Below, one piece after another: positions 1 through 64,000 of a DNA stretch of 64,000 nucleotides. Source of the DNA: Mycobacterium sp. 3519A (GTDB taxonomy: Bacteria > Actinomycetota > Actinomycetes > Mycobacteriales > Mycobacteriaceae). Under the pieces are notes generated by a model that saw nothing but the letters and a program-made list of their open reading frames with translations, did not search any database and was not told where the DNA came from. Each line of letters starts with the position of its first letter. Positions within the stretch are counted from its first letter, which is position 1. The position numbers and the translations under genes are program-made. The stretch lies in assembly GCF_900240945.1 (NCBI RefSeq), contig NZ_OESG01000014.1:306923-370922 (forward strand). The letters are read 5' to 3'.

Positions 1-6
1 GGCGGT

Positions 7-25
7 TTCACGCTGTGATTGCAAC
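7..25 (+). repeat. left terminal inverted repeat of IS30-family element
   Basis: Reads TTCACGCTGTGATTGCAAC. It pairs with the reverse complement of 1285-1303, the inner 11 bases being identical. Confidence 0.7.
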
Positions 26-1261
26 AGCGGGTGGTTTTGACGGGTTTGAGAGTAGTTCGTCGAGGGTTTCGGCTGGGGTCTTCCAGCTCAGGGTTTGCCG
101 GGGCCGGTTGTTGAGCTTGGCGGCGACGTAGTCCAGATAGTCTGCCGGGAAGATCGACAAGTCGGTGCCTTTAGCAAAGTATTGGCGCAGCAGTCCGTTG
201 GTGTTCTCGTTGGTCCCGCGCTGCCATGGTGAGTGCGGATCACAGAAGTAGATATCTAATTCCGTCGCTGCGGCGATAGCGGCGTGATTGGCCATCTCTT
301 TGCCTTGATCCCAGGTCAGTGTCTTACGCAGAATCGCCGGCAGCTGAGCCATTTTCGCGACGATGGCCTCTTGCACTGCCAGGGCACCGTGGTCGTCAGG
401 CAAATGCAGCAGCAGCACGAACCGAGTCATGCGTTCGACCACGGTGCCGATCGCCGAACCCGATGCGGTGCTACCCATGATCAGGTCACCTTCCCAGTGG
501 CCGGGTACGGCACGGTCTTCGACCTCCGGTGGACGCTCGCTGATGTTGACCATGTCGCGGATTTGCCCTCGGCGCTGGTTACCGCGTCGTTGAGGCTTGC
601 GCAACGCCCGCCCAGTGCGTAGACATTTGTGCAGCTCACGGCGCAGATTTCCTTTACCCTGCACGCAGATCGACTGATAGATGGTCTCGTGGGACACCCG
701 CATCTCCGCATCGTCGGGAAATTCGATCGGCAGCCGGTTGGCGATCTGTTGAGGACTGTGGTCGTCTAGCAGCCGATTCTGCACCTCAAGGTGCAACCGT
801 TCATTGGTGGCCAGCTTGCGCGGTTTCGGGCGTCGAGCCCGCGCGTGAGCACGCGCCTGTGCGACGCCGGCCCGATACCTCGGCGTGGCATCCCAGCCGC
901 CGTGCCGTTGCGCCCCGAACCGGTACCGCGAACGATATCGTCCACGGCAGAACGCGTTTCGGTCGATCTCACGCATGACCGTCGAGGCCGGGCGGCCCAG
1001 CCGCCTGCCGATCTGCCGAATGCTTTCCCCTCTGGCAATGCCGTCTTGAATTTCGTTACGTTCGTCTTCGCCCAGCCGCGACCACTTCCGCACACCGGTC
1101 TCATCAGGAAATTTGGGTCTCACCCCGCCAGCATCGGCAAACCAGCGCCAGCCGGTGCGCACCGACACACCGACTGCCTGCGCCGCCTCCACCACCGACG
1201 TGCCATCGCCGACATGACCCCAGAACTGACGACCAACACAGGCATAACGCGACGGACGCAT
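8..1261 (-). CDS. IS30-family transposase
   Basis: DDE transposase of about 417 residues that would cut and join the ends of its own element. The N-terminal part holds HTH segments for end recognition (about residues 30-120, including the region reading RIGRRLGRPASTVMREI). The C-terminal DDE core has the family signature WEGDLIMG, then TWDQGKEM, then DPHSPWQRGTNENTNG with the catalytic Glu. The ATG at 1261 is preceded by GAGGAG at a suitable distance. A longer frame from TTG 1291 would begin inside the terminal repeat and is unlikely. No frameshift is visible, so the gene looks intact. Confidence 0.93.
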   Translation of the reverse strand: MRPSRYACVGRQFWGHVGDGTSVVEAAQAVGVSVRTGWRWFADAGGVRPKFPDETGVRKWSRLGEDERNEIQDGIARGESIRQIGRRLGRPASTVMREIDRNAFCRGRYRSRYRFGAQRHGGWDATPRYRAGVAQARAHARARRPKPRKLATNERLHLEVQNRLLDDHSPQQIANRLPIEFPDDAEMRVSHETIYQSICVQGKGNLRRELHKCLRTGRALRKPQRRGNQRRGQIRDMVNISERPPEVEDRAVPGHWEGDLIMGSTASGSAIGTVVERMTRFVLLLHLPDDHGALAVQEAIVAKMAQLPAILRKTLTWDQGKEMANHAAIAAATELDIYFCDPHSPWQRGTNENTNGLLRQYFAKGTDLSIFPADYLDYVAAKLNNRPRQTLSWKTPAETLDELLSNPSKPPAVAITA

Positions 1262-1284
1262 CAACAACTCCTCAGCTAGGAGCC

Positions 1285-1303
1285 GTTGCAATCACCCCTT
1301 GAA
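1285..1303 (+). repeat. right terminal inverted repeat of IS30-family element
   Basis: GTTGCAATCACCCCTTGAA. It lies just upstream of the transposase and about 33 bp beyond the stop codon of the minus-strand dcd gene. Confidence 0.7.
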
Positions 1304-1336
1304 CCTGAGGCGACGAAGCGTGGCATAAGTGGCCAC

Positions 1337-1909
1337 TCAGCTGGACTTGATGAAGTTCTGATACGACCGCGACGGCGTCGGGCCGCGTTGGCCCTGGTAC
1401 TTCGAGCCGGCCTGCGCGCTGCCGTAAGGATGCTCGGCGGGGCTGGTCAGCCGCAGCAGGCACAGCTGGCCGATCTTCATGCCCGGCCACAGCGTGATCG
1501 GCAGGTTGGCGACGTTGGACAGCTCGAGGGTGATGTGGCCGGAAAAGCCGGGGTCGATGAAGCCCGCGGTCGAGTGGGTCAGCAGGCCGAGGCGACCCAG
1601 CGACGACTTGCCTTCGAGCCGGCCCGCCAGGTCGATGGGCAGCGTGCAGCGCTCCAGCGTCGAGCCGAGCACGAACTCGCCGGGATGCAGCACGAACGGC
1701 TCACCCTCTTTCGGCTCGACCAGCGACGTGAGGTCGTCCTGACGGGTCGACGGGTCGATGTGCGTGTACCGGGTGTTGTTGAAGACGCGGAACAGGTTGT
1801 CCAGCCGGACGTCGACGCTCGACGGCTGCACGAGGCCTTCCTCGAACGGGTCGATGCCCAGCCGTCCTGCGGCGATTTCGGCACGGATGTCACGATCGGA
1901 GAGAAGCAC
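1337..1909 (-). CDS. dcd: dCTP deaminase (dUMP-forming type)
   Basis: 190 residues, the same length as M. tuberculosis Dcd (Rv0321). The trimeric dUTPase-fold core is clear: [11 protein letters not shown] near residue 28, the phosphate-binding stretch [11 protein letters not shown] near 100, and [16 protein letters not shown] near 114-130 with the catalytic Glu. Mycobacterial Dcd turns dCTP into dUMP directly, combining deaminase and dUTPase activity, and so feeds thymidylate synthesis while limiting dUTP. It is divergent from the tRNA-Gly gene. The IS30 element sits 33 bp past its stop codon and does not touch the coding sequence. Confidence 0.95.
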
Positions 1910-1968
1910 CAGGCGAGCGTAGCCGCCCAGATGTTAGCCTTCGTGGTCGAACATGCCAGTACCAAAAT

Positions 1969-2042
1969 GCCGATGTAGTTCAATGGCAGAACATCAGCTT
2001 CCCAAGCTGAATACGCGGGTTCGATTCCCGTCATCGGCTCCA
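1969..2042 (+). tRNA. tRNA-Gly (anticodon CCC)
   Basis: A full cloverleaf can be drawn. Acceptor strand GCCGATG (1969-1975) pairs with CATCGGC (2032-2038). The anticodon arm is TCAGC-TTCCCAA-GCTGA with anticodon CCC at 2001-2003. The T arm is CGGGT-TCGATTC-CCG. The CCA end is encoded at 2040-2042. It decodes GGG. Its 3' half is the integration site of the island that follows, and the integrated element restores the complete tRNA. Confidence 0.93.
1997..2042 (+). repeat. attachment site inside tRNA-Gly (left end of island)
   Basis: A 46-bp segment from the 3' side of the anticodon stem to the CCA end is repeated in direct orientation at 15116-15161. Only one base differs (C at 2028, A at 15147). 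This is the pattern left by a tyrosine integrase that recombines within the 3' half of a tRNA gene. Confidence 0.92.
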
Positions 2043-2089
2043 CCTCTACCAGGGCTTTCATGCGATTGCTCTCGATACGAGCGGCTCGC

Positions 2090-2109
2090 GGTCCCGTAAC
2101 GGTCCCGTA
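2090..2109 (+). promoter_or_regulatory. probable integrase arm-type sites, left
   Basis: GGTCCCGTAACGGTCCCGTA, two tandem copies of GGTCCCGTA 48 bp inside the left attachment repeat. The identical 20-mer lies at 14954-14973 near the right end in the same orientation. Short direct repeats flanking the core on both sides are what lambda-type integrases bind with their N-terminal domain. Confidence 0.6.
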
Positions 2110-2110
2110 C

Positions 2111-2341
2111 TCAGTCGGGGAAATCGCCGGGACGTTCTGTAAATAGCAACGACCCGTCCTCGCGCGTGGTCGCAATCGTGATGCCGTCGAACTTCGCGTG
2201 AAGCGCGTCCGCTACGTGCTCCGACGCCACGATGCAAAATTCCTCGGCAGCATCGCTCTCTGGGATGTCATTTGCCTTCGCATACGCAGCGAGATCGACG
2301 TCGTGGACCGTGACCGTGAACTTCACCTTGGCTGTACTCAT
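2111..2341 (-). CDS. small hypothetical protein at island left end
   Basis: About 76 residues from ATG 2341. Longer starts are open, but the segment from MSTAKVKF onward looks like the folded part. It is acidic, with no HTH, membrane segment or cysteine motif that I can see. It is divergent from the BglII-like gene with about 135 bp between the starts, the place where a restriction controller protein could sit, but it does not resemble known C proteins. The strong arm-type repeat follows immediately after its stop. No function can be assigned. Confidence 0.5.
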   Translation of the reverse strand: MSTAKVKFTVTVHDVDLAAYAKANDIPESDAAEEFCIVASEHVADALHAKFDGITIATTREDGSLLFTERPGDFPD

Positions 2342-2476
2342 GGCGGGAAAGTGTGCCATCGGGTGCTGACGACGGTTGAGAGCCCCGGGCGACTCGCCAC
2401 GCCTCCTGGACATCCGACCCTCCAAGCCCTAGCGTGCAGCACGCTGCAACGCTGGAGGGATGGGGACAAACGGGCC

Positions 2477-3160
2477 GTGCAATACGAAGTCAGTGATTTC
2501 GCAGGTGCTAAAGAGTTCTTCGAGGGACCGGGGGAACATGAGTGGCAAGAGATCGCGTCGGTGCTGGATGGGACTACACCGCAGTTTCAGCCCAGTGACC
2601 AAGCCGGTCTGAATCATCGTCCAATCTTCGATCCAAAGGCGACGAATAGGGAATTGACCGACAGAGCTGCGGCCTTAGGTTGGAAGAAAATCCCTGTGCC
2701 GGACGGGCTTAAAGAGTTCGGCTTAGATTGGGACGCAGGGAAACGGACGACGCTTGCTGAGTGGCAGTTCTCAAACTACCCGTTTCTTTGGAACAATGTC
2801 ATCCGCACTCAAGGCGTCTACATCTCGGATATCGAATTGGCTGGCATGGACGGGGTGGAGGCGCTAATTGTCGTTACCAAGTGCGGCCTATTCCCCGCGT
2901 CGAATAGCACGCTCTACTATGAGCAAGCTAGAGCTCAACTTCAAGCTGCGATGAGCTTCAACTCGTTTACCGTTCCGATTCGCCTTGTTGGCCTTGCCAT
3001 TCCGCATTCATCGACTGAAGTCGAGGCCATGTGGAACGCCTACGCGAACACCCGCTACGACCGGACTCCCGCCAGCCGCGAACTCCGCAGATTCGACATT
3101 GCATGGAGTCGGCGGCCCGCTAAGCACGGCAACTACACCGCCTCGTTCTCACTCAAATAG
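2477..3160 (+). CDS. BglII-family type II restriction endonuclease
   Basis: 227 residues from GTG 2477, against 223 for BglII. From memory of BglII the match is extensive: FDPKATN, GKRTTLAEWQFSNYPFLWNN, FPASNSTLYYEQA and VPIRLVGLA all have close counterparts. The active-site residues D84, E93 and Q95 of BglII correspond to D86, E95 and Q97 here, a constant offset of two. BglII cuts A^GATCT; the specificity here is probably the same or related but is not proven. A GGAGGG lies upstream of the GTG. The open frame extends further 5' to 2198, but that part has no family counterpart. The gene converges with the methyltransferase and overlaps its 3' end by 12 bp. Base composition is visibly lower in GC than the chromosome around it. 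Confidence 0.9.
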   Translation: MQYEVSDFAGAKEFFEGPGEHEWQEIASVLDGTTPQFQPSDQAGLNHRPIFDPKATNRELTDRAAALGWKKIPVPDGLKEFGLDWDAGKRTTLAEWQFSNYPFLWNNVIRTQGVYISDIELAGMDGVEALIVVTKCGLFPASNSTLYYEQARAQLQAAMSFNSFTVPIRLVGLAIPHSSTEVEAMWNAYANTRYDRTPASRELRRFDIAWSRRPAKHGNYTASFSLK

Positions 3161-4183
3161 TGTTGGCGCAGGCGCTGAGATTTCACTCGCTGGCGCCTCA
3201 ATTCCAAGTAAGCGATCGGCGAAGGCGGTCTCTTCAAGTTCCAGCCGATGCTCCAGGTCGGCCAGATGGTGCGCTTCGTCAAATATCTTCGCCTTGGTCC
3301 TGTCTGTGGCCGACGCACCTACCTGTACGGCAAACCGGTACCCCGATGCGGGAGTGCCCGTTTCAGATGCGTAGCGGCGCAAGGTCTTTAGGTTGGGGAA
3401 GATACCATCGGCATCAGGTTTGATGTTTATGCGCTGCAGGGCAAGCTCGTAGTAGCGCTCGTCAACTTCCGTGCCGACGTAATGTCGCTCGAGATCCTTT
3501 GCAGCTACTGCCACAGTGCCGGTACCCATATAGGGATCGAGCACAACATCCGACTGGTCGGTCGTCGCCAGGATGATCCGACTGATCATCGCCTCCGGGA
3601 ACTGAGCCGGGTGAATCGTCTGCTCTTCATGGTTGTGTTTGACATTCTGGAACGACCAGATGTCGCCTGGGTTCTTCCCGAGCGGATTGCACGTGAGCTC
3701 GCCCTTGTTGTCGCCACGCCATGACTTCTTGTTTTGATACTTCTGCGGAACTCGTATCGGATCGAGGTTGAACTTGTAGTTGTCCGACTTGCTGAACCAC
3801 AGGATCGTCTCGTGCCGCGCGGAAAACTTGTTCTTGGCATGCAAACCGTGCTGGCGTACCCATACGATGCGGTTACGCGACTGTAGGCCGAGATCCTCAA
3901 GAATTGGGAAGAACTTCACGTCAAGGGGTATCAGCTGACCCTTGATCGAGTACGAGCCGACCTGCCAGAAAATGGAGCCTGTCGGCTTGAGAACGCGCGC
4001 GCAGTGCGTCAATACATCCGCCTGCTCGGAAAGATACAGGTCCAGGGCGCGCCTGGTCTCGTACTCCTTCCCGATGTTGTACGGCGGTGACGAGACAACT
4101 AAGTCGACCGATTCATCAGGCACATCCTTGAGCCAAGTTAGGCAGTCACCCAGCTCGATGCGGTCCAACGTCAAGTCGCTCAC
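3149..4183 (-). CDS. DNA methyltransferase of the BglII-type system (SPPY, probable N4-cytosine)
   Basis: 344 residues from GTG 4183, which has GGAGGAG six bases upstream; the longer frame to 4270 lacks such a site. The catalytic motif SPPY (residues 32-35) precedes the SAM-binding motif DPYMGTGT (216-223), so this is a beta-class amino-methyltransferase. SPPY rather than DPPY or NPPY usually marks N4-cytosine enzymes, as for M.BglII. It should protect host and island DNA from the neighbouring endonuclease. Tail-to-tail arrangement with the nuclease, with separate promoters, allows the two to be controlled independently. Confidence 0.88.
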   Translation of the reverse strand: MSDLTLDRIELGDCLTWLKDVPDESVDLVVSSPPYNIGKEYETRRALDLYLSEQADVLTHCARVLKPTGSIFWQVGSYSIKGQLIPLDVKFFPILEDLGLQSRNRIVWVRQHGLHAKNKFSARHETILWFSKSDNYKFNLDPIRVPQKYQNKKSWRGDNKGELTCNPLGKNPGDIWSFQNVKHNHEEQTIHPAQFPEAMISRIILATTDQSDVVLDPYMGTGTVAVAAKDLERHYVGTEVDERYYELALQRINIKPDADGIFPNLKTLRRYASETGTPASGYRFAVQVGASATDRTKAKIFDEAHHLADLEHRLELEETAFADRLLGIEAPASEISAPAPTLFE

Positions 4184-4280
4184 CTGGTTCTCCTCCGTCT
4201 TACGCCGCCGGTAAACGAACTCTACTTTGAGCGACCGACACCTCAGCGGCGCTGCGACAGGCGTGTCCAAGCCGCCCGTT

Positions 4281-5714
4281 TCAGCCGTGTAGCGGAATCA
4301 CATTGCTGTAGCTGGGCTCCTGGGCCGGGGCGGCGAGTGCGCCGAGCGCGGCCATGTTGCCGGTGTGGTCGTCGGTGTTGATGAGATGTGCGTACACGGT
4401 CAGCGTCGTCTTGACGTCCCGGTGCCCCATCAACTCCGCGATGTCGATCGGCCGGATGCCCGCCGCAAGGCACAGGCTCGCGTACGTGTGCCGCAGCGAG
4501 TGGAACGACTGTTCGGGGTCAATCTTCGCGGTCGGCGTGAGCCGGTTCGCGCGCAGCACCGCCGGTCGGTAGACCGCCTTGTAGAACGTCGCGTGGCGCA
4601 GCGGCGTCGCCCAATCGAGGACCAATCGCTTCTTGGCCTCGGCCACGGTGAGATCAGCCAAGGCGTCGGCCTGCCGTCGTGCACGGGCCTTCGCGGTGGC
4701 TTTCGGCGGCATGTCTTCTGCACCCGTAGTCGCCTCTCTCGGTGCGGGGGCCGTCGCGGGTACGCCGGTAGGCCGGGGACGCGTCAACGTCGTGCCGGGG
4801 AACAGCGGGGCGTCGGGCTCGTCGCCTCGCGGATGTGCCGCGAGGTAGTCCCGCAGCAACTCGGTCGTCTCGGCGGTGAGCGGCACGCGGCGGTAGCTCT
4901 GCTTGGTCTTCAGCGGGCCGTACTCGATGGCCGCACCCTTCGCCCGCGCGGCCTGCTCGACTCGCAGCACGCCAGGCTTAGCCGGGGCGTTTGGGTTCAA
5001 CGGCGGGTCTGGCAGTTCGACGTTGGCGATGGTTAGCCCGCCGAGTTCCGCCGCCCGCAGACCCGCCCAAGCGGCAACGTGCCCCAGGACGTCGTAGGGC
5101 CAGGGCGTCGCTGCGACGAGAGCCGAAACTTGTGCGGGCGTGAGGAATTGCGCCCGATCAACGACTACACCGACTTGACCCCCGTTAGTGCCTGTCTCTG
5201 TGGGGAGCTTGATGTACTCGGCGGGGCTCTTCGGCAGCCGGCCATCCACCACGGCCTGCTCCAGAACCATGCGAACGGTCCAGAACGCGTGGCGCACGGT
5301 GCTCGGCTTCTTGCCCGCCTCGGTGAGCCGGTTGACCCACGCCTGGATGTACTCGCGGGTGATCCTGTTGAGCGGGTAGCCGCCGAACACCGCATCGATG
5401 CCGAGCGTCTTGCCGTCGCCGCGTCGGGCTGCGGCCGGGGCGAGCGCGTAGCGGTGGTTCTCGGCGTTGTTGCGGGTGTCGGCCTTGCGGGACTCCAACC
5501 AGATCGCCGCCGCGTCGCGGAAGAGCATTTTGCCCTTGCCGGGATCGAAGTCCATGCCCGTCAACGTCTCGGTGTCGGCCTTGGCCGCGAACGCCTTGGC
5601 GTCCTTGCGGGTACGGAACCCGCCCTTGCTCCGCTCGGTGCCGTCTGCGGCGTACCACCGGACGACGTACGTTGTTGTGCCGCTGGCGCGTACGCGCTTC
5701 TGAATCCCTGCCAT
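4281..5714 (-). CDS. int: tyrosine integrase
   Basis: 477 residues. An N-terminal arm-binding-like domain (about 1-60, with RWYAADGTERSKGGF), a core-binding SAM-like domain (65-170) and a C-terminal catalytic domain. Catalytic residues: R220 in AWAGLRAAEL, H405 and R408 in HSLRHTYAS, H431 in MGHRDVKTTL, and nucleophile Y441 in TVYAHL. An Ala/Thr/Lys-rich insertion of about 45 residues (about 325-370) is unusual in the middle of the catalytic domain. It is the obvious enzyme for recombination at the tRNA-Gly repeat. Unusually for such islands it is not the gene closest to attL; the restriction-modification pair lies between. Confidence 0.95.
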   Translation of the reverse strand: MAGIQKRVRASGTTTYVVRWYAADGTERSKGGFRTRKDAKAFAAKADTETLTGMDFDPGKGKMLFRDAAAIWLESRKADTRNNAENHRYALAPAAARRGDGKTLGIDAVFGGYPLNRITREYIQAWVNRLTEAGKKPSTVRHAFWTVRMVLEQAVVDGRLPKSPAEYIKLPTETGTNGGQVGVVVDRAQFLTPAQVSALVAATPWPYDVLGHVAAWAGLRAAELGGLTIANVELPDPPLNPNAPAKPGVLRVEQAARAKGAAIEYGPLKTKQSYRRVPLTAETTELLRDYLAAHPRGDEPDAPLFPGTTLTRPRPTGVPATAPAPREATTGAEDMPPKATAKARARRQADALADLTVAEAKKRLVLDWATPLRHATFYKAVYRPAVLRANRLTPTAKIDPEQSFHSLRHTYASLCLAAGIRPIDIAELMGHRDVKTTLTVYAHLINTDDHTGNMAALGALAAPAQEPSYSNVIPLHG

Positions 5715-5792
5715 TGGTCCTCGCTCCTTGCTAACTACTGATGGAAAATTCGTGCACGCTACGCGGGGAGGGCAGCCCCGCCATCGACACCC

Positions 5793-6002
5793 CTACCCCT
5801 GTCCCCGACCGGGGGTGCCTTCAGCGCCGAGCAGTTCCTCGGCGTAGTAGATGGCTGTGGCGCCGTCCGCGAACCGCACGCGGTGCTCCATGTCGCCGCC
5901 GACGTTGCGCGTGCTGTCGACCATGCCGCGCTTGCCGGTGTGCGGGTCGCGCGGTAACAACACGACCACGCGACTGCGTGGCGGGTAGTACGTAGCCTTC
6001 AT
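5793..6002 (-). CDS. small protein translationally coupled to serine recombinase
   Basis: 69 residues, beginning MKATYYPPRSRVVVLLPRD. The start codon overlaps the recombinase stop as ATGA (5999-6002), so the two are surely cotranslated. Basic N-terminus, acidic C-terminus with a beta-rich look; no recognisable domain. Position suggests an accessory protein of the recombinase, such as a directionality or silencing factor, but this is only inferred from coupling. Confidence 0.6.
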   Translation of the reverse strand: MKATYYPPRSRVVVLLPRDPHTGKRGMVDSTRNVGGDMEHRVRFADGATAIYYAEELLGAEGTPGRGQG

Positions 6003-6661
6003 GAAACCGCCTCCAATTCGGTTGTAGCCGTGGCACTCTGATAGATGCGTCGCACGGTGGACGGCTGCCAGGTTGGCCGACCAGCAGGCGACAGGATCGC
6101 CTCGGCTTCCAAGGCGCGGGCGATGCGGCCGAAGCTCAGGCCCGCGTTGCGGTCGAGCACGATGCGCCGCACGACGCCAGCGGTCGCGAGTCGTGGTCGT
6201 CCGATGCGCTCACCGCGTGCCTTCTTGGCGGCCAGGCCTGCCTTCGTGCGCTCGCTGATGAGTTCACGCTCGTACTCGGCGAAGTTGACGACCGTCCGCG
6301 CCATCATGCGACCCGCAGCGGTCGACAGGTCCAAGTTGATATCGAGCACGACGAGCGACCAACCTTGCGCTTGCGCTGCGTCAATGATGTTGGCAGCATG
6401 GACTATTGATCGTGCTAGTCGGTCGAGCTTCGCCACGATCAGCCCGTCGCCCTGGCCCGAGGCGAGCAGCTGCAACGCCTCCTGCAGGTTGGCGTTGATG
6501 TACTTGCCGCTCGCGCCCTCATCTGCGAGGTGCTCCACCGTCCAGCCCCGCCGTGCGGCCTCGGCGTCGATGGCCGACCGCTGCGCTTCGAGGCCGTTGC
6601 GGCTGTCCGCCTGCTCGTCGGTGCTCACACGCGAGTAGCCGAAGTACAGCTTCGATTCCAT
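5999..6661 (-). CDS. small serine recombinase (resolvase/invertase family)
   Basis: 220 residues. Catalytic domain with YSRVSTDEQ (nucleophile S13), GLIVAKLDRLARS and the long E helix ending near residue 140 (VVNFAEYERELISERTKAGLAAKKARG), then a C-terminal HTH (GRPRLATAGVVRRIV ... TWQPSTVRRI). The length suits resolvases and invertases, not large serine integrases, so it more likely resolves multimers or inverts a segment than integrates the island. No resolution-site dyad was firmly recognised in the 95 bp upstream. Confidence 0.9.
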   Translation of the reverse strand: MESKLYFGYSRVSTDEQADSRNGLEAQRSAIDAEAARRGWTVEHLADEGASGKYINANLQEALQLLASGQGDGLIVAKLDRLARSIVHAANIIDAAQAQGWSLVVLDINLDLSTAAGRMMARTVVNFAEYERELISERTKAGLAAKKARGERIGRPRLATAGVVRRIVLDRNAGLSFGRIARALEAEAILSPAGRPTWQPSTVRRIYQSATATTELEAVS

Positions 6662-6757
6662 GTCGTCTCCCTCGGGTTGGGGCGTAACCGTTCGGTTCCG
6701 CCTTACGCCTCGATTCTACGCCAACAGCAAACTCATTAATTGCTCTGGCCTCGTTCT

Positions 6758-7381
6758 TTACCGGCCGTAGCCACGCTCGCGGCGTGCGGTGTCCGCAGCC
6801 TCTTCCAGGGTCATCAGCCCGGTATCGCGCGGCATATCGTCGCCGCCGTCGTTCCCCTCGCCGGGGTCGCGCATCTCGTCCTCAGGACTCTCGGGCGGCG
6901 CGGCGGGGCCGCTCTCCTCGGCGGGCTCGACTACCTCGACATCGAGCGGGGCAGCCAGGGCGGGCGTGCTGATGAATGGGCGCCCTTGCTGGGCACGGTG
7001 CTCGGCGCGGGATATGGTGGCGACGCCGGTGATGTCGTCCATGAGCTGCTCCCACGGCTTAACCTCCACGGAGACTTCGGTTTTGGCACCAAGGCCCGCG
7101 CGGTCGAGTGCGTCGCGAATCGCGTTGAGCTTCACCGCTTCTGATTCAGCACCGGTCGCCATGCCGAGCAGTTCGCGGGCCATCCGGTCGGCGGCAAGCT
7201 CCAGCCGTTGCTTGGCTTTGCGCTGGACCTGCGGGGCTGCGCCACCGTGTGTTCGGCAGACGGTCATGCCGCGGTTGGCTGGCTTGAGGCACCGCTCACC
7301 GTTCTTCCGTACTGCTACGCAACGATTTTGATCGTTGCGATCGAGCCACCAATCGTCCGAGTACACGTCTTCACTAGGCAT
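6758..7381 (-). CDS. HGG zinc-finger phage-type protein, possibly small-terminase-like
   Basis: 207 residues. An N-terminal zinc-binding module (CVAVRKNGERC ... CRTHGG, about residues 21-47) is followed by a helical region (VQRKAKQRLELAADRMARELL ... VKLNAIRDALDRAGLGAKT) and an acidic, Pro/Glu-rich tail. This layout, a CxxC-like finger ending in HGG followed by a helix reading ALDRAG, occurs in many actinophage proteins near terminase genes; some are called small terminase or terminase-associated. GGAGG lies 6-7 bases upstream of the ATG. If it is a TerS, it would direct a helper packaging motor to the island DNA. The assignment is by resemblance and uncertain. Confidence 0.6.
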   Translation of the reverse strand: MPSEDVYSDDWWLDRNDQNRCVAVRKNGERCLKPANRGMTVCRTHGGAAPQVQRKAKQRLELAADRMARELLGMATGAESEAVKLNAIRDALDRAGLGAKTEVSVEVKPWEQLMDDITGVATISRAEHRAQQGRPFISTPALAAPLDVEVVEPAEESGPAAPPESPEDEMRDPGEGNDGGDDMPRDTGLMTLEEAADTARRERGYGR

Positions 7382-7589
7382 GCCTTGGCCTCCAATCTCG
7401 TTGGTTTACATGGTGTTTCAATGTTGTTGTTATGCAGCCGTTTTGCGCTTTCGATGGTTTTCGAGGCAGTTCCGGGTGTGTGAGGCTGCTGAATCGGGCC
7501 GTTTCGATCCTCCATAGGTCGTGATCTCCTGCGGTCTGCTCTTGGTCTCCACACAAGGCCAGGGCGGGTGTCCGGTGACCTAGGGAACC

Positions 7590-7801
7590 GAACCCGTTCC
7601 CTATAGGCGGTCCGGGAGGGAACGAGTTCCCCTCCCGGCCGCGTCCCGCCTCGGCGACGCAACCCGTTCCGGCCTCGGGAACGAGTTCGGAAATAGCCCT
7701 CTAACAGGTACTTTCGCCCGTTCACGATTCAACCCGTTCCGAACCCGTTCCGGCCTCGGGAACGACTTCCGAACCCGTTCCCGCGCCGCCGAATCCGTTC
7801 C
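7590..7801. repeat. iteron cluster, candidate replication origin of the island
   Basis: Nine copies of an 11-mer close to GAACCCGTTCC or its reverse complement in 212 bp: about 7590, 7618, 7661, 7677, 7731, 7741, 7759, 7771 and 7791. Several starts are spaced by multiples of 10 bp. A larger block, AACCCGTTCCGGCCTCGGGA plus a following GAACGA half-site, occurs twice (7661 and 7742). The copy at 7618 sits in a long dyad, CCGGGAGGGAAC opposite GTTCCCCTCCCGG. The cluster covers the 3' end of the replicase gene and the gap after it; the remainder of the gene-free stretch 7382-7721 shows nothing else I can name. Iterons beside a replication initiator are a common origin design. Confidence 0.75.
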
Positions 7802-10013
7802 GCGCCGATCCCAGACCCACGCGGTCGCGCTTCACCATCCGCGAGCCTTCGTTGCGCTCGCAGTTCTTGACCACAAGCCTCCCGTTGACCTTCAGTTGCT
7901 TCAGGACTTCCCGCGTCTTTTCGCGGTTGCCGCCCACCTTTTCGGCCACACCGGTCTCGGTCAGATCGAAGTTGTTGTCTCGAACGACCTGCAGAATCTG
8001 ATCCACGGCCTTATCGGTCCGACTCTGGCCCGTGGCGGTCTGGCCGCCGAACTGCCTCGCCTCCCATTCGACGGACGACCACACGATCGCGTCGGGGTCG
8101 CTGTCGTCGCGGTTAAGTGTCCAATCGACCTCAAGGCGCCTCCCACCGCCTCGGCGGCTGCCGGTCTCGACCTCAAGAAGAAACTTGCCGTTCTCCAGAT
8201 CAGGTGCGCTCCGGTGCTTCTGGAGGATCCATGAGTCGGCCCACTGCGCCATCCCCGCCTGGGCGATGTTGTCCAGGTCCAGACGACCGCTCGCCGTCTT
8301 GTTGAAGTGGTCGCCCACGATCAACGCGGCCTCGCCGCCGACCAACATCCGCAAGTTTGCGAGCATCGGCCCCCGCGCGTAGATATTGCTGACTTCCACG
8401 TCGTTCGGGTGGTAGGCGTAGAGCGGATCGAGAACCACGAGCTTCGGTTGCAACTCGTCAAGGTGTCTCGTCACGGCCTGGATGAACTCGCCCTCGGTCA
8501 GCGTGCCGACGCCGAACTCAGCGCCGAGCGGTATATCCAGCAACGCGTCCGAGGTGATCCCATATCGCGCCGCAATCACCTGGTGTCGGTTTGCGAAGGT
8601 GTCCTGACCGCCCTCACCACAGAGGTAGAGGACTGGCCCCGGCGACGTGGCGGGGTACTCATCGAACAATGCCGAGCCGGTCGCGACCGCCAGCGCGATC
8701 GCTTGAAGGTTCCACGTCTTCAACGCCTTCTTGTCGCCACCAAGCACACCCGCCGACCGCTCAGGCCAGATACCCCGGACCAACCAGCGCATCGGCTTAA
8801 TCGGCTGGCCAAGCTCCCGCGCGGAGACGAGTCGGAACCGATTGGCTGCTGTCGGGGTTGCGTCGATCCCTTGCACACCCGCAAGCCAGTCCTCGATGCC
8901 CGCCACGGCTCGCGTCTTGGCATCTTCATAGGCAAGCCGCTTCGCATAACGCGCCTCCAACTCGGGCAGGTTCTCGGCGTTCGCCGCATACACCGCAGCG
9001 CTTACCGACCGTGCGAAGTCAGCCGGGTCGAGGGTGTCGCCGCGCTCGGCGTAACTGTGCCGCGCCGCCTTCTCGATTTGCTTCGCGGCCTCGGCCCAGG
9101 AGCACCAGCCGACCAGCGCATCACGGGCAGCCTCTTGCAGGGCTTTGAACGCGGCGTTGCGGGTACTTCCCTCCGCGTTCCGCACCGAGGGCACGATGTA
9201 CTCGGTCAGGTGCCAGGTCTGCTCGCTGCGGGTGTGCTCGGCGGCAAACCGCCCCACTTGCTCGTCGGTCGCCTCACCCGCACTGGCTTTGGTGGGGTCG
9301 ACACGCAACCCGTCGAGCCACGCTTCGGGAAGCTCAGGCCACTCCGCGAGGGGCGGTATCACCCCGCCCAGTACCTCGTTGCCGCTGCGCTCGTCGTAGA
9401 CCTTGTATCGTTCGCCGTTCCGGTGGTAGCTCGGCGGTACCACCATGAGCCGAAGGTGTCGTTGGATCAGGTCAATGTGACCGTCGCCGCCGTCACCGGA
9501 CTTCAGAGCCGCCTTGCCTTCCCAACCATTGGGCACGCGGAAAAGGCGAATTCCGCTGCCGCAGTCGAATCCACGCGCGGTCACACGCCACGTCGGCGGG
9601 AGAACGCCAAGGCGGTCCTCGTGTTCGGCGAGCGTCGACAGGCCACGTTTGCCGTCGTAGCCATCGACGTCGAGCCCGACGCCACCGACCGGCATCCGCA
9701 CACCGATCTGGAGGCTGCCAACGGCGCCATCGCGGATGCAGCCCTCGACCCTGGCCGGCCAAGCATCAACATGCTCAGGCGTCGCATCGACACCGTCACG
9801 CCCGAACAGGCCCCGGAACCAGGGAACCTTTCGGCCGTCCTTGCCTTCGGTCGCGACGCGACCAAGGGGGAGGGGGTGGTGGCCGTTCCTCATCAAAACA
9901 TCAGCGGCAGCGCGGAACTCGTCAGCACCCAGGCCAGTACCATCGCTGGCTATCGCTGCACTACCGTTGCGGGATAACCGCTTTCGGGTTCGGGGTTCGT
10001 TCGCTAGACTCAT
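7722..10013 (-). CDS. primase-polymerase / AAA helicase replication protein
   Basis: 763 residues. The N-terminal part is a bifunctional primase-polymerase (about 30-230) with the metal-binding GLDVDGYD (D115, D117, D120) and a later VVPPSYHRNG motif. The C-terminal part is a RepA-type ATPase with Walker A GGDKKALKT (425-433) and Walker B KLVVLDP (D529), followed by a possible winged-helix region near 690. Such fusions prime and unwind plasmid, phage and satellite origins. The last 30 residues are encoded by the iteron cluster, giving the repetitive ending GTGSERVES. The protein is consistent with autonomous replication of the excised island. Confidence 0.9.
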   Translation of the reverse strand: MSLANEPRTRKRLSRNGSAAIASDGTGLGADEFRAAADVLMRNGHHPLPLGRVATEGKDGRKVPWFRGLFGRDGVDATPEHVDAWPARVEGCIRDGAVGSLQIGVRMPVGGVGLDVDGYDGKRGLSTLAEHEDRLGVLPPTWRVTARGFDCGSGIRLFRVPNGWEGKAALKSGDGGDGHIDLIQRHLRLMVVPPSYHRNGERYKVYDERSGNEVLGGVIPPLAEWPELPEAWLDGLRVDPTKASAGEATDEQVGRFAAEHTRSEQTWHLTEYIVPSVRNAEGSTRNAAFKALQEAARDALVGWCSWAEAAKQIEKAARHSYAERGDTLDPADFARSVSAAVYAANAENLPELEARYAKRLAYEDAKTRAVAGIEDWLAGVQGIDATPTAANRFRLVSARELGQPIKPMRWLVRGIWPERSAGVLGGDKKALKTWNLQAIALAVATGSALFDEYPATSPGPVLYLCGEGGQDTFANRHQVIAARYGITSDALLDIPLGAEFGVGTLTEGEFIQAVTRHLDELQPKLVVLDPLYAYHPNDVEVSNIYARGPMLANLRMLVGGEAALIVGDHFNKTASGRLDLDNIAQAGMAQWADSWILQKHRSAPDLENGKFLLEVETGSRRGGGRRLEVDWTLNRDDSDPDAIVWSSVEWEARQFGGQTATGQSRTDKAVDQILQVVRDNNFDLTETGVAEKVGGNREKTREVLKQLKVNGRLVVKNCERNEGSRMVKRDRVGLGSARNGFGGAGTGSEVVPEAGTGSERVES

Positions 10014-10056
10014 CGTCGCGTCCTACGGGTCGCGGGTCGTTCACGTTCCTCGGCAT
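9961..10056 (-). CDS. possible 31-residue leader ORF overlapping the replicase start
   Basis: ATG 10056 is preceded by GAGGAAAGGGACGTGC. The frame runs 31 codons and ends 50 bp inside the replicase gene in another frame. It begins MPRNVNDPRPVGRDDE. A short upstream frame overlapping a replication gene could couple or limit its translation. There is no homology evidence, and it may be chance. Confidence 0.25.
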   Translation of the reverse strand: MPRNVNDPRPVGRDDESSERTPNPKAVIPQR

Positions 10057-10084
10057 GCACGTCCCTTTCCTCGGGTGGGTTGTT

Positions 10085-10123
10085 CTGTTGCCCGGTTGGC
10101 TTACACGGCTGACCGGGCAACAG
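10085..10123 (-). promoter_or_regulatory. perfect 12-bp inverted repeat between HTH gene and replicase
   Basis: CTGTTGCCCGGT (10085-10096) and ACCGGGCAACAG (10112-10123) with a 15-base loop. It lies 12 bp downstream of the HTH gene and upstream of the replicase. No U-tract follows on the minus strand, so it may be an operator, an attenuator or a processed hairpin that adjusts replicase expression. Confidence 0.55.
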
Positions 10124-10135
10124 GCTCTCCAGCCC

Positions 10136-10372
10136 TCATCGGGGCGCACCCTCAGCGAGTCGGTACGTGCTCGCCTGACGACGCGACTCCACCCAGCGCC
10201 GTAAGTCATTGACGCTGAAGTAGTTCCCGTTTCCGAATCGAGTCGGCTCCAGCTCCCGCCGTAGAACGGCGTACTTGATCGTGCGGCGGGTGATCGGGTA
10301 CCCCCACTCGCGCAACTTCTGAAATGCCGCCTCCTGGTTGAGGTTTGCGACATCATCAGGGTTCGGGTCCAC
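10136..10372 (-). CDS. excisionase-like small HTH protein
   Basis: 78 residues from GTG 10372, with AAGGAG seven bases upstream. A winged-helix excisionase/MerR-like fold is suggested by AAFQKLREWGYPITRRTIKYAV and NGNYFSVNDLRRWVESRR, the layout of HTH_17 proteins: a helix-turn-helix, then a wing, then a helix ending DLRRWVE. Candidate directionality factor for the integrase or regulator of the replicase that follows. It is far (5.6 kb) from int but in the same orientation. Confidence 0.7.
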   Translation of the reverse strand: MDPNPDDVANLNQEAAFQKLREWGYPITRRTIKYAVLRRELEPTRFGNGNYFSVNDLRRWVESRRQASTYRLAEGAPR

Positions 10373-10619
10373 GTTGATGCTCCTTCAAACACAAAACACC
10401 TGGCCTACGCTGAAGGTTCTCCTTCAACGCACGCCAGGTGTCATGGGTGTTCAGCGCAATCCCGCCGGCCAACGGCTCCAAGCTCCCGCCGGTCGTTTCT
10501 GTTGATTCAATTATCGCCCCGCCCCTCGGAGGCGAGTTACCGAGAGCCTACCCGAACCGCCGCCGGATCGCCGACGTAAGCGCGGCCCGAAAGTGGTTAC
10601 GCTGCAGCCATTTTGTGAC

Positions 10620-10925
10620 TCACTCAGGCCAGCAGTTGGCCCAATGCCGTTCGCGCCACTCCATGTGCCTTCTGTCGTTGTCATTGCCGCGGTCTTGCTC
10701 GCCGCAGCCAAGGCAGCGGTACATGTGGCCGCCCTTCACGACCGGCACGTCGGTAAGCCGGATGATCTTGCGTCGCCGTAGCTCCTCGCACGGCGTGACG
10801 TCGATCAGCGCGTGCAGCGTCGCCCGCAGCACGGCAGCGAGTTCGTCGCGGTGCTCGCTGCCAGCTTCTTGCACAAGGCTGTCCACCCTCGCCTTGGCGC
10901 AGTCCTTCCATGTGGTCGGTCCCAC
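10620..10925 (-). CDS. small zinc-binding hypothetical protein
   Basis: 101 residues from GTG 10925, preceded by AGGAGAG. The C-terminal 35 residues carry CLGCG, then two His and a final Cys (HMEWRERHWANC), a likely zinc site; the N-terminal part is helical. No family recognised. It lies in the leftward gene set of the island. Confidence 0.55.
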   Translation of the reverse strand: MGPTTWKDCAKARVDSLVQEAGSEHRDELAAVLRATLHALIDVTPCEELRRRKIIRLTDVPVVKGGHMYRCLGCGEQDRGNDNDRRHMEWRERHWANCWPE

Positions 10926-11237
10926 GGGTCTCTCCTCATATTGGGGTTGAAGTAGCAGACCCTTTGCGAGAGCGACAAAAAGAGCGCAAACACCGGAGGG
11001 CCACCCCTTTGGTGAAGGACTCTTCTGGGGCTAACCTTCGACGCTTGCGCTCGGTGATCGTGACTTGAGCTGACCTTGAACCGAACGGCTGTCGGCCACC
11101 GTTGGTGACGACGATGGTATCCAAGGACCCGCACCCCGTCCAGCCCCGTAGGCCGATGCCGCGTTCGTCGCATCCGATCCCTCGCCGAACGGCCCGCATC
11201 GCGTCTCCGTCCCGATGAGCGGCCCGGACGGCGGTCG
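10926..11237. other. 312-bp stretch without a confident gene
   Basis: A minus-strand frame covers it (10936-11307), but it overlaps the 3' end of the gene upstream, is very Arg/Ser-rich and has no ribosome binding site. I see no convincing RNA gene or repeat here. Confidence 0.4.
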
Positions 11238-11915
11238 CTAAGGGACCGGTCGAACCGGGGACCGAGGGTCGATCCGCGCGCCGGGTGGTAGGTGGCCTTG
11301 AGCCCACACCAAAGCCTCACGGAGCCGAGTCCGCTCCAACTCTCGCGCCGCTAGATCGCACGATTCGCAGCAGCGGAACACGAACACGAACGGGTCGCGA
11401 CTCGCGACCATCATGTTGGTGAGCCCGCCGACTCGACCGACACCGCATTCGTCGGCCAGAACGATCTGGCAGTCGCCTCGGCTGTGGAAGTCATACACCT
11501 GCGCATACAACTGGAGCAGACCAGCGTGATAGTCGACGCCGCGCTCAGCCTTTCCCGGCAGTCGTCGCTTACTGACCATAACCGTGTTGCTACCGACGAA
11601 GTGGATCAGCGCTGCAGAAGCGTTCAGGTCGTCGGGGTCGTATGAGGCACCATCGGCGGCATGATCGTCGTAAGTGATCTGATCAGCGGCCATGGCCAGA
11701 CGGAGGTTGCGATGCGCCTTGGCGACGACCTTGTATATCGGCGGGCATCGGTCGGGATCATCCCAGACCACCATCCGCCGCGCCCACCCCTGCCGGCTCA
11801 CGATCTCTTGGGCGTCAAGTATCGCCGTGACCGTGGGGTGATCAGGCTGCGGGGGCTGTTCGATGGCCGGGAACTTCGCCATGATCCTCGCGCGCTCAAT
11901 CTCGTTGATATTCAT
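11238..11915 (-). CDS. hypothetical island protein, cotranslated with HTH gene
   Basis: 225 residues beginning MNINEIERARIMAKFPAIEQ. The start overlaps the upstream HTH gene by ATGA (11912-11915), so the two form an operon. It has mixed alpha/beta composition, a stretch QIVLADECGVGRVGG near 160, and a cysteine group FRCCESC near 185 that might bind metal. No family recognised. Such HTH-plus-partner pairs in satellites often concern regulation or derepression, but nothing in the sequence fixes a role. Confidence 0.65.
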   Translation of the reverse strand: MNINEIERARIMAKFPAIEQPPQPDHPTVTAILDAQEIVSRQGWARRMVVWDDPDRCPPIYKVVAKAHRNLRLAMAADQITYDDHAADGASYDPDDLNASAALIHFVGSNTVMVSKRRLPGKAERGVDYHAGLLQLYAQVYDFHSRGDCQIVLADECGVGRVGGLTNMMVASRDPFVFVFRCCESCDLAARELERTRLREALVWAQGHLPPGARIDPRSPVRPVP

Positions 11916-12202
11916 GCTGTTCGATTTCCTTTCCGGTTGTAGCGCGCCGCCCCGGCGGTGCGGCTAGGCCGCGTGACGATGAAGCGCCACAGTTCCTCGG
12001 TCGTGTACATGCGCCGTCCTGCAACGATCCGGCAAGCCAGTTCGCGCCGGTCGGTTACCGTCTTGATCCATCGCTCGGTGACCGGGACGCCGATGCCCGC
12101 GTACCAAGCGACGGCATCAGCGGCCGTCTTGTCTGGGACGGGGGACACGTCCAAGTGCGCTGGCGGGTCGGGCACTGGTACCGGAATATCCACTCTTGCC
12201 AT
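11912..12202 (-). CDS. HTH DNA-binding protein (excisionase/regulator type)
   Basis: 96 residues. After a Pro-rich N-terminus comes a helix-turn-helix-wing module: DAVAWYAGIGVPVTERWIKTV, then RRMYTTEELWRFIV. It is the first gene of the leftward set and abuts the divergent regulatory region shared with the capsid-like gene, so it is the best candidate for the regulator of that switch region. It is similar in layout, not in sequence, to the protein at 10136-10372. Confidence 0.7.
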   Translation of the reverse strand: MARVDIPVPVPDPPAHLDVSPVPDKTAADAVAWYAGIGVPVTERWIKTVTDRRELACRIVAGRRMYTTEELWRFIVTRPSRTAGAARYNRKGNRTA

Positions 12203-12375
12203 AGTTTTCGCCTCTCCTCGGTATTTCCGAGTTTAGGCGGCGGAACCGTACCTCCGCCGACTTAAGACGGCCGCATCAGGTGCCAATACCGTTGCGCTGT
12301 ATCGTTATTCGAGCGCACTCGCTCGTCGCGGCGCTACCCTCGGTCGAAACGGATACCCGACGAACGGAATACGAG
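12203..12375. promoter_or_regulatory. divergent promoter region with two dyads
   Basis: The 173 bp between the leftward HTH gene and the rightward capsid-like gene. Contains CTCGG-TATTT-CCGAG (12217-12231) and CGGCGGA-N8-TCCGCCG (12238-12259), two neighbouring dyads just upstream of the HTH gene. This is the natural place for operators that decide between leftward and rightward transcription. Confidence 0.5.
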
Positions 12376-13527
12376 ATGTCAAATACTCTGGAACGACTGC
12401 ACATCTGGGGCGGTGAGGGTCGACGCAAGGGCGTCAGCGTGGCGGGCGATGTGCTCGTCAACGAAACCGCCGACGGCGTCAACCTCAACGACATCTGGAA
12501 CGAGATACAAGCGGCGCTGGGCGTCTACAACGAACACCGCTCTACGATCGTGCGGTTGCTCTCGTATCCGACAACGGCCGTCGCTGACGTCATCCCCCAG
12601 AGCGTCGAGGGTGAATCCTTCGAGGTGGCAACGGAAATGGGCATTCCGACCGCTCTGCGCGAGCCTGCTGACTATCTGCGCCTCGGTTACAACTTTCAGG
12701 ATTACGACAAGCGTCTGTCGGCTTCGTGGAAATTTTTGAGGTCAGCAACGGCCGAACAGGTCGAGGCTCAGGTCACGCGCATCTTCGAGGCCGACAACCG
12801 TCTCGTCACGGGCACGATCCTGCGCCGACTGCTCGACCCCGCGCCTCGGTTCAACGAATGGCAGCACACCTGCTACGGGCTCTGGTCGGGCGACTCGATG
12901 GTCCCGCCCGCACACCTCGGAAAGTCTTTCGACGGCAACCATACTCACTACCTGACGTCCGGTTCGACGCACATCGACTCGCAGGACGTCGAGGACATGA
13001 TCCGCCACGTCACCGAACACGGCTACGGTCGTTTCGGTAACCAAGGCGGGCAGCTCATCATCCTCGCCCACCCGAACGAGATCGAGGATATGACGTTGTG
13101 GCGGGCGGGCGTCGAGTACGCCGCCGGCAAGGTGCCCAAGTTCGACTTCGTGCCGTCACAAGCCGCCCCGGCCTACTTCACCACGGAGCACCTCGTCGGC
13201 GCGGTCGCACCGAGCGAGTTCGAGGGGCTCCAGGTGCTCGGCAGCTACGGCGACGCCTGGCTCATCGAGTCGCACTACGTGCCAATGGGGTACGTAATCG
13301 TGGCCGCGACGGGCGGGCTCGACTCTGACCGCAACCCGGTCGGCTTCCGCGAGCACGTCAATCCGGCGTATCAGGGGCTGCGCCATATTCCGGGTCGTGG
13401 TCCGTACCCGCTGACGGACAGCTTCTATGCGCGCGGGTTCGGGGTTGGCGTTCGACACCGAGGCGCAGCTGTCGTCATCCAGGTGACGGAAAGCGCCGTC
13501 TACACCGCGCCGACCATCCAGACATAA
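12376..13527 (+). CDS. phage major capsid-like protein (HK97 fold expected)
   Basis: 383 residues from ATG 12376. The frame is open further 5', but MSNTLERLHIWG is the plausible start. Several blocks match a large actinophage major-capsid family known to me: SWKFLRSA, FEADNRLV, SFDGNHTHYLTSG, HVTEHGYG, NPVGFREHVNPAYQGLR and YPLTDSFYARGFGVGVRHRG near the C-terminus. Phage relatives form the head shell. No protease, scaffold or portal lies nearby; only one small gene follows 11 bp later. It is the sole rightward structural gene in the island. An encapsulin function was considered, but no cargo enzyme is adjacent and the blocks fit phage proteins better. Confidence 0.78.
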   Translation: MSNTLERLHIWGGEGRRKGVSVAGDVLVNETADGVNLNDIWNEIQAALGVYNEHRSTIVRLLSYPTTAVADVIPQSVEGESFEVATEMGIPTALREPADYLRLGYNFQDYDKRLSASWKFLRSATAEQVEAQVTRIFEADNRLVTGTILRRLLDPAPRFNEWQHTCYGLWSGDSMVPPAHLGKSFDGNHTHYLTSGSTHIDSQDVEDMIRHVTEHGYGRFGNQGGQLIILAHPNEIEDMTLWRAGVEYAAGKVPKFDFVPSQAAPAYFTTEHLVGAVAPSEFEGLQVLGSYGDAWLIESHYVPMGYVIVAATGGLDSDRNPVGFREHVNPAYQGLRHIPGRGPYPLTDSFYARGFGVGVRHRGAAVVIQVTESAVYTAPTIQT

Positions 13528-13538
13528 GGCCACCAACC

Positions 13539-13787
13539 ATGTTTGAGCGCTACAGCCTCTCTCGCGACCCTGAGAAGGACTACCGCGACAAGTCTGAGTT
13601 CGGCATGGAACCGGGGCTCGTGCTGCCCGGCAAGGAGACCGCGCCGATACCCGATGGCGGGGTGTATCGGGGGAAATGCCCGCCGGTCGAACTCACCCCC
13701 AGCGCGGACCTCAGCGTGCAGGTCCGAGAAACCCGATGGAGTCGCGGCGACCCGCCGCGCGGCTATGCGGGCGAGCGGGTCGGGTAA
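13539..13787 (+). CDS. small protein downstream of capsid-like gene
   Basis: 82 residues, MFERYSLSRDPEKDYRDKSE at the start, 11 bp after the capsid-like gene and clearly in its operon. Pro/Gly-rich with several charged residues; no recognised domain. Possible roles by position are head decoration, capsid-size control or scaffold, all unproven. The 128 bp between its stop and the next gene hold nothing I can name. Confidence 0.55.
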   Translation: MFERYSLSRDPEKDYRDKSEFGMEPGLVLPGKETAPIPDGGVYRGKCPPVELTPSADLSVQVRETRWSRGDPPRGYAGERVG

Positions 13788-13915
13788 CCCTCGCCGTGCC
13801 GTCGCAACATGCCTACGCCCCGTGCAGGTCGCAGCAACCGCACCCCTAGACGGCCCGGTCACGGGGCGGAGTTACTGCCTTTCGACGCCCAGTGGCCGGC
13901 TGCCTCTGCGGCGCG

Positions 13916-14893
13916 CTAGTTGACTCGCAACAGAATCGGTGTCCACGGGTGTTCGCCGACCTCCGCGACGCCTTGACTGTCGACGGTGATACCGCGGAAC
14001 GACCGGTGACCGAGAGCCCAACGCCGTTGCCGAATCTCGGCCAACGACCGCCGCCGCCAACGAGCACCGTTCCATCCCGGTGGCGCTTCGCCGCCAGGCT
14101 GTCGGAACCAATCCGGCGTCAGGAACACTTCCTCGCCGTACATGGTCAACTCGGCTACGTGCGCGTCGTATTCGACGCGCTCTGGTGCCATCTTCTCGTC
14201 AACCTTTTCCCAGAACCATTTGTAAAACTCGCGTACCGCTGCTGTGTACCGGCCGACAATCGGCTGTAGGTCAAACGACTTGCCCTGCTGCTCAAGGTAA
14301 GTACGTACCTCTGCGTTCAGGGCGTCCCACTTCAATAACGGCTCAACACGCAGCCGAAACTGGAACTCCGCCATGGGTACCGTCTGGGAGAACTGCCATG
14401 CCGGGTTCAGATAAGGAAGAAACTTGTGCTGGGAATAGTTGCGCAGTTCTACGAGCAGCTTCGCTTCGTCTGCTTCGAACACGGCGAGGCGCTTTTTGGT
14501 GTACTCGCCGCGCTCGAACTCGGACAGCTGTTTGCCAATGCTCGGCCAGATGTCGCGTAGGACTGCTCGCTGACCCGAGATGAGCGACTTCACCGAGCCG
14601 AGAAAGTTCGCGAGGAGTCGGGCCAGCTCGATGCCGAAGGGGTCGCCCACGTCGGGGTTGAACGGCTGGCTTTGGCCGATCTCGGGATATCGCCAAATGT
14701 GAGCCTGCAATTCCTCCGCGTTCCTGCTGAAGGCGTACGACGTCAGGTTCAAATCCTTCATCATCGCGATGACCTCGAACGCCCGCATCTCCATCAACAT
14801 CGCCTGGCGCCGCTTGTACTCGGCAATCCACGGGTTGGTGTAGATCGTCTCGGACGTTCCTTCGCCGACGTCCTCAGCAGGGGCCTCGCTCAT
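13916..14893 (-). CDS. HEPN-like hypothetical protein, candidate defence gene
   Basis: About 325 residues from ATG 14893 (GTG 14923 is also open). Largely alpha-helical. The segment VELRNYSQHKFLP holds R151-N-x3-H156, the Rx4H motif of HEPN nucleases, in the expected helix context. The C-terminal part after about residue 260 is rich in Trp and Arg. It lies alone at the attR end of the island in a divergent setting, a slot where satellites and prophages often hold anti-phage or toxin genes. HEPN membership rests on the motif and its surroundings only; an alternative is an unrelated helical protein. Confidence 0.5.
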   Translation of the reverse strand: MSEAPAEDVGEGTSETIYTNPWIAEYKRRQAMLMEMRAFEVIAMMKDLNLTSYAFSRNAEELQAHIWRYPEIGQSQPFNPDVGDPFGIELARLLANFLGSVKSLISGQRAVLRDIWPSIGKQLSEFERGEYTKKRLAVFEADEAKLLVELRNYSQHKFLPYLNPAWQFSQTVPMAEFQFRLRVEPLLKWDALNAEVRTYLEQQGKSFDLQPIVGRYTAAVREFYKWFWEKVDEKMAPERVEYDAHVAELTMYGEEVFLTPDWFRQPGGEAPPGWNGARWRRRSLAEIRQRRWALGHRSFRGITVDSQGVAEVGEHPWTPILLRVN

Positions 14894-14953
14894 AGAGCCA
14901 ATTCTGCGGCCGCGCTCCGACACATCTTGGCGTGTCGGCGGGCGTGTCCAAAT

Positions 14954-14973
14954 GGTCCCGTAACGGTCCCGTA
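14954..14973 (+). promoter_or_regulatory. probable integrase arm-type sites, right
   Basis: GGTCCCGTAACGGTCCCGTA, the exact copy of 2090-2109, 142 bp inside the right attachment repeat. Several looser CCGTACC elements follow at about 14994-15032. Confidence 0.6.
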
Positions 14974-15115
14974 GACGCAGCCGAACCGAGGGCGTACCTA
15001 GGCCGTACCGGCGCGCGCCGCGACCCGTACCGAAACCACTTCTAGCAGCGCAAACGGTGCTAGTCGTCAGCGCTCCGACCAGCGGCTATCGCTCACCTGT
15101 TCGGACGTAGAAAAG

Positions 15116-15161
15116 GCTTCCCAAGCTGAATACGCGGGTTCGATTCACGTCATCGGCTCCA
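15116..15161 (+). repeat. attachment site copy, right end of island
   Basis: Direct copy of tRNA-Gly positions 1997-2042 with a single change in the T arm (A at 15147). It has no 5' half of a tRNA and so is not a gene. The chromosomal S4 gene starts six bases later. Confidence 0.92.
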
Positions 15162-15166
15162 TCACA

Positions 15167-15547
15167 ATGGAAGCCATGGAAGCGACCCGCGTCGACAAGT
15201 GGTTGTGGGCGGTCCGGCTGACCAAGACCCGCCCCGACGCCGCTGCGGCATGCCGGGGCGGGCACGTCCGGGTCAACGACCGACCCGCCAAGCCCGCCAC
15301 CACCGTGTCGCCCGGCGACACCGTGCACGCCCGCATCGGCGACCGCACCCGCATCGTCGAAGTGACCCGCGTGATCCACAAGCGGGTCGGCGCCGCCGAC
15401 GCCGTCACCTGCTACCTCGACCGCTCGCCCGCACCACCCTCGACGCCGTATGTGCCTGTCGCCGTTCGTGATCGCGGCGCCGGGCGGCCGACCAAACGCG
15501 ACCGCAGGCTCCTCGACAAGTGGCGCGCCAGCTACGGGCGGCCGTAG
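15167..15547 (+). CDS. S4-domain RNA-binding protein (Hsp15/RqcP-like)
   Basis: 126 residues. The S4 fold is clear in VDKWLWAVRLTKTRPDAAAACRGGHVRVN (first 40 residues), followed by PGDTV and a basic C-terminal tail (RPTKRDRRLLDKWRA). Proteins of this type bind ribosomal or tRNA-containing 50S particles, as in E. coli Hsp15. ATG 15176 is an alternative start. In the empty chromosome this gene would lie a few bases after tRNA-Gly, so the island has cut it off from the tRNA promoter. Confidence 0.85.
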   Translation: MEAMEATRVDKWLWAVRLTKTRPDAAAACRGGHVRVNDRPAKPATTVSPGDTVHARIGDRTRIVEVTRVIHKRVGAADAVTCYLDRSPAPPSTPYVPVAVRDRGAGRPTKRDRRLLDKWRASYGRP

Positions 15548-16206
15548 GCCTTCGCGATGTCCGGCGAGTCCAGCCACCCCGAGTACGTGGGTCGCGACGG
15601 CCAGCCTTCCGGCGAGTCCTGCCACTCCTCCTGACGCCCGAACGGCAGGATGTCGATCAGCCCGAACGTATGGCTCAGCTGTTCGGTGCCACGGCCATTC
15701 GTGTGCCACGTGCGGTAGACCGTGTCGCCGTCACGCAGGAACACATTGACCCCGAACCCGCCACCCGGCGGCGCGTCGACATCAGCGGAGAACGAACTCT
15801 CCGAGGACGAGTACCACTCCATCTTGTTGCCGACCTTGTCCCGGTACGCCAGCGCCTCGTCGATCGGTCCGTTGGTGACGATCACGAACCGCGCGTCGTA
15901 GTTGTCCAGGAACTCCAGCCGGGTGAACTGCGACGTGAACCCCGTGCAGCCGCCGCACTGCCACTTCGCGCCGTCCTCCCACATGTGGTTGTAGACGATC
16001 AGCTGCGAACGGCCCTTGAACACGTCGACCAGCCGAACCGGGCCCTCCTCGCCGATCAGCGTGTACTCACCCATCTCGACCATCGGCAGCCGCCGCCGCT
16101 GCGCCGCGATGGCATCCAACTCCCGCGTGGCCGCCTTCTCCCGCCGCCGCAACTCGTCGAGCTCCTTACGCCAGGTCTGCACGTCGACAACCGGTGGCTT
16201 GGCCAT
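15532..16206 (-). CDS. DUF899 family thioredoxin-like protein
   Basis: 224 residues. The family core NHMWEDGAKWQCGGCTGF (near 72-90) and the later SSFSADVDAPPGGGFGVNVF are typical of DUF899 proteins, which have a thioredoxin-like fold and are often encoded beside oxidative or sigma-factor genes. The CGGC pair could be redox-active. The 3' end overlaps the S4 gene by 16 bp tail to tail. The biochemical role is unknown. Confidence 0.85.
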   Translation of the reverse strand: MAKPPVVDVQTWRKELDELRRREKAATRELDAIAAQRRRLPMVEMGEYTLIGEEGPVRLVDVFKGRSQLIVYNHMWEDGAKWQCGGCTGFTSQFTRLEFLDNYDARFVIVTNGPIDEALAYRDKVGNKMEWYSSSESSFSADVDAPPGGGFGVNVFLRDGDTVYRTWHTNGRGTEQLSHTFGLIDILPFGRQEEWQDSPEGWPSRPTYSGWLDSPDIAKAYGRP

Positions 16207-16256
16207 GAGGCTCCCCTTTCTCCTCCTGTACAGACAGCACTAGCGCGCGAAACTCA

Positions 16257-17132
16257 TCACGACGGCGACGGATCGCCGGCGAGGAACTCCCGCAACTGCT
16301 TGAATCCGCCATGCCGCCTGGCCTGATATGCCCAGATCGCGGCGATGATCGGCAACGGTCCGAAGGCCACCCACCAGCGTGCGGACGGCGGCACCAACTC
16401 CGCGATGAGCTGGCTGCGAGGCACACCGTCGACGGTGGCGGGCAACCATTCGTTGAGCAGGATCGTCAACATGCGGGTGGCCTCGAACGGACCAGCGACC
16501 GTCGCCAGAGCCCAACTGACGCACGAGATCAGCAGCGCCCAGGGCCATGCGAACATCAACGACTGATCGTCAACGATGTCCGCCGACGACCGAATGGCCT
16601 CGCCGACGAACGCGATGCCCAACACGGCCAACAGCACCCCGACTTGAGCGGTCAGCAAATCATCGAGCACCGGGTTGGACAACTCGTCCCCTGATCTGGT
16701 CGGCAGCCCGAACGCCAGTGACACCAGCCCCGCCAACAGGGCCACCAGCGCGAGCGCCGACGTCGAGTCGTCGATGCGCATGAACGAGTCGGTCAGAATC
16801 CGAGCAACGAGCTGGGACGAAGCGGCGGGCCGCGTGCGGTAGAGGATCATCACGATCAGGCCGGAGATGACGATCGCCATCAGCCATGCCACCACCGCCG
16901 CGCAGATGATCACCAGCGCGACCGACCCGATGATCGGCACCAACTGCGAGTTTTCGACTGCACCGTTGCGCACCACGAGCAGCGGTACGACACCGATGAC
17001 CGCCAACCCCGCTGCGCGCACCACCAACGCCAGCGTGAACAGAGTGATGTCGCCGGCGTCCACGTCGGGGTCGCGGCGCCGAATCGCCGCCAGTTCGGCC
17101 CTGAGCACCGTTCGCGCACGCCGGAACGACAT
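16257..17132 (-). CDS. hypothetical multi-spanning membrane protein
   Basis: 291 residues with about five to six hydrophobic spans (near 35-55, 65-100, 125-150, 165-185, 195-220, 250-270) and a basic C-terminus. No conserved catalytic motif recognised. It is divergent from the SDR gene with 58 bp between starts. Function unassigned. Confidence 0.75.
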   Translation of the reverse strand: MSFRRARTVLRAELAAIRRRDPDVDAGDITLFTLALVVRAAGLAVIGVVPLLVVRNGAVENSQLVPIIGSVALVIICAAVVAWLMAIVISGLIVMILYRTRPAASSQLVARILTDSFMRIDDSTSALALVALLAGLVSLAFGLPTRSGDELSNPVLDDLLTAQVGVLLAVLGIAFVGEAIRSSADIVDDQSLMFAWPWALLISCVSWALATVAGPFEATRMLTILLNEWLPATVDGVPRSQLIAELVPPSARWWVAFGPLPIIAAIWAYQARRHGGFKQLREFLAGDPSPS

Positions 17133-17190
17133 CCACGAATCGTCCCACCGTTGCAGTCGCCTCCGCGGTCAATAAGGAAGCATCTGAGCC

Positions 17191-17961
17191 ATGGCGGGAC
17201 TACTCGAGAACAAGGTCGTCATCGTCGCCGGCCTCGGCGGCATCGGCAACGGCCTGGCGCACCGCTACGCCGACGAGGGCGCGCTGCTCGTGATCGGCGA
17301 CCTCGACGCCGACCTGACCGCGCGGGTGGCCGCCGAGGTCGACCCGTCCGGTGCGCGCGTCAAAGGGCTACCGCTCGACGGTGCCGACGAGGACTCGGTC
17401 GAAGCGATCGTCGACCTCGCCGTTCACACCTTCGGCCGCCTCGACGGCATGCACGTCAACTTCACCAACGCCGCCGACGCCTATGAGCCCGGGGGCGTCG
17501 TCGAACTGCCACTCGAAGCGTTCGACGAAGTCATGCGCGTCAACACCCGCGGGTTCGTCATCTGCGCCAAGCACGCGATCCCGCCGATGATCGAAGCCGG
17601 CGGCGGGTCGATCGTGTTCACCGCATCCATCGACGCCTACAACGGCGCAGGCACCCGCGTCTCCTACGCCATGAGCAAGGCCGCCGAACTCGCGCTGATG
17701 CGCCACATCGCGCGCCGCTACGGACCCAAGGGCATCCGCGCCAATGCCATTGCGCCAGGCCTGATTTGGCACTACAAGTTCGACGAGCAGTGGATGCCCG
17801 ACGACATCGTCGAACAGACAAGGGCACGCCAGATGATCAAGTCTCGCTTCGGAAAACCCGACGACGTGGCCGCATTGGGTGCGCTGCTGCTGTCCGACGA
17901 CGGCAGCTTCATCACCGCCCAGACCATCAGCGTCGACGGCGGCGTCACCTTCCGCCCGTGA
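17191..17961 (+). CDS. short-chain dehydrogenase/reductase
   Basis: 256 residues, a classical SDR length. The cofactor motif is GLGGIGNG (residues 14-21), a variant of TGxxxGxG. The catalytic S-Y-x3-K set is in SIDAYNGAGTRVSYAMSKAA, and the C-terminal GxFITAQTISVDGG is standard. The usual NNAG is replaced by FTNAAD. D37 (GDLDAD) favours NAD(H). Substrate unknown. It converges with the next gene, their stops lying three bases apart. Confidence 0.92.
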   Translation: MAGLLENKVVIVAGLGGIGNGLAHRYADEGALLVIGDLDADLTARVAAEVDPSGARVKGLPLDGADEDSVEAIVDLAVHTFGRLDGMHVNFTNAADAYEPGGVVELPLEAFDEVMRVNTRGFVICAKHAIPPMIEAGGGSIVFTASIDAYNGAGTRVSYAMSKAAELALMRHIARRYGPKGIRANAIAPGLIWHYKFDEQWMPDDIVEQTRARQMIKSRFGKPDDVAALGALLLSDDGSFITAQTISVDGGVTFRP

Positions 17962-17964
17962 GCC

Positions 17965-18639
17965 TCAGCGGTAGTAGGTCTCACCGCCGGTCGGGTAGCC
18001 GCCACCCGTGGTGGTGACATGCACGTGGTCGAAATGGCCGTAGCCGCCGCTCTTGGCGCCGCCCGGGGTGTAGTAGACCCCGCGCCAGATGGCGTCCTGG
18101 ATCCCGAAGACCTTCGCGTTCTGCAGCACGTACGCCACGATCTGGTTGCCGAGCGCGATACCCGCGGCACTACTCGGGTTGGGGATCATCACGTCGAGCG
18201 CCAACCCGTTGGGATGCCACCGCAGCGCATCCGGTCGGACGCCGCCGATCGATCGGATCTCGGGAAAGTCGGCGCTGATATGGCGCGCGGTCAGAATCGT
18301 CCTGACCTGCAGACCCTTCTCGGGTGCGACGCCCGCTGGCAGTGCACGGTCGACCACCCGGTACCGCGACGCCGCCGAAACGAATTGCGCGGGTGCGGGA
18401 TTCGCTCCCGGCGGCACCACTGACGGCAGTCCGGGCGGCGCAGCGACGATCTCGAAGCAGCACGGCGCGGGCGGTTCGGGGGCGGGTGCGGGCTTGGGCG
18501 CGACCGGTTTGATCTCGCGTTCGGCGGCCAACGGATGGACGTCCGCGGCGACGGCGAAGAACATGGCAGCCGGGGCGATGAGCGCAGCCAGCGCCACAGG
18601 TGGCTTACGCCGCTGGATGGCTAATGAGTGCCGGCCCAC
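17965..18639 (-). CDS. secreted M15-like/ARB_07466-type protein (Rv0320-like)
   Basis: 224 residues from GTG 18639 (ATG 18675 is also open), against 220 for M. tuberculosis Rv0320, which is the neighbour of dcd there. Hydrophobic signal or anchor after a basic start (ALAALIAPAAMFFAVA), a Pro/Ala-rich linker, then a C-terminal domain with RWHPNGLALDVMI and GHFDHVHVT. The spacing of His, Asp and His-x-His resembles zinc D-Ala-D-Ala peptidases of family M15, so a cell-wall role is plausible but not shown. Confidence 0.85.
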   Translation of the reverse strand: MGRHSLAIQRRKPPVALAALIAPAAMFFAVAADVHPLAAEREIKPVAPKPAPAPEPPAPCCFEIVAAPPGLPSVVPPGANPAPAQFVSAASRYRVVDRALPAGVAPEKGLQVRTILTARHISADFPEIRSIGGVRPDALRWHPNGLALDVMIPNPSSAAGIALGNQIVAYVLQNAKVFGIQDAIWRGVYYTPGGAKSGGYGHFDHVHVTTTGGGYPTGGETYYR

Positions 18640-18803
18640 GCAAGCACGATACGAAATACCAGGGGCAAATGTCACGAAGTTGTCACGACGCGGTCACAGA
18701 ACGGGGGTCACGCGGTTCGGACCCCCAGCCGACGCGTGCACCATTTCCGCAGGTCAGGCACCTACGGCCGCCGATCACAGAGTCTCGGTCGACGTGTGAA
18801 CAA

Positions 18804-19118
18804 TCACGGAATCGGAGCGGCGCCCCCACCCTGGGATTCCTGCAATCCGATGCATTCGCCGGTGTTCGCGCCGGTGCACGGAATGCCGTCGACCTCGGGC
18901 ATGGCCGGGTTGCCGGGCACCGCCGATTCCCCGCCCGCAGGCGCGCCGCCCATCACGCACGCCCCGCTGGTCTCCTCGGTGACGTAACCGGGCGGGCATT
19001 CAGCGACGTGCGTCAGCGTCGATGAAACGCCTACGGCGGCAACCGCCGGCGCCGCGGCAACGGCGAGGGCGAATGCGCCGAGAAGGATGGATCGCCGCGA
19101 CGAAAGCTGCAGAGTCAT
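18804..19118 (-). CDS. small secreted cysteine-containing mycobacterial protein
   Basis: 104 residues from ATG 19118 with AAAGGAG seven bases upstream. Signal peptide with an RR pair (SSRRSILLGAFALAVAAAPA), then a mature region with ECPPGYVTEETSGACV and GIPCTGANTGECIG, whose four cysteines probably form two disulfides. This CPPG/TSGACV pattern recurs in short exported mycobacterial proteins of unknown role. The longer frame upstream is a shadow. Confidence 0.75.
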   Translation of the reverse strand: MTLQLSSRRSILLGAFALAVAAAPAVAAVGVSSTLTHVAECPPGYVTEETSGACVMGGAPAGGESAVPGNPAMPEVDGIPCTGANTGECIGLQESQGGGAAPIP

Positions 19119-19254
19119 CGCCGCTCCTTTCTGAAGTCTCCGGTTATTCACACCAGAGGTCATCAACTGTAGGCATCGCCGCTGCTTACGGGGCCGAAAT
19201 CGCAGGTTGAGAAGTCTGCTCCCGAGTAAGCTGCCCGAGCAGGGGTGACCCGCC

Positions 19255-19968
19255 ATGAGCGACGCTGCAGAACTGACCATCGAACTGCGCGACGTGGTCC
19301 GTGAATACACGGTCGGGGGTCAACCGGTTCGCGCGCTCGACGGAATCAGCCTGCGCCTGGCCGGCGGCCAATTCATATCCATCGTCGGGCCCTCGGGTGC
19401 GGGCAAGAGCACCCTGCTGCACGTGCTCGGCGCGCTGGATTCCCCCGACTCCGGTTCGATCACGTTCGACGGCGACGAGATCGGCGCCCTCACCGACGAA
19501 CAGCAGTCGGCGTTCCGGCACCACCGCGTCGGCTTCGTCTTCCAGTTCTTCAACCTGTTGCCGACGCTGTCGGCATGGGAGAACGTCGCGGTCCCCAAAC
19601 TTCTCGACGGGGTCCGGTTGAGCAAGGCCAAACCCGACGCGTTAAGGCTGCTGGACCGGGTCGGACTGGGCGACAGGATCGAGCACCGCCCGTCCGAACT
19701 GTCCGGCGGGCAGATGCAGCGGGTCGCGGTGGCCAGGGCCCTGATGATGGATCCACCGCTGATCCTGGCCGACGAGCCGACCGGAAACCTCGACACCACA
19801 ACGGGCGCTGCGATTTTGGCGCTGCTCGCCGAGGTCGCGCACGAACAGGGCCGCGGCAGGGTGGTCGTGATGGTGACGCACAATCCCGACGCCTCGGCCG
19901 TCACCGATCGGGTGATCACATTGCAGGACGGGCGGCTCACGTCCGACGAGATGTCGGTACTGCCGTGA
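19255..19968 (+). CDS. ABC transporter ATPase, MacB/LolD type
   Basis: 237 residues. Walker A GPSGAGKST (45-53), Q-loop FVFQFFN, signature LSGGQMQR, Walker B LILADEPTGNLD and H-loop VTHNPD are all present. The sequence is of the lipoprotein/macrolide exporter class that drives FtsX-like permeases from the inner face of the membrane. The stop overlaps the next start as GTGA. The pair resembles M. tuberculosis Rv0986-Rv0987 in size and order. Confidence 0.93.
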   Translation: MSDAAELTIELRDVVREYTVGGQPVRALDGISLRLAGGQFISIVGPSGAGKSTLLHVLGALDSPDSGSITFDGDEIGALTDEQQSAFRHHRVGFVFQFFNLLPTLSAWENVAVPKLLDGVRLSKAKPDALRLLDRVGLGDRIEHRPSELSGGQMQRVAVARALMMDPPLILADEPTGNLDTTTGAAILALLAEVAHEQGRGRVVVMVTHNPDASAVTDRVITLQDGRLTSDEMSVLP

Positions 19969-22442
19969 CCATCACCGCCGCGGCAAGCCGGTTGCGGGTG
20001 TTCAGTCTGCGTGAGCTCGTCGTGCATCGTCGACGGACCGTCGCTTCGATCGCCGTAATGGCAGTTTCTGCAATGTATCTCGTCGCCGTCTTCGGCATCT
20101 TCGGGTCGATCACCGGATCAGTCAGCCGGCTCGCCGACAGCGTCGCCGGTATCGCCGCCCTCGAGGTGTCGGGTATCACCGACGCCGGGTTCGGTGACTC
20201 GATCACCGCCGAGGTCGCCGCGATACCCGGCGTCGCCACCGCCGCGCCGATGATCCGGATGACGGCGCAGACGCGATCCGGACCGGTCCTGCTGTTCGGC
20301 GCCGACAAGAGCAGCGCCGAACTGGGCGGCGCGCTCAAAGACGCTGTCGCCCAACCGGTCGAGCAGCTGGCGCAGACACCGGACGGTGTGCAGGTCGGGC
20401 CAGGCGTCGGCTATGCCAAGGGCGACAAATTCCAGTTGGGCGCCGGCGAGGTGACCGTCACCGATGTGCTCGAAGGCGAGCAACTCAGCGACCTCAACAG
20501 CGGGCAGTATGTGCTCGCCCCGCTCGCGCTGGCGCAGAACGTCACCGGCAGAACAGGCCAACTCGACTCGATCCTGATCACCACCCGACCTGGCGTGGAC
20601 CTCGCGGTGGTGCGCGACGCGGTCAACAAGGCCGTCGACGGCCGTGCGATCGTCGCGCCGCCGAGCATGCGGGCGGCACGGGCGGGTGACGGCGTCAAGA
20701 TGATGAACTACATGGCGTTGATGGGCGCGGTGGTCGCGCTCATCGTCGGCGCGTTCCTCATCTACACCACCATGACCATGGCGATCACCCAGCGCCGACC
20801 CGTGCTCTCCATGCTCCGCGCGATCGGCGCCAGGCGCGCCACCATCGTGCGCGACATGTTGGCCGAGACGGCGGGGCTCGGCGTCATCGGCGGTGCCATC
20901 GGGTCAGCCGCCGGAATAGCGCTGGGCCGCATCGCGATTGGACGACTGCCCCCGGCGCTGACCCAGGGGCTGGAGGCCAGGGTCCAGTACTGGCTGCCGG
21001 GGTACGCGATTCCGATCGCCCTCGCGACGACGGTGCTCACCAGTGTCGTCGCGGCGGCCACGGCGGCCAGGCAGGTGTACAAGGTGTCACCGATCGAGGC
21101 GCTGGCACCGGTCGGCGTGTCGGCGGCGGACCGGGTGCCGAGGTGGCTGCGCGTCGCGGTCGGAGTCGGCGCCATCGCGGTGTTCGCCGTGTCGATCATG
21201 ATCGTCCTCGGCCGAAGCGGCACCATCGCCGTCGCTGCGATGTCCGCTTTGTTCTGCGCCGAGATCGCCATCGGCTTCGCCGTCGCGGCGTCGATCGTCA
21301 AGGCCACCGCCGTCGTCGCCAGGATGCTCGGCTCCGCCGGGTCGCTGGCCTCCGCGACCATCGAGCGCTCCCCGCGGCGGGTGTGGGCCACCGTCATGAC
21401 CGTGCTGATCGCGGTGGTCACCACGGTCCTCATCACGGGCACGAACACCGACATGATCCGCTCGGCGCGCGCCATCTTCGCACCCGTGGCGGGCGTCGAT
21501 GTCTGGGTGAGCGCGGATTCGCCCGACCGGTACGCGACCACCCCTCTGCCGCAGGGCCTTTCGGATCAAGTGCGCGCGGTGCCGGGAGTCCACCGGGTGG
21601 TCGAGGGCTCGTTCGCCTTCGCCGACGTGTCAGGCACCCGCGTCATGCTCGACGGATTCTCCCCCGGCACCGCCGATCCGCTGTACCAGGCGCTCGACGC
21701 CCGGACACGCGACGAGGTGCTCGCCGGTCGCGGTGTCGTGCTCACCCAGAACCTGGGCAGGTCACTTCAGGTCAAGGCCGGCGACACGCTGCGGATGCAG
21801 ACGCCGCACGGTGTGCAGCAGGTGACGGTGTTGGCGCTGGTGCCCTACTTCTCCACCGTAATCGGCACCGTCGGAATGGAACTCGGTCAGATGCGCGCAT
21901 GGTTCGACCGGCCGGCCGCCACCACGCTTCAAATAGCCGGCACCCCAGGGGTTCTGCGAGACATCCGACAAGTCGTGCCCCCCGAGAACTACGTATACGA
22001 CGGTGCGGCGGCCTTGGCAGGCATGGAAGCACCGATGCGGCAGAGCATGTTCATCGCCAACGCGGTGTGGATCATCGTCGCGTTCGTGGCCGCCGTCGCG
22101 CTGCTGAACACGCTGACGCTGTCGGTGCTGGAACGACGCCGGGAGATCGGCGTGCTGCGCGCCATGGGATCCAGCCGCAGACTGACCCTCGGCATGGTGC
22201 TTGCCGAAGCGGCCGCCATCGGTGTCGTCGGCGGCGTGCTCGGGCTGATGTTCGGGCTGGCCGACCAATGGCTCTACAGCCTCGTCAGCGGCGACATCAT
22301 GAACTTCACCGTCGAGTTCCGGCCGAGCCCGATGGCGCTCGCCTTCACCCTCGGGGCGATCGCCATCAGCCTGCTCGGCTCGGTGCCGCCCGCGCGACGG
22401 GCCGCGCGGCTCAACATCATCGAGGCCGTCAGCGTCGAGTGA
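19965..22442 (+). CDS. FtsX-like ABC permease (Rv0987-like)
   Basis: 825 residues from GTG 19965, overlapping the ATPase stop. Two FtsX units are visible. The first N-terminal span (RTVASIAVMAVSAMYLVAV) is followed by an extracellular domain of about 180 residues and three spans (YMALMGAVVALIVGAF and on). This pattern repeats in the second half, ending with spans AVWIIVAFVAAVALLNTL and FTLGAIAISLLGSVPPARRAAR. Such mechanotransmission permeases move lipids, lipoproteins or peptides at the envelope rather than importing nutrients. The Rv0986-Rv0988 homologs are linked to virulence. Confidence 0.9.
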   Translation: MTITAAASRLRVFSLRELVVHRRRTVASIAVMAVSAMYLVAVFGIFGSITGSVSRLADSVAGIAALEVSGITDAGFGDSITAEVAAIPGVATAAPMIRMTAQTRSGPVLLFGADKSSAELGGALKDAVAQPVEQLAQTPDGVQVGPGVGYAKGDKFQLGAGEVTVTDVLEGEQLSDLNSGQYVLAPLALAQNVTGRTGQLDSILITTRPGVDLAVVRDAVNKAVDGRAIVAPPSMRAARAGDGVKMMNYMALMGAVVALIVGAFLIYTTMTMAITQRRPVLSMLRAIGARRATIVRDMLAETAGLGVIGGAIGSAAGIALGRIAIGRLPPALTQGLEARVQYWLPGYAIPIALATTVLTSVVAAATAARQVYKVSPIEALAPVGVSAADRVPRWLRVAVGVGAIAVFAVSIMIVLGRSGTIAVAAMSALFCAEIAIGFAVAASIVKATAVVARMLGSAGSLASATIERSPRRVWATVMTVLIAVVTTVLITGTNTDMIRSARAIFAPVAGVDVWVSADSPDRYATTPLPQGLSDQVRAVPGVHRVVEGSFAFADVSGTRVMLDGFSPGTADPLYQALDARTRDEVLAGRGVVLTQNLGRSLQVKAGDTLRMQTPHGVQQVTVLALVPYFSTVIGTVGMELGQMRAWFDRPAATTLQIAGTPGVLRDIRQVVPPENYVYDGAAALAGMEAPMRQSMFIANAVWIIVAFVAAVALLNTLTLSVLERRREIGVLRAMGSSRRLTLGMVLAEAAAIGVVGGVLGLMFGLADQWLYSLVSGDIMNFTVEFRPSPMALAFTLGAIAISLLGSVPPARRAARLNIIEAVSVE

Positions 22443-22448
22443 TTCCGC

Positions 22449-22503
22449 GAAAGTGACGTTTTGCAGCGGTCTACTCGCACTTCCCCTGCAAAACGTCGCT
22501 TTC
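22449..22503. terminator. long inverted repeat after the exporter operon
   Basis: GAAAGTGACGTTTTGCAG (22449-22466) and CTGCAAAACGTCGCTTTC (22486-22503) pair over 18 positions with one G-T wobble, around a 19-base loop. It starts six bases after the permease stop and lies between convergent genes, so it can end transcription in both directions. No U-tract is needed for mycobacterial hairpin terminators. Confidence 0.65.
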
Positions 22504-22525
22504 GATGGCCGTCAGCGTCGAATGA

Positions 22526-23095
22526 TCAAAAGCCGGCCCGCACAAGCTCGGTGAACAGCGGAGCGAACGGGTCCTCGACCGGGATCGCGAGCGAGAAGGT
22601 CGCGAACGGACCGATGAACGTGTTCACCGTATGCCCGGCCGCACCGGTGCTCGCGCGCCCCAAGCCCAGGTTGTTCTCCGGGTCGGTGCCCGACGTCAGC
22701 ACGTTGGTGAACAACGGTGTGCGAAGCACGAACGCGACATAGTTGTCGTCGGGATCGGCGGCCGAGGTCACCGAGAACAGGCCGAAGAAGCCGTGTGTCG
22801 AGCTGATGAAACCCGGGTCGGCGTTCGGTTTGGGTGCAGCGGCCGTCGAGCGCACCTGCAGTGCTGACACCTTGGTGAAAGGCGCCTTCTTCTTCGGCGC
22901 ACGCCGATGCGGCTTGGGGCTGTCGTTTTTGGTCGACGCCGTGCTCTTCTTGGCCGACGGCGGATGCGACGACTGCGACGACTCCCCCTTCTTTGAATCC
23001 GCCGCCGCGATCGCCGGCGTGCTCACCGCCGCCAACCCGACGCCCAGCGCGATGGCCAGGGCCCACATGCATCCGATCTTGTGTGCGTTTGTCAT
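22526..23095 (-). CDS. hypothetical secreted protein
   Basis: 189 residues from ATG 23095, with AGGGAG upstream. Signal peptide (MWALAIALGVGLAAVSTPAIAAADS), a Lys/Ser-rich low-complexity linker (about 35-75), then a globular region with STHGFFGLFSVTSAADPDDN and AGHTVNTFIGPFATFSLAIP. No family recognised. Exported, probably small globular domain on a basic linker. Confidence 0.75.
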   Translation of the reverse strand: MTNAHKIGCMWALAIALGVGLAAVSTPAIAAADSKKGESSQSSHPPSAKKSTASTKNDSPKPHRRAPKKKAPFTKVSALQVRSTAAAPKPNADPGFISSTHGFFGLFSVTSAADPDDNYVAFVLRTPLFTNVLTSGTDPENNLGLGRASTGAAGHTVNTFIGPFATFSLAIPVEDPFAPLFTELVRAGF

Positions 23096-23145
23096 GGGTC
23101 GCTCCCTTTCCCCTATAGGAGTCACGAAGCGCCCTCGCGGGAAGT

Positions 23146-23772
23146 TCAACCGTGCGCCGACGTCGCGAAACCGAGCAGCTGCGGTGTGCACGGCGGCGGC
23201 ACGGCTGTGCGGCGGATGCGGCGCAGGCCCGCGGTGTCGAAGCCTGCCGAGGCGATAGCCTCGACGGTCCTGCGGTTGGGATGGCACCCGGACGCCACCG
23301 CGGCCCACGGCCTGGCGATCAGATCCTGGAACCGGCCCATCACACCGTCGCCGCGGACGTGCTCGAGGACCACCAACCGTCCCGCCGGCGTGAGCACCCG
23401 CCGGATCTCGTCGAGTGCCACGTGCACGTTGTCGACCGAGCACAGCACCAGGCCGACGTGAACCGAGTCAAAGCTGTTGTCCGGGAACGGGATCGACTCT
23501 GCCACCCCGGCCACCACGTCAACCACCAGGCCGCGGCGGCGCGCGGCAGTCGACGCCATCCGCCGAAACGCCGCCTCCGGTTCCACGGCGGCGATCGACG
23601 TCACCGCCCGCGGCACGAACGCCAGGTCGGTGCCGGGTCCGATACCGATCATCAACAGCCGACCGGTCGCGTAGCTCATCGCCTCGCGGCGATACCGGTC
23701 GTAGAACAGCTTCCCGAACACCGGTGTGCCGAGCCGGTAGACATACGGGAACAACGGGTTGCGCCGGGTCAC
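23146..23772 (-). CDS. class I SAM-dependent methyltransferase (UbiE/PE-methyltransferase-like)
   Basis: 208 residues from GTG 23772, which overlaps the stop of the DUF4389 gene as GTGA. SAM motif I is LMIGIGPGTDL, motif II SIAAVEPE, motif IV FDSVHVGLVLCSV and post-motif RVLTPAGRLVVLEHV. The N-terminus with YRLGTPVFGKLFYDRYR resembles phospholipid and quinone methyltransferases. It is the last gene of the three-gene overlapping operon; the acceptor is unknown. Confidence 0.85.
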   Translation of the reverse strand: MTRRNPLFPYVYRLGTPVFGKLFYDRYRREAMSYATGRLLMIGIGPGTDLAFVPRAVTSIAAVEPEAAFRRMASTAARRRGLVVDVVAGVAESIPFPDNSFDSVHVGLVLCSVDNVHVALDEIRRVLTPAGRLVVLEHVRGDGVMGRFQDLIARPWAAVASGCHPNRRTVEAIASAGFDTAGLRRIRRTAVPPPCTPQLLGFATSAHG

Positions 23773-24359
23773 GGCATGCCCAAATCCATACGGAAGGGCG
23801 GATATTCGTCTCGCATCAACGAGACGTAGACAGCCACCCGGTAGCGGTAGCGCACCATCCCCATCAACAGATCGAACATGCCTTCGTGGATCGAGCCCTT
23901 GACCAACAACCACGCCGCATTGATCACGCACAGCGCCTGCAGGAAAGCCTCCATCGCCCAGCACAGCACGATCTGCGGCAGGCCCAGCAACCACCATTTG
24001 ACCAGCACCGACCATCGGTCCAGCCGATCGGGATAGTCGACGTCCAGGTCGCCCGGGTAGTCGGGCCTGGCCGCAAGAGTGAACGGCGGGTACTTGTCGG
24101 TGGTGTTCATCGGGAATCGGTAGTTCATCACCCGCCAGGACCACCGCAGCACCCCGACGTTGAAGTCGAAGATCCGGCGCGGATAGCGGCCCGTGCACAA
24201 AATCGCCACGCCTGCAACGAAAGTCGAGAAGGGATACACCAGATACAGGCCGATCAAGATCGGGTAGTGCGGCACCGCAAGCACGCACCACTTGACCAAC
24301 CAGAGCCAGCGCGACGGCGCATCGATGGCGCCGCGCACCGTCACCGGGTCGGCGGTCAT
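23769..24359 (-). CDS. DUF4389 membrane protein
   Basis: 196 residues from ATG 24359, overlapping the monooxygenase stop by ATGA. Two similar halves each contain a WLVKWxxLxxPH/Q motif followed by membrane spans and a YRFP/YRYR element with DxYPPF (MNTTDKYPPF and MRDEYPPF). This internal duplication is characteristic of DUF4389. Role unknown; operon position suggests support for a membrane-lipid modification. Confidence 0.85.
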   Translation of the reverse strand: MTADPVTVRGAIDAPSRWLWLVKWCVLAVPHYPILIGLYLVYPFSTFVAGVAILCTGRYPRRIFDFNVGVLRWSWRVMNYRFPMNTTDKYPPFTLAARPDYPGDLDVDYPDRLDRWSVLVKWWLLGLPQIVLCWAMEAFLQALCVINAAWLLVKGSIHEGMFDLLMGMVRYRYRVAVYVSLMRDEYPPFRMDLGMP

Positions 24360-25531
24360 GAGCTCGGCATGGCCGCGAGATCCCTGCTGACCTCCGCGGA
24401 GATCCGGCGGTGACTCACCGAGCCGAGGAAGGTCGTCAGCGCCCACGTCATGTAGCGGTCCGGGATCACCGCCGCCGGCCTGAGCACCGCCTCGGTGTGC
24501 GACACCTGCAGTGCGGTCACCCGCGACACCGCCGATACGCTGCGTCGCCGCGTCTTTTCGTACCAGCGCAACGCTTTCGACGGATCGCCGCGCACATCCG
24601 CGAGCGCCTTGCACAGCACCATCGTGTCGAGCAGCGCCTGATTGGTGCCCTGCGCGAGTGTCGGCGGCATCGTGTGCGCGGCGTCGCCAAGCAGCGTCAG
24701 CGGACCGCGGCCTGGCCCCGGCACCGGATGCCGGAAGTGCGGGTACGGCGAATCGGCCAGATCGGCGTCGGTCAGCGTGGCCAGCAACCCGTCGACCGCG
24801 TCGCACCATCCGGTGAAGTGTTGGCGGAGAACGGCTATCGGCGATTCGGGTCTGACGAAGCCGAACGACCACGGCAGGTCGAACCACCACTGCACCTCGG
24901 ATCCGCCCGCGGGCCACAGCCCGAGGTTCCCGTGCTCGCCGATGACCAAAAGTGCGACGTGCTTGTCGGTGAGGTCGGCAAGGGTGGCCAACCCCTGCCA
25001 GCTACACCAACCCGTCGGCTCCGCGTCGCGCGCCCCGACGACGTCTCGCACCTTCGAATGCAGACCGTCCGCGCCGATGAGCAGATCAGCATCTGCCGCA
25101 CCGCCGTCCTCGAACTCCACGCGCACCCCGTCGCGAGATGCGGACATCGTGGCGGCGCGCCGGTCGAATCGGATCCGGTCGGTCGGGAAGCCCTCGAGCA
25201 GGCGTTCGAGCAGCACGCGCCGCGGCACCATCCGGACCGACGCGCCGAGCCGTTGCACGATCGCCGTCAGGTCCAGCGTGACAAGCGGGCGGCCCGTCGA
25301 CGTCATCACCCGCACGCTGAACAGCCGCTGGCCTGCCCCGGTCATGTCGACACCGAGCTGCTGCAGCACCGTCGCACCGTTGGGCCAGATCGTGACGGCC
25401 CCGCCGCCGGGCTGGGTGTCCGGGCGCTGTTCGACGACGGTGACGTCGTGTCCGTCGCGCAGTAATCCCCTGGCTGCGGAGATGCCGCCGACGCCAGCGC
25501 CGACGACGAGGATTCGCAGCCTCCTCCCCAC
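24356..25531 (-). CDS. FAD-dependent monooxygenase (PHBH fold)
   Basis: 391 residues from GTG 25531. FAD fingerprint GAGVGGISAARGLL with the acidic end VVEQRP, the DG motif LLIGADGLHSKVR, and the GD motif TLLGDAAHTMPPTLAQG. These are the three landmarks of single-component flavin hydroxylases that use NAD(P)H to hydroxylate aromatic or polyketide substrates. It begins an operon with DUF4389 and a methyltransferase, all linked by 4-bp overlaps, and is divergent from the glycosyltransferase 42 bp away. Confidence 0.92.
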   Translation of the reverse strand: MGRRLRILVVGAGVGGISAARGLLRDGHDVTVVEQRPDTQPGGGAVTIWPNGATVLQQLGVDMTGAGQRLFSVRVMTSTGRPLVTLDLTAIVQRLGASVRMVPRRVLLERLLEGFPTDRIRFDRRAATMSASRDGVRVEFEDGGAADADLLIGADGLHSKVRDVVGARDAEPTGWCSWQGLATLADLTDKHVALLVIGEHGNLGLWPAGGSEVQWWFDLPWSFGFVRPESPIAVLRQHFTGWCDAVDGLLATLTDADLADSPYPHFRHPVPGPGRGPLTLLGDAAHTMPPTLAQGTNQALLDTMVLCKALADVRGDPSKALRWYEKTRRRSVSAVSRVTALQVSHTEAVLRPAAVIPDRYMTWALTTFLGSVSHRRISAEVSRDLAAMPSS

Positions 25532-25573
25532 GCACTCAGGCTACGACGAAGGCTCTGGCAACATAGCCGTCTG

Positions 25574-27034
25574 ATGAGACTGAGGCCGGCCGTGCTCGAC
25601 CCACTGGTCGTCGGGGTGCTGGCCGCCGCGGTGAGCCTGGCAGGTGCGGGCCGACCGTCGTTCTGGTACGACGAAGCGGCGACCATCTCGGCTTCCTACA
25701 GCCGGTCGCTGCCTGCGCTGTGGCAGATGTTGGGCAATGTGGATGCCGTCCACGGCCTGTACTACCTGGTGATGCACGGCTGGTTCCAACTGTTTCCGCC
25801 AACGGAGTTCTGGTCGCGTGCGCCCAGCGGATTGGCCGTCGGCGCAGCGGCGGCAGGCGTGGTGGTGTTGGCCAAGCAGTTCTCGTCGCGCACCGTCGCG
25901 GTGAGCGCAGGAGTGATCTGCGGAATCCTGCCCCGATCGACGTGGGCAGGCATCGAAGCCAGGCCGTATGCGATGACGATGGCGGCCGCGGTCTGGCTGA
26001 CGCTGTTGTTCGTCGTCGCTCTTCGCCGCGACGACGCGCGGATCTGGGTGGCGTACGGCATCGCGTTCGCGGCTTCGACTCTGCTCGACATCTATCTCGC
26101 GCTGATGTTGTTGGCGCACATCGCATTCCTCTGCCTATACCGACCCGGCCGCAAGACGTTGATACGGTTCGGCGTCGCGGCGGGCCTGGCGTGTGTGGTG
26201 TTGGCCCCCTTCGTGCGCGAGGCGTTCGGTCAGGTGCACCAGATCGTCTGGATCGCGCCCGTGGGCCGACGCACGCTCGAGGACGTGACGATCCAGCAGT
26301 ATTTCGAGAGGAGCCCGCCGTTCACGATCGTGTCGGCGCTCGTGGTGGCGACGGCGGTCGCGGTGTGGCTGTTCACCTCAGCGGAGCCAGACCGGCGGCT
26401 ACTCGCCTTGGCGGCCGCATGGCTGGTGCTTCCGACCGCCGTGATCCTCATCTGGTCGGCGGTCGTGAACCCGATCTACACCCCCCGCTACTTGTGCTTC
26501 ACCGCGCCTGCGGTCGCATTGGTGTTGGGGGTGTGCATCGGCGCACTGGCCGTCAAGCCGTGGGTGGCGGCGGCTGTGGTGAGCGTCTTGGCGATCGCTG
26601 CCGCGCCGAATTACCTTCTCGTGCAACGTGGTCCGTACGCGAAGTACGGAATGGACTACAGCCAGGTGGCCGACCTGATCGCCGCGAAAGCCACCGCGGG
26701 TGACTGCCTGCTCGTCAACGACACCGTGACGTTCATGCCCGCACCGATGCGGCCGTTGCTGGCCGCGCGGCCTGACGCCTACCGGAAGCTGGTCGACCTG
26801 AGCCTGTGGCAGCGAGCGACCGACCTCAACAACGTCTTCGACACCAACCTGATCCCCGAGGCCACCGCCGGACCGCTCAGCGACTGCCGTGTCGTGTGGA
26901 TCATCACCCAGGCGGACACGCCGGGCCAGCGGTTCTCCGATACGCCCGCATACGCGGTGCCCAACAGCCTCGGCTTCCAGTTCGTCGACCGTTGGTCGTT
27001 CAACCTGGTTCAGGTGATCAAGGCGACCAAATAG
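25574..27034 (+). CDS. GT-C membrane glycosyltransferase (GT39/ArnT-like)
   Basis: 486 residues with about ten membrane spans. The first extracytoplasmic loop carries FWYDEAATIS, the acidic motif that GT-C enzymes use to bind polyprenyl-phosphate sugars, and a later loop has GIEARPYAM. A C-terminal periplasmic portion starts near residue 350. It probably transfers a mannose or other sugar from a decaprenyl carrier onto envelope lipid or protein. Its stop meets the GH16 stop directly, tail to tail. Confidence 0.85.
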   Translation: MRLRPAVLDPLVVGVLAAAVSLAGAGRPSFWYDEAATISASYSRSLPALWQMLGNVDAVHGLYYLVMHGWFQLFPPTEFWSRAPSGLAVGAAAAGVVVLAKQFSSRTVAVSAGVICGILPRSTWAGIEARPYAMTMAAAVWLTLLFVVALRRDDARIWVAYGIAFAASTLLDIYLALMLLAHIAFLCLYRPGRKTLIRFGVAAGLACVVLAPFVREAFGQVHQIVWIAPVGRRTLEDVTIQQYFERSPPFTIVSALVVATAVAVWLFTSAEPDRRLLALAAAWLVLPTAVILIWSAVVNPIYTPRYLCFTAPAVALVLGVCIGALAVKPWVAAAVVSVLAIAAAPNYLLVQRGPYAKYGMDYSQVADLIAAKATAGDCLLVNDTVTFMPAPMRPLLAARPDAYRKLVDLSLWQRATDLNNVFDTNLIPEATAGPLSDCRVVWIITQADTPGQRFSDTPAYAVPNSLGFQFVDRWSFNLVQVIKATK

Positions 27035-27847
27035 CTACCAGACGCGGATGTAGTCCACCAGATACGCGGCCGGGTAGGTACCCAACGCGGCGTCGCCTGC
27101 CCCGACCCCACCGACCGCGAGGGTGAACATCGGCGACAGCCAATAGCCGGGATTGTTGAACGGCCACCGCAGGTCGGTCACATTGCCGTGCACGGGGATC
27201 GGCTTGTTCGGCACCGTGAAATACGGCTTCGCGCCGTCCGTGTAATCCCGCCAGAACTTGAAACCGTCCTCGCCCCAATTCATCCGCCAGGTATGCCAGG
27301 CGCCGTCGACCATCCCGGGAATCGACTTTCCTTCCCAGGTCTTGCCATTGGACGCGGCGTGCACCGTGGTTCCCGGCGCCCAGTCCCCGTTGCCGTACCA
27401 CTCGAACATGTCGACTTCGCCGTCGGGCAGCGGATCCTCGTTCACCGCCCAGAACGCGGGCCACAGCCCGGGGAACAAGCAGTCGAGCTTGATCCGCGCC
27501 TCCCAGGTGGTGTTGATCGGCACCCGCCAGTTGCCCCGCACCTTGCCGCTGTAGTAGTTGCCGAACTCCTGGGTGGCCAGCAGGACCAGGTTGGAGTTGC
27601 CGTCCAGGAACACGTTGCGGCGGTCGTCGCGGTAGATGCCCTCGACCGGCGGGAAGACATCGTCCTGCCAGCTCTGCACCGTCCAGTTCGCCGGGTTCGG
27701 CGCCGATCCGGCGGGTCCGTCGAACTCGTCCGAGAAGATGTACCGGCCGGGATCACCGCTTGGCGGCGCGGCCCCGGCTTCCGGTAGGGGGATAGCGGCG
27801 GCCAGCGCACCGAGCCCGGCCATCAACATCAGGTTGCGACGATCCAT
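27035..27847 (-). CDS. secreted glycoside hydrolase family 16 (beta-1,3-glucanase-like, Rv0315-like)
   Basis: 270 residues from ATG 27847. Twin-arginine-like signal DRRNLMLMAGLGALAAA, then a jelly-roll domain with the GH16 catalytic signature GEVDMFEW (E144 nucleophile, D146, E149 acid/base). The flanking WPAFWAVNEDPLPDG and VDGAWHTWRMNW agree. M. tuberculosis Rv0315 has the same signal layout. The open frame continues to 28735 but that is a shadow of the divergent gene. Confidence 0.92.
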   Translation of the reverse strand: MDRRNLMLMAGLGALAAAIPLPEAGAAPPSGDPGRYIFSDEFDGPAGSAPNPANWTVQSWQDDVFPPVEGIYRDDRRNVFLDGNSNLVLLATQEFGNYYSGKVRGNWRVPINTTWEARIKLDCLFPGLWPAFWAVNEDPLPDGEVDMFEWYGNGDWAPGTTVHAASNGKTWEGKSIPGMVDGAWHTWRMNWGEDGFKFWRDYTDGAKPYFTVPNKPIPVHGNVTDLRWPFNNPGYWLSPMFTLAVGGVGAGDAALGTYPAAYLVDYIRVW

Positions 27848-27971
27848 CTGAGGCACGACTCGAACCCTAGAGGCACAACGCGGGGCCGCGCGCGATTTAC
27901 CGACGGTTTTTGAGAATTTGATTAGAGCGGTAGGCTCGGAACCGATTTGTCCGGATCGGGGAGCAAACCAG

Positions 27972-29072
27972 GTGGACCTCGTACTCGGTCTGTCGATCAG
28001 CTCGGCAGACGTCCGATGGGTGCTGGTAGAAGGCACGTCGGCCGAGGGCGCCACAATCAGTCGCGACGCGGTGGATTTCGACACCCTCGACGACGTGCTG
28101 ACCGCAGTGGGCGACAACAGACTGCACGCCGTCGGGATCACCTGGGCAAATGAGGCCGAGGCGGCCGCATCCACCCTGCTCGACGCGCTGACCGAACGCG
28201 GTCTGTACAACGTCATCACCGTGTCCGACGAGGAGGCCGCCGACGCGCTGGCGGCGGGTATCGCCGATCGGGGCGGCTTCACCGACGTGGCTGTCTGCCT
28301 GTTCGAACCCGACGGCGCACTGCTCACCGTGGTGGGTGCGGCCGGGGTGACGACGGACCGGGTCGAACCGACGGCCGACGAGATCTTCGCCACCCTCGAC
28401 CGCCACGCCGCCCGACCCGAGTCGATCTTCGTGCTCGGTTCGGCAGGCGACCTCGATGCCATCGCCGCGTCATTCGACGGGGCGGGCGTGCCGGTGATCA
28501 CCGCGGCCGAAGCCGACCTCGCGCTGGCCAGGGGCGCCGCGCTGGCGTCGGCCGGGGCGGTCAACACTCTGACCGCCCCGTCTCGAAAGTGGCGGATGCC
28601 GTCGCGGACCGCCGCGCTGACGTCGGTGGTGGCGGCGGCGGCCGTCGCGTTAGTCGTTTCGCTGTCCGCCGTGCTCGGTATCGGGCTGACGCCCGACCGG
28701 GAAACGGTTGTGGCACAACGGGATGCGGCCGCCACGGTCGAGCCGCCCGCGAAGCCATCCGCCGCGCCTTCCGCTCAGGCTGCGCCCGCATCCGCTGCGC
28801 CGCAGCCGGTTCCGGAGGCCCATCCCATCGTCGAGGCCGCAGCGCCACTGCCGGATGTGCCGGACGCCATCCCGATGGTCGTACCGCCGCCCGCAGCGCC
28901 TGCGCCCGAACCGGCGTCCGTGCCGCCCGCGCCGAACTACGTACCGCCCGCGCCCGCGCCGGTTTACGTGCCGCCAGCGCCGCCGCCGCAGCCGCGGTTG
29001 CGCGACCGGATCATCGAACGCATCCCGATCATCAACCGATTCCACGAACCGCAGTACGGCTACGGCAATTAA
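27972..29072 (+). CDS. mycobacterial membrane protein with Pro/Ala-rich tail (DUF7159-like)
   Basis: 366 residues from GTG 27972, with GGGGAG nine bases upstream. An N-terminal actin/Hsp70-like alpha/beta domain (LGLSISSADVRWVLVEG ... ESIFVLGSAGDLDAIAASF) of about 200 residues, one membrane span (AALTSVVAAAAVALVVSLSA) and an external tail with repeated PP, PAP and VPPAP units. The overall plan, phosphotransfer-like domain, one span and repetitive tail, matches that of the gene at 39055-40881. Probably an envelope regulatory or structural protein; function unknown. Confidence 0.8.
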   Translation: MDLVLGLSISSADVRWVLVEGTSAEGATISRDAVDFDTLDDVLTAVGDNRLHAVGITWANEAEAAASTLLDALTERGLYNVITVSDEEAADALAAGIADRGGFTDVAVCLFEPDGALLTVVGAAGVTTDRVEPTADEIFATLDRHAARPESIFVLGSAGDLDAIAASFDGAGVPVITAAEADLALARGAALASAGAVNTLTAPSRKWRMPSRTAALTSVVAAAAVALVVSLSAVLGIGLTPDRETVVAQRDAAATVEPPAKPSAAPSAQAAPASAAPQPVPEAHPIVEAAAPLPDVPDAIPMVVPPPAAPAPEPASVPPAPNYVPPAPAPVYVPPAPPPQPRLRDRIIERIPIINRFHEPQYGYGN

Positions 29073-30928
29073 CGGTGCGAGTTGTCGCGCCAGATGAAGC
29101 TGTTCACGTACTTGCCCATGTCCAGAGCCAGTTGCATGTTGACCCCCGACGGGTGGCCGCTGCCGAAGCTCGGGCTGAATTCGTGGTAGGGGCCGATCGC
29201 CGCCGCCACCAACGCGTAGTTCTTCTTGATCGCCACCATCACCAGTAGCCTCAGCCGTGTGAAGGTGCCCGCCGAGTCCTGCGGGTAGGCGTCTTTGACC
29301 ACCCCGTAGCCGGGCTGATAGCCGACCATGGCGTTGGGTATCTCGTAATCCGTTGTGGCGTCCGGATATTTCTCCCCGATCAGCTGTTCGGCGATCTGCT
29401 TGGAAGTGCGCCCGTTGGCGGGAAGTCCGAAGAACTGCATCCTGCCGGTGTCGCCCGCGGTGAAGTCCACGTTCACCCCGTCGGGATCGAACGTCACCTC
29501 ATACGCCGTCCCCGCGCGGGGATATTGGACGGAGAACCTGCCGTCGCTCGACATGAACCACGGGTTCGTTTCGACGGGTTCGCCGATCGGCGGCTGCCCA
29601 CAATCGGGCGGACACACGAACTTCGGCGACTCGGGCGTCGCCAGCACCGACACCGCGACCGCCGCGGCGGCCACGACGGCAGTGCCGACCCCCAGACCCG
29701 TCAACACCCTGGCATGAGTGATGTGTCGGGTCGGCGCGGTCTCATACGAGCCCGCCGGCATCGCGTAACCCGGTCGGGTCACGGGTGCGCTTGGGGGTGC
29801 GCGCCGTTGCTGGCGCGCCGTCCGCGACGAGGCACGCGCGGCCACCCCGCAGTTCGGGCAGAAAGCCGTGTCCGGCACCACATGGTCGCAGTGCGGGCAC
29901 AACACATGCCGATCGGGTGCCTGCGGGTCGCGCTCCTCGTACAGCAGCATCGCCTGCAGCCCGATCCGTAGGGCCAGCAAGGCGATCGCCGCGATCACCA
30001 AGTGCAGTCCGAGATGCAGTCCTTCGAAGAAGGGCAGTGACTCCATCACCCCGAGAAGGCTGTACAGCAGCAGGGCCGCTGCGGCACTCGCCGCGAGCAG
30101 CACCACCGCCGGTCGCCGACTGCTGCCCGCGGGCGGCGTGAACCACAGCGCCCCGCCGAACAGTCCGCCGAGCGCCGCGGCGGTCAACGGGAGGGCGACG
30201 CCGAGAATCGCCGCCTGAACAAGGAGTTCGGTGATCGGCCGCGCGGCGTCCACCTTCGGGCCCGTGGCGAATTGGGGCGCGAACCGGGTGAGGGTGCCCG
30301 CCGCGGTGAACGCGATGGCTCCCAACGCGCCAATGGCGAACCCGTTCAACGACTCTCGCGCTGGCGGCCGGGTCAACCGCACCACGACCGCGGGCAGCAA
30401 CGAGAGGACGGCGGTCAGCAGCGCTACCCCGAGTCCGGTGAGGACGGTGGCGGCGTCGACCTCGACGTCGCCGAATGCGACGTCGTAGCGCTCGGCGATG
30501 AGTCCTCCGCTCAGCACCCCCCAACCCACTCCGAACCCCACCCCGAGCAGCACAGTCAGGATCAACGCCATGGCGGGCAGATCGTCGTCGACATCCGCCG
30601 CGCGCAGGTACATGGCGAACAGCAATGGAAGCGCAAGAGCGGACAGCGCGATCAGGGGCGCTTGCCAGCGCAGCAGCCCGAATACCACCAACGCCAGGAA
30701 CGCCAGCGCCATCGCCGCCCGAAACGGTGCCCGCGAGCGGTGCGGCAGATGCGGAAACAGGGTGCTCGCAATCGACAACCGCAGCACGTGTTCACCCGGT
30801 GCCGCCGCTGATGCGCTCATGCGCAGGCGGCCCCTGCGCTCACCGCGCTCCGCAGGAAGGTGTGTGCCGCAGGTACCGCAGAACGCGGCCGCAGGCACCT
30901 CCGCGTCACAGACCGGGCAGTGCATCAT
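29069..30928 (-). CDS. zinc-ribbon multi-spanning membrane protein
   Basis: 619 residues. An N-terminal zinc ribbon (CPVCDAEVPAAAFCGTCG), a block of about eight membrane spans (70-340), a second zinc ribbon (CPHCDHVVPDTAFCPNCG, near 350), another span near 425 (LTGLGVGTAVVAAAAVAVSV) and an extracytoplasmic C-terminal domain (from about 450, FVCPPDCGQPPIGE onward). The start overlaps the sedolisin stop by ATGA, so both come from one transcript. Its stop overlaps the convergent gene by four bases. Function unknown; zinc ribbons at both sides of a membrane block suggest an assembly or sensor role. Confidence 0.8.
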   Translation of the reverse strand: MMHCPVCDAEVPAAAFCGTCGTHLPAERGERRGRLRMSASAAAPGEHVLRLSIASTLFPHLPHRSRAPFRAAMALAFLALVVFGLLRWQAPLIALSALALPLLFAMYLRAADVDDDLPAMALILTVLLGVGFGVGWGVLSGGLIAERYDVAFGDVEVDAATVLTGLGVALLTAVLSLLPAVVVRLTRPPARESLNGFAIGALGAIAFTAAGTLTRFAPQFATGPKVDAARPITELLVQAAILGVALPLTAAALGGLFGGALWFTPPAGSSRRPAVVLLAASAAAALLLYSLLGVMESLPFFEGLHLGLHLVIAAIALLALRIGLQAMLLYEERDPQAPDRHVLCPHCDHVVPDTAFCPNCGVAARASSRTARQQRRAPPSAPVTRPGYAMPAGSYETAPTRHITHARVLTGLGVGTAVVAAAAVAVSVLATPESPKFVCPPDCGQPPIGEPVETNPWFMSSDGRFSVQYPRAGTAYEVTFDPDGVNVDFTAGDTGRMQFFGLPANGRTSKQIAEQLIGEKYPDATTDYEIPNAMVGYQPGYGVVKDAYPQDSAGTFTRLRLLVMVAIKKNYALVAAAIGPYHEFSPSFGSGHPSGVNMQLALDMGKYVNSFIWRDNSHR

Positions 30929-32568
30929 CGCGGCGCGACGCCCCTCTGGATCTCCAGCAGATCCCGGACCAGGAAGTCGACGTTGGGGCTGCCGAGACCC
31001 GTCACCATGTCGTATCCGGGTTGCGACAGGTCGACGGCGTTGCCGCCAAAACTGATGTCGCGGAACGCAGGACGGTTCGCACCGGCGGCCACCCGGTAGA
31101 GCAGCGGGTTGATGTTGCCCAGCTGGTGTCCGCCGTTGGCGACCAGGTACTGGTTCATCAACACCGTCAGCGCGGCCCAGATCGGTGCGGCCTGTGATGT
31201 GCCCGCGCCGACCGCGTCCTGCTGATTGAACACGATCCGCACACCGGTGAACGGGTCGGCGACGGCGGACACGTCAGGGGCCAGGCGACGCTGCTTGATG
31301 TCGCGTTCCACCGAAATGTTGCGCTGCCACGCCGGACGGTTGAACAGCGCCGACACGCCACCGCTGGTGCCTTGGGACAGCGGCGAATCGACCCAGGCGC
31401 GTTCGCCCATCCAACCGCCGTTCTGGTCGGTCGACAGGGTGGTCCCGCCGACCGACGTCATCGCGGGCAGCGACGAAATCGCATCCAGTCCAATGTCATC
31501 CGGGCCGGGCGGCGATGCCCACTCGTCACCGCCCTTGCACTCAAGGCTCGCCGTGTCGCCGCTAGCGTCGAACGCCGACGTGCCGTGCTTCTGCGCGGTG
31601 GCCAGCGCGCCCTCCACCGGAGCCAGGTCCGCGGCCTTCAGCAGCGCATCACACCCCCAGCCGATCGACAGACTCCACACCGCGCCGGGGAACTGCCGAT
31701 CGACTGACTCGAACAACTGCCCGATCTTTTCGTATGCCCCGTCGCCTTCGACGGTGGGTCTGGCGTTGACCACCACCTTCGTCGCGTCGGGCGCAATGGC
31801 ATGTGCCACTTCGAGATCCATCACGGTCTCGGCGCCGGACGGTCCCGGCTGACCGCCGACCAGCACAGGGGTGAACCGCGGCAGTCCGGACGAGTCCGCG
31901 AACGCGTCGAGGTCTTTCTGGTCGTATCCACTGAATTCGAAGAACACGATGGTCGCGCCCTTGCCGGTGAAGCCAGCGGCGGCAAGGGGGTTGGCGTTGT
32001 AGGCCTCCAGCAATGCCTTCGGCCCCAACCCGCCGCTCGGCACATCCAGCGGCAAAATCCCCGGCGACGCCTCGCGGTGCGGGGTGTAGCCGAGGATGCG
32101 GCCCAGTTCGCTGACCACGCCGCGCACCGGTTCGGGCACCGCGGGCTGTTGCGGCGACGCGTAGAACACCTGCCCCTTGCGTCCACGGTAGTCGTGCACC
32201 GGCACACCGAACGCGGTTGCCACATCCTGAGCCGCACCCTCGATGACCGCCCACGCGTCGCCGGGCCGCCACCGCACCCACATGCGTTGTGCACCGGCCC
32301 ATTCGAACAACGCGGCAGGCCGAACCGAGTCGGACAGCGCAGCCGTCAGTTGCACACTACCGTCCCGGGACGGCCCGAGATCCGTTGAACTGGCAAGCAA
32401 CAACGCCATCGGGCCACGAATACCCGGTTGCTGGTCGGGAACCCGCGTATAGACACCGGCGGCAAGCACCAGCACCCCCGCCGCGACGATCGCCAGCAGG
32501 CGGTGACGCACCCGAATCCGGCGCTTACGGAACGCCGTTGATACCGGGATGCTGGCCAGGCGGAACAT
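30925..32568 (-). CDS. membrane-anchored S53 (sedolisin/kumamolisin) protease
   Basis: Up to 547 residues from ATG 32568. GTG 32511, 14 bases past the lipoprotein stop, is an alternative that would leave only a short signal anchor (HRLLAIVAAGVLVLAAGVY). The catalytic residues of sedolisins are all present: E247 and D251 in AETVMDLEV, oxyanion D338 in ASGDTA, and S458 in GTSQAAP. A C-terminal calcium site is indicated by DIS and PGYDMVTGLGSP. An N-terminal prodomain precedes the protease. Sedolisins are acid proteases, so activity outside the membrane in acidic conditions is plausible. Confidence 0.9.
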   Translation of the reverse strand: MFRLASIPVSTAFRKRRIRVRHRLLAIVAAGVLVLAAGVYTRVPDQQPGIRGPMALLLASSTDLGPSRDGSVQLTAALSDSVRPAALFEWAGAQRMWVRWRPGDAWAVIEGAAQDVATAFGVPVHDYRGRKGQVFYASPQQPAVPEPVRGVVSELGRILGYTPHREASPGILPLDVPSGGLGPKALLEAYNANPLAAAGFTGKGATIVFFEFSGYDQKDLDAFADSSGLPRFTPVLVGGQPGPSGAETVMDLEVAHAIAPDATKVVVNARPTVEGDGAYEKIGQLFESVDRQFPGAVWSLSIGWGCDALLKAADLAPVEGALATAQKHGTSAFDASGDTASLECKGGDEWASPPGPDDIGLDAISSLPAMTSVGGTTLSTDQNGGWMGERAWVDSPLSQGTSGGVSALFNRPAWQRNISVERDIKQRRLAPDVSAVADPFTGVRIVFNQQDAVGAGTSQAAPIWAALTVLMNQYLVANGGHQLGNINPLLYRVAAGANRPAFRDISFGGNAVDLSQPGYDMVTGLGSPNVDFLVRDLLEIQRGVAPR

Positions 32569-32821
32569 TCGGCGCCGGGGTGGCCTGAACGGGCGGAGTG
32601 AACAGGTTACCGCCGGTCGGGTCGATGCTCTTCTCCGACGGCGCCGACGGCGCGCCCGCTCCCGAGGTGGCGGTCGTTGCGGTCGTGGTGGTGGTCGTCG
32701 TCGTGGTTTCGGGCGCCTTGACTTCTTCCTTGGCGCATGCGGCCGTCATCGCACCCATTGCGACGATCGCCGACAGGCCCGCCACAGCGGCGAATCGGCG
32801 AGTCGAGAAAAGTGTTGCCAT
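32525..32821 (-). CDS. small lipoprotein, tandem paralog 2
   Basis: 98 residues. Lipobox AMTAAC with Cys29, then KEEVKAPE, a poly-Thr/Ala tract and the C-terminal block EKSIDPTGGNLFTPPV. The same three segments occur in the gene at 32831-33124, from which it is separated by nine bases. The pair is therefore a recent duplication. It overlaps the longest form of the sedolisin gene. A surface-exposed, flexible, probably O-mannosylated lipoprotein; function unknown. Confidence 0.8.
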   Translation of the reverse strand: MATLFSTRRFAAVAGLSAIVAMGAMTAACAKEEVKAPETTTTTTTTTATTATSGAGAPSAPSEKSIDPTGGNLFTPPVQATPAPNVPPGQHPGINGVP

Positions 32822-32830
32822 GATGCGGTC

Positions 32831-33124
32831 CTATCCGTTGTTCCGGTGAACGCCGGGTGGCTCGGTCGGGGCCGGCGGTGCCTTCACCGGCGGCGTGAAC
32901 AGGTTGCCGCCGGTCGGGTCGATGCTCTTCTCGCCAGTCGTCGGTGGCGGAGCGGTCGGAGGCGCCGTGGTTGCCGGTGCGGTGGTGGTCGTCGTCGTGG
33001 TCGTGGTGGTCTCGGGCGCCTTTTCCTCCTCCTTGGCGCACGACGCCGTCAGGCCCACCATGGCGACGATGGCCGCCCCTCCGGCAACAGCCGCAAGTCG
33101 GCGAGACAAGCGGGATGACTCCAT
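32831..33124 (-). CDS. small lipoprotein, tandem paralog 1
   Basis: 97 residues. Signal peptide with lipobox LTASC (Cys29), then KEEEKAPE, a tract of ten Thr, a Pro/Thr-rich stretch and EKSIDPTGGNLFTPPVKA. It is the first gene of a leftward cluster (two lipoproteins, sedolisin, zinc-ribbon protein) that may form one operon. Thr-Pro-rich tracts are typical glycosylation targets in mycobacterial exported proteins. Confidence 0.8.
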   Translation of the reverse strand: MESSRLSRRLAAVAGGAAIVAMVGLTASCAKEEEKAPETTTTTTTTTTAPATTAPPTAPPPTTGEKSIDPTGGNLFTPPVKAPPAPTEPPGVHRNNG

Positions 33125-33400
33125 GTTCTTTCCTATCTATTGGCCTCGCAACTAGCCGATTTCTGACAACCGGTAGCCGCCGAGGAACTCGGCGTAGCCC
33201 TGCGGTGATCATGACACAGTTAACTTCGCCGGACTGAAATACCGAAAAATTGACGCTGGTGGTGGGCCAAACGAACACAAGAAATGTTCGAAAACGCTCG
33301 ACTTGCCCTCAGGAAATTTTCCTCCAAGATGGCTTCTCAGCCGATGAAAAGGCGTACAGCTTTAGGGGAGTCACCCCACACGTGAGCCACAGGGAGCGAG
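33125..33400. promoter_or_regulatory. divergent promoter region between lipoproteins and peptide transporter
   Basis: 276 bp, noticeably richer in A and T than its flanks. Contains a near-perfect dyad AGGAAATTTTCCT at 33311-33323, about 78 bp upstream of the transporter start, as a candidate operator. The ribosome binding site GGGAG lies at 33392-33396. No small gene or riboswitch was recognised. Confidence 0.45.
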
Positions 33401-35047
33401 ATGAACACACTGCGCAAAGTTGTCGCAATTGCCTGCATAACCCCACTGGCAGCGTTCGGTGTCGCGGCATGCGGAAGCGACAAGGGCGGTGGCGGGGGTG
33501 GCGGCGGCGGCGATATCAACGTCGCGATGACATCGTTCCCTGACTACATCGATCCGCAGCTTTCCTACACCCTCGAGGGCTGGGAGGTGCTGTGGAACGT
33601 CTACACCCCGCTATTGACCTACAAGCACGCCAAGGGCAAGGAAGGCACCCAGGTGGTGCCGGGACTGGCCGAGAAGATGCCCGACATCTCGCCCGACGGT
33701 AAGACGTACAAGCTCAAACTGCGGCCGAACATGAAGTACTCCGACGGATCGCCGATCAAGGCTTCCGACTTCACCTATGCGATTCAGCGGCTGTTCAAGG
33801 CCGATTCCGGCGGTTCGGTGTTCTACGACGTCATCGTCGGCGCCAAGGACTACGCCGACGGCAAGGCGCAGACCATCAGCGGCATCAAGACCGACGACAA
33901 CACCGGCGACATCACCATCGAATTGACCGAGCCCAACGGCACTTTCGAGAACATCCTGGGACTGATGTTCGCCGCACCGATCCCGCAGACGACGCCGCTG
34001 GACAAGGACGCGACCAACAATCCGCCGCCCTCCAGTGGCCCGTTCATGATCAGCAAGGTGGACGCGCCCCGCACGCTGACCATGGAGCGCAACCCGAACT
34101 TCAAGACCGTCAAGGACGCGGGCGCCACCGAGGTGGCCGACGCAGGTGTCGACAAGATCACGGTCACCGAGAACAAGAACAACAGCGCGCAGGTGACCGA
34201 CATCGAGCAGAACAAGGTCGACTTCATGGTCGATCCGCCTGCGTCGGACCGCCTGCAGGAGGTCAAGTCGCGCTACGGCAATCGGTTCCGAATGGAAGAC
34301 TCGATCAACACCTATTACTTCTTCATGAACACCGAACGCGCGCCGTTCAACGACCTCAAGGTGCGCCAGGCGATCAACTACGCCATCGACCCCGAGGCGC
34401 TGAACCGCATCTTCGGCGGCCGCCTGCATCCCACTCAGCAGATCCTGCCGCCAGGGATGCCCGGGTACTCCGAGTACAAGCTGTATCCCGGCCCCGACAT
34501 GAACAAGGCCAAACAGTTGATCGCAGAGGCCAATCCGACCGACCGCACCATCACGGTGTGGACCGATGACGAACCCGACCGCAAGCGGATCGGCGAGTAC
34601 TACCACGACCTGCTCACTCAGTTGGGCTTCAACGCGACGTTGAAGGTGATCGCGGGCGACGTGTACTGGACGACCATCGGCAACCAGTCGACCCCGGATG
34701 TGGACACCGGATTCGCCGACTGGTTCCAGGACTTCCCGCATCCCGACGACTTCTTCCGCCCGCTACTGCACGGCGACAGCATCCTGCCCACCAACGGCAA
34801 CAACTATTCGCGGGTCAACATCCCCGCCAACAACGCCAAGCAGGACGAGTTGTTGACGAAGCTGATCGGCGACGGTGGCGTTGAGCAGCAGTACGCGGAC
34901 CTCGACAAGGCATACATGGAGCAGGCGGTCTGGGCGCCGTACGGCAACGAGCAGTTCACCACGTTCCTGTCGGAGCGGATGGACTTCGACAAGTCCTATC
35001 ACCATCTGCTGTTCAACCAGGATTACTCGTCCTTCGCGATCAAGTAG
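33401..35047 (+). CDS. peptide ABC transporter substrate-binding lipoprotein (SBP family 5)
   Basis: 548 residues. Lipobox VAACGS (Cys25), a run of nine glycines after the acylated cysteine, then a two-lobe cluster C binding protein: YIDPQLSYTLEGWEVLWNVY, LSPDGKTYKLKLR-like segment, FNDLKVRQAINYAID and the late FPHPDDFFRPLL. This family captures di- or oligopeptides outside the membrane. It is the first gene of a complete five-gene operon with two permeases and two ATPases in the same order as opp/dpp systems. The specific ligand cannot be read from sequence. Confidence 0.93.
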   Translation: MNTLRKVVAIACITPLAAFGVAACGSDKGGGGGGGGGDINVAMTSFPDYIDPQLSYTLEGWEVLWNVYTPLLTYKHAKGKEGTQVVPGLAEKMPDISPDGKTYKLKLRPNMKYSDGSPIKASDFTYAIQRLFKADSGGSVFYDVIVGAKDYADGKAQTISGIKTDDNTGDITIELTEPNGTFENILGLMFAAPIPQTTPLDKDATNNPPPSSGPFMISKVDAPRTLTMERNPNFKTVKDAGATEVADAGVDKITVTENKNNSAQVTDIEQNKVDFMVDPPASDRLQEVKSRYGNRFRMEDSINTYYFFMNTERAPFNDLKVRQAINYAIDPEALNRIFGGRLHPTQQILPPGMPGYSEYKLYPGPDMNKAKQLIAEANPTDRTITVWTDDEPDRKRIGEYYHDLLTQLGFNATLKVIAGDVYWTTIGNQSTPDVDTGFADWFQDFPHPDDFFRPLLHGDSILPTNGNNYSRVNIPANNAKQDELLTKLIGDGGVEQQYADLDKAYMEQAVWAPYGNEQFTTFLSERMDFDKSYHHLLFNQDYSSFAIK

Positions 35048-35059
35048 ATCAAGTAGAAG

Positions 35060-36097
35060 ATGACGGCTACTGTCGGCGAACTGGAGATCCCAGGAGAACC
35101 GCCGCTTCCCTCCGGTGTGCCCGCCTCACAGATCCAGGGGCGCAGCCCCTGGTATCTGGCCTGGCTTCGGCTGCGGCGCAACAAGATGGCGTTGTTCTGC
35201 GGCGGCGTCTTCATGCTCATCGTGTTGTTCTGCCTGGCCGCACCGCTGTGGGCGCAGCACGTCGCGCACACCGGCCCGAACGAGAACCACATCACCGAGA
35301 AGGTGCTGATCGACGGTCAGCCGACGAACGTGGTCGGCACCGACGGCACCCCGATCGGGCCGGGCCTGCACGGGCAGTATCTGCTCGGCGCTGACCAGAA
35401 CGGTCGCGACGTGATGGTGCGGCTGATGTACGGCGGGCGCACGTCGATCTACATCGGGCTTGCGGCCGCCGCCGTCACCACGGTGCTGTCCGTGATCGTC
35501 GCGCTGCTCGCGGGCTACTACCGCGGCTGGATCGACTCGGTGCTGTCCCGGGTGATGGACGTCATCTGGGCCTTCCCGGTGCTGCTGCTCGGCATCGCGT
35601 TGGGCACCACGCTGGCCATCGGCGGGCTGAAGCTCGGACCCCTTGCGATCGCCGGTGATTCGATCTGGATCCCGATCCTGATCATCGGCTTCGTGTACGT
35701 GCCGTACATGGCGAGACCGATCAGGGGCGAGATCCTGGCGCTGCGGGAGAAGGAGTTCATCGAGGCCGCCGTCGCACAGGGCAAGGGTCCGCTGCGGATC
35801 ATGTTCTCCGAACTGCTGCCGAACGTCATCTCGACGATCATCGTGTTCTTCACGTTGAACATCGCCAACAACATGCTGCTCGAATCCGCACTGTCGTTCC
35901 TCGGCGCTGGCGTCCGCCCACCCAACGCGTCGTGGGGCACCATGATCGCTGACGGCTACGAAATGATCTACACCGCACCGCATCTGACGATCGTCCCCGG
36001 TCTGATGATCATCGCGACGGTGTTGTCGCTGAACGTGTTCGGCGACGGGCTGCGTGATGCGCTGGATCCGCGCGCGAAAATCCGGCTGGAGCACTGA
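35060..36097 (+). CDS. peptide ABC transporter permease (DppC/OppC type)
   Basis: 345 residues. An N-terminal span (GGVFMLIVLFCLAAPLWA), a periplasmic loop with the family motif LLGADQNGRDV, then five spans and the EAA loop EFIEAAVAQGKGPLRIMFSELLPN contacting the ATPase. The end GLRDALDPRAK is typical of the C subunit. Its last base is shared with the next start (TGATG). It starts 12 bp after the binding-protein stop. Confidence 0.93.
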   Translation: MTATVGELEIPGEPPLPSGVPASQIQGRSPWYLAWLRLRRNKMALFCGGVFMLIVLFCLAAPLWAQHVAHTGPNENHITEKVLIDGQPTNVVGTDGTPIGPGLHGQYLLGADQNGRDVMVRLMYGGRTSIYIGLAAAAVTTVLSVIVALLAGYYRGWIDSVLSRVMDVIWAFPVLLLGIALGTTLAIGGLKLGPLAIAGDSIWIPILIIGFVYVPYMARPIRGEILALREKEFIEAAVAQGKGPLRIMFSELLPNVISTIIVFFTLNIANNMLLESALSFLGAGVRPPNASWGTMIADGYEMIYTAPHLTIVPGLMIIATVLSLNVFGDGLRDALDPRAKIRLEH

Positions 36098-37059
36098 TGG
36101 CTCGTTTCGTCGCCCGCCGGTTGCTCGGCATGATCGCGGTGCTGTTCGCGATCTCGGTGATCGTGTTCCTGATCTTCAACGTGATTCCCAATTCCGACCC
36201 GGCGGCGCGGATCGCGGGTAAGAACGCCGATCCGGCGCTGATCGCCAGGGTCAGTGCCGACCTCGGATTGGATCAGCCGCTGCCGATTCAGTACCTGACG
36301 ATGATGCGGCAGATATTCACCGGACAATTGATGTCGTACGCCAAGGACCGCAACGTCGTCCAGCAGATCTGGGACGGTGTGCCCGCGACGTTCTCGCTCT
36401 GCATCGGGGCGGCGGTGATCTGGATGGTGCTCGCGGTGATCTTCGGCTACATGAGCGCGGTACACGCGGGCAAGATCACCGACCGCGCGCTGACCATCCT
36501 GTCGCTGGTCGGGATCTCGATGCCGGTGTTCTGGCTGGCCGCAATCCTGCTGTACTTCTTCACGTTCAAAGTGCAGGCGTTCCCGACCGGCGGCTATGTG
36601 CCGCTGACCGACGATCCCGCGCAGTGGGCGTACCACCTGATCCTGCCGTGGCTCACCCTCGCCGTGCTCTACGTCGGGTTCTACAGCCGACTGCTGCGCT
36701 CCAACATGCTCGACGCGATGAACGAAGACTATGTGCGCACAGCGCGCGCCAAGGGGCTGTCCGAGCGGCAGGTGCGGATCCGGCACGTGCTGCGCAACTC
36801 GATGATCCCGGTCGTCACGCTGTTCGGCCTCGACTTCGGCATGGTGGTGGGCGGCGGCGCCATCCTCACCGAAACGGTGTACAACCTCAACGGTGTCGGC
36901 CTCTACGCAGGTGAGGCGATCCGCAGCCTGGATCTGCCGCCGCTGATCGGCGTGACGCTGTTCGGCGCGTTCTTCATCGTGCTGTTCAACACGATCGTCG
37001 ACATCGCGTATGCCGTGCTCGATCCGCGCATCCGGCTCGGAGAGGCGGCCCCAGCGTGA
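36097..37059 (+). CDS. peptide ABC transporter permease (DppB/OppB type)
   Basis: 320 residues. Starts with FVARRLLGMIAVLFAISVIVF, the usual B-subunit first span, and has the EAA loop EDYVRTARAKGLSERQVRIRHVLRNS and the final VDIAYAVLDPRIR. With the C-type subunit it forms the membrane channel. The C-before-B order here is the reverse of most dpp operons. GTGA overlap with the first ATPase. Confidence 0.93.
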   Translation: MARFVARRLLGMIAVLFAISVIVFLIFNVIPNSDPAARIAGKNADPALIARVSADLGLDQPLPIQYLTMMRQIFTGQLMSYAKDRNVVQQIWDGVPATFSLCIGAAVIWMVLAVIFGYMSAVHAGKITDRALTILSLVGISMPVFWLAAILLYFFTFKVQAFPTGGYVPLTDDPAQWAYHLILPWLTLAVLYVGFYSRLLRSNMLDAMNEDYVRTARAKGLSERQVRIRHVLRNSMIPVVTLFGLDFGMVVGGGAILTETVYNLNGVGLYAGEAIRSLDLPPLIGVTLFGAFFIVLFNTIVDIAYAVLDPRIRLGEAAPA

Positions 37060-38053
37060 GCACCATCCTCAAGGTGGACGATCTGAAGGTCAGCTTCGCC
37101 ACCGAAGACGGTGTGGTGCAAGCCGTCGGCGGCGTCTCGTTCGAGCTGCAGGCCGGCGAGGTGCTGGCCATCGTCGGCGAATCGGGTTCCGGGAAAAGTG
37201 TTACGGCGCAGACGATCACCGGGTTGACTCGCGCACCCAACGCGCGGATCACCGGATCGGTCAGCTACCGCGACCGCGAGCTCAACGGCATGTCCGACGA
37301 CCAACTGCGGGACATCCGCGGCGAGCAGATCGCGATGGTGTTCCAGGACCCGATGTCGTCGCTGAACCCGGTCTACCGGGTCGGTGACCAGATCGCCGAG
37401 ATGGTCCGGGCGCACCGCGACGTGTCGAAACGCGAAGCGGCGGAACGCGCGGTGGAACTGCTGCGGTCGGTGGGCATCCCGAACCCCGAACGCCGCGTCC
37501 GGCACTATCCGCACGAGTTCTCGGGCGGCATGCGGCAGCGCGTGATGATCGCGATGGCGCTCGCGCTCGAACCGGATGTGCTGATCGCCGACGAACCCAC
37601 CACCGCGCTGGACGTGACGGTGCAGGCGCAGATCCTGCGCCTGCTCGACCAACTCAACCGCGAGCGCGGCCTCGCCGTCATCCTGATCACCCACGACCTC
37701 GGGGTGGTCGCCGAGATCGCCGACCGGGTGCTGGTGATGTACGCCGGCCAGATCGTCGAGAACGCAACGCTTGACGAGACGTTCTACGACCCGCAGCACC
37801 CCTACACGTGGGGGCTGCTCGGCTCGCTGATGCGTCTCGACCAGACCCGCACCGATCGGCTGGCCCAGATTCCGGGACAGCCGCCGTCACTGCTGGCCCC
37901 GCCGACAGGCTGCCGGTTCGCACCGCGCTGTCCGCACGAGTTCGACAAGTGCGCAGAACTCCCGACGCTGGAACCGCGGGCGGGTGGAACACATCTCGAC
38001 CGGTGCTGGCTGGACCCCGAGGACAAGAAATCGCGTCGGACGCAGGTGATTCC

Positions 38054-38057
<4 letters not shown>
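37056..38057 (+). CDS. peptide ABC transporter ATPase (DppD/OppD type)
   Basis: 333 residues from GTG 37056. Walker [11 protein letters not shown]-loop [10 protein letters not shown], signature FSGGMRQR, Walker [12 protein letters not shown], and the C-terminal cysteine-rich oligopeptide extension [15 protein letters not shown]. The extension can hold an iron-sulfur cluster in this family. The stop overlaps the next start as GTGA. Confidence 0.93.
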
Positions 38058-39054
<997 letters not shown>

Positions 39055-39058
<4 letters not shown>

Positions 39059-40881
39059 GGGAATTGCGGAGGCTGCAGGTACTGCGGTTCCTGCGGATAG
39101 GGATACGGCTGCTGGTACGGAGGCTGCTCGTACGGCGGCGGCTGGTATTGCGGCGTCTGCGTCTGCGGCACCTGGATCGGGATCGGAACCGGCACGAACG
39201 GCACCTTGATGTAGGTCGTGGTCATCGGCACCGTCGTGGTGGTCGTCGTGGTGGTGGTGGTCGTCGTCGTGGTGGTGGTAGTCGTCGTCGGCGACGTGGT
39301 GGTGGTCGTGGTTGTCGTCGGCGGAGTTGTCGTGGTGGTGAAATGCGTCGTCGTCGTCACCGGCGGTACGTACGTCGTCGTGGACGGCGGTGGCGGCGGT
39401 GCCTCGCTGGTCACCGTGACGGTCTCGGTCGGCGGCGGAGCCGACGGCGGCGGCGGTGCAGCACTGGTGGGCGGTGGTGGCGGCGGCGGAGCCGAGGTGG
39501 CGGTCTTCGGCGGATCGGTGGCCTTGGTGCTGTCGCTGGCGCTGGTCAATGCCACCGCCACCCCGCCGACGGCTATCACCGCGACCACGGCGGCCAGTCC
39601 AAAGATCAACTGCGGCAGTCGGTTCCAGCTGCTGCGCTGCTCTTCGATGGGTTCGGTGGGCGGTACGTACTGCACCTGCGGACGCGCGCCGGTGGTCGGT
39701 GGGTCGTAGACATCACCGGTGTAGGGCACGACATCGTCGGTGCTGTCGTCGTCCTGCGACCATGCCAGCGCGCGGAACGTCGACGACGCCGGCGCATCGA
39801 GCGCAGCGGTGACCTCCGCGGGGATGCCCGGCGCCATCCCGGTCTGCAGGTCGGACTCGGCGCCGTAGGCCGCGATCAGCGCGGCCCCGACCGCCGCGTC
39901 AAGCGCCGGTTGCGGTGTGGTCATCACCTGGGCCCGTGAATGCTCGGACAGCCTTTGCGTGATCATCGGGATGCTGGCACCACCGCCGACGGTGACCACC
40001 GCCGACACATCGGGCCAGCCGATCCTGTTGCGCTCCAACGCATTATCCAACGCGGCGAGTGCGCCGGACAGCCGATCGGCGATCAGGCTCTCCAGTTCCG
40101 AGCGCGTCACCCGCACACCCGACCGGTACCCCGGCAGGTCGGCGATCAGTTCGGTGACCGTGTCGGCGGACAGTCGCTCCTTGGCGCCGCGGCACTCCTC
40201 CCGCAACCGGGCGAGCGAGCCGACCGCGGCGGTGGCGGCGGGATCGATGCCGCCCGCGGCGGCGATGCCCGCCAGCACATGGTTCAGCAGCGCCTGATCG
40301 ATCTGATCACCGGAGAAGTCGGCATAGCGGGTGGTGTCCTCGATCGGTGCGAGCCCCGCCGATGCGTCCGCCAGCGTGATGCTGGTGCCGCCGCCGCCGA
40401 AGTCGAGCAGCGCCACCACGCCGGTGGCGCTCAGGCCCGGGTTGGCGTGCAGAGCGGTCAGCGACGCGACGGCGTCGGAGACCAACCGGGCAGGCACCCC
40501 GTTGGGCGACAACGTCGAGTTGGCCCGCAGCGCGTTGCGCAGCGCCCACATCGTCGACGTGCCCCAGTGCGCCGGGACCGCGATCGCGGTCTGCGGCGAC
40601 GGTTGGCCGCCGGTGGCCACCACCATCGCCTGCAGGGCGTCGACCAGTAGCGAATCGGCGGAATGCGACGACCCGTCGGGCGCTACCAGTGGCACCCGAT
40701 CGCCGACCCGCTCCACGAACCCGCTCAGCACGATGCCGCCGGCGTGCGCTGACAGCACGCCGACTTCTGGCGCAGCGTTGCCGAATACGGTCAACACCGA
40801 GCGCCTGATCACTGGTTGATTGCCGACTAGTGTCGCGACCAGGTTGGTCGTCCCGATCGACAACCCCAACGGGTCGCTCAT
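39055..40881 (-). CDS. Hsp70-like membrane protein with Thr/Pro-rich tail (Rv0312-like)
   Basis: 608 residues from ATG 40881 ([20 protein letters not shown]); M. tuberculosis Rv0312 begins and is organised alike. The N-terminal 370 residues are an Hsp70/actin-type ATPase domain with phosphate loops LSIGTTN and [10 protein letters not shown] and adenosine motif [12 protein letters not shown]. Then come one membrane span ([21 protein letters not shown] near 435) and an external tail: PPPPPP, long Thr runs including 19 in a row, and a Pro/Gln/Tyr-rich end ([17 protein letters not shown]). A substrate-binding domain of true DnaK is absent. Probably an envelope protein with a cytoplasmic nucleotide-sensing domain. 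Confidence 0.88.
39232..39288 (-). repeat. trinucleotide microsatellite coding for 19 threonines
   Basis: Nineteen consecutive ACC, ACG or ACT codons inside the Thr-rich tail, within a longer Thr-coding tract reaching about 39340. Slippage in such repeats changes the tail length by whole residues and keeps the frame. Confidence 0.85.
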
Positions 40882-41174
40882 AACGGAGGACACCATAGCG
40901 GGCCGACAACACCAATCTCGTTAGACACTCCGCTTTTTGGGCTGCTTTGCCAGCCGGCTGGAGTCAACCGCATAGCTGCCGCACAGGATTCGGTGTTCTC
41001 GTTCACCGCGTGTGAACATTGCCACGCTGTGCAGCAACGACATTGGACGCCATGGCCGGACTTGAATTGACGGGTGTTTCAGCGGCGACGATCGCGTCCG
41101 CTCACATCGGAGAGTTACCGAGCTACCACCGGCGCCGGGGTTTCGTCCTTGCCGTCCTGGGTACAGGCTTGACC
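40882..41174. other. 293-bp divergent intergenic region
   Basis: Lies between the leftward Hsp70-like gene and the rightward FAD/Rieske gene. A frame continuing the Rieske gene upstream to 41019 is open but lacks a family counterpart. No dyad or RNA gene is convincing. It presumably holds the two promoters. Confidence 0.4.
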
Positions 41175-42680
41175 ATGAGTTCACTGTGGCTTGCCAACCG
41201 CATCGAGAAGCCCCAACCACCCAATCCGCTCATCGAGGAAAACCGGCAAGTGGACGTCGCGGTGGTCGGCGCAGGGATCACCGGCCTGATCACGGCGGTG
41301 CTGTTGGCCAGGGCAGGCAAGGACGTCCTGGTGCTCGAGGCACACACCGCCGGTGCGGGCGCGACCGGCAACACGACCGCGAAGATCAGCCTGCTCCAAG
41401 GCACCAAGATGTCGAAGATCGTCGGCAAGCACGGCGCGAAGACTGCGCAACAGTACGTCGACGGCAACCGCGAGGGCCAGGAGTGGCTGATCGGCCACTG
41501 CGAGGCGCACGGCATCTCGGTGCAGCGCGAAGACGCCTACACCTATGCACAGTCGGAGAAGGGTGTGCCGTCGGTGCGTCAGGAGTTGGAGGCCTGCAAG
41601 GCTGCCGGCCTCGATGTGGACTGGGTGGACGAAGCAGACGTGCCGTTCGCGTTCGCAGGCGGTGTCCGGCTTGCCCACCAAGCGCAGTTCGACCCGATGC
41701 CCCTGCTGGACAGTCTGATCGTCGAACTCGACGAGCGAGGCGGCAGACTCGTGCAAGGCGTTCGGGTGCAAAAGGTTTCGGGCCAGGACGATGCGCTGAC
41801 ATTGAGCGTACGCACCTCCGACGGTGACGAATTCGACGTACAGGCCAAGCAATGCGTGCTGGCGACGGGCATCCCGATCCTCGACCGCGGCGGGTTCTTC
41901 GCCCGGCTCAAGCCGAGCCGGTCGTACTGCATGGCGTACAAGGTGCCAGGCAACATCACGCGCGGCATGTACATCTCGGCGGACTCGCCGACCCGCTCGG
42001 TGCGTTACGCGCCCACCGCTGACGGTGATCGGTTGATCGTCGGCGGCGCGGGGCATCCCGTCGGCCATCAGAAGAGCCCGGCCTGCTCGGTGCAGGAACT
42101 GGACGCGTGGGCCAAGAAGACGTATCCGGGAGCCATGCAGACCCACTACTGGTCGGCGCAGGACTACACGCCGATCGACGAATTGCCGTATGTGGGTCCG
42201 ATCCTTCCCGGCAACGGCAACATCTTCGTCGCAACGGGTTTCGACAAATGGGGGATGACCAACGGCACGGCTGCGGCGCTGGCGTTGTCCAGCATCATCC
42301 TTGGCGGTCGGATGGACTGGGCGCAGGCTTTCGCCAGTTGGAGCCCGCACGAGTTGTCGGGCATCCCGAAGGCCATGCAACTGAACATGGAAGTGGGGCT
42401 GTACCTCGCCAGGGGCTGGATCACCCCGGTGACGCGAATCGGCAACCGCACACCGGACAGCGGTGGTGTCGTCAGCGGCCCGCCATGGGATCTGGAGGCA
42501 CGCAGCGTCGTCGACGGCGTCGAGCATCGGGTGTCGCCGGTGTGCCCGCACCTCGGCGGGATCGTCAACTGGAACGACGCCGACCAGTCGTGGGAGTGCC
42601 CGCTGCACGGTTCACGCTTCGCACCAGACGGCACATTGCTCGAGGGCCCCGCGACACGGAATCTGACTGCTGCTCAGTAG
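41175..42680 (+). CDS. FAD-dependent oxidoreductase fused to a C-terminal Rieske domain
   Basis: 501 residues from ATG 41175 (MSSLWLANR). DAO-type FAD domain with VAVVGAGITGLITAVLLARAG and VLEAHTAGAGATGNTT. Central substrate domain, then FVATGFDKWGMTNG as the second FAD motif. The C-terminal Rieske [2Fe-2S] domain is complete, with ligands C457, H459, C475 and H478 (VCPHLGG ... ECPLHGSRF). Such fused proteins occur widely in actinobacteria; substrate unknown. The SnoaL-like gene follows nine bases later, probably cotranscribed. Confidence 0.92.
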   Translation: MSSLWLANRIEKPQPPNPLIEENRQVDVAVVGAGITGLITAVLLARAGKDVLVLEAHTAGAGATGNTTAKISLLQGTKMSKIVGKHGAKTAQQYVDGNREGQEWLIGHCEAHGISVQREDAYTYAQSEKGVPSVRQELEACKAAGLDVDWVDEADVPFAFAGGVRLAHQAQFDPMPLLDSLIVELDERGGRLVQGVRVQKVSGQDDALTLSVRTSDGDEFDVQAKQCVLATGIPILDRGGFFARLKPSRSYCMAYKVPGNITRGMYISADSPTRSVRYAPTADGDRLIVGGAGHPVGHQKSPACSVQELDAWAKKTYPGAMQTHYWSAQDYTPIDELPYVGPILPGNGNIFVATGFDKWGMTNGTAAALALSSIILGGRMDWAQAFASWSPHELSGIPKAMQLNMEVGLYLARGWITPVTRIGNRTPDSGGVVSGPPWDLEARSVVDGVEHRVSPVCPHLGGIVNWNDADQSWECPLHGSRFAPDGTLLEGPATRNLTAAQ

Positions 42681-42689
42681 CCTGTCGCC

Positions 42690-43148
42690 ATGGGCGACAT
42701 CGAGGAGATCCAGCAAGTCAAGTACCGGTACCTGCGTGCGCTCGACACCAAGCACTGGGACGACTTCGCCGACACGCTGACCGAGGACATCATCGGTGAC
42801 TACGACGCATCGATCGGCGAGTCGCACCACTTCACCGACAGGGACTCACTCGTCGAGTTCATGCGGACCTCGATGCCCGCCAACATCATCACCGAGCACC
42901 GCGTCACCCACCCCGAGATCACCGTCGACGGAGACGAGGCGTCGGGCACGTGGTACCTGCAGGACCGGGTGATCGTGCCGGACTTCAACTTCATGTTGAT
43001 CGGCGCCGCGTTCTACCACGATCAGTACCGCAGGACCGCGGACGGATGGAAGATCAGCAAGACCGGCTACGACCGGACCTACGACGCCACCATGTCGACC
43101 GAGAACCTCAACTTCAAGTTGAAAACTGGTCGCGCGCTTAACATTTGA
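42690..43148 (+). CDS. SnoaL-like/NTF2-fold protein (Rv0310c-like)
   Basis: 152 residues. NTF2-like fold with IQQVKYRYLRALDTKHWDDFADTLTED at the start, EHRVTHPEITVDGDEASGTWYL in the middle and a conserved YRRTADGWKISKTGYDRTY. Family members are small hydrolases, isomerases or ligand-binding proteins. In this position M. tuberculosis has Rv0310c. The probable operon with the FAD/Rieske oxidoreductase suggests it handles the same metabolite. Confidence 0.85.
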   Translation: MGDIEEIQQVKYRYLRALDTKHWDDFADTLTEDIIGDYDASIGESHHFTDRDSLVEFMRTSMPANIITEHRVTHPEITVDGDEASGTWYLQDRVIVPDFNFMLIGAAFYHDQYRRTADGWKISKTGYDRTYDATMSTENLNFKLKTGRALNI

Positions 43149-43151
43149 CCG

Positions 43152-43814
43152 CTACTCGGTGATCGCGATCAGCGCGCCTGGCTGAAGCCAGCGGATGATC
43201 TCCACCAGCGTGCCGTCGTCGATGGACACGCAGCCCGCAGTCGGACCGCCGTCGGTGCTGTGCAGGAAGAACGCGCCGCCGTTGCCGGGCACCCTGGCCT
43301 TGTTGACGCCCATCACGACAGCGTGCTTGTACTGCGGGATGTCGAGGTTCTCGGTGCCACTGGCGGGCGCCGTGTCGAACGGGCAGTCCTGCTTCTTGCA
43401 GACCTGCATGGTGTTGTAGGTCGCGCTCTTCATATCGCCGTCCCACCAGTGATCCGGTGTCACCTGGACGTATTGCAGGCCGCCGCCCGGATTGGGTGCG
43501 GTGCCGAACGCGAAGTCGAGCGTGTAGATGCCGAGCGGGGTCTTCATCTGGCCGTCGTGGGTCGCAGGTGCGAATCCGTTCGCGCCGACGTGGGCGGGGA
43601 TGCCCGCGCGCAGCGGCTGCCATCCGTTCGGACCGCGCTGGAAGACGTCCAGCTTCGCTGACGAACCGCCCGCTCCCACAACGGAAATCACCTGCGTGGC
43701 GTTGCCCACCTGCGGGGCGAACCACGGCGTGTACTCGGCCAGCGCCACGGGCGCCGCGGTCAGGTAGACGGCTCCCGCGCACAGCAGAGCCAGCAGTCGG
43801 CGCACGTCCTCCAT
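43152..43814 (-). CDS. L,D-transpeptidase-like secreted protein (YkuD fold, Rv0309-like)
   Basis: 220 residues from ATG 43814. Signal peptide (LLALLCAGAVYLTAAPVALA), then a YkuD-type domain. The catalytic region is FFLHSTDGGPTAGCVSID with H185 and C195, in the arrangement HS...T-x-GC; the Arg often after the Cys is replaced by Ser-Ile. It resembles M. tuberculosis Rv0309. Expected to act on peptidoglycan peptides outside the membrane, though for this subfamily cross-linking activity is less certain than for LdtMt1/2. Confidence 0.88.
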   Translation of the reverse strand: MEDVRRLLALLCAGAVYLTAAPVALAEYTPWFAPQVGNATQVISVVGAGGSSAKLDVFQRGPNGWQPLRAGIPAHVGANGFAPATHDGQMKTPLGIYTLDFAFGTAPNPGGGLQYVQVTPDHWWDGDMKSATYNTMQVCKKQDCPFDTAPASGTENLDIPQYKHAVVMGVNKARVPGNGGAFFLHSTDGGPTAGCVSIDDGTLVEIIRWLQPGALIAITE

Positions 43815-43892
43815 GGTCAGTGGTGCCACAGCTAGGGTCAAGTCAAGGTTCAGACACGATTGAGAACCCCGAGATGGGGATAAGTAGAGATC

Positions 43893-45386
43893 ATGAGCTT
43901 GCTGCCCTTGCGTGGGCGCCTACGTGGTGTCCGGCAGATCGGACAGGGTCTGGGGACCTTGGACCGCGAGGTATTCGAGGCGATCGCCGAGTCGCCGAGT
44001 CCGCTGCTGGACGCCACCATGCCCAGGCTGACCAGGACGGCCGACCACTCCAAACTGTGGTTCGCGCTCGCGGTGCTGATCGGGGCGGTCGGCGGCCCTT
44101 CAGCCAGGCGCGGCGCGACGCGCGGAGTCGTCTCGCTGGCGTTGACCAGCCTGGTGACCAATCAGGTGGCCAAGCGGATCTGGGTACGACCGAGGCCGAA
44201 CCGGTTGTCGGTGCCGATCGCCAGGCGTGGCCGGCGATCGCCGACGTCGAACTCGCTGCCGTCGGGCCACTCGGCGAGCGCGGCGGCGTTCGCGGTCGGA
44301 GTTGGTCTGGAGAGCCCGCCGCTGGGGTTGGGCCTGGCGTTGCTGGCCGGTCTGGTCGGGTTGTCCCGGGTGGCGACGGGCGCGCACTATCCGGGCGACG
44401 TGTTCGCGGGGTTCGGCATCGGCGCGGGTATCGCGGTACTGGGCGGGCGGGTGGTGCCGCCGGTGGTGGTCACCAAGATCCCGGCGGCCGATCCGCTGCG
44501 GGTCGACACACCGGAACGGCCGGACGGCGCCGGTGTGGTGTTGGTGGTGAATCCCGCATCGGGCGGCGGCACCGGCGTGAAGATCATCGACGAGGTCCGA
44601 GAGTCGTTGCCGCAGACCGAAATCGTCGAACTCGGTGAAGACGACGATGTGGAGGAAGTGCTGCGCAAGGCGGCGGAGCGCGCCGAAGTGCTCGCGGTCG
44701 GCGGCGGTGACGGGACGGTGGCGTGCGCGGCGGGTGTGGCGTTACAGGCGGGGATACCGCTGGCGGTGTTTCCCGGCGGCACGTTCAACCATTTCGCCAA
44801 GGACATCGGCTGCGACACGGTCGGCAAGACCGTCGATGCGGTGCAGCGCGGATGCGTCGCCTGCGTCGACCTGGTGTGCCTGAACGAGGGGCACATGGTG
44901 ATCAACACCGCCAGCGTCGGCGCGTATCCGACGTTCGTGCAGACGCGCGAAAAGCTCGAGCACAAGATCGGAAAGCCGCTTGCCGGGTTGTACGCGATGC
45001 TGCACACACTTCGGCACGACCAGCCGGTGCGCATCGCCTACGACAACAAGGAACTGCAGACTTCGCTGTTCTTCCTTGGCAACTCGACGTATCTGCCGTC
45101 GGGTTTCGCGCCGTCGCGGCGCACCCGAATGGACGACGGGCTGTTGGATGTTCGGATCCTGGAGACCGGTCGACGGTTGAGCAGGACACGCATCCTCGTC
45201 GCGCTGGCGCTGGGCCGGCTGGAGCGCAGCCCGCTCTACCACGAGATGCGGGTGCCGCAGTTCAGCTTCAAGGCCGTCGACGGGCCGACGGTGTTGGCCC
45301 GCGACGGTGAAGTCGGCACGGAGGTCAGCGAGGCATCGTTCAGCGTGAAGTACCGAGCGCTGCCGGTGTTTCGTCCGTTACCGTGA
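43893..45386 (+). CDS. PAP2 phosphatase fused to diacylglycerol kinase
   Basis: 497 residues. The N-terminal 195 residues are a PAP2 phosphatase with the three motifs KRIWVRPRP, SLPSGHS and SRVATGAHYPGD. The C-terminal 300 residues are a diacylglycerol/lipid kinase with VVNPASGGG, the nucleotide motif AVGGGDGT and FPGGTFNHFAKDIG. One polypeptide can thus both remove and add phosphate on lipids, perhaps on different pools or sides of the membrane. Such fusions are known in actinobacteria. It overlaps the convergent PAP2 gene by 47 bp. Confidence 0.92.
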   Translation: MSLLPLRGRLRGVRQIGQGLGTLDREVFEAIAESPSPLLDATMPRLTRTADHSKLWFALAVLIGAVGGPSARRGATRGVVSLALTSLVTNQVAKRIWVRPRPNRLSVPIARRGRRSPTSNSLPSGHSASAAAFAVGVGLESPPLGLGLALLAGLVGLSRVATGAHYPGDVFAGFGIGAGIAVLGGRVVPPVVVTKIPAADPLRVDTPERPDGAGVVLVVNPASGGGTGVKIIDEVRESLPQTEIVELGEDDDVEEVLRKAAERAEVLAVGGGDGTVACAAGVALQAGIPLAVFPGGTFNHFAKDIGCDTVGKTVDAVQRGCVACVDLVCLNEGHMVINTASVGAYPTFVQTREKLEHKIGKPLAGLYAMLHTLRHDQPVRIAYDNKELQTSLFFLGNSTYLPSGFAPSRRTRMDDGLLDVRILETGRRLSRTRILVALALGRLERSPLYHEMRVPQFSFKAVDGPTVLARDGEVGTEVSEASFSVKYRALPVFRPLP

Positions 45387-46014
45387 CGGGCGGCGTCGGC
45401 GGCACCACGAGCAGGCACGCGACGAAATAGGCGTAGCCGAGCGCCCATCCGGCGACGACGTCGGAAAGGTGGTGAACATTGAGCACCACCCTGCCCACCC
45501 CGATCATGATGACGAGGACCGCGCCCAGCGCGATCAGCCACACCCGCGCCTGGGGACTCACGATGGGCAGCACGATGGTCAGCAGCGCCAGCACACCGAC
45601 CGTCACGCCGAGCGCGTGCCCGGACGGGAACGACGTCGAAAGCGCGTGCACCAATGCCGTCGTGGGGCGGGGCCGATTCGCCGCGAGTTTGGCGATCTCG
45701 GTGAGCAGCCCGGACAGCTCCACACTGATCAACAGGAACATCGCGACACGCACGTTGCGGCGCGCCAGCGCGAAGACGATCCACACCAACGCGACGAGGC
45801 GGAAGGCCGTCGGTCCCAGCACGGTGCAGAACACGTTCCATGCGGTCACCCAGCCGGGATGTCCGAGCGCATAGTCGTGGCCGATGCTCAGCGTCGACGA
45901 GTCGATGGCCGCCAGCCAGCCCCAGTTCAGCACGAAGCCGACCCACATCAGGGCGAACACCGCGACGCCCAGCACCGCCGATGCGATCAACCAGTTGTTA
46001 CGCGGTGTCACCAC
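45340..46014 (-). CDS. PAP2-family membrane phosphatase (Rv0308-like)
   Basis: 224 residues with six spans. Motifs KLAANRPRP, TSFPSGHA and GRVVLNVHHLSDV give the complete PAP2 active site on the outer face. It probably dephosphorylates a polyprenyl or phosphatidate phosphate. Same position relative to the L,D-transpeptidase gene as Rv0308 in M. tuberculosis, where the fused neighbour is lacking. Confidence 0.9.
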   Translation of the reverse strand: MVTPRNNWLIASAVLGVAVFALMWVGFVLNWGWLAAIDSSTLSIGHDYALGHPGWVTAWNVFCTVLGPTAFRLVALVWIVFALARRNVRVAMFLLISVELSGLLTEIAKLAANRPRPTTALVHALSTSFPSGHALGVTVGVLALLTIVLPIVSPQARVWLIALGAVLVIMIGVGRVVLNVHHLSDVVAGWALGYAYFVACLLVVPPTPPVTVTDETPAALGTSR

Positions 46015-46076
46015 CCTTCCAGGACTACCACCTGGACGATCTGCCGCGCTGCGAACTGCCAGTAGGGTTGCTGTAC

Positions 46077-46559
46077 ATGGCTGTCTTTCTGCGGAAGATG
46101 CTGGGGATTGGCAAGCTGCCCGAGGATGTCCGCGCCGAGGTCGAGGCCGAGGGCATCCTGCACATCGCCGAGTTCGTTCCCGTCACGCGGCGGTTCACCG
46201 GGCGGGTGCCCGGCATGCGGTCCAAGGGCAGCATCTCGAGCTACGTCGGCTCGCTGGTGCTGACCAATCAACGAGTGCTCGGCACGTTGTCGTCGGTGCC
46301 GAAGTTGGCGGGCCGCACCATAGATCAGCGCTGGGACGCCCCGCAGCAGGGCAGTGTGAAGGCTGAGCTGTCCGCCACGGGTCTGGTGCTCGACGTCGAC
46401 GTCTCAGAAGTCGACGCCCGCTGCTCCGGTCAGCTGTCGCTGCACTACAAGGAGCCGCTGCCCGAGGATCTGCTCATGCGGCTACCCCGCCGATCGCTGG
46501 CGTTCGACGTACCGCCCGAGTACATCTTCCGCGCGGTGGGCGTGCCCTACCACCCGTAG
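46077..46559 (+). CDS. conserved mycobacterial protein (Rv0307c-like)
   Basis: 160 residues from ATG 46077, the same length I recall for Rv0307c. MAVFLRKMLGIGKLPEDVRAEVEAEGILHIAEFVPVT at the start, beta-rich after that (SSYVGSLVLTNQRVLGTL). The fold looks like a PH-like domain. Function unknown. Confidence 0.8.
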   Translation: MAVFLRKMLGIGKLPEDVRAEVEAEGILHIAEFVPVTRRFTGRVPGMRSKGSISSYVGSLVLTNQRVLGTLSSVPKLAGRTIDQRWDAPQQGSVKAELSATGLVLDVDVSEVDARCSGQLSLHYKEPLPEDLLMRLPRRSLAFDVPPEYIFRAVGVPYHP

Positions 46560-46595
46560 TCGACCCGATCGTCGCCGTCTAGACGGTATGGGGGG

Positions 46596-46679
46596 CTGGG
46601 GCCTCACTCAAATGTGATCGTGGGTTGCCGTCAGGAGTGTGGTCCTGGCCGGTAGAGCCACAGATTTGGGAGGCCCCAG
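46596..46679 (+). promoter_or_regulatory. inverted repeat that can hide the IS110 transposase ribosome binding site
   Basis: CTGGGGCCTC (46596-46605) is complementary to GAGGCCCCAG (46670-46679). The second arm contains the GGGAGG Shine-Dalgarno and the first base of the GTG start. A transcript that enters from outside would carry both arms and fold the site away, whereas one starting between the arms would not. Confidence 0.5.
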
Positions 46680-47740
46680 TGATCCGTCAGCGTACGAGTG
46701 TTGGCTTGGATGTGCACGCGCGTTCGGTGTTTGGGTGTGCGTTGGATGGTGAGACCGGTGAGGTCGTGGAGCGCCGGATGACCCCTGACCACGAGGAGAT
46801 TATCGGGTGGACGCAGTCGTTGCCCGGGCCCGTGAGGGTGGTGTACGAGGCGGGTCCGACGGGGTTCGGGTTGGCGCGGTCGTTCACGGCGGCAGGGACC
46901 GAGTGTCTCGTGGCGGCACCGTCGAAACTGATCCGTCCCTCTGGGGATCGCGTGAAGACCGACAAACGCGACGCGCGGCATCTGGCTCGAATGGTGCATC
47001 TGGGCGAGGTGGTGTCGGTCGCCGTGCCGACGGTGGAGCAGGAAGCTGCCCGCGACCTCGTCCGTGCTCGCGATGATTGCCGCGGTGACCTGATGGCTGC
47101 GCGGCATCGGGTCTCGAAGCTGCTGCTTCGTCAGGGCATCGTCTATTACGGCGGTGAGGCGTGGACGGGCAAGCACGAATTGTGGTTGCGCCGGAAGCGT
47201 TTCGAGGACCGCGCTCTGCAGGCCGCTTTCGACGCCGCTTTCGATGCGATGTTGTGCACCGTGGACCGCCGCGACCGCCTCGACACGGCGATCGCGGCTC
47301 TGGCCGCGGATTCGGAGTTCACTGCCGTCGCCGACCGCCTGCAGTGTCTTCGGGGGATCTCCACGCTGACGGCGTTCGGGTTGGCTGTCGAGATCGGCGA
47401 TTGGCAGCGCTTCACCGGACGCACGATCGGCGCCTACGTGGGTCTGGTGCCTAGCGAGTACTCCTCGGGAGTCACCCGCACGCAGGGTGGTCTGACCAAG
47501 ACCGGCAACGGTCACGTGCGCCGCTTACTCATCGAATCGGCCTGGCATCACCGTAAGCGCTATCAACCCGGACCGCGGCTGCGCCGCTGCTGGGACAGGG
47601 CCACACCAGCCGTCCGTGCCCGTAGTCACGCCGCCAATCGTCGGCTGCACACCCGGTGGGTGCGCTTCGACGAGCGCCGCAAACGTCCGGTGATCGCCAA
47701 CGCCGCGATCGCGCGCGAGCTGGCAGGCTGGTGCGGGTAG
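46679..47740 (+). CDS. IS110-family transposase
   Basis: 353 residues from GTG 46679, which has GGGAGG five to six bases upstream. DEDD/RuvC-like N-terminal domain (SVGLDVHARSVFGCALD, VVYEAGPTGFGLAR, VKTDKRDARHLARM) and the C-terminal transposase_20 domain (LRGISTLTAFGLAVEIGDW, YVGLVPSEYSSG, TKTGNGHVRRLLIESAW) with the conserved Ser. Members recombine through a RuvC-like mechanism, some guided by a structured bridge RNA from the element. It belongs to a different subgroup from the transposase at 60755-61963. Confidence 0.92.
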   Translation: MIRQRTSVGLDVHARSVFGCALDGETGEVVERRMTPDHEEIIGWTQSLPGPVRVVYEAGPTGFGLARSFTAAGTECLVAAPSKLIRPSGDRVKTDKRDARHLARMVHLGEVVSVAVPTVEQEAARDLVRARDDCRGDLMAARHRVSKLLLRQGIVYYGGEAWTGKHELWLRRKRFEDRALQAAFDAAFDAMLCTVDRRDRLDTAIAALAADSEFTAVADRLQCLRGISTLTAFGLAVEIGDWQRFTGRTIGAYVGLVPSEYSSGVTRTQGGLTKTGNGHVRRLLIESAWHHRKRYQPGPRLRRCWDRATPAVRARSHAANRRLHTRWVRFDERRKRPVIANAAIARELAGWCG

Positions 47741-47841
47741 CGGGCGGTGCTCGAGGATTGAGCGCCGACACAATCGTCCAGATGGAACCACCGGTGCAGG
47801 CACGCGTCAGACCGAGCGACCCGCGTCCCTTCTATGAGGAG

Positions 47842-47862
47842 ACACGTTGTCCTGCAACGTGT
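47842..47862. repeat. hairpin ACACGTTG-TCCTG-CAACGTGT
   Basis: Perfect 8-bp stem with a 5-base loop, 100 bp after the IS110 transposase. It may be part of the element's downstream structured RNA or end. Apart from this hairpin and the one at 47984-48021, the gene-free stretch 47741-48052 shows nothing I can name. Confidence 0.45.
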
Positions 47863-47983
47863 TTACCCTCGATGCTAGACAAGCGATCCGCTCACGCCGA
47901 AAGTCCCGTCCTGCGGTAGCCAACCCGCGCATATCAGACTGACCCAGCGTCGACACGACGCCAAGCCAGTCCATCTGGTCAAC

Positions 47984-48021
47984 GAAGCGGCGGCCGCGGC
48001 AACCGTCACGGCCGCCGCTTC
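47984..48021. terminator. bidirectional terminator hairpin
   Basis: GAAGCGGCGGCCG (47984-47996) and CGGCCGCCGCTTC (48009-48021) form a perfect 13-bp stem with a 12-base loop, 31 bp downstream of the leftward 13E12 gene and between convergent genes. Confidence 0.75.
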
Positions 48022-48052
48022 ACCTTGCCTCTTGACAAACCAGCACCCCATA

Positions 48053-49570
48053 TCAGAAGGGTGGGGGTTTGTTGCGTTCGGCGATGTAGGGGTCGTTGAG
48101 GCGGCGTTCGGCTTCGATGCTGTGTTGGCGTTGCTGTTCGCGGGTGTGTGTGCGCCGTGGCATGGTCAGCCCGGTGGCCTTTGGCGGGGCGACCGTGGGT
48201 GTGGCGATGGGCGCGGTCGGTGCACACAGTTGCGGGAACAGCAACCGGGCACCCGGATAGGTGGTGTAGGTCCGCCCGTTGGGCGCCGACCAGATGAGGG
48301 TGCCGTCGGGCAGTTGACGCGCCGACCAGCCCCAAAACGTCTTGAGCAGATGGTGTTTTCGACACAGACAGGCCAGATTCGACGCACACGTCGGCCCGAC
48401 CGGATAGCCGATCGTATGGTCCAGATCGCAGCGGTAGGCCGGCTCATCGCAGCCCGGGAAACGACACGTCATATCGCGACACCGGACGAAATCGGCCAGC
48501 GCCCGCGAGGGGGTGTAGCGCGGTTCAGGCGGCGCGTCCCCGGGGTGAATCAGCGGCCGAATCACCGCGGTGGCGGCCAGTTTGGCCGCCAGCAGCGGCG
48601 CGGGCAGGATCCCGCCGCCAATGATCGCCGCCGGGTTGGTGTGCGCCGGCCCTGGCAATGGTTCCGGGGCGCTCACCTCGTCAATCGTGCGTTCCCGCAA
48701 CGGCTTATCCGAATCGAACAACGGCGGGGCTGCACCGTCAAACTGCACCGGGGTGTCATCCGCCAAGCTGGACTGCTCCGCGGACCCATGAATTACCCCC
48801 CCACCCCAAGACGCCGCCGCCGCGGCGGGGCAGTGCGGATCACCGCACTCACAGCCCAGCTTCTCGGCGTAGGTGGCCATCGCCCCCATCGCATCAGCGC
48901 GCAATTGATCGACGGTGCGCGGATCCTTACCGCACACCGAGCCGATCAGCGCACGCAGCCGCTCCTTGAGCGCGGCGCTGTGCGGGGCCAGCAGGCTGCC
49001 CTCGATGCTGTCCAGGCCGCTGCCGTCATCGCCATCCACAATGTCCAGATGCCGGCCACGGGCGCTGCGCTCGGTGCGCCGCAACGCACCCGGATCGATC
49101 CGATCGATCAACGCGTCGATGGCGGTCTCGGTTTTGGTCGCCGACAACCTGGTCCAACTCTCGGCCGCGGCGGCGATCGCGGCATCCAACTCGGCGCGGG
49201 CCTGCCGATCGCGCACCAACCGGGTACGTGACACGATCGCGGCCACCAACCGATACGACAGCGCCCCGGTGGCGAACACCGCCTCCACCCGCGGCAGCCG
49301 CTCACGCAGCGATATCGCCACCAACAATTGATGCGAGGCCACCCCATTGGAGACGTTCTGCTCGGCGGCCACCTCGGCACTGACCGAATCCCAGTTGTCC
49401 AGACACCACTGATCACGCTCGGCAGACCCGGCAGCCGACAACCGCGCCTCCAGCATGTCGGCGCTGGCCGCCAGGCGTCGCGCGCAGGCGACGTTTTCCA
49501 CCCGCGCCCACGCCCCCACCGCGGCGGCACCCGAGGCACCCACCGCCGCCGCAACCAACGATTCGAACAT
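48053..49570 (-). CDS. 13E12 REP family protein (DUF222 with HNH endonuclease domain)
   Basis: 505 residues from ATG 49570 (MFESLVAAA). DUF222 region over the first 350 residues, then an HNH nuclease with the zinc-knuckle CRFPGCDEPAYRCDLDHTIG and CLCRKHHLLKTFWGW. The family is repeated in mycobacterial genomes (13E12 repeats) and several members in M. tuberculosis are in the LexA regulon. A LexA-type box overlaps the start codon here. The HNH residues (DH, N, H) are intact. Function unsettled, possibly a DNA-damage-induced selfish nuclease. Confidence 0.92.
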   Translation of the reverse strand: MFESLVAAAVGASGAAAVGAWARVENVACARRLAASADMLEARLSAAGSAERDQWCLDNWDSVSAEVAAEQNVSNGVASHQLLVAISLRERLPRVEAVFATGALSYRLVAAIVSRTRLVRDRQARAELDAAIAAAAESWTRLSATKTETAIDALIDRIDPGALRRTERSARGRHLDIVDGDDGSGLDSIEGSLLAPHSAALKERLRALIGSVCGKDPRTVDQLRADAMGAMATYAEKLGCECGDPHCPAAAAASWGGGVIHGSAEQSSLADDTPVQFDGAAPPLFDSDKPLRERTIDEVSAPEPLPGPAHTNPAAIIGGGILPAPLLAAKLAATAVIRPLIHPGDAPPEPRYTPSRALADFVRCRDMTCRFPGCDEPAYRCDLDHTIGYPVGPTCASNLACLCRKHHLLKTFWGWSARQLPDGTLIWSAPNGRTYTTYPGARLLFPQLCAPTAPIATPTVAPPKATGLTMPRRTHTREQQRQHSIEAERRLNDPYIAERNKPPPF

Positions 49571-49578
49571 ACTTTCGA
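49563..49578 (-). promoter_or_regulatory. LexA (SOS) box over the 13E12 start codon
   Basis: On the minus strand TCGAAAGTATGTTCGA, one base away from the mycobacterial consensus TCGAAC-N4-GTTCGA. The ATG is inside the box, so LexA bound here would block a leaderless or short-leader transcript directly. Confidence 0.7.
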
Positions 49579-49707
49579 CAATATTCAGCCACCCGACGAA
49601 TCCGCCACCACCACGAACCAAGCCTGGGGATAACTTCGTCAGTGAGCCAAAGGGTTGCCGAACCGCGGTGCGCCCTGTTTCGGTGGACCGACGAGAAGGG
49701 AGAGGCT

Positions 49708-51078
49708 GTGACCGCACGACGGGACAACGTGCTGCTCGTGCACTGGCATGACCTCGGCCGCTACCTCGGTGCCTACGGCCACACCGACGTCTCGAGTCCG
49801 CGCCTGGACCAACTCGCCGCGGAAGGCATCCTGTTCACCCGCGCACACGCGACCGCGCCGCTGTGCTCGCCATCGCGCGGATCGCTGTTCACGGGCCGCT
49901 ACCCGCAGAGCAACGGCCTGGTCGGCCTCGCTCACCACGGCTGGGAGTACCGCGCAGGCGTCCGCACACTGCCTCATTATCTGTCCGAATCTGGTTGGTA
50001 CACAGCGCTGTTCGGCATGCAGCACGAGACGTCCTATCCCGCCAAGCTCGGCTACGACGAGTTCGACGTCTCCAACTCCTACTGCGAGTACGTCGTCGAG
50101 CACGCCGCCGAATGGCTCACCAACGCACCGCGGCAGCCGTTCCTGCTCACCGCCGGCTTCTTCGAGACACATCGGCCGTATCCCCGTGACCGCTATCAGC
50201 CCGCCGACGCCGACGACGTCGTGGTGCCGGACTACCTGCCCGATGCCGACGACGTCCGCGGCGACCTCGCCGAGTTCTACGGTGCGATCTCGGTTGCCGA
50301 CGCCGCGGTGGGCCGACTGCTCGACACGCTTGACCAGACGGGACTGGCGGAGTCGACGTGGGTCGTGTTCATCACCGACCACGGTCCTGCACTACCGCGC
50401 GCGAAGTCGACGCTCTACGACGCGGGGACCGGTATCGCACTGATTGTGCGACCCCCCAGAACCGCGGCCATCGAAGCTCAGATCTACGACGAGCTGTTCA
50501 GCGGCGTCGATCTGCTGCCGACGCTGCTGGAACTGCTCGGCGTCGACATTCCTGCCGACGTCGAGGGCCTGTCGCATGCCCGCAGCCTGCGCACCGTGGA
50601 CAGCGCGCCGGTGCGCACCGAGGTCTACACCACGAAGACCTATCACGACTCCTTCGACCCCATCCGCGCCATCCGGACGAAGGAGTACAGCTACATCGAG
50701 AACTACGCCGAGCGTCCGCTACTCGACCTGCCCTGGGACATCGCCGAAAGCGCGCCAGGCCGGATCATGGAGCCGCTGGTGCACACATCGCGGCCCAAAC
50801 GCGAACTCTACGACCTCGTCGAGGATCCGACCGAGTCGCACAACCTGCTGGCGGCCGACGTCTCCGACAAGACCGAGGACATCGCGAACGACCTCGCCCT
50901 GCTCCTCGACGACTGGCGCCACGAGACCAACGACGTCATCCCTTCCGAATTCGCGGGCACTCGAATCGCCGAGCGCTACACCGAAACCTACCTCCGCATC
51001 CACGGCCTGACCGTTACCAGCCGATCTGCGATCGCGTCCGAACGCGGCGTCGAGCACGACCGCCGCAGCGGTCCATAG
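49708..51078 (+). CDS. type I sulfatase (Rv0296c-like)
   Basis: 456 residues from GTG 49708, after AGGGAGAG. The formylglycine motif CSPSRGSLFTGRYPQ has C53 as the residue to be oxidised. Metal ligands at VHWHD near 13 and ITDHGP near 230; the usual N after the first D is replaced by a His-containing variant. Followed by the Stf0 gene, as in M. tuberculosis Rv0296c-Rv0295c, which pairs removal and addition of sulfate. Cytoplasmic, as no signal peptide is visible. Confidence 0.88.
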   Translation: MTARRDNVLLVHWHDLGRYLGAYGHTDVSSPRLDQLAAEGILFTRAHATAPLCSPSRGSLFTGRYPQSNGLVGLAHHGWEYRAGVRTLPHYLSESGWYTALFGMQHETSYPAKLGYDEFDVSNSYCEYVVEHAAEWLTNAPRQPFLLTAGFFETHRPYPRDRYQPADADDVVVPDYLPDADDVRGDLAEFYGAISVADAAVGRLLDTLDQTGLAESTWVVFITDHGPALPRAKSTLYDAGTGIALIVRPPRTAAIEAQIYDELFSGVDLLPTLLELLGVDIPADVEGLSHARSLRTVDSAPVRTEVYTTKTYHDSFDPIRAIRTKEYSYIENYAERPLLDLPWDIAESAPGRIMEPLVHTSRPKRELYDLVEDPTESHNLLAADVSDKTEDIANDLALLLDDWRHETNDVIPSEFAGTRIAERYTETYLRIHGLTVTSRSAIASERGVEHDRRSGP

Positions 51079-51144
51079 ATTTACTCATTGAGATCGCAAT
51101 CATCAGCGCTGCCAGGCTATTTGATTGCCGTTAGGCTCACGCGC

Positions 51145-51945
51145 ATGTCGCATCCGACCGCGTATCTGGTGCTCGCCTCGCAGCGCAGTGGCAGCACACT
51201 TCTCGTGGAGTCGCTGCGGGCCACGGGGGTGGCGGGCGAGCCAGGCGAGTTCTTCCAGTACCTTCCGACCACCAGCCAGTCGCCGCAACCGCGACAGTGG
51301 TTCGAGGGCGTCGCAGACCAATCGATCCTCCGACTGCTCGATCCGCTCGACGAGGGCAAGCCCGACCTCGCGCCGCCGGCGATCTGGCGTGACTACATCC
51401 GCACCGTAGGACGCACCCCCAACGGGATCTGGGGCGGCAAGCTGATGTGGAACCAGACCCCACTGCTGCTGCAACGCGCCAACGGTCTAGCCGACCGCTC
51501 GGGCACTGGTCTGCTTTCAACCATCCGCGACGTCGTCGGCAGCGACCCGATACTCATCCATGTCTACCGCCCCGACGTTGTGTCACAAGCGGTTTCGTTC
51601 TGGCGAGCGGTTCAGACCCGCGTCTGGCGCGGCAGGCCGGACCCGGTGCGCGACTCGCGCGCCGAGTACCACGCCGGGGCGATCGCGCACGTGGTGACGA
51701 TGCTGCAAGAGCAGGAAAAAGCTTGGCGCACATGGTTCGACGAGGAGAACGTCGAGCCCATCGAGATCTCCTACCCGGTGCTGTGGCGCAACCTCACCGA
51801 CATCGTCGGCGACATCCTCGAAGCGCTTGGCCAGGACCGGCGGCTGGCGCCCTCCCCCGTGCTGGAACGCCAGGCCGACCAACGTTCGGACGAATGGGTG
51901 GACCGCTATCGGGCCGACGCGGCACGTGACGGGCTGCCGACCTGA
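51145..51945 (+). CDS. stf0: Stf0-type sulfotransferase (trehalose 2-sulfotransferase-like)
   Basis: 266 residues against 267 for M. tuberculosis Stf0 (Rv0295c). 5'-PSB-like loop [14 protein letters not shown] near residue 10, then GEPGEFFQY, and [18 protein letters not shown] for the 3'-phosphate of PAPS. Stf0 moves sulfate from PAPS to trehalose in the first step of sulfolipid synthesis in M. tuberculosis; fast growers have homologs without SL-1. It converges with the next gene with a 40-bp overlap. Confidence 0.92.
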
Positions 51946-52694
51946 GCCACCACGAATATCCGACGGAACGGGAAGAACGTCGTACCGTCGGCGCGCGCCG
52001 GGTAAGACTCGTCGAGCAAGGGGATCAGCTCGCCGCGGAATTCCTGCCATTGTTCTTCGTCGAGACGACTTTTCACCGGCGTGAGGGCAGTGCCGGTGAT
52101 CCAGTCCAGCACCGGATTCTGACCGCTCAGCTGGTGAATGTAGGTGGTCTCCCATGCATCGACCGTGCAACCCGCGTCACTGAGCAATGCGGCATAGCCC
52201 TCCGGCCCTTCGACCTGTCCCTCCCGAAACGGGAAGTCGTGCAACGGCTCTGACCACTTCGCACGTCCGGCGAGCTCGCGTACGGCTCGGTGCGACGGCG
52301 CGTCGAAATTGCCGGGCACCTGCATGGCGATCCACGCCTGCTGCGGCAGTTGACCGGCCCACCGAACCAGCAACTCGATATGGTTCGGTACCCACTGCAG
52401 CGTCGCGTTGGTCACCACCACATCCGTGTCGGGTTTCGGCGCCCACTCGCGGACATCGCCGACATGGGCGTCGACGCCTCTCTGTCTTGCCGCGTCCACC
52501 ATCTCCGGTGAACTGTCCCACGCCTCGATGACGGCATCCGGCCAGCGCTGGGTGAGGGTCGCAGTGAGATTGCCGGGGCCGCAACCGAGATCGACCACAC
52601 GGCGCGGCTTGTGGATGTTGACTCGCGACAGGAGGTCGTAATACGGCCGCCCGCGGTGGTCGGCGAAGGCCAGATAGACGTCGGGATTCCACAT
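51906..52694 (-). CDS. tam: trans-aconitate 2-methyltransferase-like protein (Rv0294-like)
   Basis: 262 residues from ATG 52694, against 261 for Rv0294. SAM motif [15 protein letters not shown], acidic loop [24 protein letters not shown] and the family pattern [19 protein letters not shown]. The enzyme is thought to methylate spontaneously formed trans-aconitate and relieve aconitase inhibition. The longer open frame to 53174 is a shadow of the divergent gene. Confidence 0.9.
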
Positions 52695-52775
52695 GACGCC
52701 AGTCTCGCACCAACGCGACTCACAGTGGGTTCGCAGCCGCGGCACAGCACCGCGCCTGGTAAATACCGGCACGGT

Positions 52776-54638
52776 ATGCGGGTGACAACCGTCGTCGAGC
52801 AACCGGCGTCCGCGGGGACCTCCGCGCACACTCCTGCTGCACGCTGGTCGCGTTGGCTGTTGGGCGCGTTGTTGGCGGCGACGGCAGTGCTGTACCTGTG
52901 GAACCTGTCGGCCAGCGGGTACGGCAACACCTTCTACGCCGCCGCCGCGCAGGCCGGTGCCAAGAGTTGGTCTGCGTGGTTCTTCGGATCGCTCGACTCG
53001 CAGAACTTCATCACGGTCGACAAACCGCCTGCCTCGCTGTGGGTGAGCGGACTCTCGGTGCGCCTGTTCGGCATGAACAGTTGGTCGGTGTTGGCGCCGC
53101 AGGCGCTGATGGGTGTCGCGGCCGTCGCGGTGCTCTACTGCGCGGTGCGACGCGCCTTCACCAACCCCGATCACGGCGCCGCGGCGGGACTGCTGGCAGG
53201 CGCGGTGCTGGCCGTGACGCCCGCGGCCACCATGATGTTTCGCTTCAACAACCCCGACGCGCTGCTGGTGCTGCTGCTGACCATCGCCGCCTACTGCCTC
53301 CAGCGCGCGGCGACCACCGCGTCGTGGCGCTGGCTGACGGCCGTCGGCGCCGTGCTGGGCGCCGCGTTCTTGACCAAGATGCTGCAGGGCTTCCTGGTGC
53401 TGCCCGGGTTCGGGCTGGCGTATCTGCTTGTGGCGCCGACCTCGTGGGGCAGGCGCCTACTTCACCTTCTCGGCGCCGTCGGCGCCATGATGGTGTCGGC
53501 GGGCTGGTGGGTGCTTGCAGTGCAACTGATTCCTGCCGGTGCAAGGCCATACATCGGCGGGTCGACGGACAACACCGTGCTCGATCTGGCGCTGGGCTAC
53601 AACGGATTCAATCGGCTGCTCGGTCACCGTCGCGCAGGCAGGCCATCGGGCAGTTGGGGCGGGTCGAGTCCGATGTTCGGTGGTCGCACGGGTTTGCACA
53701 GGCTGTTCACCGGCGAGATGGCCAACGAGATCTCGTGGCTGATCGTGGTGGCACTGTTCGTCGTCGCGTTCGGCGGGTATCTGGCCCTGCGTCACGCGCT
53801 GGACCGCGCTGAACTGTGCGCGTGGCTGATGTGGGGCACGTGGCTGCTGGTGACCGCGGTGGTGCTCAGCTTCATGGGCGGGATGATCCACCCCTATTAC
53901 ACGGTCGCGTTGGCGCCCGCGATCGCTGCGCTGGTGGGCATCGGCACGGTGTGGTCATGGCGACGGAGGTCCCGATGGGACGGCCGCTTCGCACTGTTCA
54001 CGATGGTCGCATTGGCTGCGATACCGTCCGCTGTGCTGTTGCACCGCAACGTTTTTGGCCCACGCTGGCTGCCGTTGGCGGTCGTCGTCGTCGCGGTGGT
54101 CAGCGCCCTCGCCCTGCTGTGGCACCGGCCGCCTTTGGCGGCACTGGCGGCCGCGGCCGTCGCGGGACTCGCGGGCACGGTCGCATTTTCCTTCGCCACG
54201 GCCGCCACCGCCCACCACGGGACGATGCCGACGGCGGTGCGCTCGTCGGTGGTCGCAGGCGGCTGGATGAACGACGAAGCCACCAATCCGCAACTGGCAG
54301 CGCTGCTGGCGGCAACGCACACCCCGTGGTCGGCGGCCACCAACGGCTCGCAGTCGGCCGCGGCTCTCGAAATCGCCTCGGGCACTGCGGTGATGGCGGT
54401 CGGTGGCTGGAGCGGCGACCCGGCGCCAACGCTGCAGCAGTTCATCGACGCCGTCCACGCGCACAAGATCACGTACTACGTCGAGGCGGGCCGCGGTCCG
54501 ACCTCACCGGGTGTGCACGGCGAGGTCATCCACAGCACACGGCACACCACGTCGCACACCCGTGAAATCGCCGACTGGGTGGACGCGAACTATCCCGGCA
54601 CATTCGTCGGCGGATCGACGGTGTACCGCCTGAACTGA
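52776..54638 (+). CDS. GT39-family membrane glycosyltransferase (YkcB/ArnT-like)
   Basis: 620 residues. N-terminal span [17 protein letters not shown], then the loop [15 protein letters not shown] and [16 protein letters not shown], where D-K-P is the family's active-site region. About eleven further spans, and a soluble C-terminal domain from about residue 500 ([19 protein letters not shown] onward). Enzymes of this sort transfer sugars from polyprenyl phosphates on the outer face. It is not part of the M. tuberculosis Rv0293c-Rv0294 interval as I recall it, so it may be a locus-specific insertion. Confidence 0.88.
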
Positions 54639-54654
54639 GCGCTACCATGCGGAT

Positions 54655-55863
54655 GTGGCCAGTTCGCGGGACTCCGACACCGTGCCCGTCGATCCGCCCA
54701 TCCCCGTCCCCGATGTGCCCGGCGCGGACGCGTCCGCGCGAGGACTGCCCCGGCGCATCGACCTCACGCTGCGACAACGGCTGATCGTCGACTCGTCCGC
54801 GGTGGCCGACATCGGCCTGCGCACGGCGATCGCGTCGTTGCTGAGCGTCACGATGGTGCCGACCCTGCTCGCGTCGGCCCTGCGCCGGTCGCAGGCCCGA
54901 GCTGAGCGCGACCACCTGCGCTTCTACGCCGAACTGGCCAGCGTGCGCGACCCGGACCTGTCCTTTCCGAAGCCGACCGAGGCACCTCGGATCTCGTCGC
55001 GGCCCGCCAACCCCGTCGCCGAATGGATGGCCAAAGGCCGGGTGAACAACATCCGCTTCGACAGCAGCTTCGAGGCGGTCAATCCCGCGCTGCGCGAACA
55101 CTGCCGCGGGAATGTCCGCAACAACGTGGTACGCGCACAACACTGGGTGCACGACGACGGCCCGCACCCCACCCTGTGCGTGATCCACGGGTTCATGGGA
55201 TCGCCGTATCTGTTCAACGGCCTGTTCTTCTCGCTGCCGTGGTTCTACCGATCCGGCTACGACGTCCTGTTGTACACCTTGCCTTTTCACGGTGCGCGGG
55301 CGGAAAAAGGTTCACCCTTCAGTGGTTACGGCTTCTTCGCGCACGGCTTCGCCGGATTCGCGGAGGCGATGGCGCAGGCCGTTCACGACTTCCGGTCGCT
55401 CATCGATTATCTGGAGTTCACCGGCGTGGACCGGGTGGCGCTGACCGGAATGTCACTCGGCGGATACACCTCGGCGCTGATCGCCTGTGTCGACGACCGC
55501 ATTCAGGCGGTGATCCCGAACGTCCCCGTCGTCACCCCGGACAGGACCGTCGACGAGTGGTTTCCCGCCAATTACGCGGTCCGGCTACGCGATCTGATCG
55601 CGGGCGCGGGCGAGGAAGTGGTGCGGGAGGCCACCAAGTACCCGTCGCCGCTGAACTACCCGCCGCTGGTGCCGAAGGATCGACGGCTGATCATCACCGG
55701 CCTCGGCGACAGGTTGGCGCCGCCCGAACAGGCCGAGATGCTGTGGGAGCACTGGGACCGGTGCGCGTTCCACTGGTTCCCTGGCAACCACATCCTGCAC
55801 GTCAGCCAGCCCGACTATCTGCGCCGGATGACGAAGTTCATGGGCGAGTTCATGTTCCAATGA
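54655..55863 (+). CDS. alpha/beta hydrolase-like protein (Rv0293c-like)
   Basis: 402 residues from GTG 54655. After an N-terminal helical region of about 130 residues come the hydrolase elements: oxyanion loop VIHGFMGSPYLFNGL, nucleophile elbow GMSLGGYTSAL, and a C-terminal GNHILHVSQPDYL with the catalytic His. The length and place beside eccE3 match Rv0293c. It overlaps the end of eccE3 by 14 bp. Substrate unknown. Confidence 0.85.
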   Translation: MASSRDSDTVPVDPPIPVPDVPGADASARGLPRRIDLTLRQRLIVDSSAVADIGLRTAIASLLSVTMVPTLLASALRRSQARAERDHLRFYAELASVRDPDLSFPKPTEAPRISSRPANPVAEWMAKGRVNNIRFDSSFEAVNPALREHCRGNVRNNVVRAQHWVHDDGPHPTLCVIHGFMGSPYLFNGLFFSLPWFYRSGYDVLLYTLPFHGARAEKGSPFSGYGFFAHGFAGFAEAMAQAVHDFRSLIDYLEFTGVDRVALTGMSLGGYTSALIACVDDRIQAVIPNVPVVTPDRTVDEWFPANYAVRLRDLIAGAGEEVVREATKYPSPLNYPPLVPKDRRLIITGLGDRLAPPEQAEMLWEHWDRCAFHWFPGNHILHVSQPDYLRRMTKFMGEFMFQ

Positions 55864-56647
55864 GCGCGTCGATTCGTTGCGTCGACGAAGGACTCAGCGC
55901 GTCGAGTGCGGGACGGTGACGGCCGTTCAACGGGGTGAGGCCTGCGATACCCACCGGCTTGTCCGGCGTGCGGATCGCGCATACCGTCGTGGTGCGCAAA
56001 TCGGTTGCGCTGCCGCTGATCTCCAGCGCAGTCCACAACTCTGCCGTCGGCACGGCACGGATGCCTTCGAGATCTGGAGCCCGGTAGGCGGCGAGGTAGC
56101 CTGCGTCGTCACGAAGTCCGCGCCATTTCTCCTTCGCGCCAGGGCGCACAGGGCCGTCGGCCGAGTCGGCCAGAACGGCGTCCCACCCCGCTTCACGCAG
56201 GTGTGCCGCCAACCGTCTGCCTACCACTTCGGCGGTGTCGTGCAGAGGGATTCGCGGTGAGCGGGCCCGCAGGGCGGTGAGGTTGTCGACGGCGCCCAAC
56301 GTCAGACCGATCCACCTGGTTCGCACACCGTCGAGGTCGCGGCTGGTGATCCGGATTTTGTCGCACCGCACGCCGTAGCGGTCGAGATAGCCTGCGATCA
56401 AGCCAACGGGCATCTGGTCCGGCCCGTCGACCTGTAGCAGCACGGTGGTGAACAGCGACGACTGATGCGCGCCCGCGGACCGACCGCGCAACCGTGTCGT
56501 GACGAAAGCGACTCGCCACGAAGCGAACAGCACACACACGACGACCACCGCGACCGCGAGCAGCCAGCGTTCGCCCGTCGACCGCCACGGGTACGCCATC
56601 GCGGCGGGGACGATGAACAACGACGCCAGCGCCATCCGAGCCGTCAT
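55850..56647 (-). CDS. eccE3: ESX-3 membrane component EccE3
   Basis: 265 residues. Two N-terminal spans (ALASLFIVPAAMAYPW and WLLAVAVVVVCVLFASW) followed by a periplasmic domain with MPVGLIAGYLDRYGVRCDKIRIT, DTAEVVGRRLAAHLREAGW and the end GRHRPALDALSPSSTQRIDAL, which match my memory of M. tuberculosis EccE3 (somewhat longer). EccE sits at the outer rim of the ESX membrane complex. ATGA overlap with mycP3. It is the last gene of the ESX-3 operon. Confidence 0.92.
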   Translation of the reverse strand: MTARMALASLFIVPAAMAYPWRSTGERWLLAVAVVVVCVLFASWRVAFVTTRLRGRSAGAHQSSLFTTVLLQVDGPDQMPVGLIAGYLDRYGVRCDKIRITSRDLDGVRTRWIGLTLGAVDNLTALRARSPRIPLHDTAEVVGRRLAAHLREAGWDAVLADSADGPVRPGAKEKWRGLRDDAGYLAAYRAPDLEGIRAVPTAELWTALEISGSATDLRTTTVCAIRTPDKPVGIAGLTPLNGRHRPALDALSPSSTQRIDALIGT

Positions 56648-57987
56648 CGGCCCGACTCCTTTCGTCGATGAATGCCGACGGCAACAACTGCAGCCGACAG
56701 CAGCACTGCCGCGCCGATGAACGCGACGTTGCGCGGCGTGGTGTCCGCCTCTGGCGGTGTCGGCGGCGCCGCGACCTGCCTGACCGCCGCCGGATCGGAC
56801 CGCGGGCTCTGCGTGACGTCCCAGGTGAGTGCGGCCACCGCATCCACCAGGCCGGCGCCGACCACATTCGACGGTGACCGCGCCGCACCACGCGCCGTGG
56901 CGGTGATCCGGTGGATCACCTCGGCCGCCGTCAGATCGAGAAACCTGCTGCGCACCAACGCCGCAACACCGGAGACGTAGGCCGCGGCAAAGCTGGTGCC
57001 ACTGATTCCGAACAGCTCCGACTGTTCGTTGGGAAGCCCGTTCGCCAACCCGCCGCCTGGCGCGTTGCTCAGCGAGACGATGTGCTCACCGGGCGCCGCG
57101 ATGCCGAGCCACGGGCCCGCCATGCTGAACTCGGACGGCATCCCGTTCTCCGCGACCGAGCCGACGGACAACACGAACGGCTGCCACCACGACGGGATCG
57201 ACACCGACGTGACGTCAGCCCAGCCGCCGGAGTTCGTCTCGCACGTCGATCCCGCGGTCAGCCCACCGCGGATGTTGCCTGCCGCGGCGACGATCACCGC
57301 GTCCTTCTGCACTGCCGCGTATTTCAGGGCGGCCCCGAGTTCCGTCTGGTCGACCGTCTTGTTCGCGGCCAGGCATGTCACCGCGGAGATGTTGATCACC
57401 CGCGCACCGAGGTCGGCCGCCCGCACCACCGCGCGGGCCAGGCTCGCCACCTCCACAGCCGCCCGCGCCGACGCCGGGTCCGGGCCGGGGCTGCGCGGTG
57501 CGAACCTGGCCGACGTCTGACGGATCGCGATCAACCGCGCGCCCGGCGCGACACCGGAGAAGCCGTCGTCACCGGGTTGACCCGCGATCAGGCCGGCCAC
57601 CAGGGTGCCGTGACCGTCGCAGTCGGTCCGGCCGTCGGTGGATTCGAGGAAGTCGCCGCCCGCTTCGACGTTGGGCAGTCGTGGTCCCGGTTGCACGCCG
57701 GTGTCGATGACGGCGACCGTCTGACCGTCTCCCCTGCTGTGCCGCCATGCTTCGGACAGGTTGAGCGACAGCTGGTTTGGTGTGGCGGTGCGGGGATCGG
57801 TGTTCGGCAGCACGCCTGTCGTCACGCACTGGCCGCGCTGCGCCATCGGCACCACCGGTCCGGCGTTGCCAGTCGGCGGGGCGGCGTCCTGAGCCACTTC
57901 CGGCGGCGCGACGGCACCCGCAGGCGGCCCCGCAGTCACCGCCAGGGCGAAAACGACGGCCAGTAAGCCGATCACCCGCTGGATCAC
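56644..57987 (-). CDS. mycP3: ESX-3 mycosin protease MycP3
   Basis: 447 residues from GTG 57987, overlapping the eccD3 stop as GTGA. Signal peptide (GLLAVVFALAVTAGPPAGA), short N-terminal extension, subtilisin domain with D95 (VIDTG), H126 (DGHGT), oxyanion N238 (AAGN) and S332 (GTSFAAAYVSG), then a C-terminal span (FIGAAVLLSAAVVAVGI) and basic cytoplasmic end. The protease is anchored in the periplasm and stabilises the ESX-3 complex. Confidence 0.95.
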   Translation of the reverse strand: MIQRVIGLLAVVFALAVTAGPPAGAVAPPEVAQDAAPPTGNAGPVVPMAQRGQCVTTGVLPNTDPRTATPNQLSLNLSEAWRHSRGDGQTVAVIDTGVQPGPRLPNVEAGGDFLESTDGRTDCDGHGTLVAGLIAGQPGDDGFSGVAPGARLIAIRQTSARFAPRSPGPDPASARAAVEVASLARAVVRAADLGARVINISAVTCLAANKTVDQTELGAALKYAAVQKDAVIVAAAGNIRGGLTAGSTCETNSGGWADVTSVSIPSWWQPFVLSVGSVAENGMPSEFSMAGPWLGIAAPGEHIVSLSNAPGGGLANGLPNEQSELFGISGTSFAAAYVSGVAALVRSRFLDLTAAEVIHRITATARGAARSPSNVVGAGLVDAVAALTWDVTQSPRSDPAAVRQVAAPPTPPEADTTPRNVAFIGAAVLLSAAVVAVGIHRRKESGR

Positions 57988-59381
57988 CGGTTCAGCACCA
58001 ACGCGAAGAGGCCGACGAGGTGCGCCATCACCGGGATCACTGACGCGTCGATCGCCGAGGCGGCGAACCCGACCAACCGCCGCATGGGCAGCGAATAGCT
58101 GTCCGGGGAGCCGATCGACGGGTTCAGCGCGACCACCACCCACACTGCGACCAGCACCGCCAGCGCGGCCACCGCCCACCACGCCGCGTCGTAGCGCTCC
58201 GTGACGGCGAACGTCACCAACAGCGCGACTGTCAGCAAATAGGAATGCCCGAGCAGCCATGCCTTGCACGGCGCCGAATCCCACACTCGCGCACGCAGAG
58301 TCGCACCCGCAGCTGCCGCACCCGCCACGTACCACGCCCACGGTGACGCCGAGGACGGACCGACGAGGGCCAGCGATCCGGTGACCGACAGCAGCACCGA
58401 ACCGGCGATGAACCCGGTCTGGTGCGCGTCGCTGATCCGGACCCGGCGCGGCAGATCCTCGAGCACCGAAAGCGGCTGCACCGTCGGAGCGGGATCACCG
58501 GGCGCGGGGATGACCGGCAGCGGGAACCGGGCCGACAGCGCCGCCAACGGCGCGGCCTGCACAGTGACCAGGAGTGCCAACAAGACCAGGCCGCAGCCGA
58601 GCGTCGCAATCGGCAACTCCCACAACGTGTCCGCAGCGGCGGCAAGCAGCACGCCGAGGCCGACCACTGCGGTGGCAGTGAACACCGCGATCGCGCATTG
58701 CGCGATGGTGATGCCGACGATCGACCACGCCGTCACTCCTGCGGCGGCCAGCATCAGCTGAGCCGACCCGAATTCGCCTGGCACAGCGAGCAGGAACGCC
58801 GCGCACACCGGCACCAGTCCCGTCACCGCCAGCCAAGCGGCGAGCCGCGGTGACCGCAGGCGGCTGACGAGCGCGGCAAGCACCGTGACGGCGGCCACCG
58901 CGCTGACCACGAACTGTCCGAGCGCCGTACCGGTCGCGAAACGGTGCGCTACCCCGAGACCGGTGATCACCAGTATCAGCCCGATCACCGAGATGACGGC
59001 GCCGCGCTGGATATGCGTTGTACCCCATGGGCGTTCCCGCGCCGCCGAGAAGATCACCGCGGCGTCGGCGATGTCTTCGACGATGCGTGGTGCTGACGGA
59101 CCCGCTGGCAGCGGCTGCAGGGCGAGCAGATCACCGTCCACCACGCCGACGGTGTCGAGGGTGGTGTCGAGGCTGAACGGCGCGCCGCCGATGGGGGCGA
59201 GGCTGAGCAGACCCGGCGGGTCCGCGTCCTCGCCGACCGGCAGCACAATGCGTTGCACCGCGGGCAGGATCTCGCGCAGCGGTAGCTCGGCGGGCAGCGC
59301 CAGTTCGGTCATCCGGCCACCGTCGTCGGCGTCTGCGAGCACGGCGACCCGCACGATCGGCATTACAGCGGTGTCGGGCAT
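57984..59381 (-). CDS. eccD3: ESX-3 membrane channel component EccD3
   Basis: 465 residues from ATG 59381, overlapping espG3 by 19 bp; ATG 59363, sharing one base with the espG3 stop (TAATG), is equally possible. Cytoplasmic ubiquitin-like domain (about 1-90, [11 protein letters not shown] ... [10 protein letters not shown]) followed by eleven membrane spans. EccD dimers form the bulk of the ESX membrane vestibule. M. tuberculosis EccD3 has 472 residues. Confidence 0.93.
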
Positions 59382-60220
59382 CGGTTTTCCGTTCTGTCGA
59401 AGTCTCGGGCCAGGTTGATGTCGGGAAACCATGACCCGTCGGGAAGCGTGGCGGTGAGGCGGTCGACCGCAGCGGCGATCGCTGTCGGGGTGCCGGAGGC
59501 GAAGGTCGACACCCATTCCCCGTCGTACGCCCGTGACGGGCTTACGAGGATGCGGCCTTCGGTGGTGTCGACGATGCTCACGCCGACGTCGGTGGTGATG
59601 TGGTGACCGTCGCGGTGTTGCCCGGCGACGATCTCCACGTGGGTCCGGCGCCAGTCGAACGCCGCTTCCACTGCGGCTCGCGCCGAGGACGGTATTGCCA
59701 GGAACTCCATCGTGTCTCGCAGGTCGGCCCCGGCCCGTAGTCGTTCGTCTGCACGTGCGCCTGCGCGAGTCGGGAGCGTGAACTCGTCGAAGCTGGCGGG
59801 CGACTTGCCGTCCAGCCCCGCCGTCAGAACAGGCACCAGCGCGTGCGGATGGTCGATGTCCATCGCGGTGAAGGTGACCAGATCCGCGGACCGCAGCGCG
59901 ACGACCGTCCTGCCGTCGGTGCGTGAGACCACGCCACGCAGCATCTCGCCGCGGCGCCTGACGAACCGCATTTCCAGCCACGAAGCGGGCCGGCAGGTGG
60001 CCCGAATCCACTGCGTCACAGCAGGATCGACGGTGCCGTCTGCCGCCACCACGCCCAGCCGACTCAGTTCATCGGTCTGTGCCGCCACGAACGCGGCGCG
60101 GTGCGCGTGGTCGGTGTACGGCTGGGTGATCGCCAGCACCCACGGGAACGAGCCTGCGCCGCACGCCTCGGCGAGGAACCATGCCGAGTCGACGGTCAGC
60201 TCAACTGCATTCGCGCTCAC
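59363..60220 (-). CDS. espG3: ESX-3 PE/PPE chaperone EspG3
   Basis: 285 residues from GTG 60220, immediately after the esxH stop (TGAGTG). [26 protein letters not shown] at the start, [18 protein letters not shown] and [21 protein letters not shown] are family features. EspG3 holds PE5-PPE4 heterodimers in the cytosol before export through ESX-3. With ppe4 broken upstream, its main local client may be missing. Confidence 0.93.
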
Positions 60221-60508
60221 TCAACCCCATTTGGCGCCCTCGGCCTGATCCCGGGCGCTCATCGACATGGTGTTGGTCTCGTGTGTGGTCGCCATCGCGC
60301 CGTATGCGCGGACCAGTTCCTCCATCGCGGCGTTCCACTGGGCCTGCCACGCCTGGTAGGTCATCCCGGTGTCGCCCTGCCATCCGCTCGCCAGCGCGGC
60401 CTGCTCGCTGGCGATGTCGGCGCCGACGGCGTGCAGAGCGCCTGCGTAGCTTGCCATCTCGCCGGCGTGCGCCAGCATGGCCGGGTAGTTGTACATGATC
60501 TGAGACAT
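60221..60508 (-). CDS. esxH: ESX-3 secreted protein EsxH (TB10.4)
   Basis: 95 residues, nearly identical to TB10.4 at the start ([19 protein letters not shown]). WXG motif W43-Q-G, a helix-turn-helix hairpin, and a C-terminal end EGAKWG. EsxH pairs with EsxG and is exported for siderophore-linked metal acquisition. Its coding sequence is complete, but an IS110-family element abuts the start codon. The sequence now upstream is AAGGAACACCC, so a replacement Shine-Dalgarno (AAGGA, six bases from ATG) is present by chance. Confidence 0.96.
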
Positions 60509-60512
60509 GGGT

Positions 60513-60754
60513 GTTCCTTAAGTTCGTAGGTGCAGTTACTTCGTGTTGTTACGTTGTGCTGTGACCCGGGTGGGTCGGGTGAGGTGATGGTCGTTTGCCG
60601 GCCTCGTTGGTGCGGCTTGAAAGGACTGGCCGCCCGGCCCGCCTGGACTTCCTCTGGCCGCTGATTGAGATCTGCGATGTGATCGCTTGTTTAAGGAAAT
60701 GCTGGCGGGGTTGTCCGTGGGGATCGTGTTGGCAGACAAGTGAAAAGAGGTTCG
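60513..60754 (+). ncRNA. candidate bridge RNA region of the IS110-family element
   Basis: IS110-group elements such as IS621 encode a structured bridge RNA in the non-coding left end upstream of the transposase. The element here has a 240-bp non-coding segment in that place, with local dyads such as GGCCGCCCGGCCC around 60628-60640. Location is the only evidence; no fold or guide loops were computed. Confidence 0.35.
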
Positions 60755-61963
60755 ATGACAGCAGGCCAGGTGTGGGCTGGTGCGGATATCGGCAAGGAGC
60801 ATCACTGGGTAGCCGTGGTCGACGACAAGGGCGCGATGGTGTTCTCGCGCAAGCTCGTCAACGACGAGCGGCAGATCCGTGATCTCGTCACCGAGGTGGA
60901 CCAACTTGCCGAGCGGGTGTCGTGGACGGTGGATTTGACCACGGTGTATGCGAGCTTGTTGTTGACGGTGCTGGCTGATGCCGGAAAGTCGGTGCGCTAT
61001 CTGGCCGGCCGCGCGGTCTGGCAGGCCTCGACGATCTATCGCGGCGGTGAGGCCAAGACCGACGCCAAAGACGCCCGGGTGATCGCCGATCAATCGCGGA
61101 TGCGCGGGGCCGATCTGCCGGTGTTGCATCCCGACGACGAGCTGATCACCGAACTGCGGATGCTCACCGCTCATCGCGCTGATCTGGTGGCTGACCGTAC
61201 CCGCACGATCAACCGGCTGCGCCACCAGCTCGTTGCGGTGTGTCCGGCGTTGGAGAGAGCCGCTGCGATGACCCAGGATCGCGGTTGGGTGGTGCTGCTG
61301 GCGCGTTACCAACGCCCGAAAGCCATTCGGCAGAGCGGCATCACGCGGCTGACCCGGGTTCTCACTGACGCCGGGGTGCGTAACGCTGCGACGATCGCGG
61401 CGGCGGCCGTGGCAGCCGCCAAGTCTCAAACTGTCCGACTGCCGGGCGAAGAGGTCGCCGCTGGGCTGGTGGCGAAACTCGCGCAGGGGGTGATTGACCT
61501 CGATGACCGCATCAAAGCCGCCGACGCTGACATCGAGGACCGATTTCGCCGCCATCCCCTGGCCGAGGTGATCACCAGCCTGCCCGGCATGGGGTTTCGG
61601 CTCGGCGTCGAATTCCTGGCCGCCGTCGGTGATCCCGCGTTGATCGGATCGGCTGACCAACTGGCCGCCTGGGCCGGATTGGCTCCAGTGCCCAAAGATT
61701 CGGGGAAACGCACCGGACGACTGCACACCCCCAAGCGCTACAGCCGTCGACTGCGCCGGGTGATGTACATGTCCGCACTGACAGCGATCCGCTGCGACCC
61801 GCATTCCCGGGCCTACTACCAACGCAAACGCGACGAGGGGAAGCGGCCGATCCCGGCCACTATCTGCCTGGCCAGACGCCGCACCAACGTCCTCTACGCC
61901 CTCATCCGTGATAACCGCACCTGGCAACCTGACTCACCCCCGATCACCAAATCGGCGGCTTGA
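60755..61963 (+). CDS. IS110-family transposase (within ESX-3)
   Basis: 402 residues from ATG 60755, with AAGAGG just upstream; GTG 60740 is also open. N-terminal RuvC-like domain with WAGADIGKEHHWVAVVD, VSWTVDLTT, and GGEAKTDAKDARVIADQSR. C-terminal domain with SLPGMGFRLGVEFLAAVGD, WAGLAPVPKDSG and RLRRVMYMSALTA including the conserved Ser. No stop or frameshift, so the element is probably active or recently so. The tight fit between esx genes supports recent insertion. Confidence 0.94.
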   Translation: MTAGQVWAGADIGKEHHWVAVVDDKGAMVFSRKLVNDERQIRDLVTEVDQLAERVSWTVDLTTVYASLLLTVLADAGKSVRYLAGRAVWQASTIYRGGEAKTDAKDARVIADQSRMRGADLPVLHPDDELITELRMLTAHRADLVADRTRTINRLRHQLVAVCPALERAAAMTQDRGWVVLLARYQRPKAIRQSGITRLTRVLTDAGVRNAATIAAAAVAAAKSQTVRLPGEEVAAGLVAKLAQGVIDLDDRIKAADADIEDRFRRHPLAEVITSLPGMGFRLGVEFLAAVGDPALIGSADQLAAWAGLAPVPKDSGKRTGRLHTPKRYSRRLRRVMYMSALTAIRCDPHSRAYYQRKRDEGKRPIPATICLARRRTNVLYALIRDNRTWQPDSPPITKSAA

Positions 61964-61972
61964 CTTCTTCAT

Positions 61973-61986
61973 TGAGAGTCCTTTCC
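61973..61986 (-). promoter_or_regulatory. original esxH ribosome binding site, now separated from esxH
   Basis: GGAAAGGACTCTCA directly after the esxG stop, followed by ATG at 61972. This ATG now reads into the IS and gives a 12-codon frame (MKKSSRRFGDRG then stop). In the uninterrupted operon it would have served esxH. Confidence 0.75.
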
Positions 61987-62280
61987 TCAGATGGCGGTGT
62001 AGGTGCTGGCGGCGGCGGCGTCCTCTGCCGTGTAGCTGCCCGCGGCGTCGCCGATGTTGGCCTGCGCGATGTCCAGCAGCGTGTTGATCTTCGCGGAGAC
62101 CTCGACGAACCGGGCGTGCGCGGCCTGGAATGCGGCGGCGGATTCGCCCATGTGGAAGGCCTGCGCGGACGAAGCGGCCTGTTCGGCCTGTGCGATGGTG
62201 CTGCGCATCAGCGCGGCCTTGACGCCGAACGCCGCCTCTGAGGCGACCAGTTGCGGAATGTGTGCGTCCAGCATGCTCAT
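61987..62280 (-). CDS. esxG: ESX-3 secreted protein EsxG
   Basis: 97 residues, the same as M. tuberculosis EsxG, with [19 protein letters not shown] and [16 protein letters not shown]. As in other EsxG proteins the WXG turn is altered (HMG), and a YxxxD export signal (YTAED) is near the C-terminus. It starts with an ATGA overlap with the ppe4 end. Its partner esxH is now 1.5 kb away on the far side of the IS. Confidence 0.96.
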
Positions 62281-63768
62281 TGATCTTCCTTTCTCTCGGG
62301 TTTGTCGTGGTCGTCCCACGTGGACGGCAGCATCGGGTTGACGGGTCCACCGCCGAACGAATCACCTTGCAGCGTGGTCAATCCGGCCGCCGCCGCGGTG
62401 GTTGTGGGCCGGGTTCCGGAGAAGCCCATCGGGCCGGCCCCGCGGGTGGATGCCTTCGCGCCCGGTGCCTCGACCGGGTCGGGTCCTGCGTCCATGTCCA
62501 TGTACTCGTCGCCGTAGTGGCGGGCGATGGCACCCCGCTTCTTGCGGGCACGACGCCGTTCGCGGGGCGGCGCAGCACTCGACGCCGCCGCGGTCTTTTT
62601 TATATATTTTACGCCGCCCACGCTCCTACCCGGCGTACTCTTGTGTGTCGTTGTAGCTTTGATAAAAAATCATATTATATATACTTATTACTGACTTATG
62701 TCTATACATGATTCTGGCACCAACTCACTCTATCTTATCAGGGGCGACACCGGCCACCGGCCAGACGCCCGGCTGGTCCGCGCGGGCCGGCGCGGGTGGG
62801 GCGGGCGCGGGAGCGTCTGCGGGCGCGTCCGCTGGCGGCGCTGTCTGCTCGAGGAACTGCGGCGCCAACCCGCCGATCACGCCCAGCGTGACTGCCAACA
62901 GCGGCTGGATCAACAACTGGGGATACGTCAGCGACGCGCCGACCCAGGAGAACACCTGGTAGGCAACGGCGAACAGGAACGGTCCCCAGGTGACCAGCGC
63001 CTCCGACGGATTGGTCAGGAAGTCGGTGATCAGTTGGAAGGAGTTGCCGATCGGGTCCTGGAGGAAGTTGATGATCGGTTCGAACAGCCGAAACGTGTAG
63101 TCGGAGTCCCACTTCAGCAGTTGGGCGATCAGGTCTGCGATGTTCTGGCCCGCGCCGGCGTCGGCGGCCTGGAGTTGGGCCGCAGACTGGCTGCCGTCCG
63201 CCGCGGCGCGCCCCGCCTCTCCGACGCCGGGAGTCAGCACGAACGGTGCAGGCGACGTCGCAGGCGTGGCGGCCACCGCGGCGCCTGCGACGGCCTGATA
63301 GGTGGCCATCGCGGTGGCCGCCTGAATCCACATCCGGACGTAGTCTGCTTCGTTGAGTGTGATCGGAATGGTGTTGATACCGAAGAAGTTCGTCGCCAGC
63401 AGGATCGCGTGAGTGGTGTGGTTGAGCGCGAGTTCCGCCAGCGTCGGCATGGCTGCGAGCGCGGTGGTGTACGCCGCGGCCGCGGTTTCGTGCTGTGCCG
63501 CCGCGGCGGCGCTGTTCGCGCCGGCTTCTGCCAGCCAGCCGAGATAGGGCGTATGGGCGGCGGCGTACTGGTCGGCGCTGGGTCCCTCCCATGACCCGGC
63601 GGCGACGGTGCCGAGCACACCGGTGAGTTCGGCTGCCGCCGAGGCGTATTCGGCGCTCAGCGACTGCCACGCCCCTGCGGCGGCCAGCAGCGACCCGGGT
63701 CCAGGGCCGCTCGACAGCTGCGCCGAATGCACCTCGGGTGGCAGCGCCATCCAGACGGGGGCGGTCAT
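62277..63768 (-). pseudogene. ppe4: ppe4, interrupted by an AT-rich frame-breaking patch
   Basis: Two parts in different frames. The 5' part (63768 to 62725, 347 residues) is a normal PPE4 with the 180-residue PPE domain ([36 protein letters not shown]) and the hydrophobic middle region, ending [15 protein letters not shown]. The 3' part (about 62621 to 62277) is the standard PPE4 end: [28 protein letters not shown] and [14 protein letters not shown]. Between them is the patch described separately, with stops and frameshifts. PPE4 is exported with PE5 by ESX-3. If real, the allele lacks its C-terminus; if the patch is an assembly fault, the gene may be intact. Confidence 0.85.
62595..62740. 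other. 146-bp patch with very AT-rich segments inside ppe4
   Basis: Two blocks (62595-62610, and about 62641-62713) consist mostly of A and T, for example TATATATTTT and GATAAAAAATCATATTATAT, in a region otherwise near 65-70 percent GC. A GC-rich piece (62611-62639) separates them. All three minus-strand frames are closed within it. It replaces the Ala/Pro/Gly-rich linker expected in PPE4. It has no ends, repeats or frames of a known element. Confidence 0.8.
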
Positions 63769-63770
63769 GC

Positions 63771-64000
63771 TCAACCGCGCGCGATCAGATACGACGCTGC
63801 CGCGAGGGCGTCACCGGTGGCGTAGCTGACACCTGACTCGCCGACGCCGACGCCGGAGCGGGCGAGTTCTGCGACGCCTTGCGTCGCCATCGCCTGCTGC
63901 TGCGAACCGTGCGCGTTGAACGCCGCGGCGGTGGACAGCGATACCGGATCGGCGGCGGGCGGCAGGACGGCGGTGACCAACGGCGCGGCGGCGGCGTGCG
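63771..64000 (-). CDS. pe5: PE5 (partial, continues past the window)
   Basis: C-terminal 76 residues of a PE protein; the N-terminus lies beyond 64000. [24 protein letters not shown] and [21 protein letters not shown] match PE5, including the YxxxD export signal (YATGD). The stop is two bases before the ppe4 ATG, so the two are cotranslated. PE5 pairs with PPE4 through the PE helices. Confidence 0.92.

Follow-up and report, generated by a model that had tools for sequence, protein, structure and literature searches.

Known phage satellites either have the shell of a helper phage reshaped or carry a whole head module of their own. In Mycobacterium sp. 3519A, a 46-bp repeat of the 3' end of a tRNA-Gly gene encloses a 13.1-kb island that carries a phage-like major capsid gene and no detectable portal, large terminase (TerL) or tail gene, raising the question of what such an element does with a shell protein. 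The island was analysed within a 64-kb stretch of DNA, termed the window, and among its relatives. It is likely to be a phage satellite supplying its own capsid protein, a gp1-like partner and a predicted small terminase (TerS), for which an incoming Patience-like phage would provide portal, TerL and tail. A preliminary description had proposed a candidate mycobacterial phage satellite, naming the capsid fold and related intact prophages as the points on which this would stand or fall, and is supported on both.

Boundaries and gene content of the island

The att repeat previously described in the tRNA-Gly gene was recovered, and lies at either end of the following features:

1969..2042, plus strand: tRNA-Gly(ccc), called by ARAGORN; integration target, its 3' 46 nt (1997-2042) forming one att copy
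2090..2109, plus strand: GGTCCCGTA repeat pair close to the left att, on its inner side; candidate arm-type site for the integrase
2198..3160, plus strand: type II restriction enzyme, cargo (PADLOC REase_II 1.3e-39); start codon uncertain
3149..4270, minus strand: type II DNA methyltransferase, cargo (PF01555 2e-60; PADLOC MTase_II 2.8e-119)
4281..5714, minus strand: tyrosine integrase (PF00589 1.4e-12; PHROG 1 3e-57); relatives in 29/29 delimited islands
5793..6002, minus strand: small protein (tblastn) between integrase and serine recombinase, retained in some relatives
5999..6661, minus strand: serine recombinase/resolvase (PF00239 4.5e-38); relatives in 22/29 islands
6758..7381, minus strand: HGG zinc-finger protein, a shortened TerS homologue by sequence; relatives in 27/29 islands
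7661..7773, no strand: two 32-nt repeats (7661-7692 and 7742-7773), with partial copies, overlapping the helicase gene at its 3' end; possible origin
7722..10013, minus strand: prim-pol and AAA_25 replicative primase-helicase (PF13481 5.8e-22; PF09250 5.2e-11); relatives in 26/29 islands
10136..10372, minus strand: short HTH-like protein of putative function; relatives in many of 40 contexts
10620..10925, minus strand: small protein, no assigned role; 82% identical relative in L033
11238..11915, minus strand: protein between helicase and capsid gene, no assigned role; in 9/29 islands, window included
11912..12202, minus strand: short protein at the excisionase position; relatives in several contexts
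12376..13527, plus strand: major capsid protein, 383 aa, ATG at 12376 (PHROG 3990 'major head protein', E 9e-104)
13539..13787, plus strand: gp1-like small protein, its gene immediately following that of the capsid protein (window E 1.4e-21, HMM of 29 island members)
13916..14923, minus strand: cargo protein without recognised family
14954..14973, plus strand: identical GGTCCCGTA repeat pair on the inner side of the right att; candidate arm-type site
15116..15161, plus strand: second att copy, a direct repeat with 45/46 nt identical to 1997-2042

Direct att repeats at a tRNA gene, as in a tyrosine-integrase island, were found in the window and 28 further contexts. The GGTCCCGTA motif occurs four times in the 64 kb, against 0.35 copies expected, and all four copies belong to the two pairs, which may represent integrase arm-type sites. 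No uninterrupted empty site appeared among the matches listed, either for the window's island (61 genomes) or for that of L039 (61 genomes). The right flank of relatives lay elsewhere or in the other orientation in this comparison, and insertion sites therefore seem to be rearranged.

The integrase and primase-helicase of the preliminary description were both borne out, the phage relatives of the latter being only distant and partial. The repeats beside the primase-helicase are likewise real (94% identical), the name 'iterons' given to them being a guess; a short protein does occupy the position of the reported excisionase-like HTH, but it has no Pfam or PHROG family match and owes the label to its position. 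Beyond the genes listed earlier, 2198-4270 encodes a type II restriction-modification pair. The product of 13916..14923 has no Pfam, PHROG or PADLOC match, and none of the other delimited islands has a relative of it.

The capsid protein and its associated genes

The single major-capsid-like gene reported earlier was recovered by its PHROG match, and the structural check proposed for its product gave an HK97-type model. In this model the protein is an HK97 fold of the Patience/Adjutor type, phages Patience and Adjutor providing its nearest solved relatives (Foldseek, VIA). Among the matches listed by Foldseek and VIA, encapsulins ranked much lower than the capsids of Patience and Adjutor, and an encapsulin identity was rejected. 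The capsid type is also found in Gordonia and Microbacterium phages, and no plasmid relative was detected in 72,556 records.

Capsid proteins of satellites and phages fall into separate lineages. A quick tree of 87 satellite and 33 phage proteins split cleanly along one branch (SH-aLRT 100), 'satellite' here denoting no phage head or tail match, which is not fully testable on shortened contigs, and some rows coming from the same genomes; it combined 72 of 80 loci from a GTDB scan (those under 300 aa were dropped) with 14 hand-picked satellite, two IMG/VR isolate and 32 phage rows. In a careful tree of 41 satellite rows, all mycobacterial, and 15 phage rows, the split had 100/100 support. A further tree took 60 of the 80 Mycobacterium capsid matches, the other 20 being fragments, broken pieces (L190) or G173:C22, alongside 32 phage and two IMG/VR isolate rows. 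The satellite lineage also has its own indels, on comparing 56 satellite sequences (without stops, at least 340 aa) with 32 from phages. The capsid gene is under purifying selection, with pN/pS of 0.13-0.26 in 15 pairs. In the Mycobacterium scan, 7/80 capsid matches had an internal stop and about a quarter were fragments, so some copies appear to be decaying.

The HGG zinc-finger protein of the preliminary description is present at 6758-7381, but its relationship to TerS had been missed. It is a shortened small terminase homologue, an identification new here, and is predicted to act as TerS. TerS PHROGs match 20 and 16 of the 27 island HGG members (E<=0.01), and phrog_3678, a family without assigned function, matches 26/27. 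An HMM of the island HGG proteins, run on a six-sequence database, matched the protein at the TerS position in 6/6 Patience-like phages (E 3e-8 to 7e-14); in Patience, Oaker, DrLupo and Indlulamithi this is the annotated TerS. TerS HMM matches were found in 52/61 mycobacterial contexts and 62/80 GTDB loci, in 10 of the latter no more than 1 kb from the capsid gene, and were not found in 8 of the 52 GTDB loci whose flanks reach 9 kb or more in each direction. The TerS gene had pN/pS of 0.21-0.27 in three pairs.

Similarly, the small ORF after the capsid gene and gp1 of Patience-like phages have in common the motif SEFxWGxGxxP, a link that is also new here and whose likeness is limited to this motif, spanning no more than 42 aligned columns. 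The window was not among the 29 island members from which the gp1-like HMM was built. Capsid and gp1 matches (gp1 at E up to 1) were each found in 63 Mycobacterium phages and one Nocardia phage, a comparison of totals only. No gp1 was detected in the Gordonia and Microbacterium phages having the same capsid type, and no gp1-like ORF in 21 of the 52 GTDB loci flanked by 9 kb or more in each direction. Its pN/pS was 0.49 in a single pair. An alternative identity was gp4, the hexamer-bridging accessory protein of Patience and Adjutor; this was rejected, as Troll4 gp4 and Oaker gp3 score at noise. A gp4 HMM from four phage gp4-like proteins had no match at E<=10 among the ORFs of 61 contexts, and among phage ORFs recovered only two of its own training proteins.

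Distribution of the family and its missing phage genes

Relatives of the island occur in 67/248 Mycobacterium genomes (80 capsid matches), and the gene set sought at other mycobacterial tRNA genes was recovered in 29 delimited islands at several such genes. These are the members of 41 contexts (the window and L033-L072) with a tRNA-anchored repeat, the 12 without one including some short contigs; set A3 omits L059. Sizes of 27/29 fall within 11.8-13.6 kb (median 12.87 kb); the repeat of L040 (15.2 kb) is weak, L048 is 5.3 kb and in L043 another candidate repeat lies 2.5 kb beyond the first. The integrase is present in all 29, the capsid gene in 28 and, by tblastn, in L062, the HGG gene in 27 and the primase-helicase in 26. 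From the non-core ORFs 140 representatives were chosen and 136 scanned (leaving out window:3152-4270, window:10438-10947, window:13503-13862 and L062:12872-15883), with tallies covering the first 25 families each, out of 128 for PHROG and 53 for Pfam. Defence-like cargo among the 136 comprised two GmrSD and one each of AbiTii, BglII-type and HEPN. More widely, the GTDB scan, made with one peptide pattern, yielded 80 loci (of 82 relatives), nearly all actinobacterial; the homologous-protein search scored the 8000 candidates sharing most words, and an order-wide sample had a match in only 9/298 genomes and 2/76 genera.

TerL, portal, minor-capsid or major-tail matches appeared in 0/41 and 0/20 mycobacterial contexts, some being cut by contig ends. 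Among GTDB loci, 79/80 had no portal, TerL or tail match, the families reported being TerL, portal, scaffold, minor capsid, major tail and tape measure, with protease left out; the sole locus with TerL, portal, minor-capsid or major-tail matches is an Acidobacteria MAG contig. On phage contigs with enough flank, used as a positive control, the same queries recovered portal in 35/35, TerL in 33/35, minor capsid in 35/35 and major tail in 47/48, confirming that, as claimed earlier, portal, large terminase and tail genes are absent. The related intact prophages that might have pointed to a longer ancestor were looked for, and phage head or tail matches appeared in 0/61 mycobacterial contexts and 1/80 GTDB loci. 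Head maturation protease and connector genes were likewise not found in 41 contexts, protease/MuF queries matching only 27/35 phage controls. Scaffold queries matched only 8/35 phage contigs, hence an unrecognised island ORF could be a scaffold.

Explanations for a lone capsid gene and relation to known satellites

Were the island such a satellite, helper infection would lead to its excision and prim-pol-driven replication. Its TerS would then steer the helper TerL onto island DNA, and its capsid protein would assemble on the helper portal, together with the scaffold and protease of the helper, to give a shell with room for about 13 kb or some multiple of this length, to which the helper tail would be joined. 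The helper is probably a member of the 65-72 kb phage group with shared capsid, TerS and gp1, and probably an incoming phage, not a resident one. In the host genome, the one capsid match is the island itself, TerL matches are only weak and the Patience-like portal family has no match. According to the available text of PMC10635136, the shells of Patience and Adjutor, the two members of this group for which they have been solved, are T=7.

The same gene could instead serve interference or defence, its product co-assembling into the helper shell and poisoning or shrinking it, with no satellite shell formed. This would suit a lone capsid gene, the restriction-modification cargo and the defence-like cargo of relatives, but TerS and the replication genes, unneeded for interference, are kept and island size is confined to a narrow band, making such a role unlikely. 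The presence of a TerS homologue on the island speaks for a shell specific to the satellite, with packaging specificity of its own, rather than for helper interference alone. The island capsid might also replace that of the helper in a T=7 shell with space for about five 12.9-kb copies: five times 12.87 kb is about 64 kb, near the 64.6 kb of phage Troll4, and packaging of several copies is known in other satellites (available text of PMC11389934). This case is arithmetical only and would have no need of a distinct capsid lineage marked by its own indels; multimers are quite unlikely.

A decayed prophage remnant would explain the missing head and tail genes, as well as the internal stops and fragments among capsid matches. 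Yet the same core genes and size recur in 27/29 delimited islands, and the 79/80 GTDB loci likewise have no portal, TerL or tail match; on the narrow size band, common core genes, satellite-only capsid clade and purifying selection, this explanation was rejected as very improbable. Conjugative elements may also carry an integrase and a prim-pol, and an integrative mobilizable element could have kept a phage capsid gene by accident. However, TerS and capsid genes are kept together across actinobacteria and no relaxase or FtsK-type family is among those listed for the 136 non-core ORFs, so that conjugative transfer is extremely improbable.

Members of the SaPI/PICI group have an integrase and a primase-helicase. 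They also have their own TerS (available text of PMC10690885), so integrase, replication module and, at the level of homology, TerS are shared with the island; SaPIs are described as redirecting the helper's shell assembly, whereas the island encodes a whole capsid protein. The likeness to cf-PICIs is a major capsid protein, and hence shell, encoded by the satellite, cf-PICI capsids forming their own clades inside phage capsid trees (available text of PMC11389934). By contrast with the protease, portal, connectors, TerL, TerS and HNH described for these (available text of PMC10690885), the island has no detectable portal or TerL (0/41 contexts). P4-like satellites and PLE are similar in their small genome and satellite-sized shell, which for the island is predicted, but have no capsid gene: the former remodel the hijacked helper coat via Sid and Psu (available text of PMC11389934), and PLE is likewise described as remodelling hijacked coat proteins. 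The Streptomyces phage satellites MulchRoom and MiniFlayer resemble it as actinobacterial satellites with their own capsid genes and virulent helpers, but their gene set is the reverse of the island's, with TerL, portal, scaffold and adapter present and obvious replicases lacking (available text of PMC10690885). Patience-like phages (Patience, Troll4, Oaker, Send513, DrLupo and Indlulamithi) have a homologous capsid protein, TerS and gp1 motif, but possess full genomes of 64.6-71.6 kb and a separate capsid clade; the portal, TerL, minor capsid and tail genes beside their capsid gene are not found in the island.

Integrase-plus-capsid islands in mycobacteria have been published as candidate PICIs by Abad et al. 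2023 (PMC10654092), of which, in the available text, some lie at tRNA genes and have helicases and some have terminase and scaffold genes. As a phage-like region that combines integration machinery with a major capsid gene, which is how that definition runs, the island is a further form of these candidates, and its family very likely overlaps the published set. The available text of that paper singles out no family with capsid and TerS only, no gp1 link and no Patience-like helper group. The earlier view that the island fits neither satellite class thus holds against the available description of cf-PICIs (PMC10690885), but overlooks these mycobacterial candidates.

It is an even bet whether there is an actinobacteria-wide satellite class, with a capsid lineage used by no sampled phage, in which satellite shell and TerS operate on the portal, TerL and tail of virulent Patience-like phages; if so, the shell alone would have been privatised by the parasite. 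Carrying only a shell protein, its small partner and TerS would place such satellites midway between those that reshape a helper shell and those with a whole head module: the satellite would control the packaged DNA and the shell around it, and the helper would contribute motor, portal and tail. This is directly testable, given the spread over many actinobacterial genera and a candidate helper group that can be named. If true, it would help to explain the frequent integrase-plus-capsid islands in mycobacteria, and would provide a natural system for how one HK97-fold protein sets shell size on a foreign portal. Through the defence-like genes on the islands, the phage susceptibility of mycobacteria may also be affected.

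Island architecture and the mycobacterial family

The anatomy set out in the preliminary description, comprising a 46-bp repeat at tRNA-Gly, an integrase, an HGG protein, a primase-helicase and a capsid gene, was borne out. Between the repeats lie genes for a tyrosine integrase, a serine recombinase, the HGG zinc-finger protein, a prim-pol/AAA helicase and short HTH-like proteins; excisionase and iterons are putative labels on island features.

1969-2042: tRNA-Gly(ccc), its 3' end being one copy of the 46-bp direct repeat
left end: variable genes, type II restriction enzyme and methyltransferase
12376-13527, strand opposite to the integrase and helicase genes: major capsid protein, 383 aa
starting 11 nt after the capsid gene: 82-aa ORF
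right end: variable gene, 335-aa protein of no recognised family
15116-15161: second copy of the 46-bp direct repeat, one mismatch

One pair of GGTCCCGTA words, with no other copy in the 64 kb, lies inside each island end, and these may represent integrase arm sites, which they resemble. Among the matches listed (61 genomes each for this island and for that of locus L039), none was a clean empty site for the island type. The sequence bordering the island on its right (15162-15547 and flank) is found far from tRNA-Gly in relatives, which suggests a site that has been rearranged or has served several elements. Close to tRNA-Gly, immediately beyond the island, is a 427-aa ORF (8-1291), presumably an IS30-type transposase by its sequence, with partly matching ends (7-28 and 1282-1303, 82%).

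A search of 248 Mycobacterium genomes for the capsid gene gave 80 matches, spread over 67 genomes; seven of the matches have an internal stop and around a quarter are fragments. When the window and 40 fetched loci were compared, many of these 41 contexts shared the order integrase, serine recombinase, HGG, prim-helicase, HTH, capsid. Both ends were fixed by a tRNA-anchored direct repeat in 29, the targets being tRNA-Gly(ccc), Gly(tcc), Leu(taa), Met(cat), Lys(ttt) and Arg. These 29 islands have a median size of 12.87 kb, with 27 spanning 11.8-13.6 kb and outliers of 5.3 and 15.2 kb; they encode the integrase (29), HGG protein (27), prim-helicase (26), serine recombinase (22) and capsid (28 by clustering and one by tblastn). 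Pairwise pN/pS was 0.13-0.26 for the capsid (15 pairs), 0.21-0.27 for the HGG protein (three pairs) and 0.49 for the small ORF following the capsid gene (one pair). That the island is a decayed remnant was rejected, as it belongs to a family with recurring gene order and a narrow size band.

Non-core ORFs of the delimited islands include GmrSD, AbiTii, BglII-type and HEPN proteins, giving the islands the appearance of defence-gene carriers. The capsid contexts L185 and L186, from two different genomes, have tblastn matches at identical positions and of identical percentage, which points to a recent interspecies transfer.

The capsid gene and its phage relatives

Searching the 41 contexts by tblastn with head and tail proteins from six related phages gave no match for TerL (large terminase), portal, minor capsid, protease or tail; the only hit was Troll4 gp2, a protein in the small terminase (TerS) position, in L062. 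As a positive control, the same queries were applied to IMG/VR contigs that carry a related capsid gene and have sufficient flanking sequence, recovering portal and minor capsid in 35/35 each, TerL in 33/35, protease/MuF in 27/35, scaffold in 8/35 and major tail protein in 47/48. At these recovery rates the negative result is solid for portal, TerL, minor capsid and tail but not for scaffold. The earlier claim that the island's capsid gene has no portal, TerL or tail gene beside it is confirmed, with queries validated on phage contigs. A further 20 mycobacterial contexts likewise lacked such phage genes, some of the 61 ending at contig ends. In L041 (contig G037:C3), a likely TerL gene lies approximately 20 kb from the island capsid gene, and this island may thus adjoin a prophage.

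The capsid proteins also form a separate lineage. A careful tree divided 41 mycobacterial from 15 phage sequences by a single branch (support 100/100), and a larger one, built by a quick method and counting a single GTDB phage contig among the phages, still split 87 satellite from 33 phage sequences (SH-aLRT 100). None of 60 mycobacterial rows placed in the tree fell in the phage clade. Small indels relative to phages are common to satellite proteins (56 satellites, 32 phages). For example, a three-residue stretch after residue 157 is present in 0/56 satellites and 97% of phages, whereas position 80 has an additional residue in 56/56 and 22%, respectively.

An HMM built from 29 of the small ORFs following the capsid gene matches downstream ORFs in 32/41 contexts, including the window, and ORFs in 42/61. 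Their conserved core, SEF.WG.G..PP...GG.Y, has a SEF.WG.G-like counterpart in the gp1-type proteins that eight Patience-like phages encode, and profile comparison with phage gp1 gave a probability of 96% (E 1.8e-9, 42 columns). A search of 50,697 phage records found gp1 relatives in 64 (63 Mycobacterium, one Nocardia), equalling the capsid match counts in phages of these genera, with none in those Gordonia and Microbacterium phages in the set that have the capsid type. The uncharacterised gp1 (for example, L073 1-309 and L164 1-351, in Patience-like phages) is possibly tied to the Patience-type capsid.

Scanning GTDB genomes identified 80 capsid loci. Besides mycobacteria, their hosts include Gordonia, Rhodococcus, Rhodococcoides, Williamsia, Dietzia, Micromonospora, Microbacterium, Nocardioides, Aeromicrobium, Demequina, Piscicoccus, Quadrisphaera, Pseudonocardia and Hoyosella. 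Phage head and tail genes were seen at a single locus, on an Acidobacteria MAG contig; of the remaining 79, 52 have at least 9 kb on both sides. Querying an order-wide sample with the window capsid protein gave matches in 9/298 genomes and 2/76 genera, indicating a family thin or divergent outside mycobacteria.

The HGG protein as a small terminase homologue

Profile matches identify the HGG protein as a TerS homologue. Two PHROG TerS families match 20/27 and 16/27 island members at E<=0.01 (best 1.6e-10 and 1.5e-7), and a PHROG family of unknown function matches 26/27. The island HMM matches the TerS-position protein in 6/6 Patience-like mycobacteriophages, four annotated as TerS, the E-values relating to a six-sequence database. 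Island and phage proteins share a zinc finger and, in several, a C-terminal segment like KPYEE..DDI..GSR. When ORFs from 84 phage and viral loci were searched, there were 10 phage matches at E<=0.01, all upstream of TerL.

The TerS HMM matches in 52/61 mycobacterial contexts and 62/80 GTDB loci, with TerS no more than 1 kb from the capsid gene in 10 of the latter; such adjacent genes would constitute a minimal two-gene packaging kit. Capsid and TerS genes less than 1 kb apart are seen in the non-mycobacterial actinobacterial loci L221, L249, L251, L254, L260, L263 and L264, and L245, L248 and L250 show the same proximity on the other strand.

Relation to known satellites and a proposed life cycle

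The island had been thought to fit neither capsid-forming PICIs (cf-PICIs) nor satellites without a capsid gene. Unlike cf-PICIs, which according to PMC10690885 carry a full head and packaging set, it lacks portal and TerL, and so is not a cf-PICI. That part of the claim stands; however, Abad et al. 2023 (PMC10654092) already defined candidate Mycobacterium PICIs by the presence of integration machinery together with a capsid gene and mapped four of them, and the island family very likely lies within this set. No capsid-plus-TerS-only satellite family appeared among the titles and opening abstract lines listed in literature searches, which covered few subscription papers and no preprints. Integrase-plus-capsid islands are already known, and this family is a variant of them.

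The three retained phage-derived genes are those predicted to define the shell and select DNA. Portal, TerL and tail, missing from the island, could be lent by any related phage, which would probably also supply scaffold and protease. No resident Patience-like helper was seen in the window's genome by capsid, TerL and portal searches, the portal family used being narrow (matches in only 2/14 control genomes); an incoming phage is consequently the likelier putative helper. That the islands keep to so narrow a size range suggests a limit set by packaging, and the shell may be either small, or larger and holding multimers. The island's likely cycle would begin with helper entry, leading to excision and replication by its own prim-pol; the island TerS would then direct DNA through the helper TerL into a satellite shell mounted on the helper portal, with a helper tail completing the particle.
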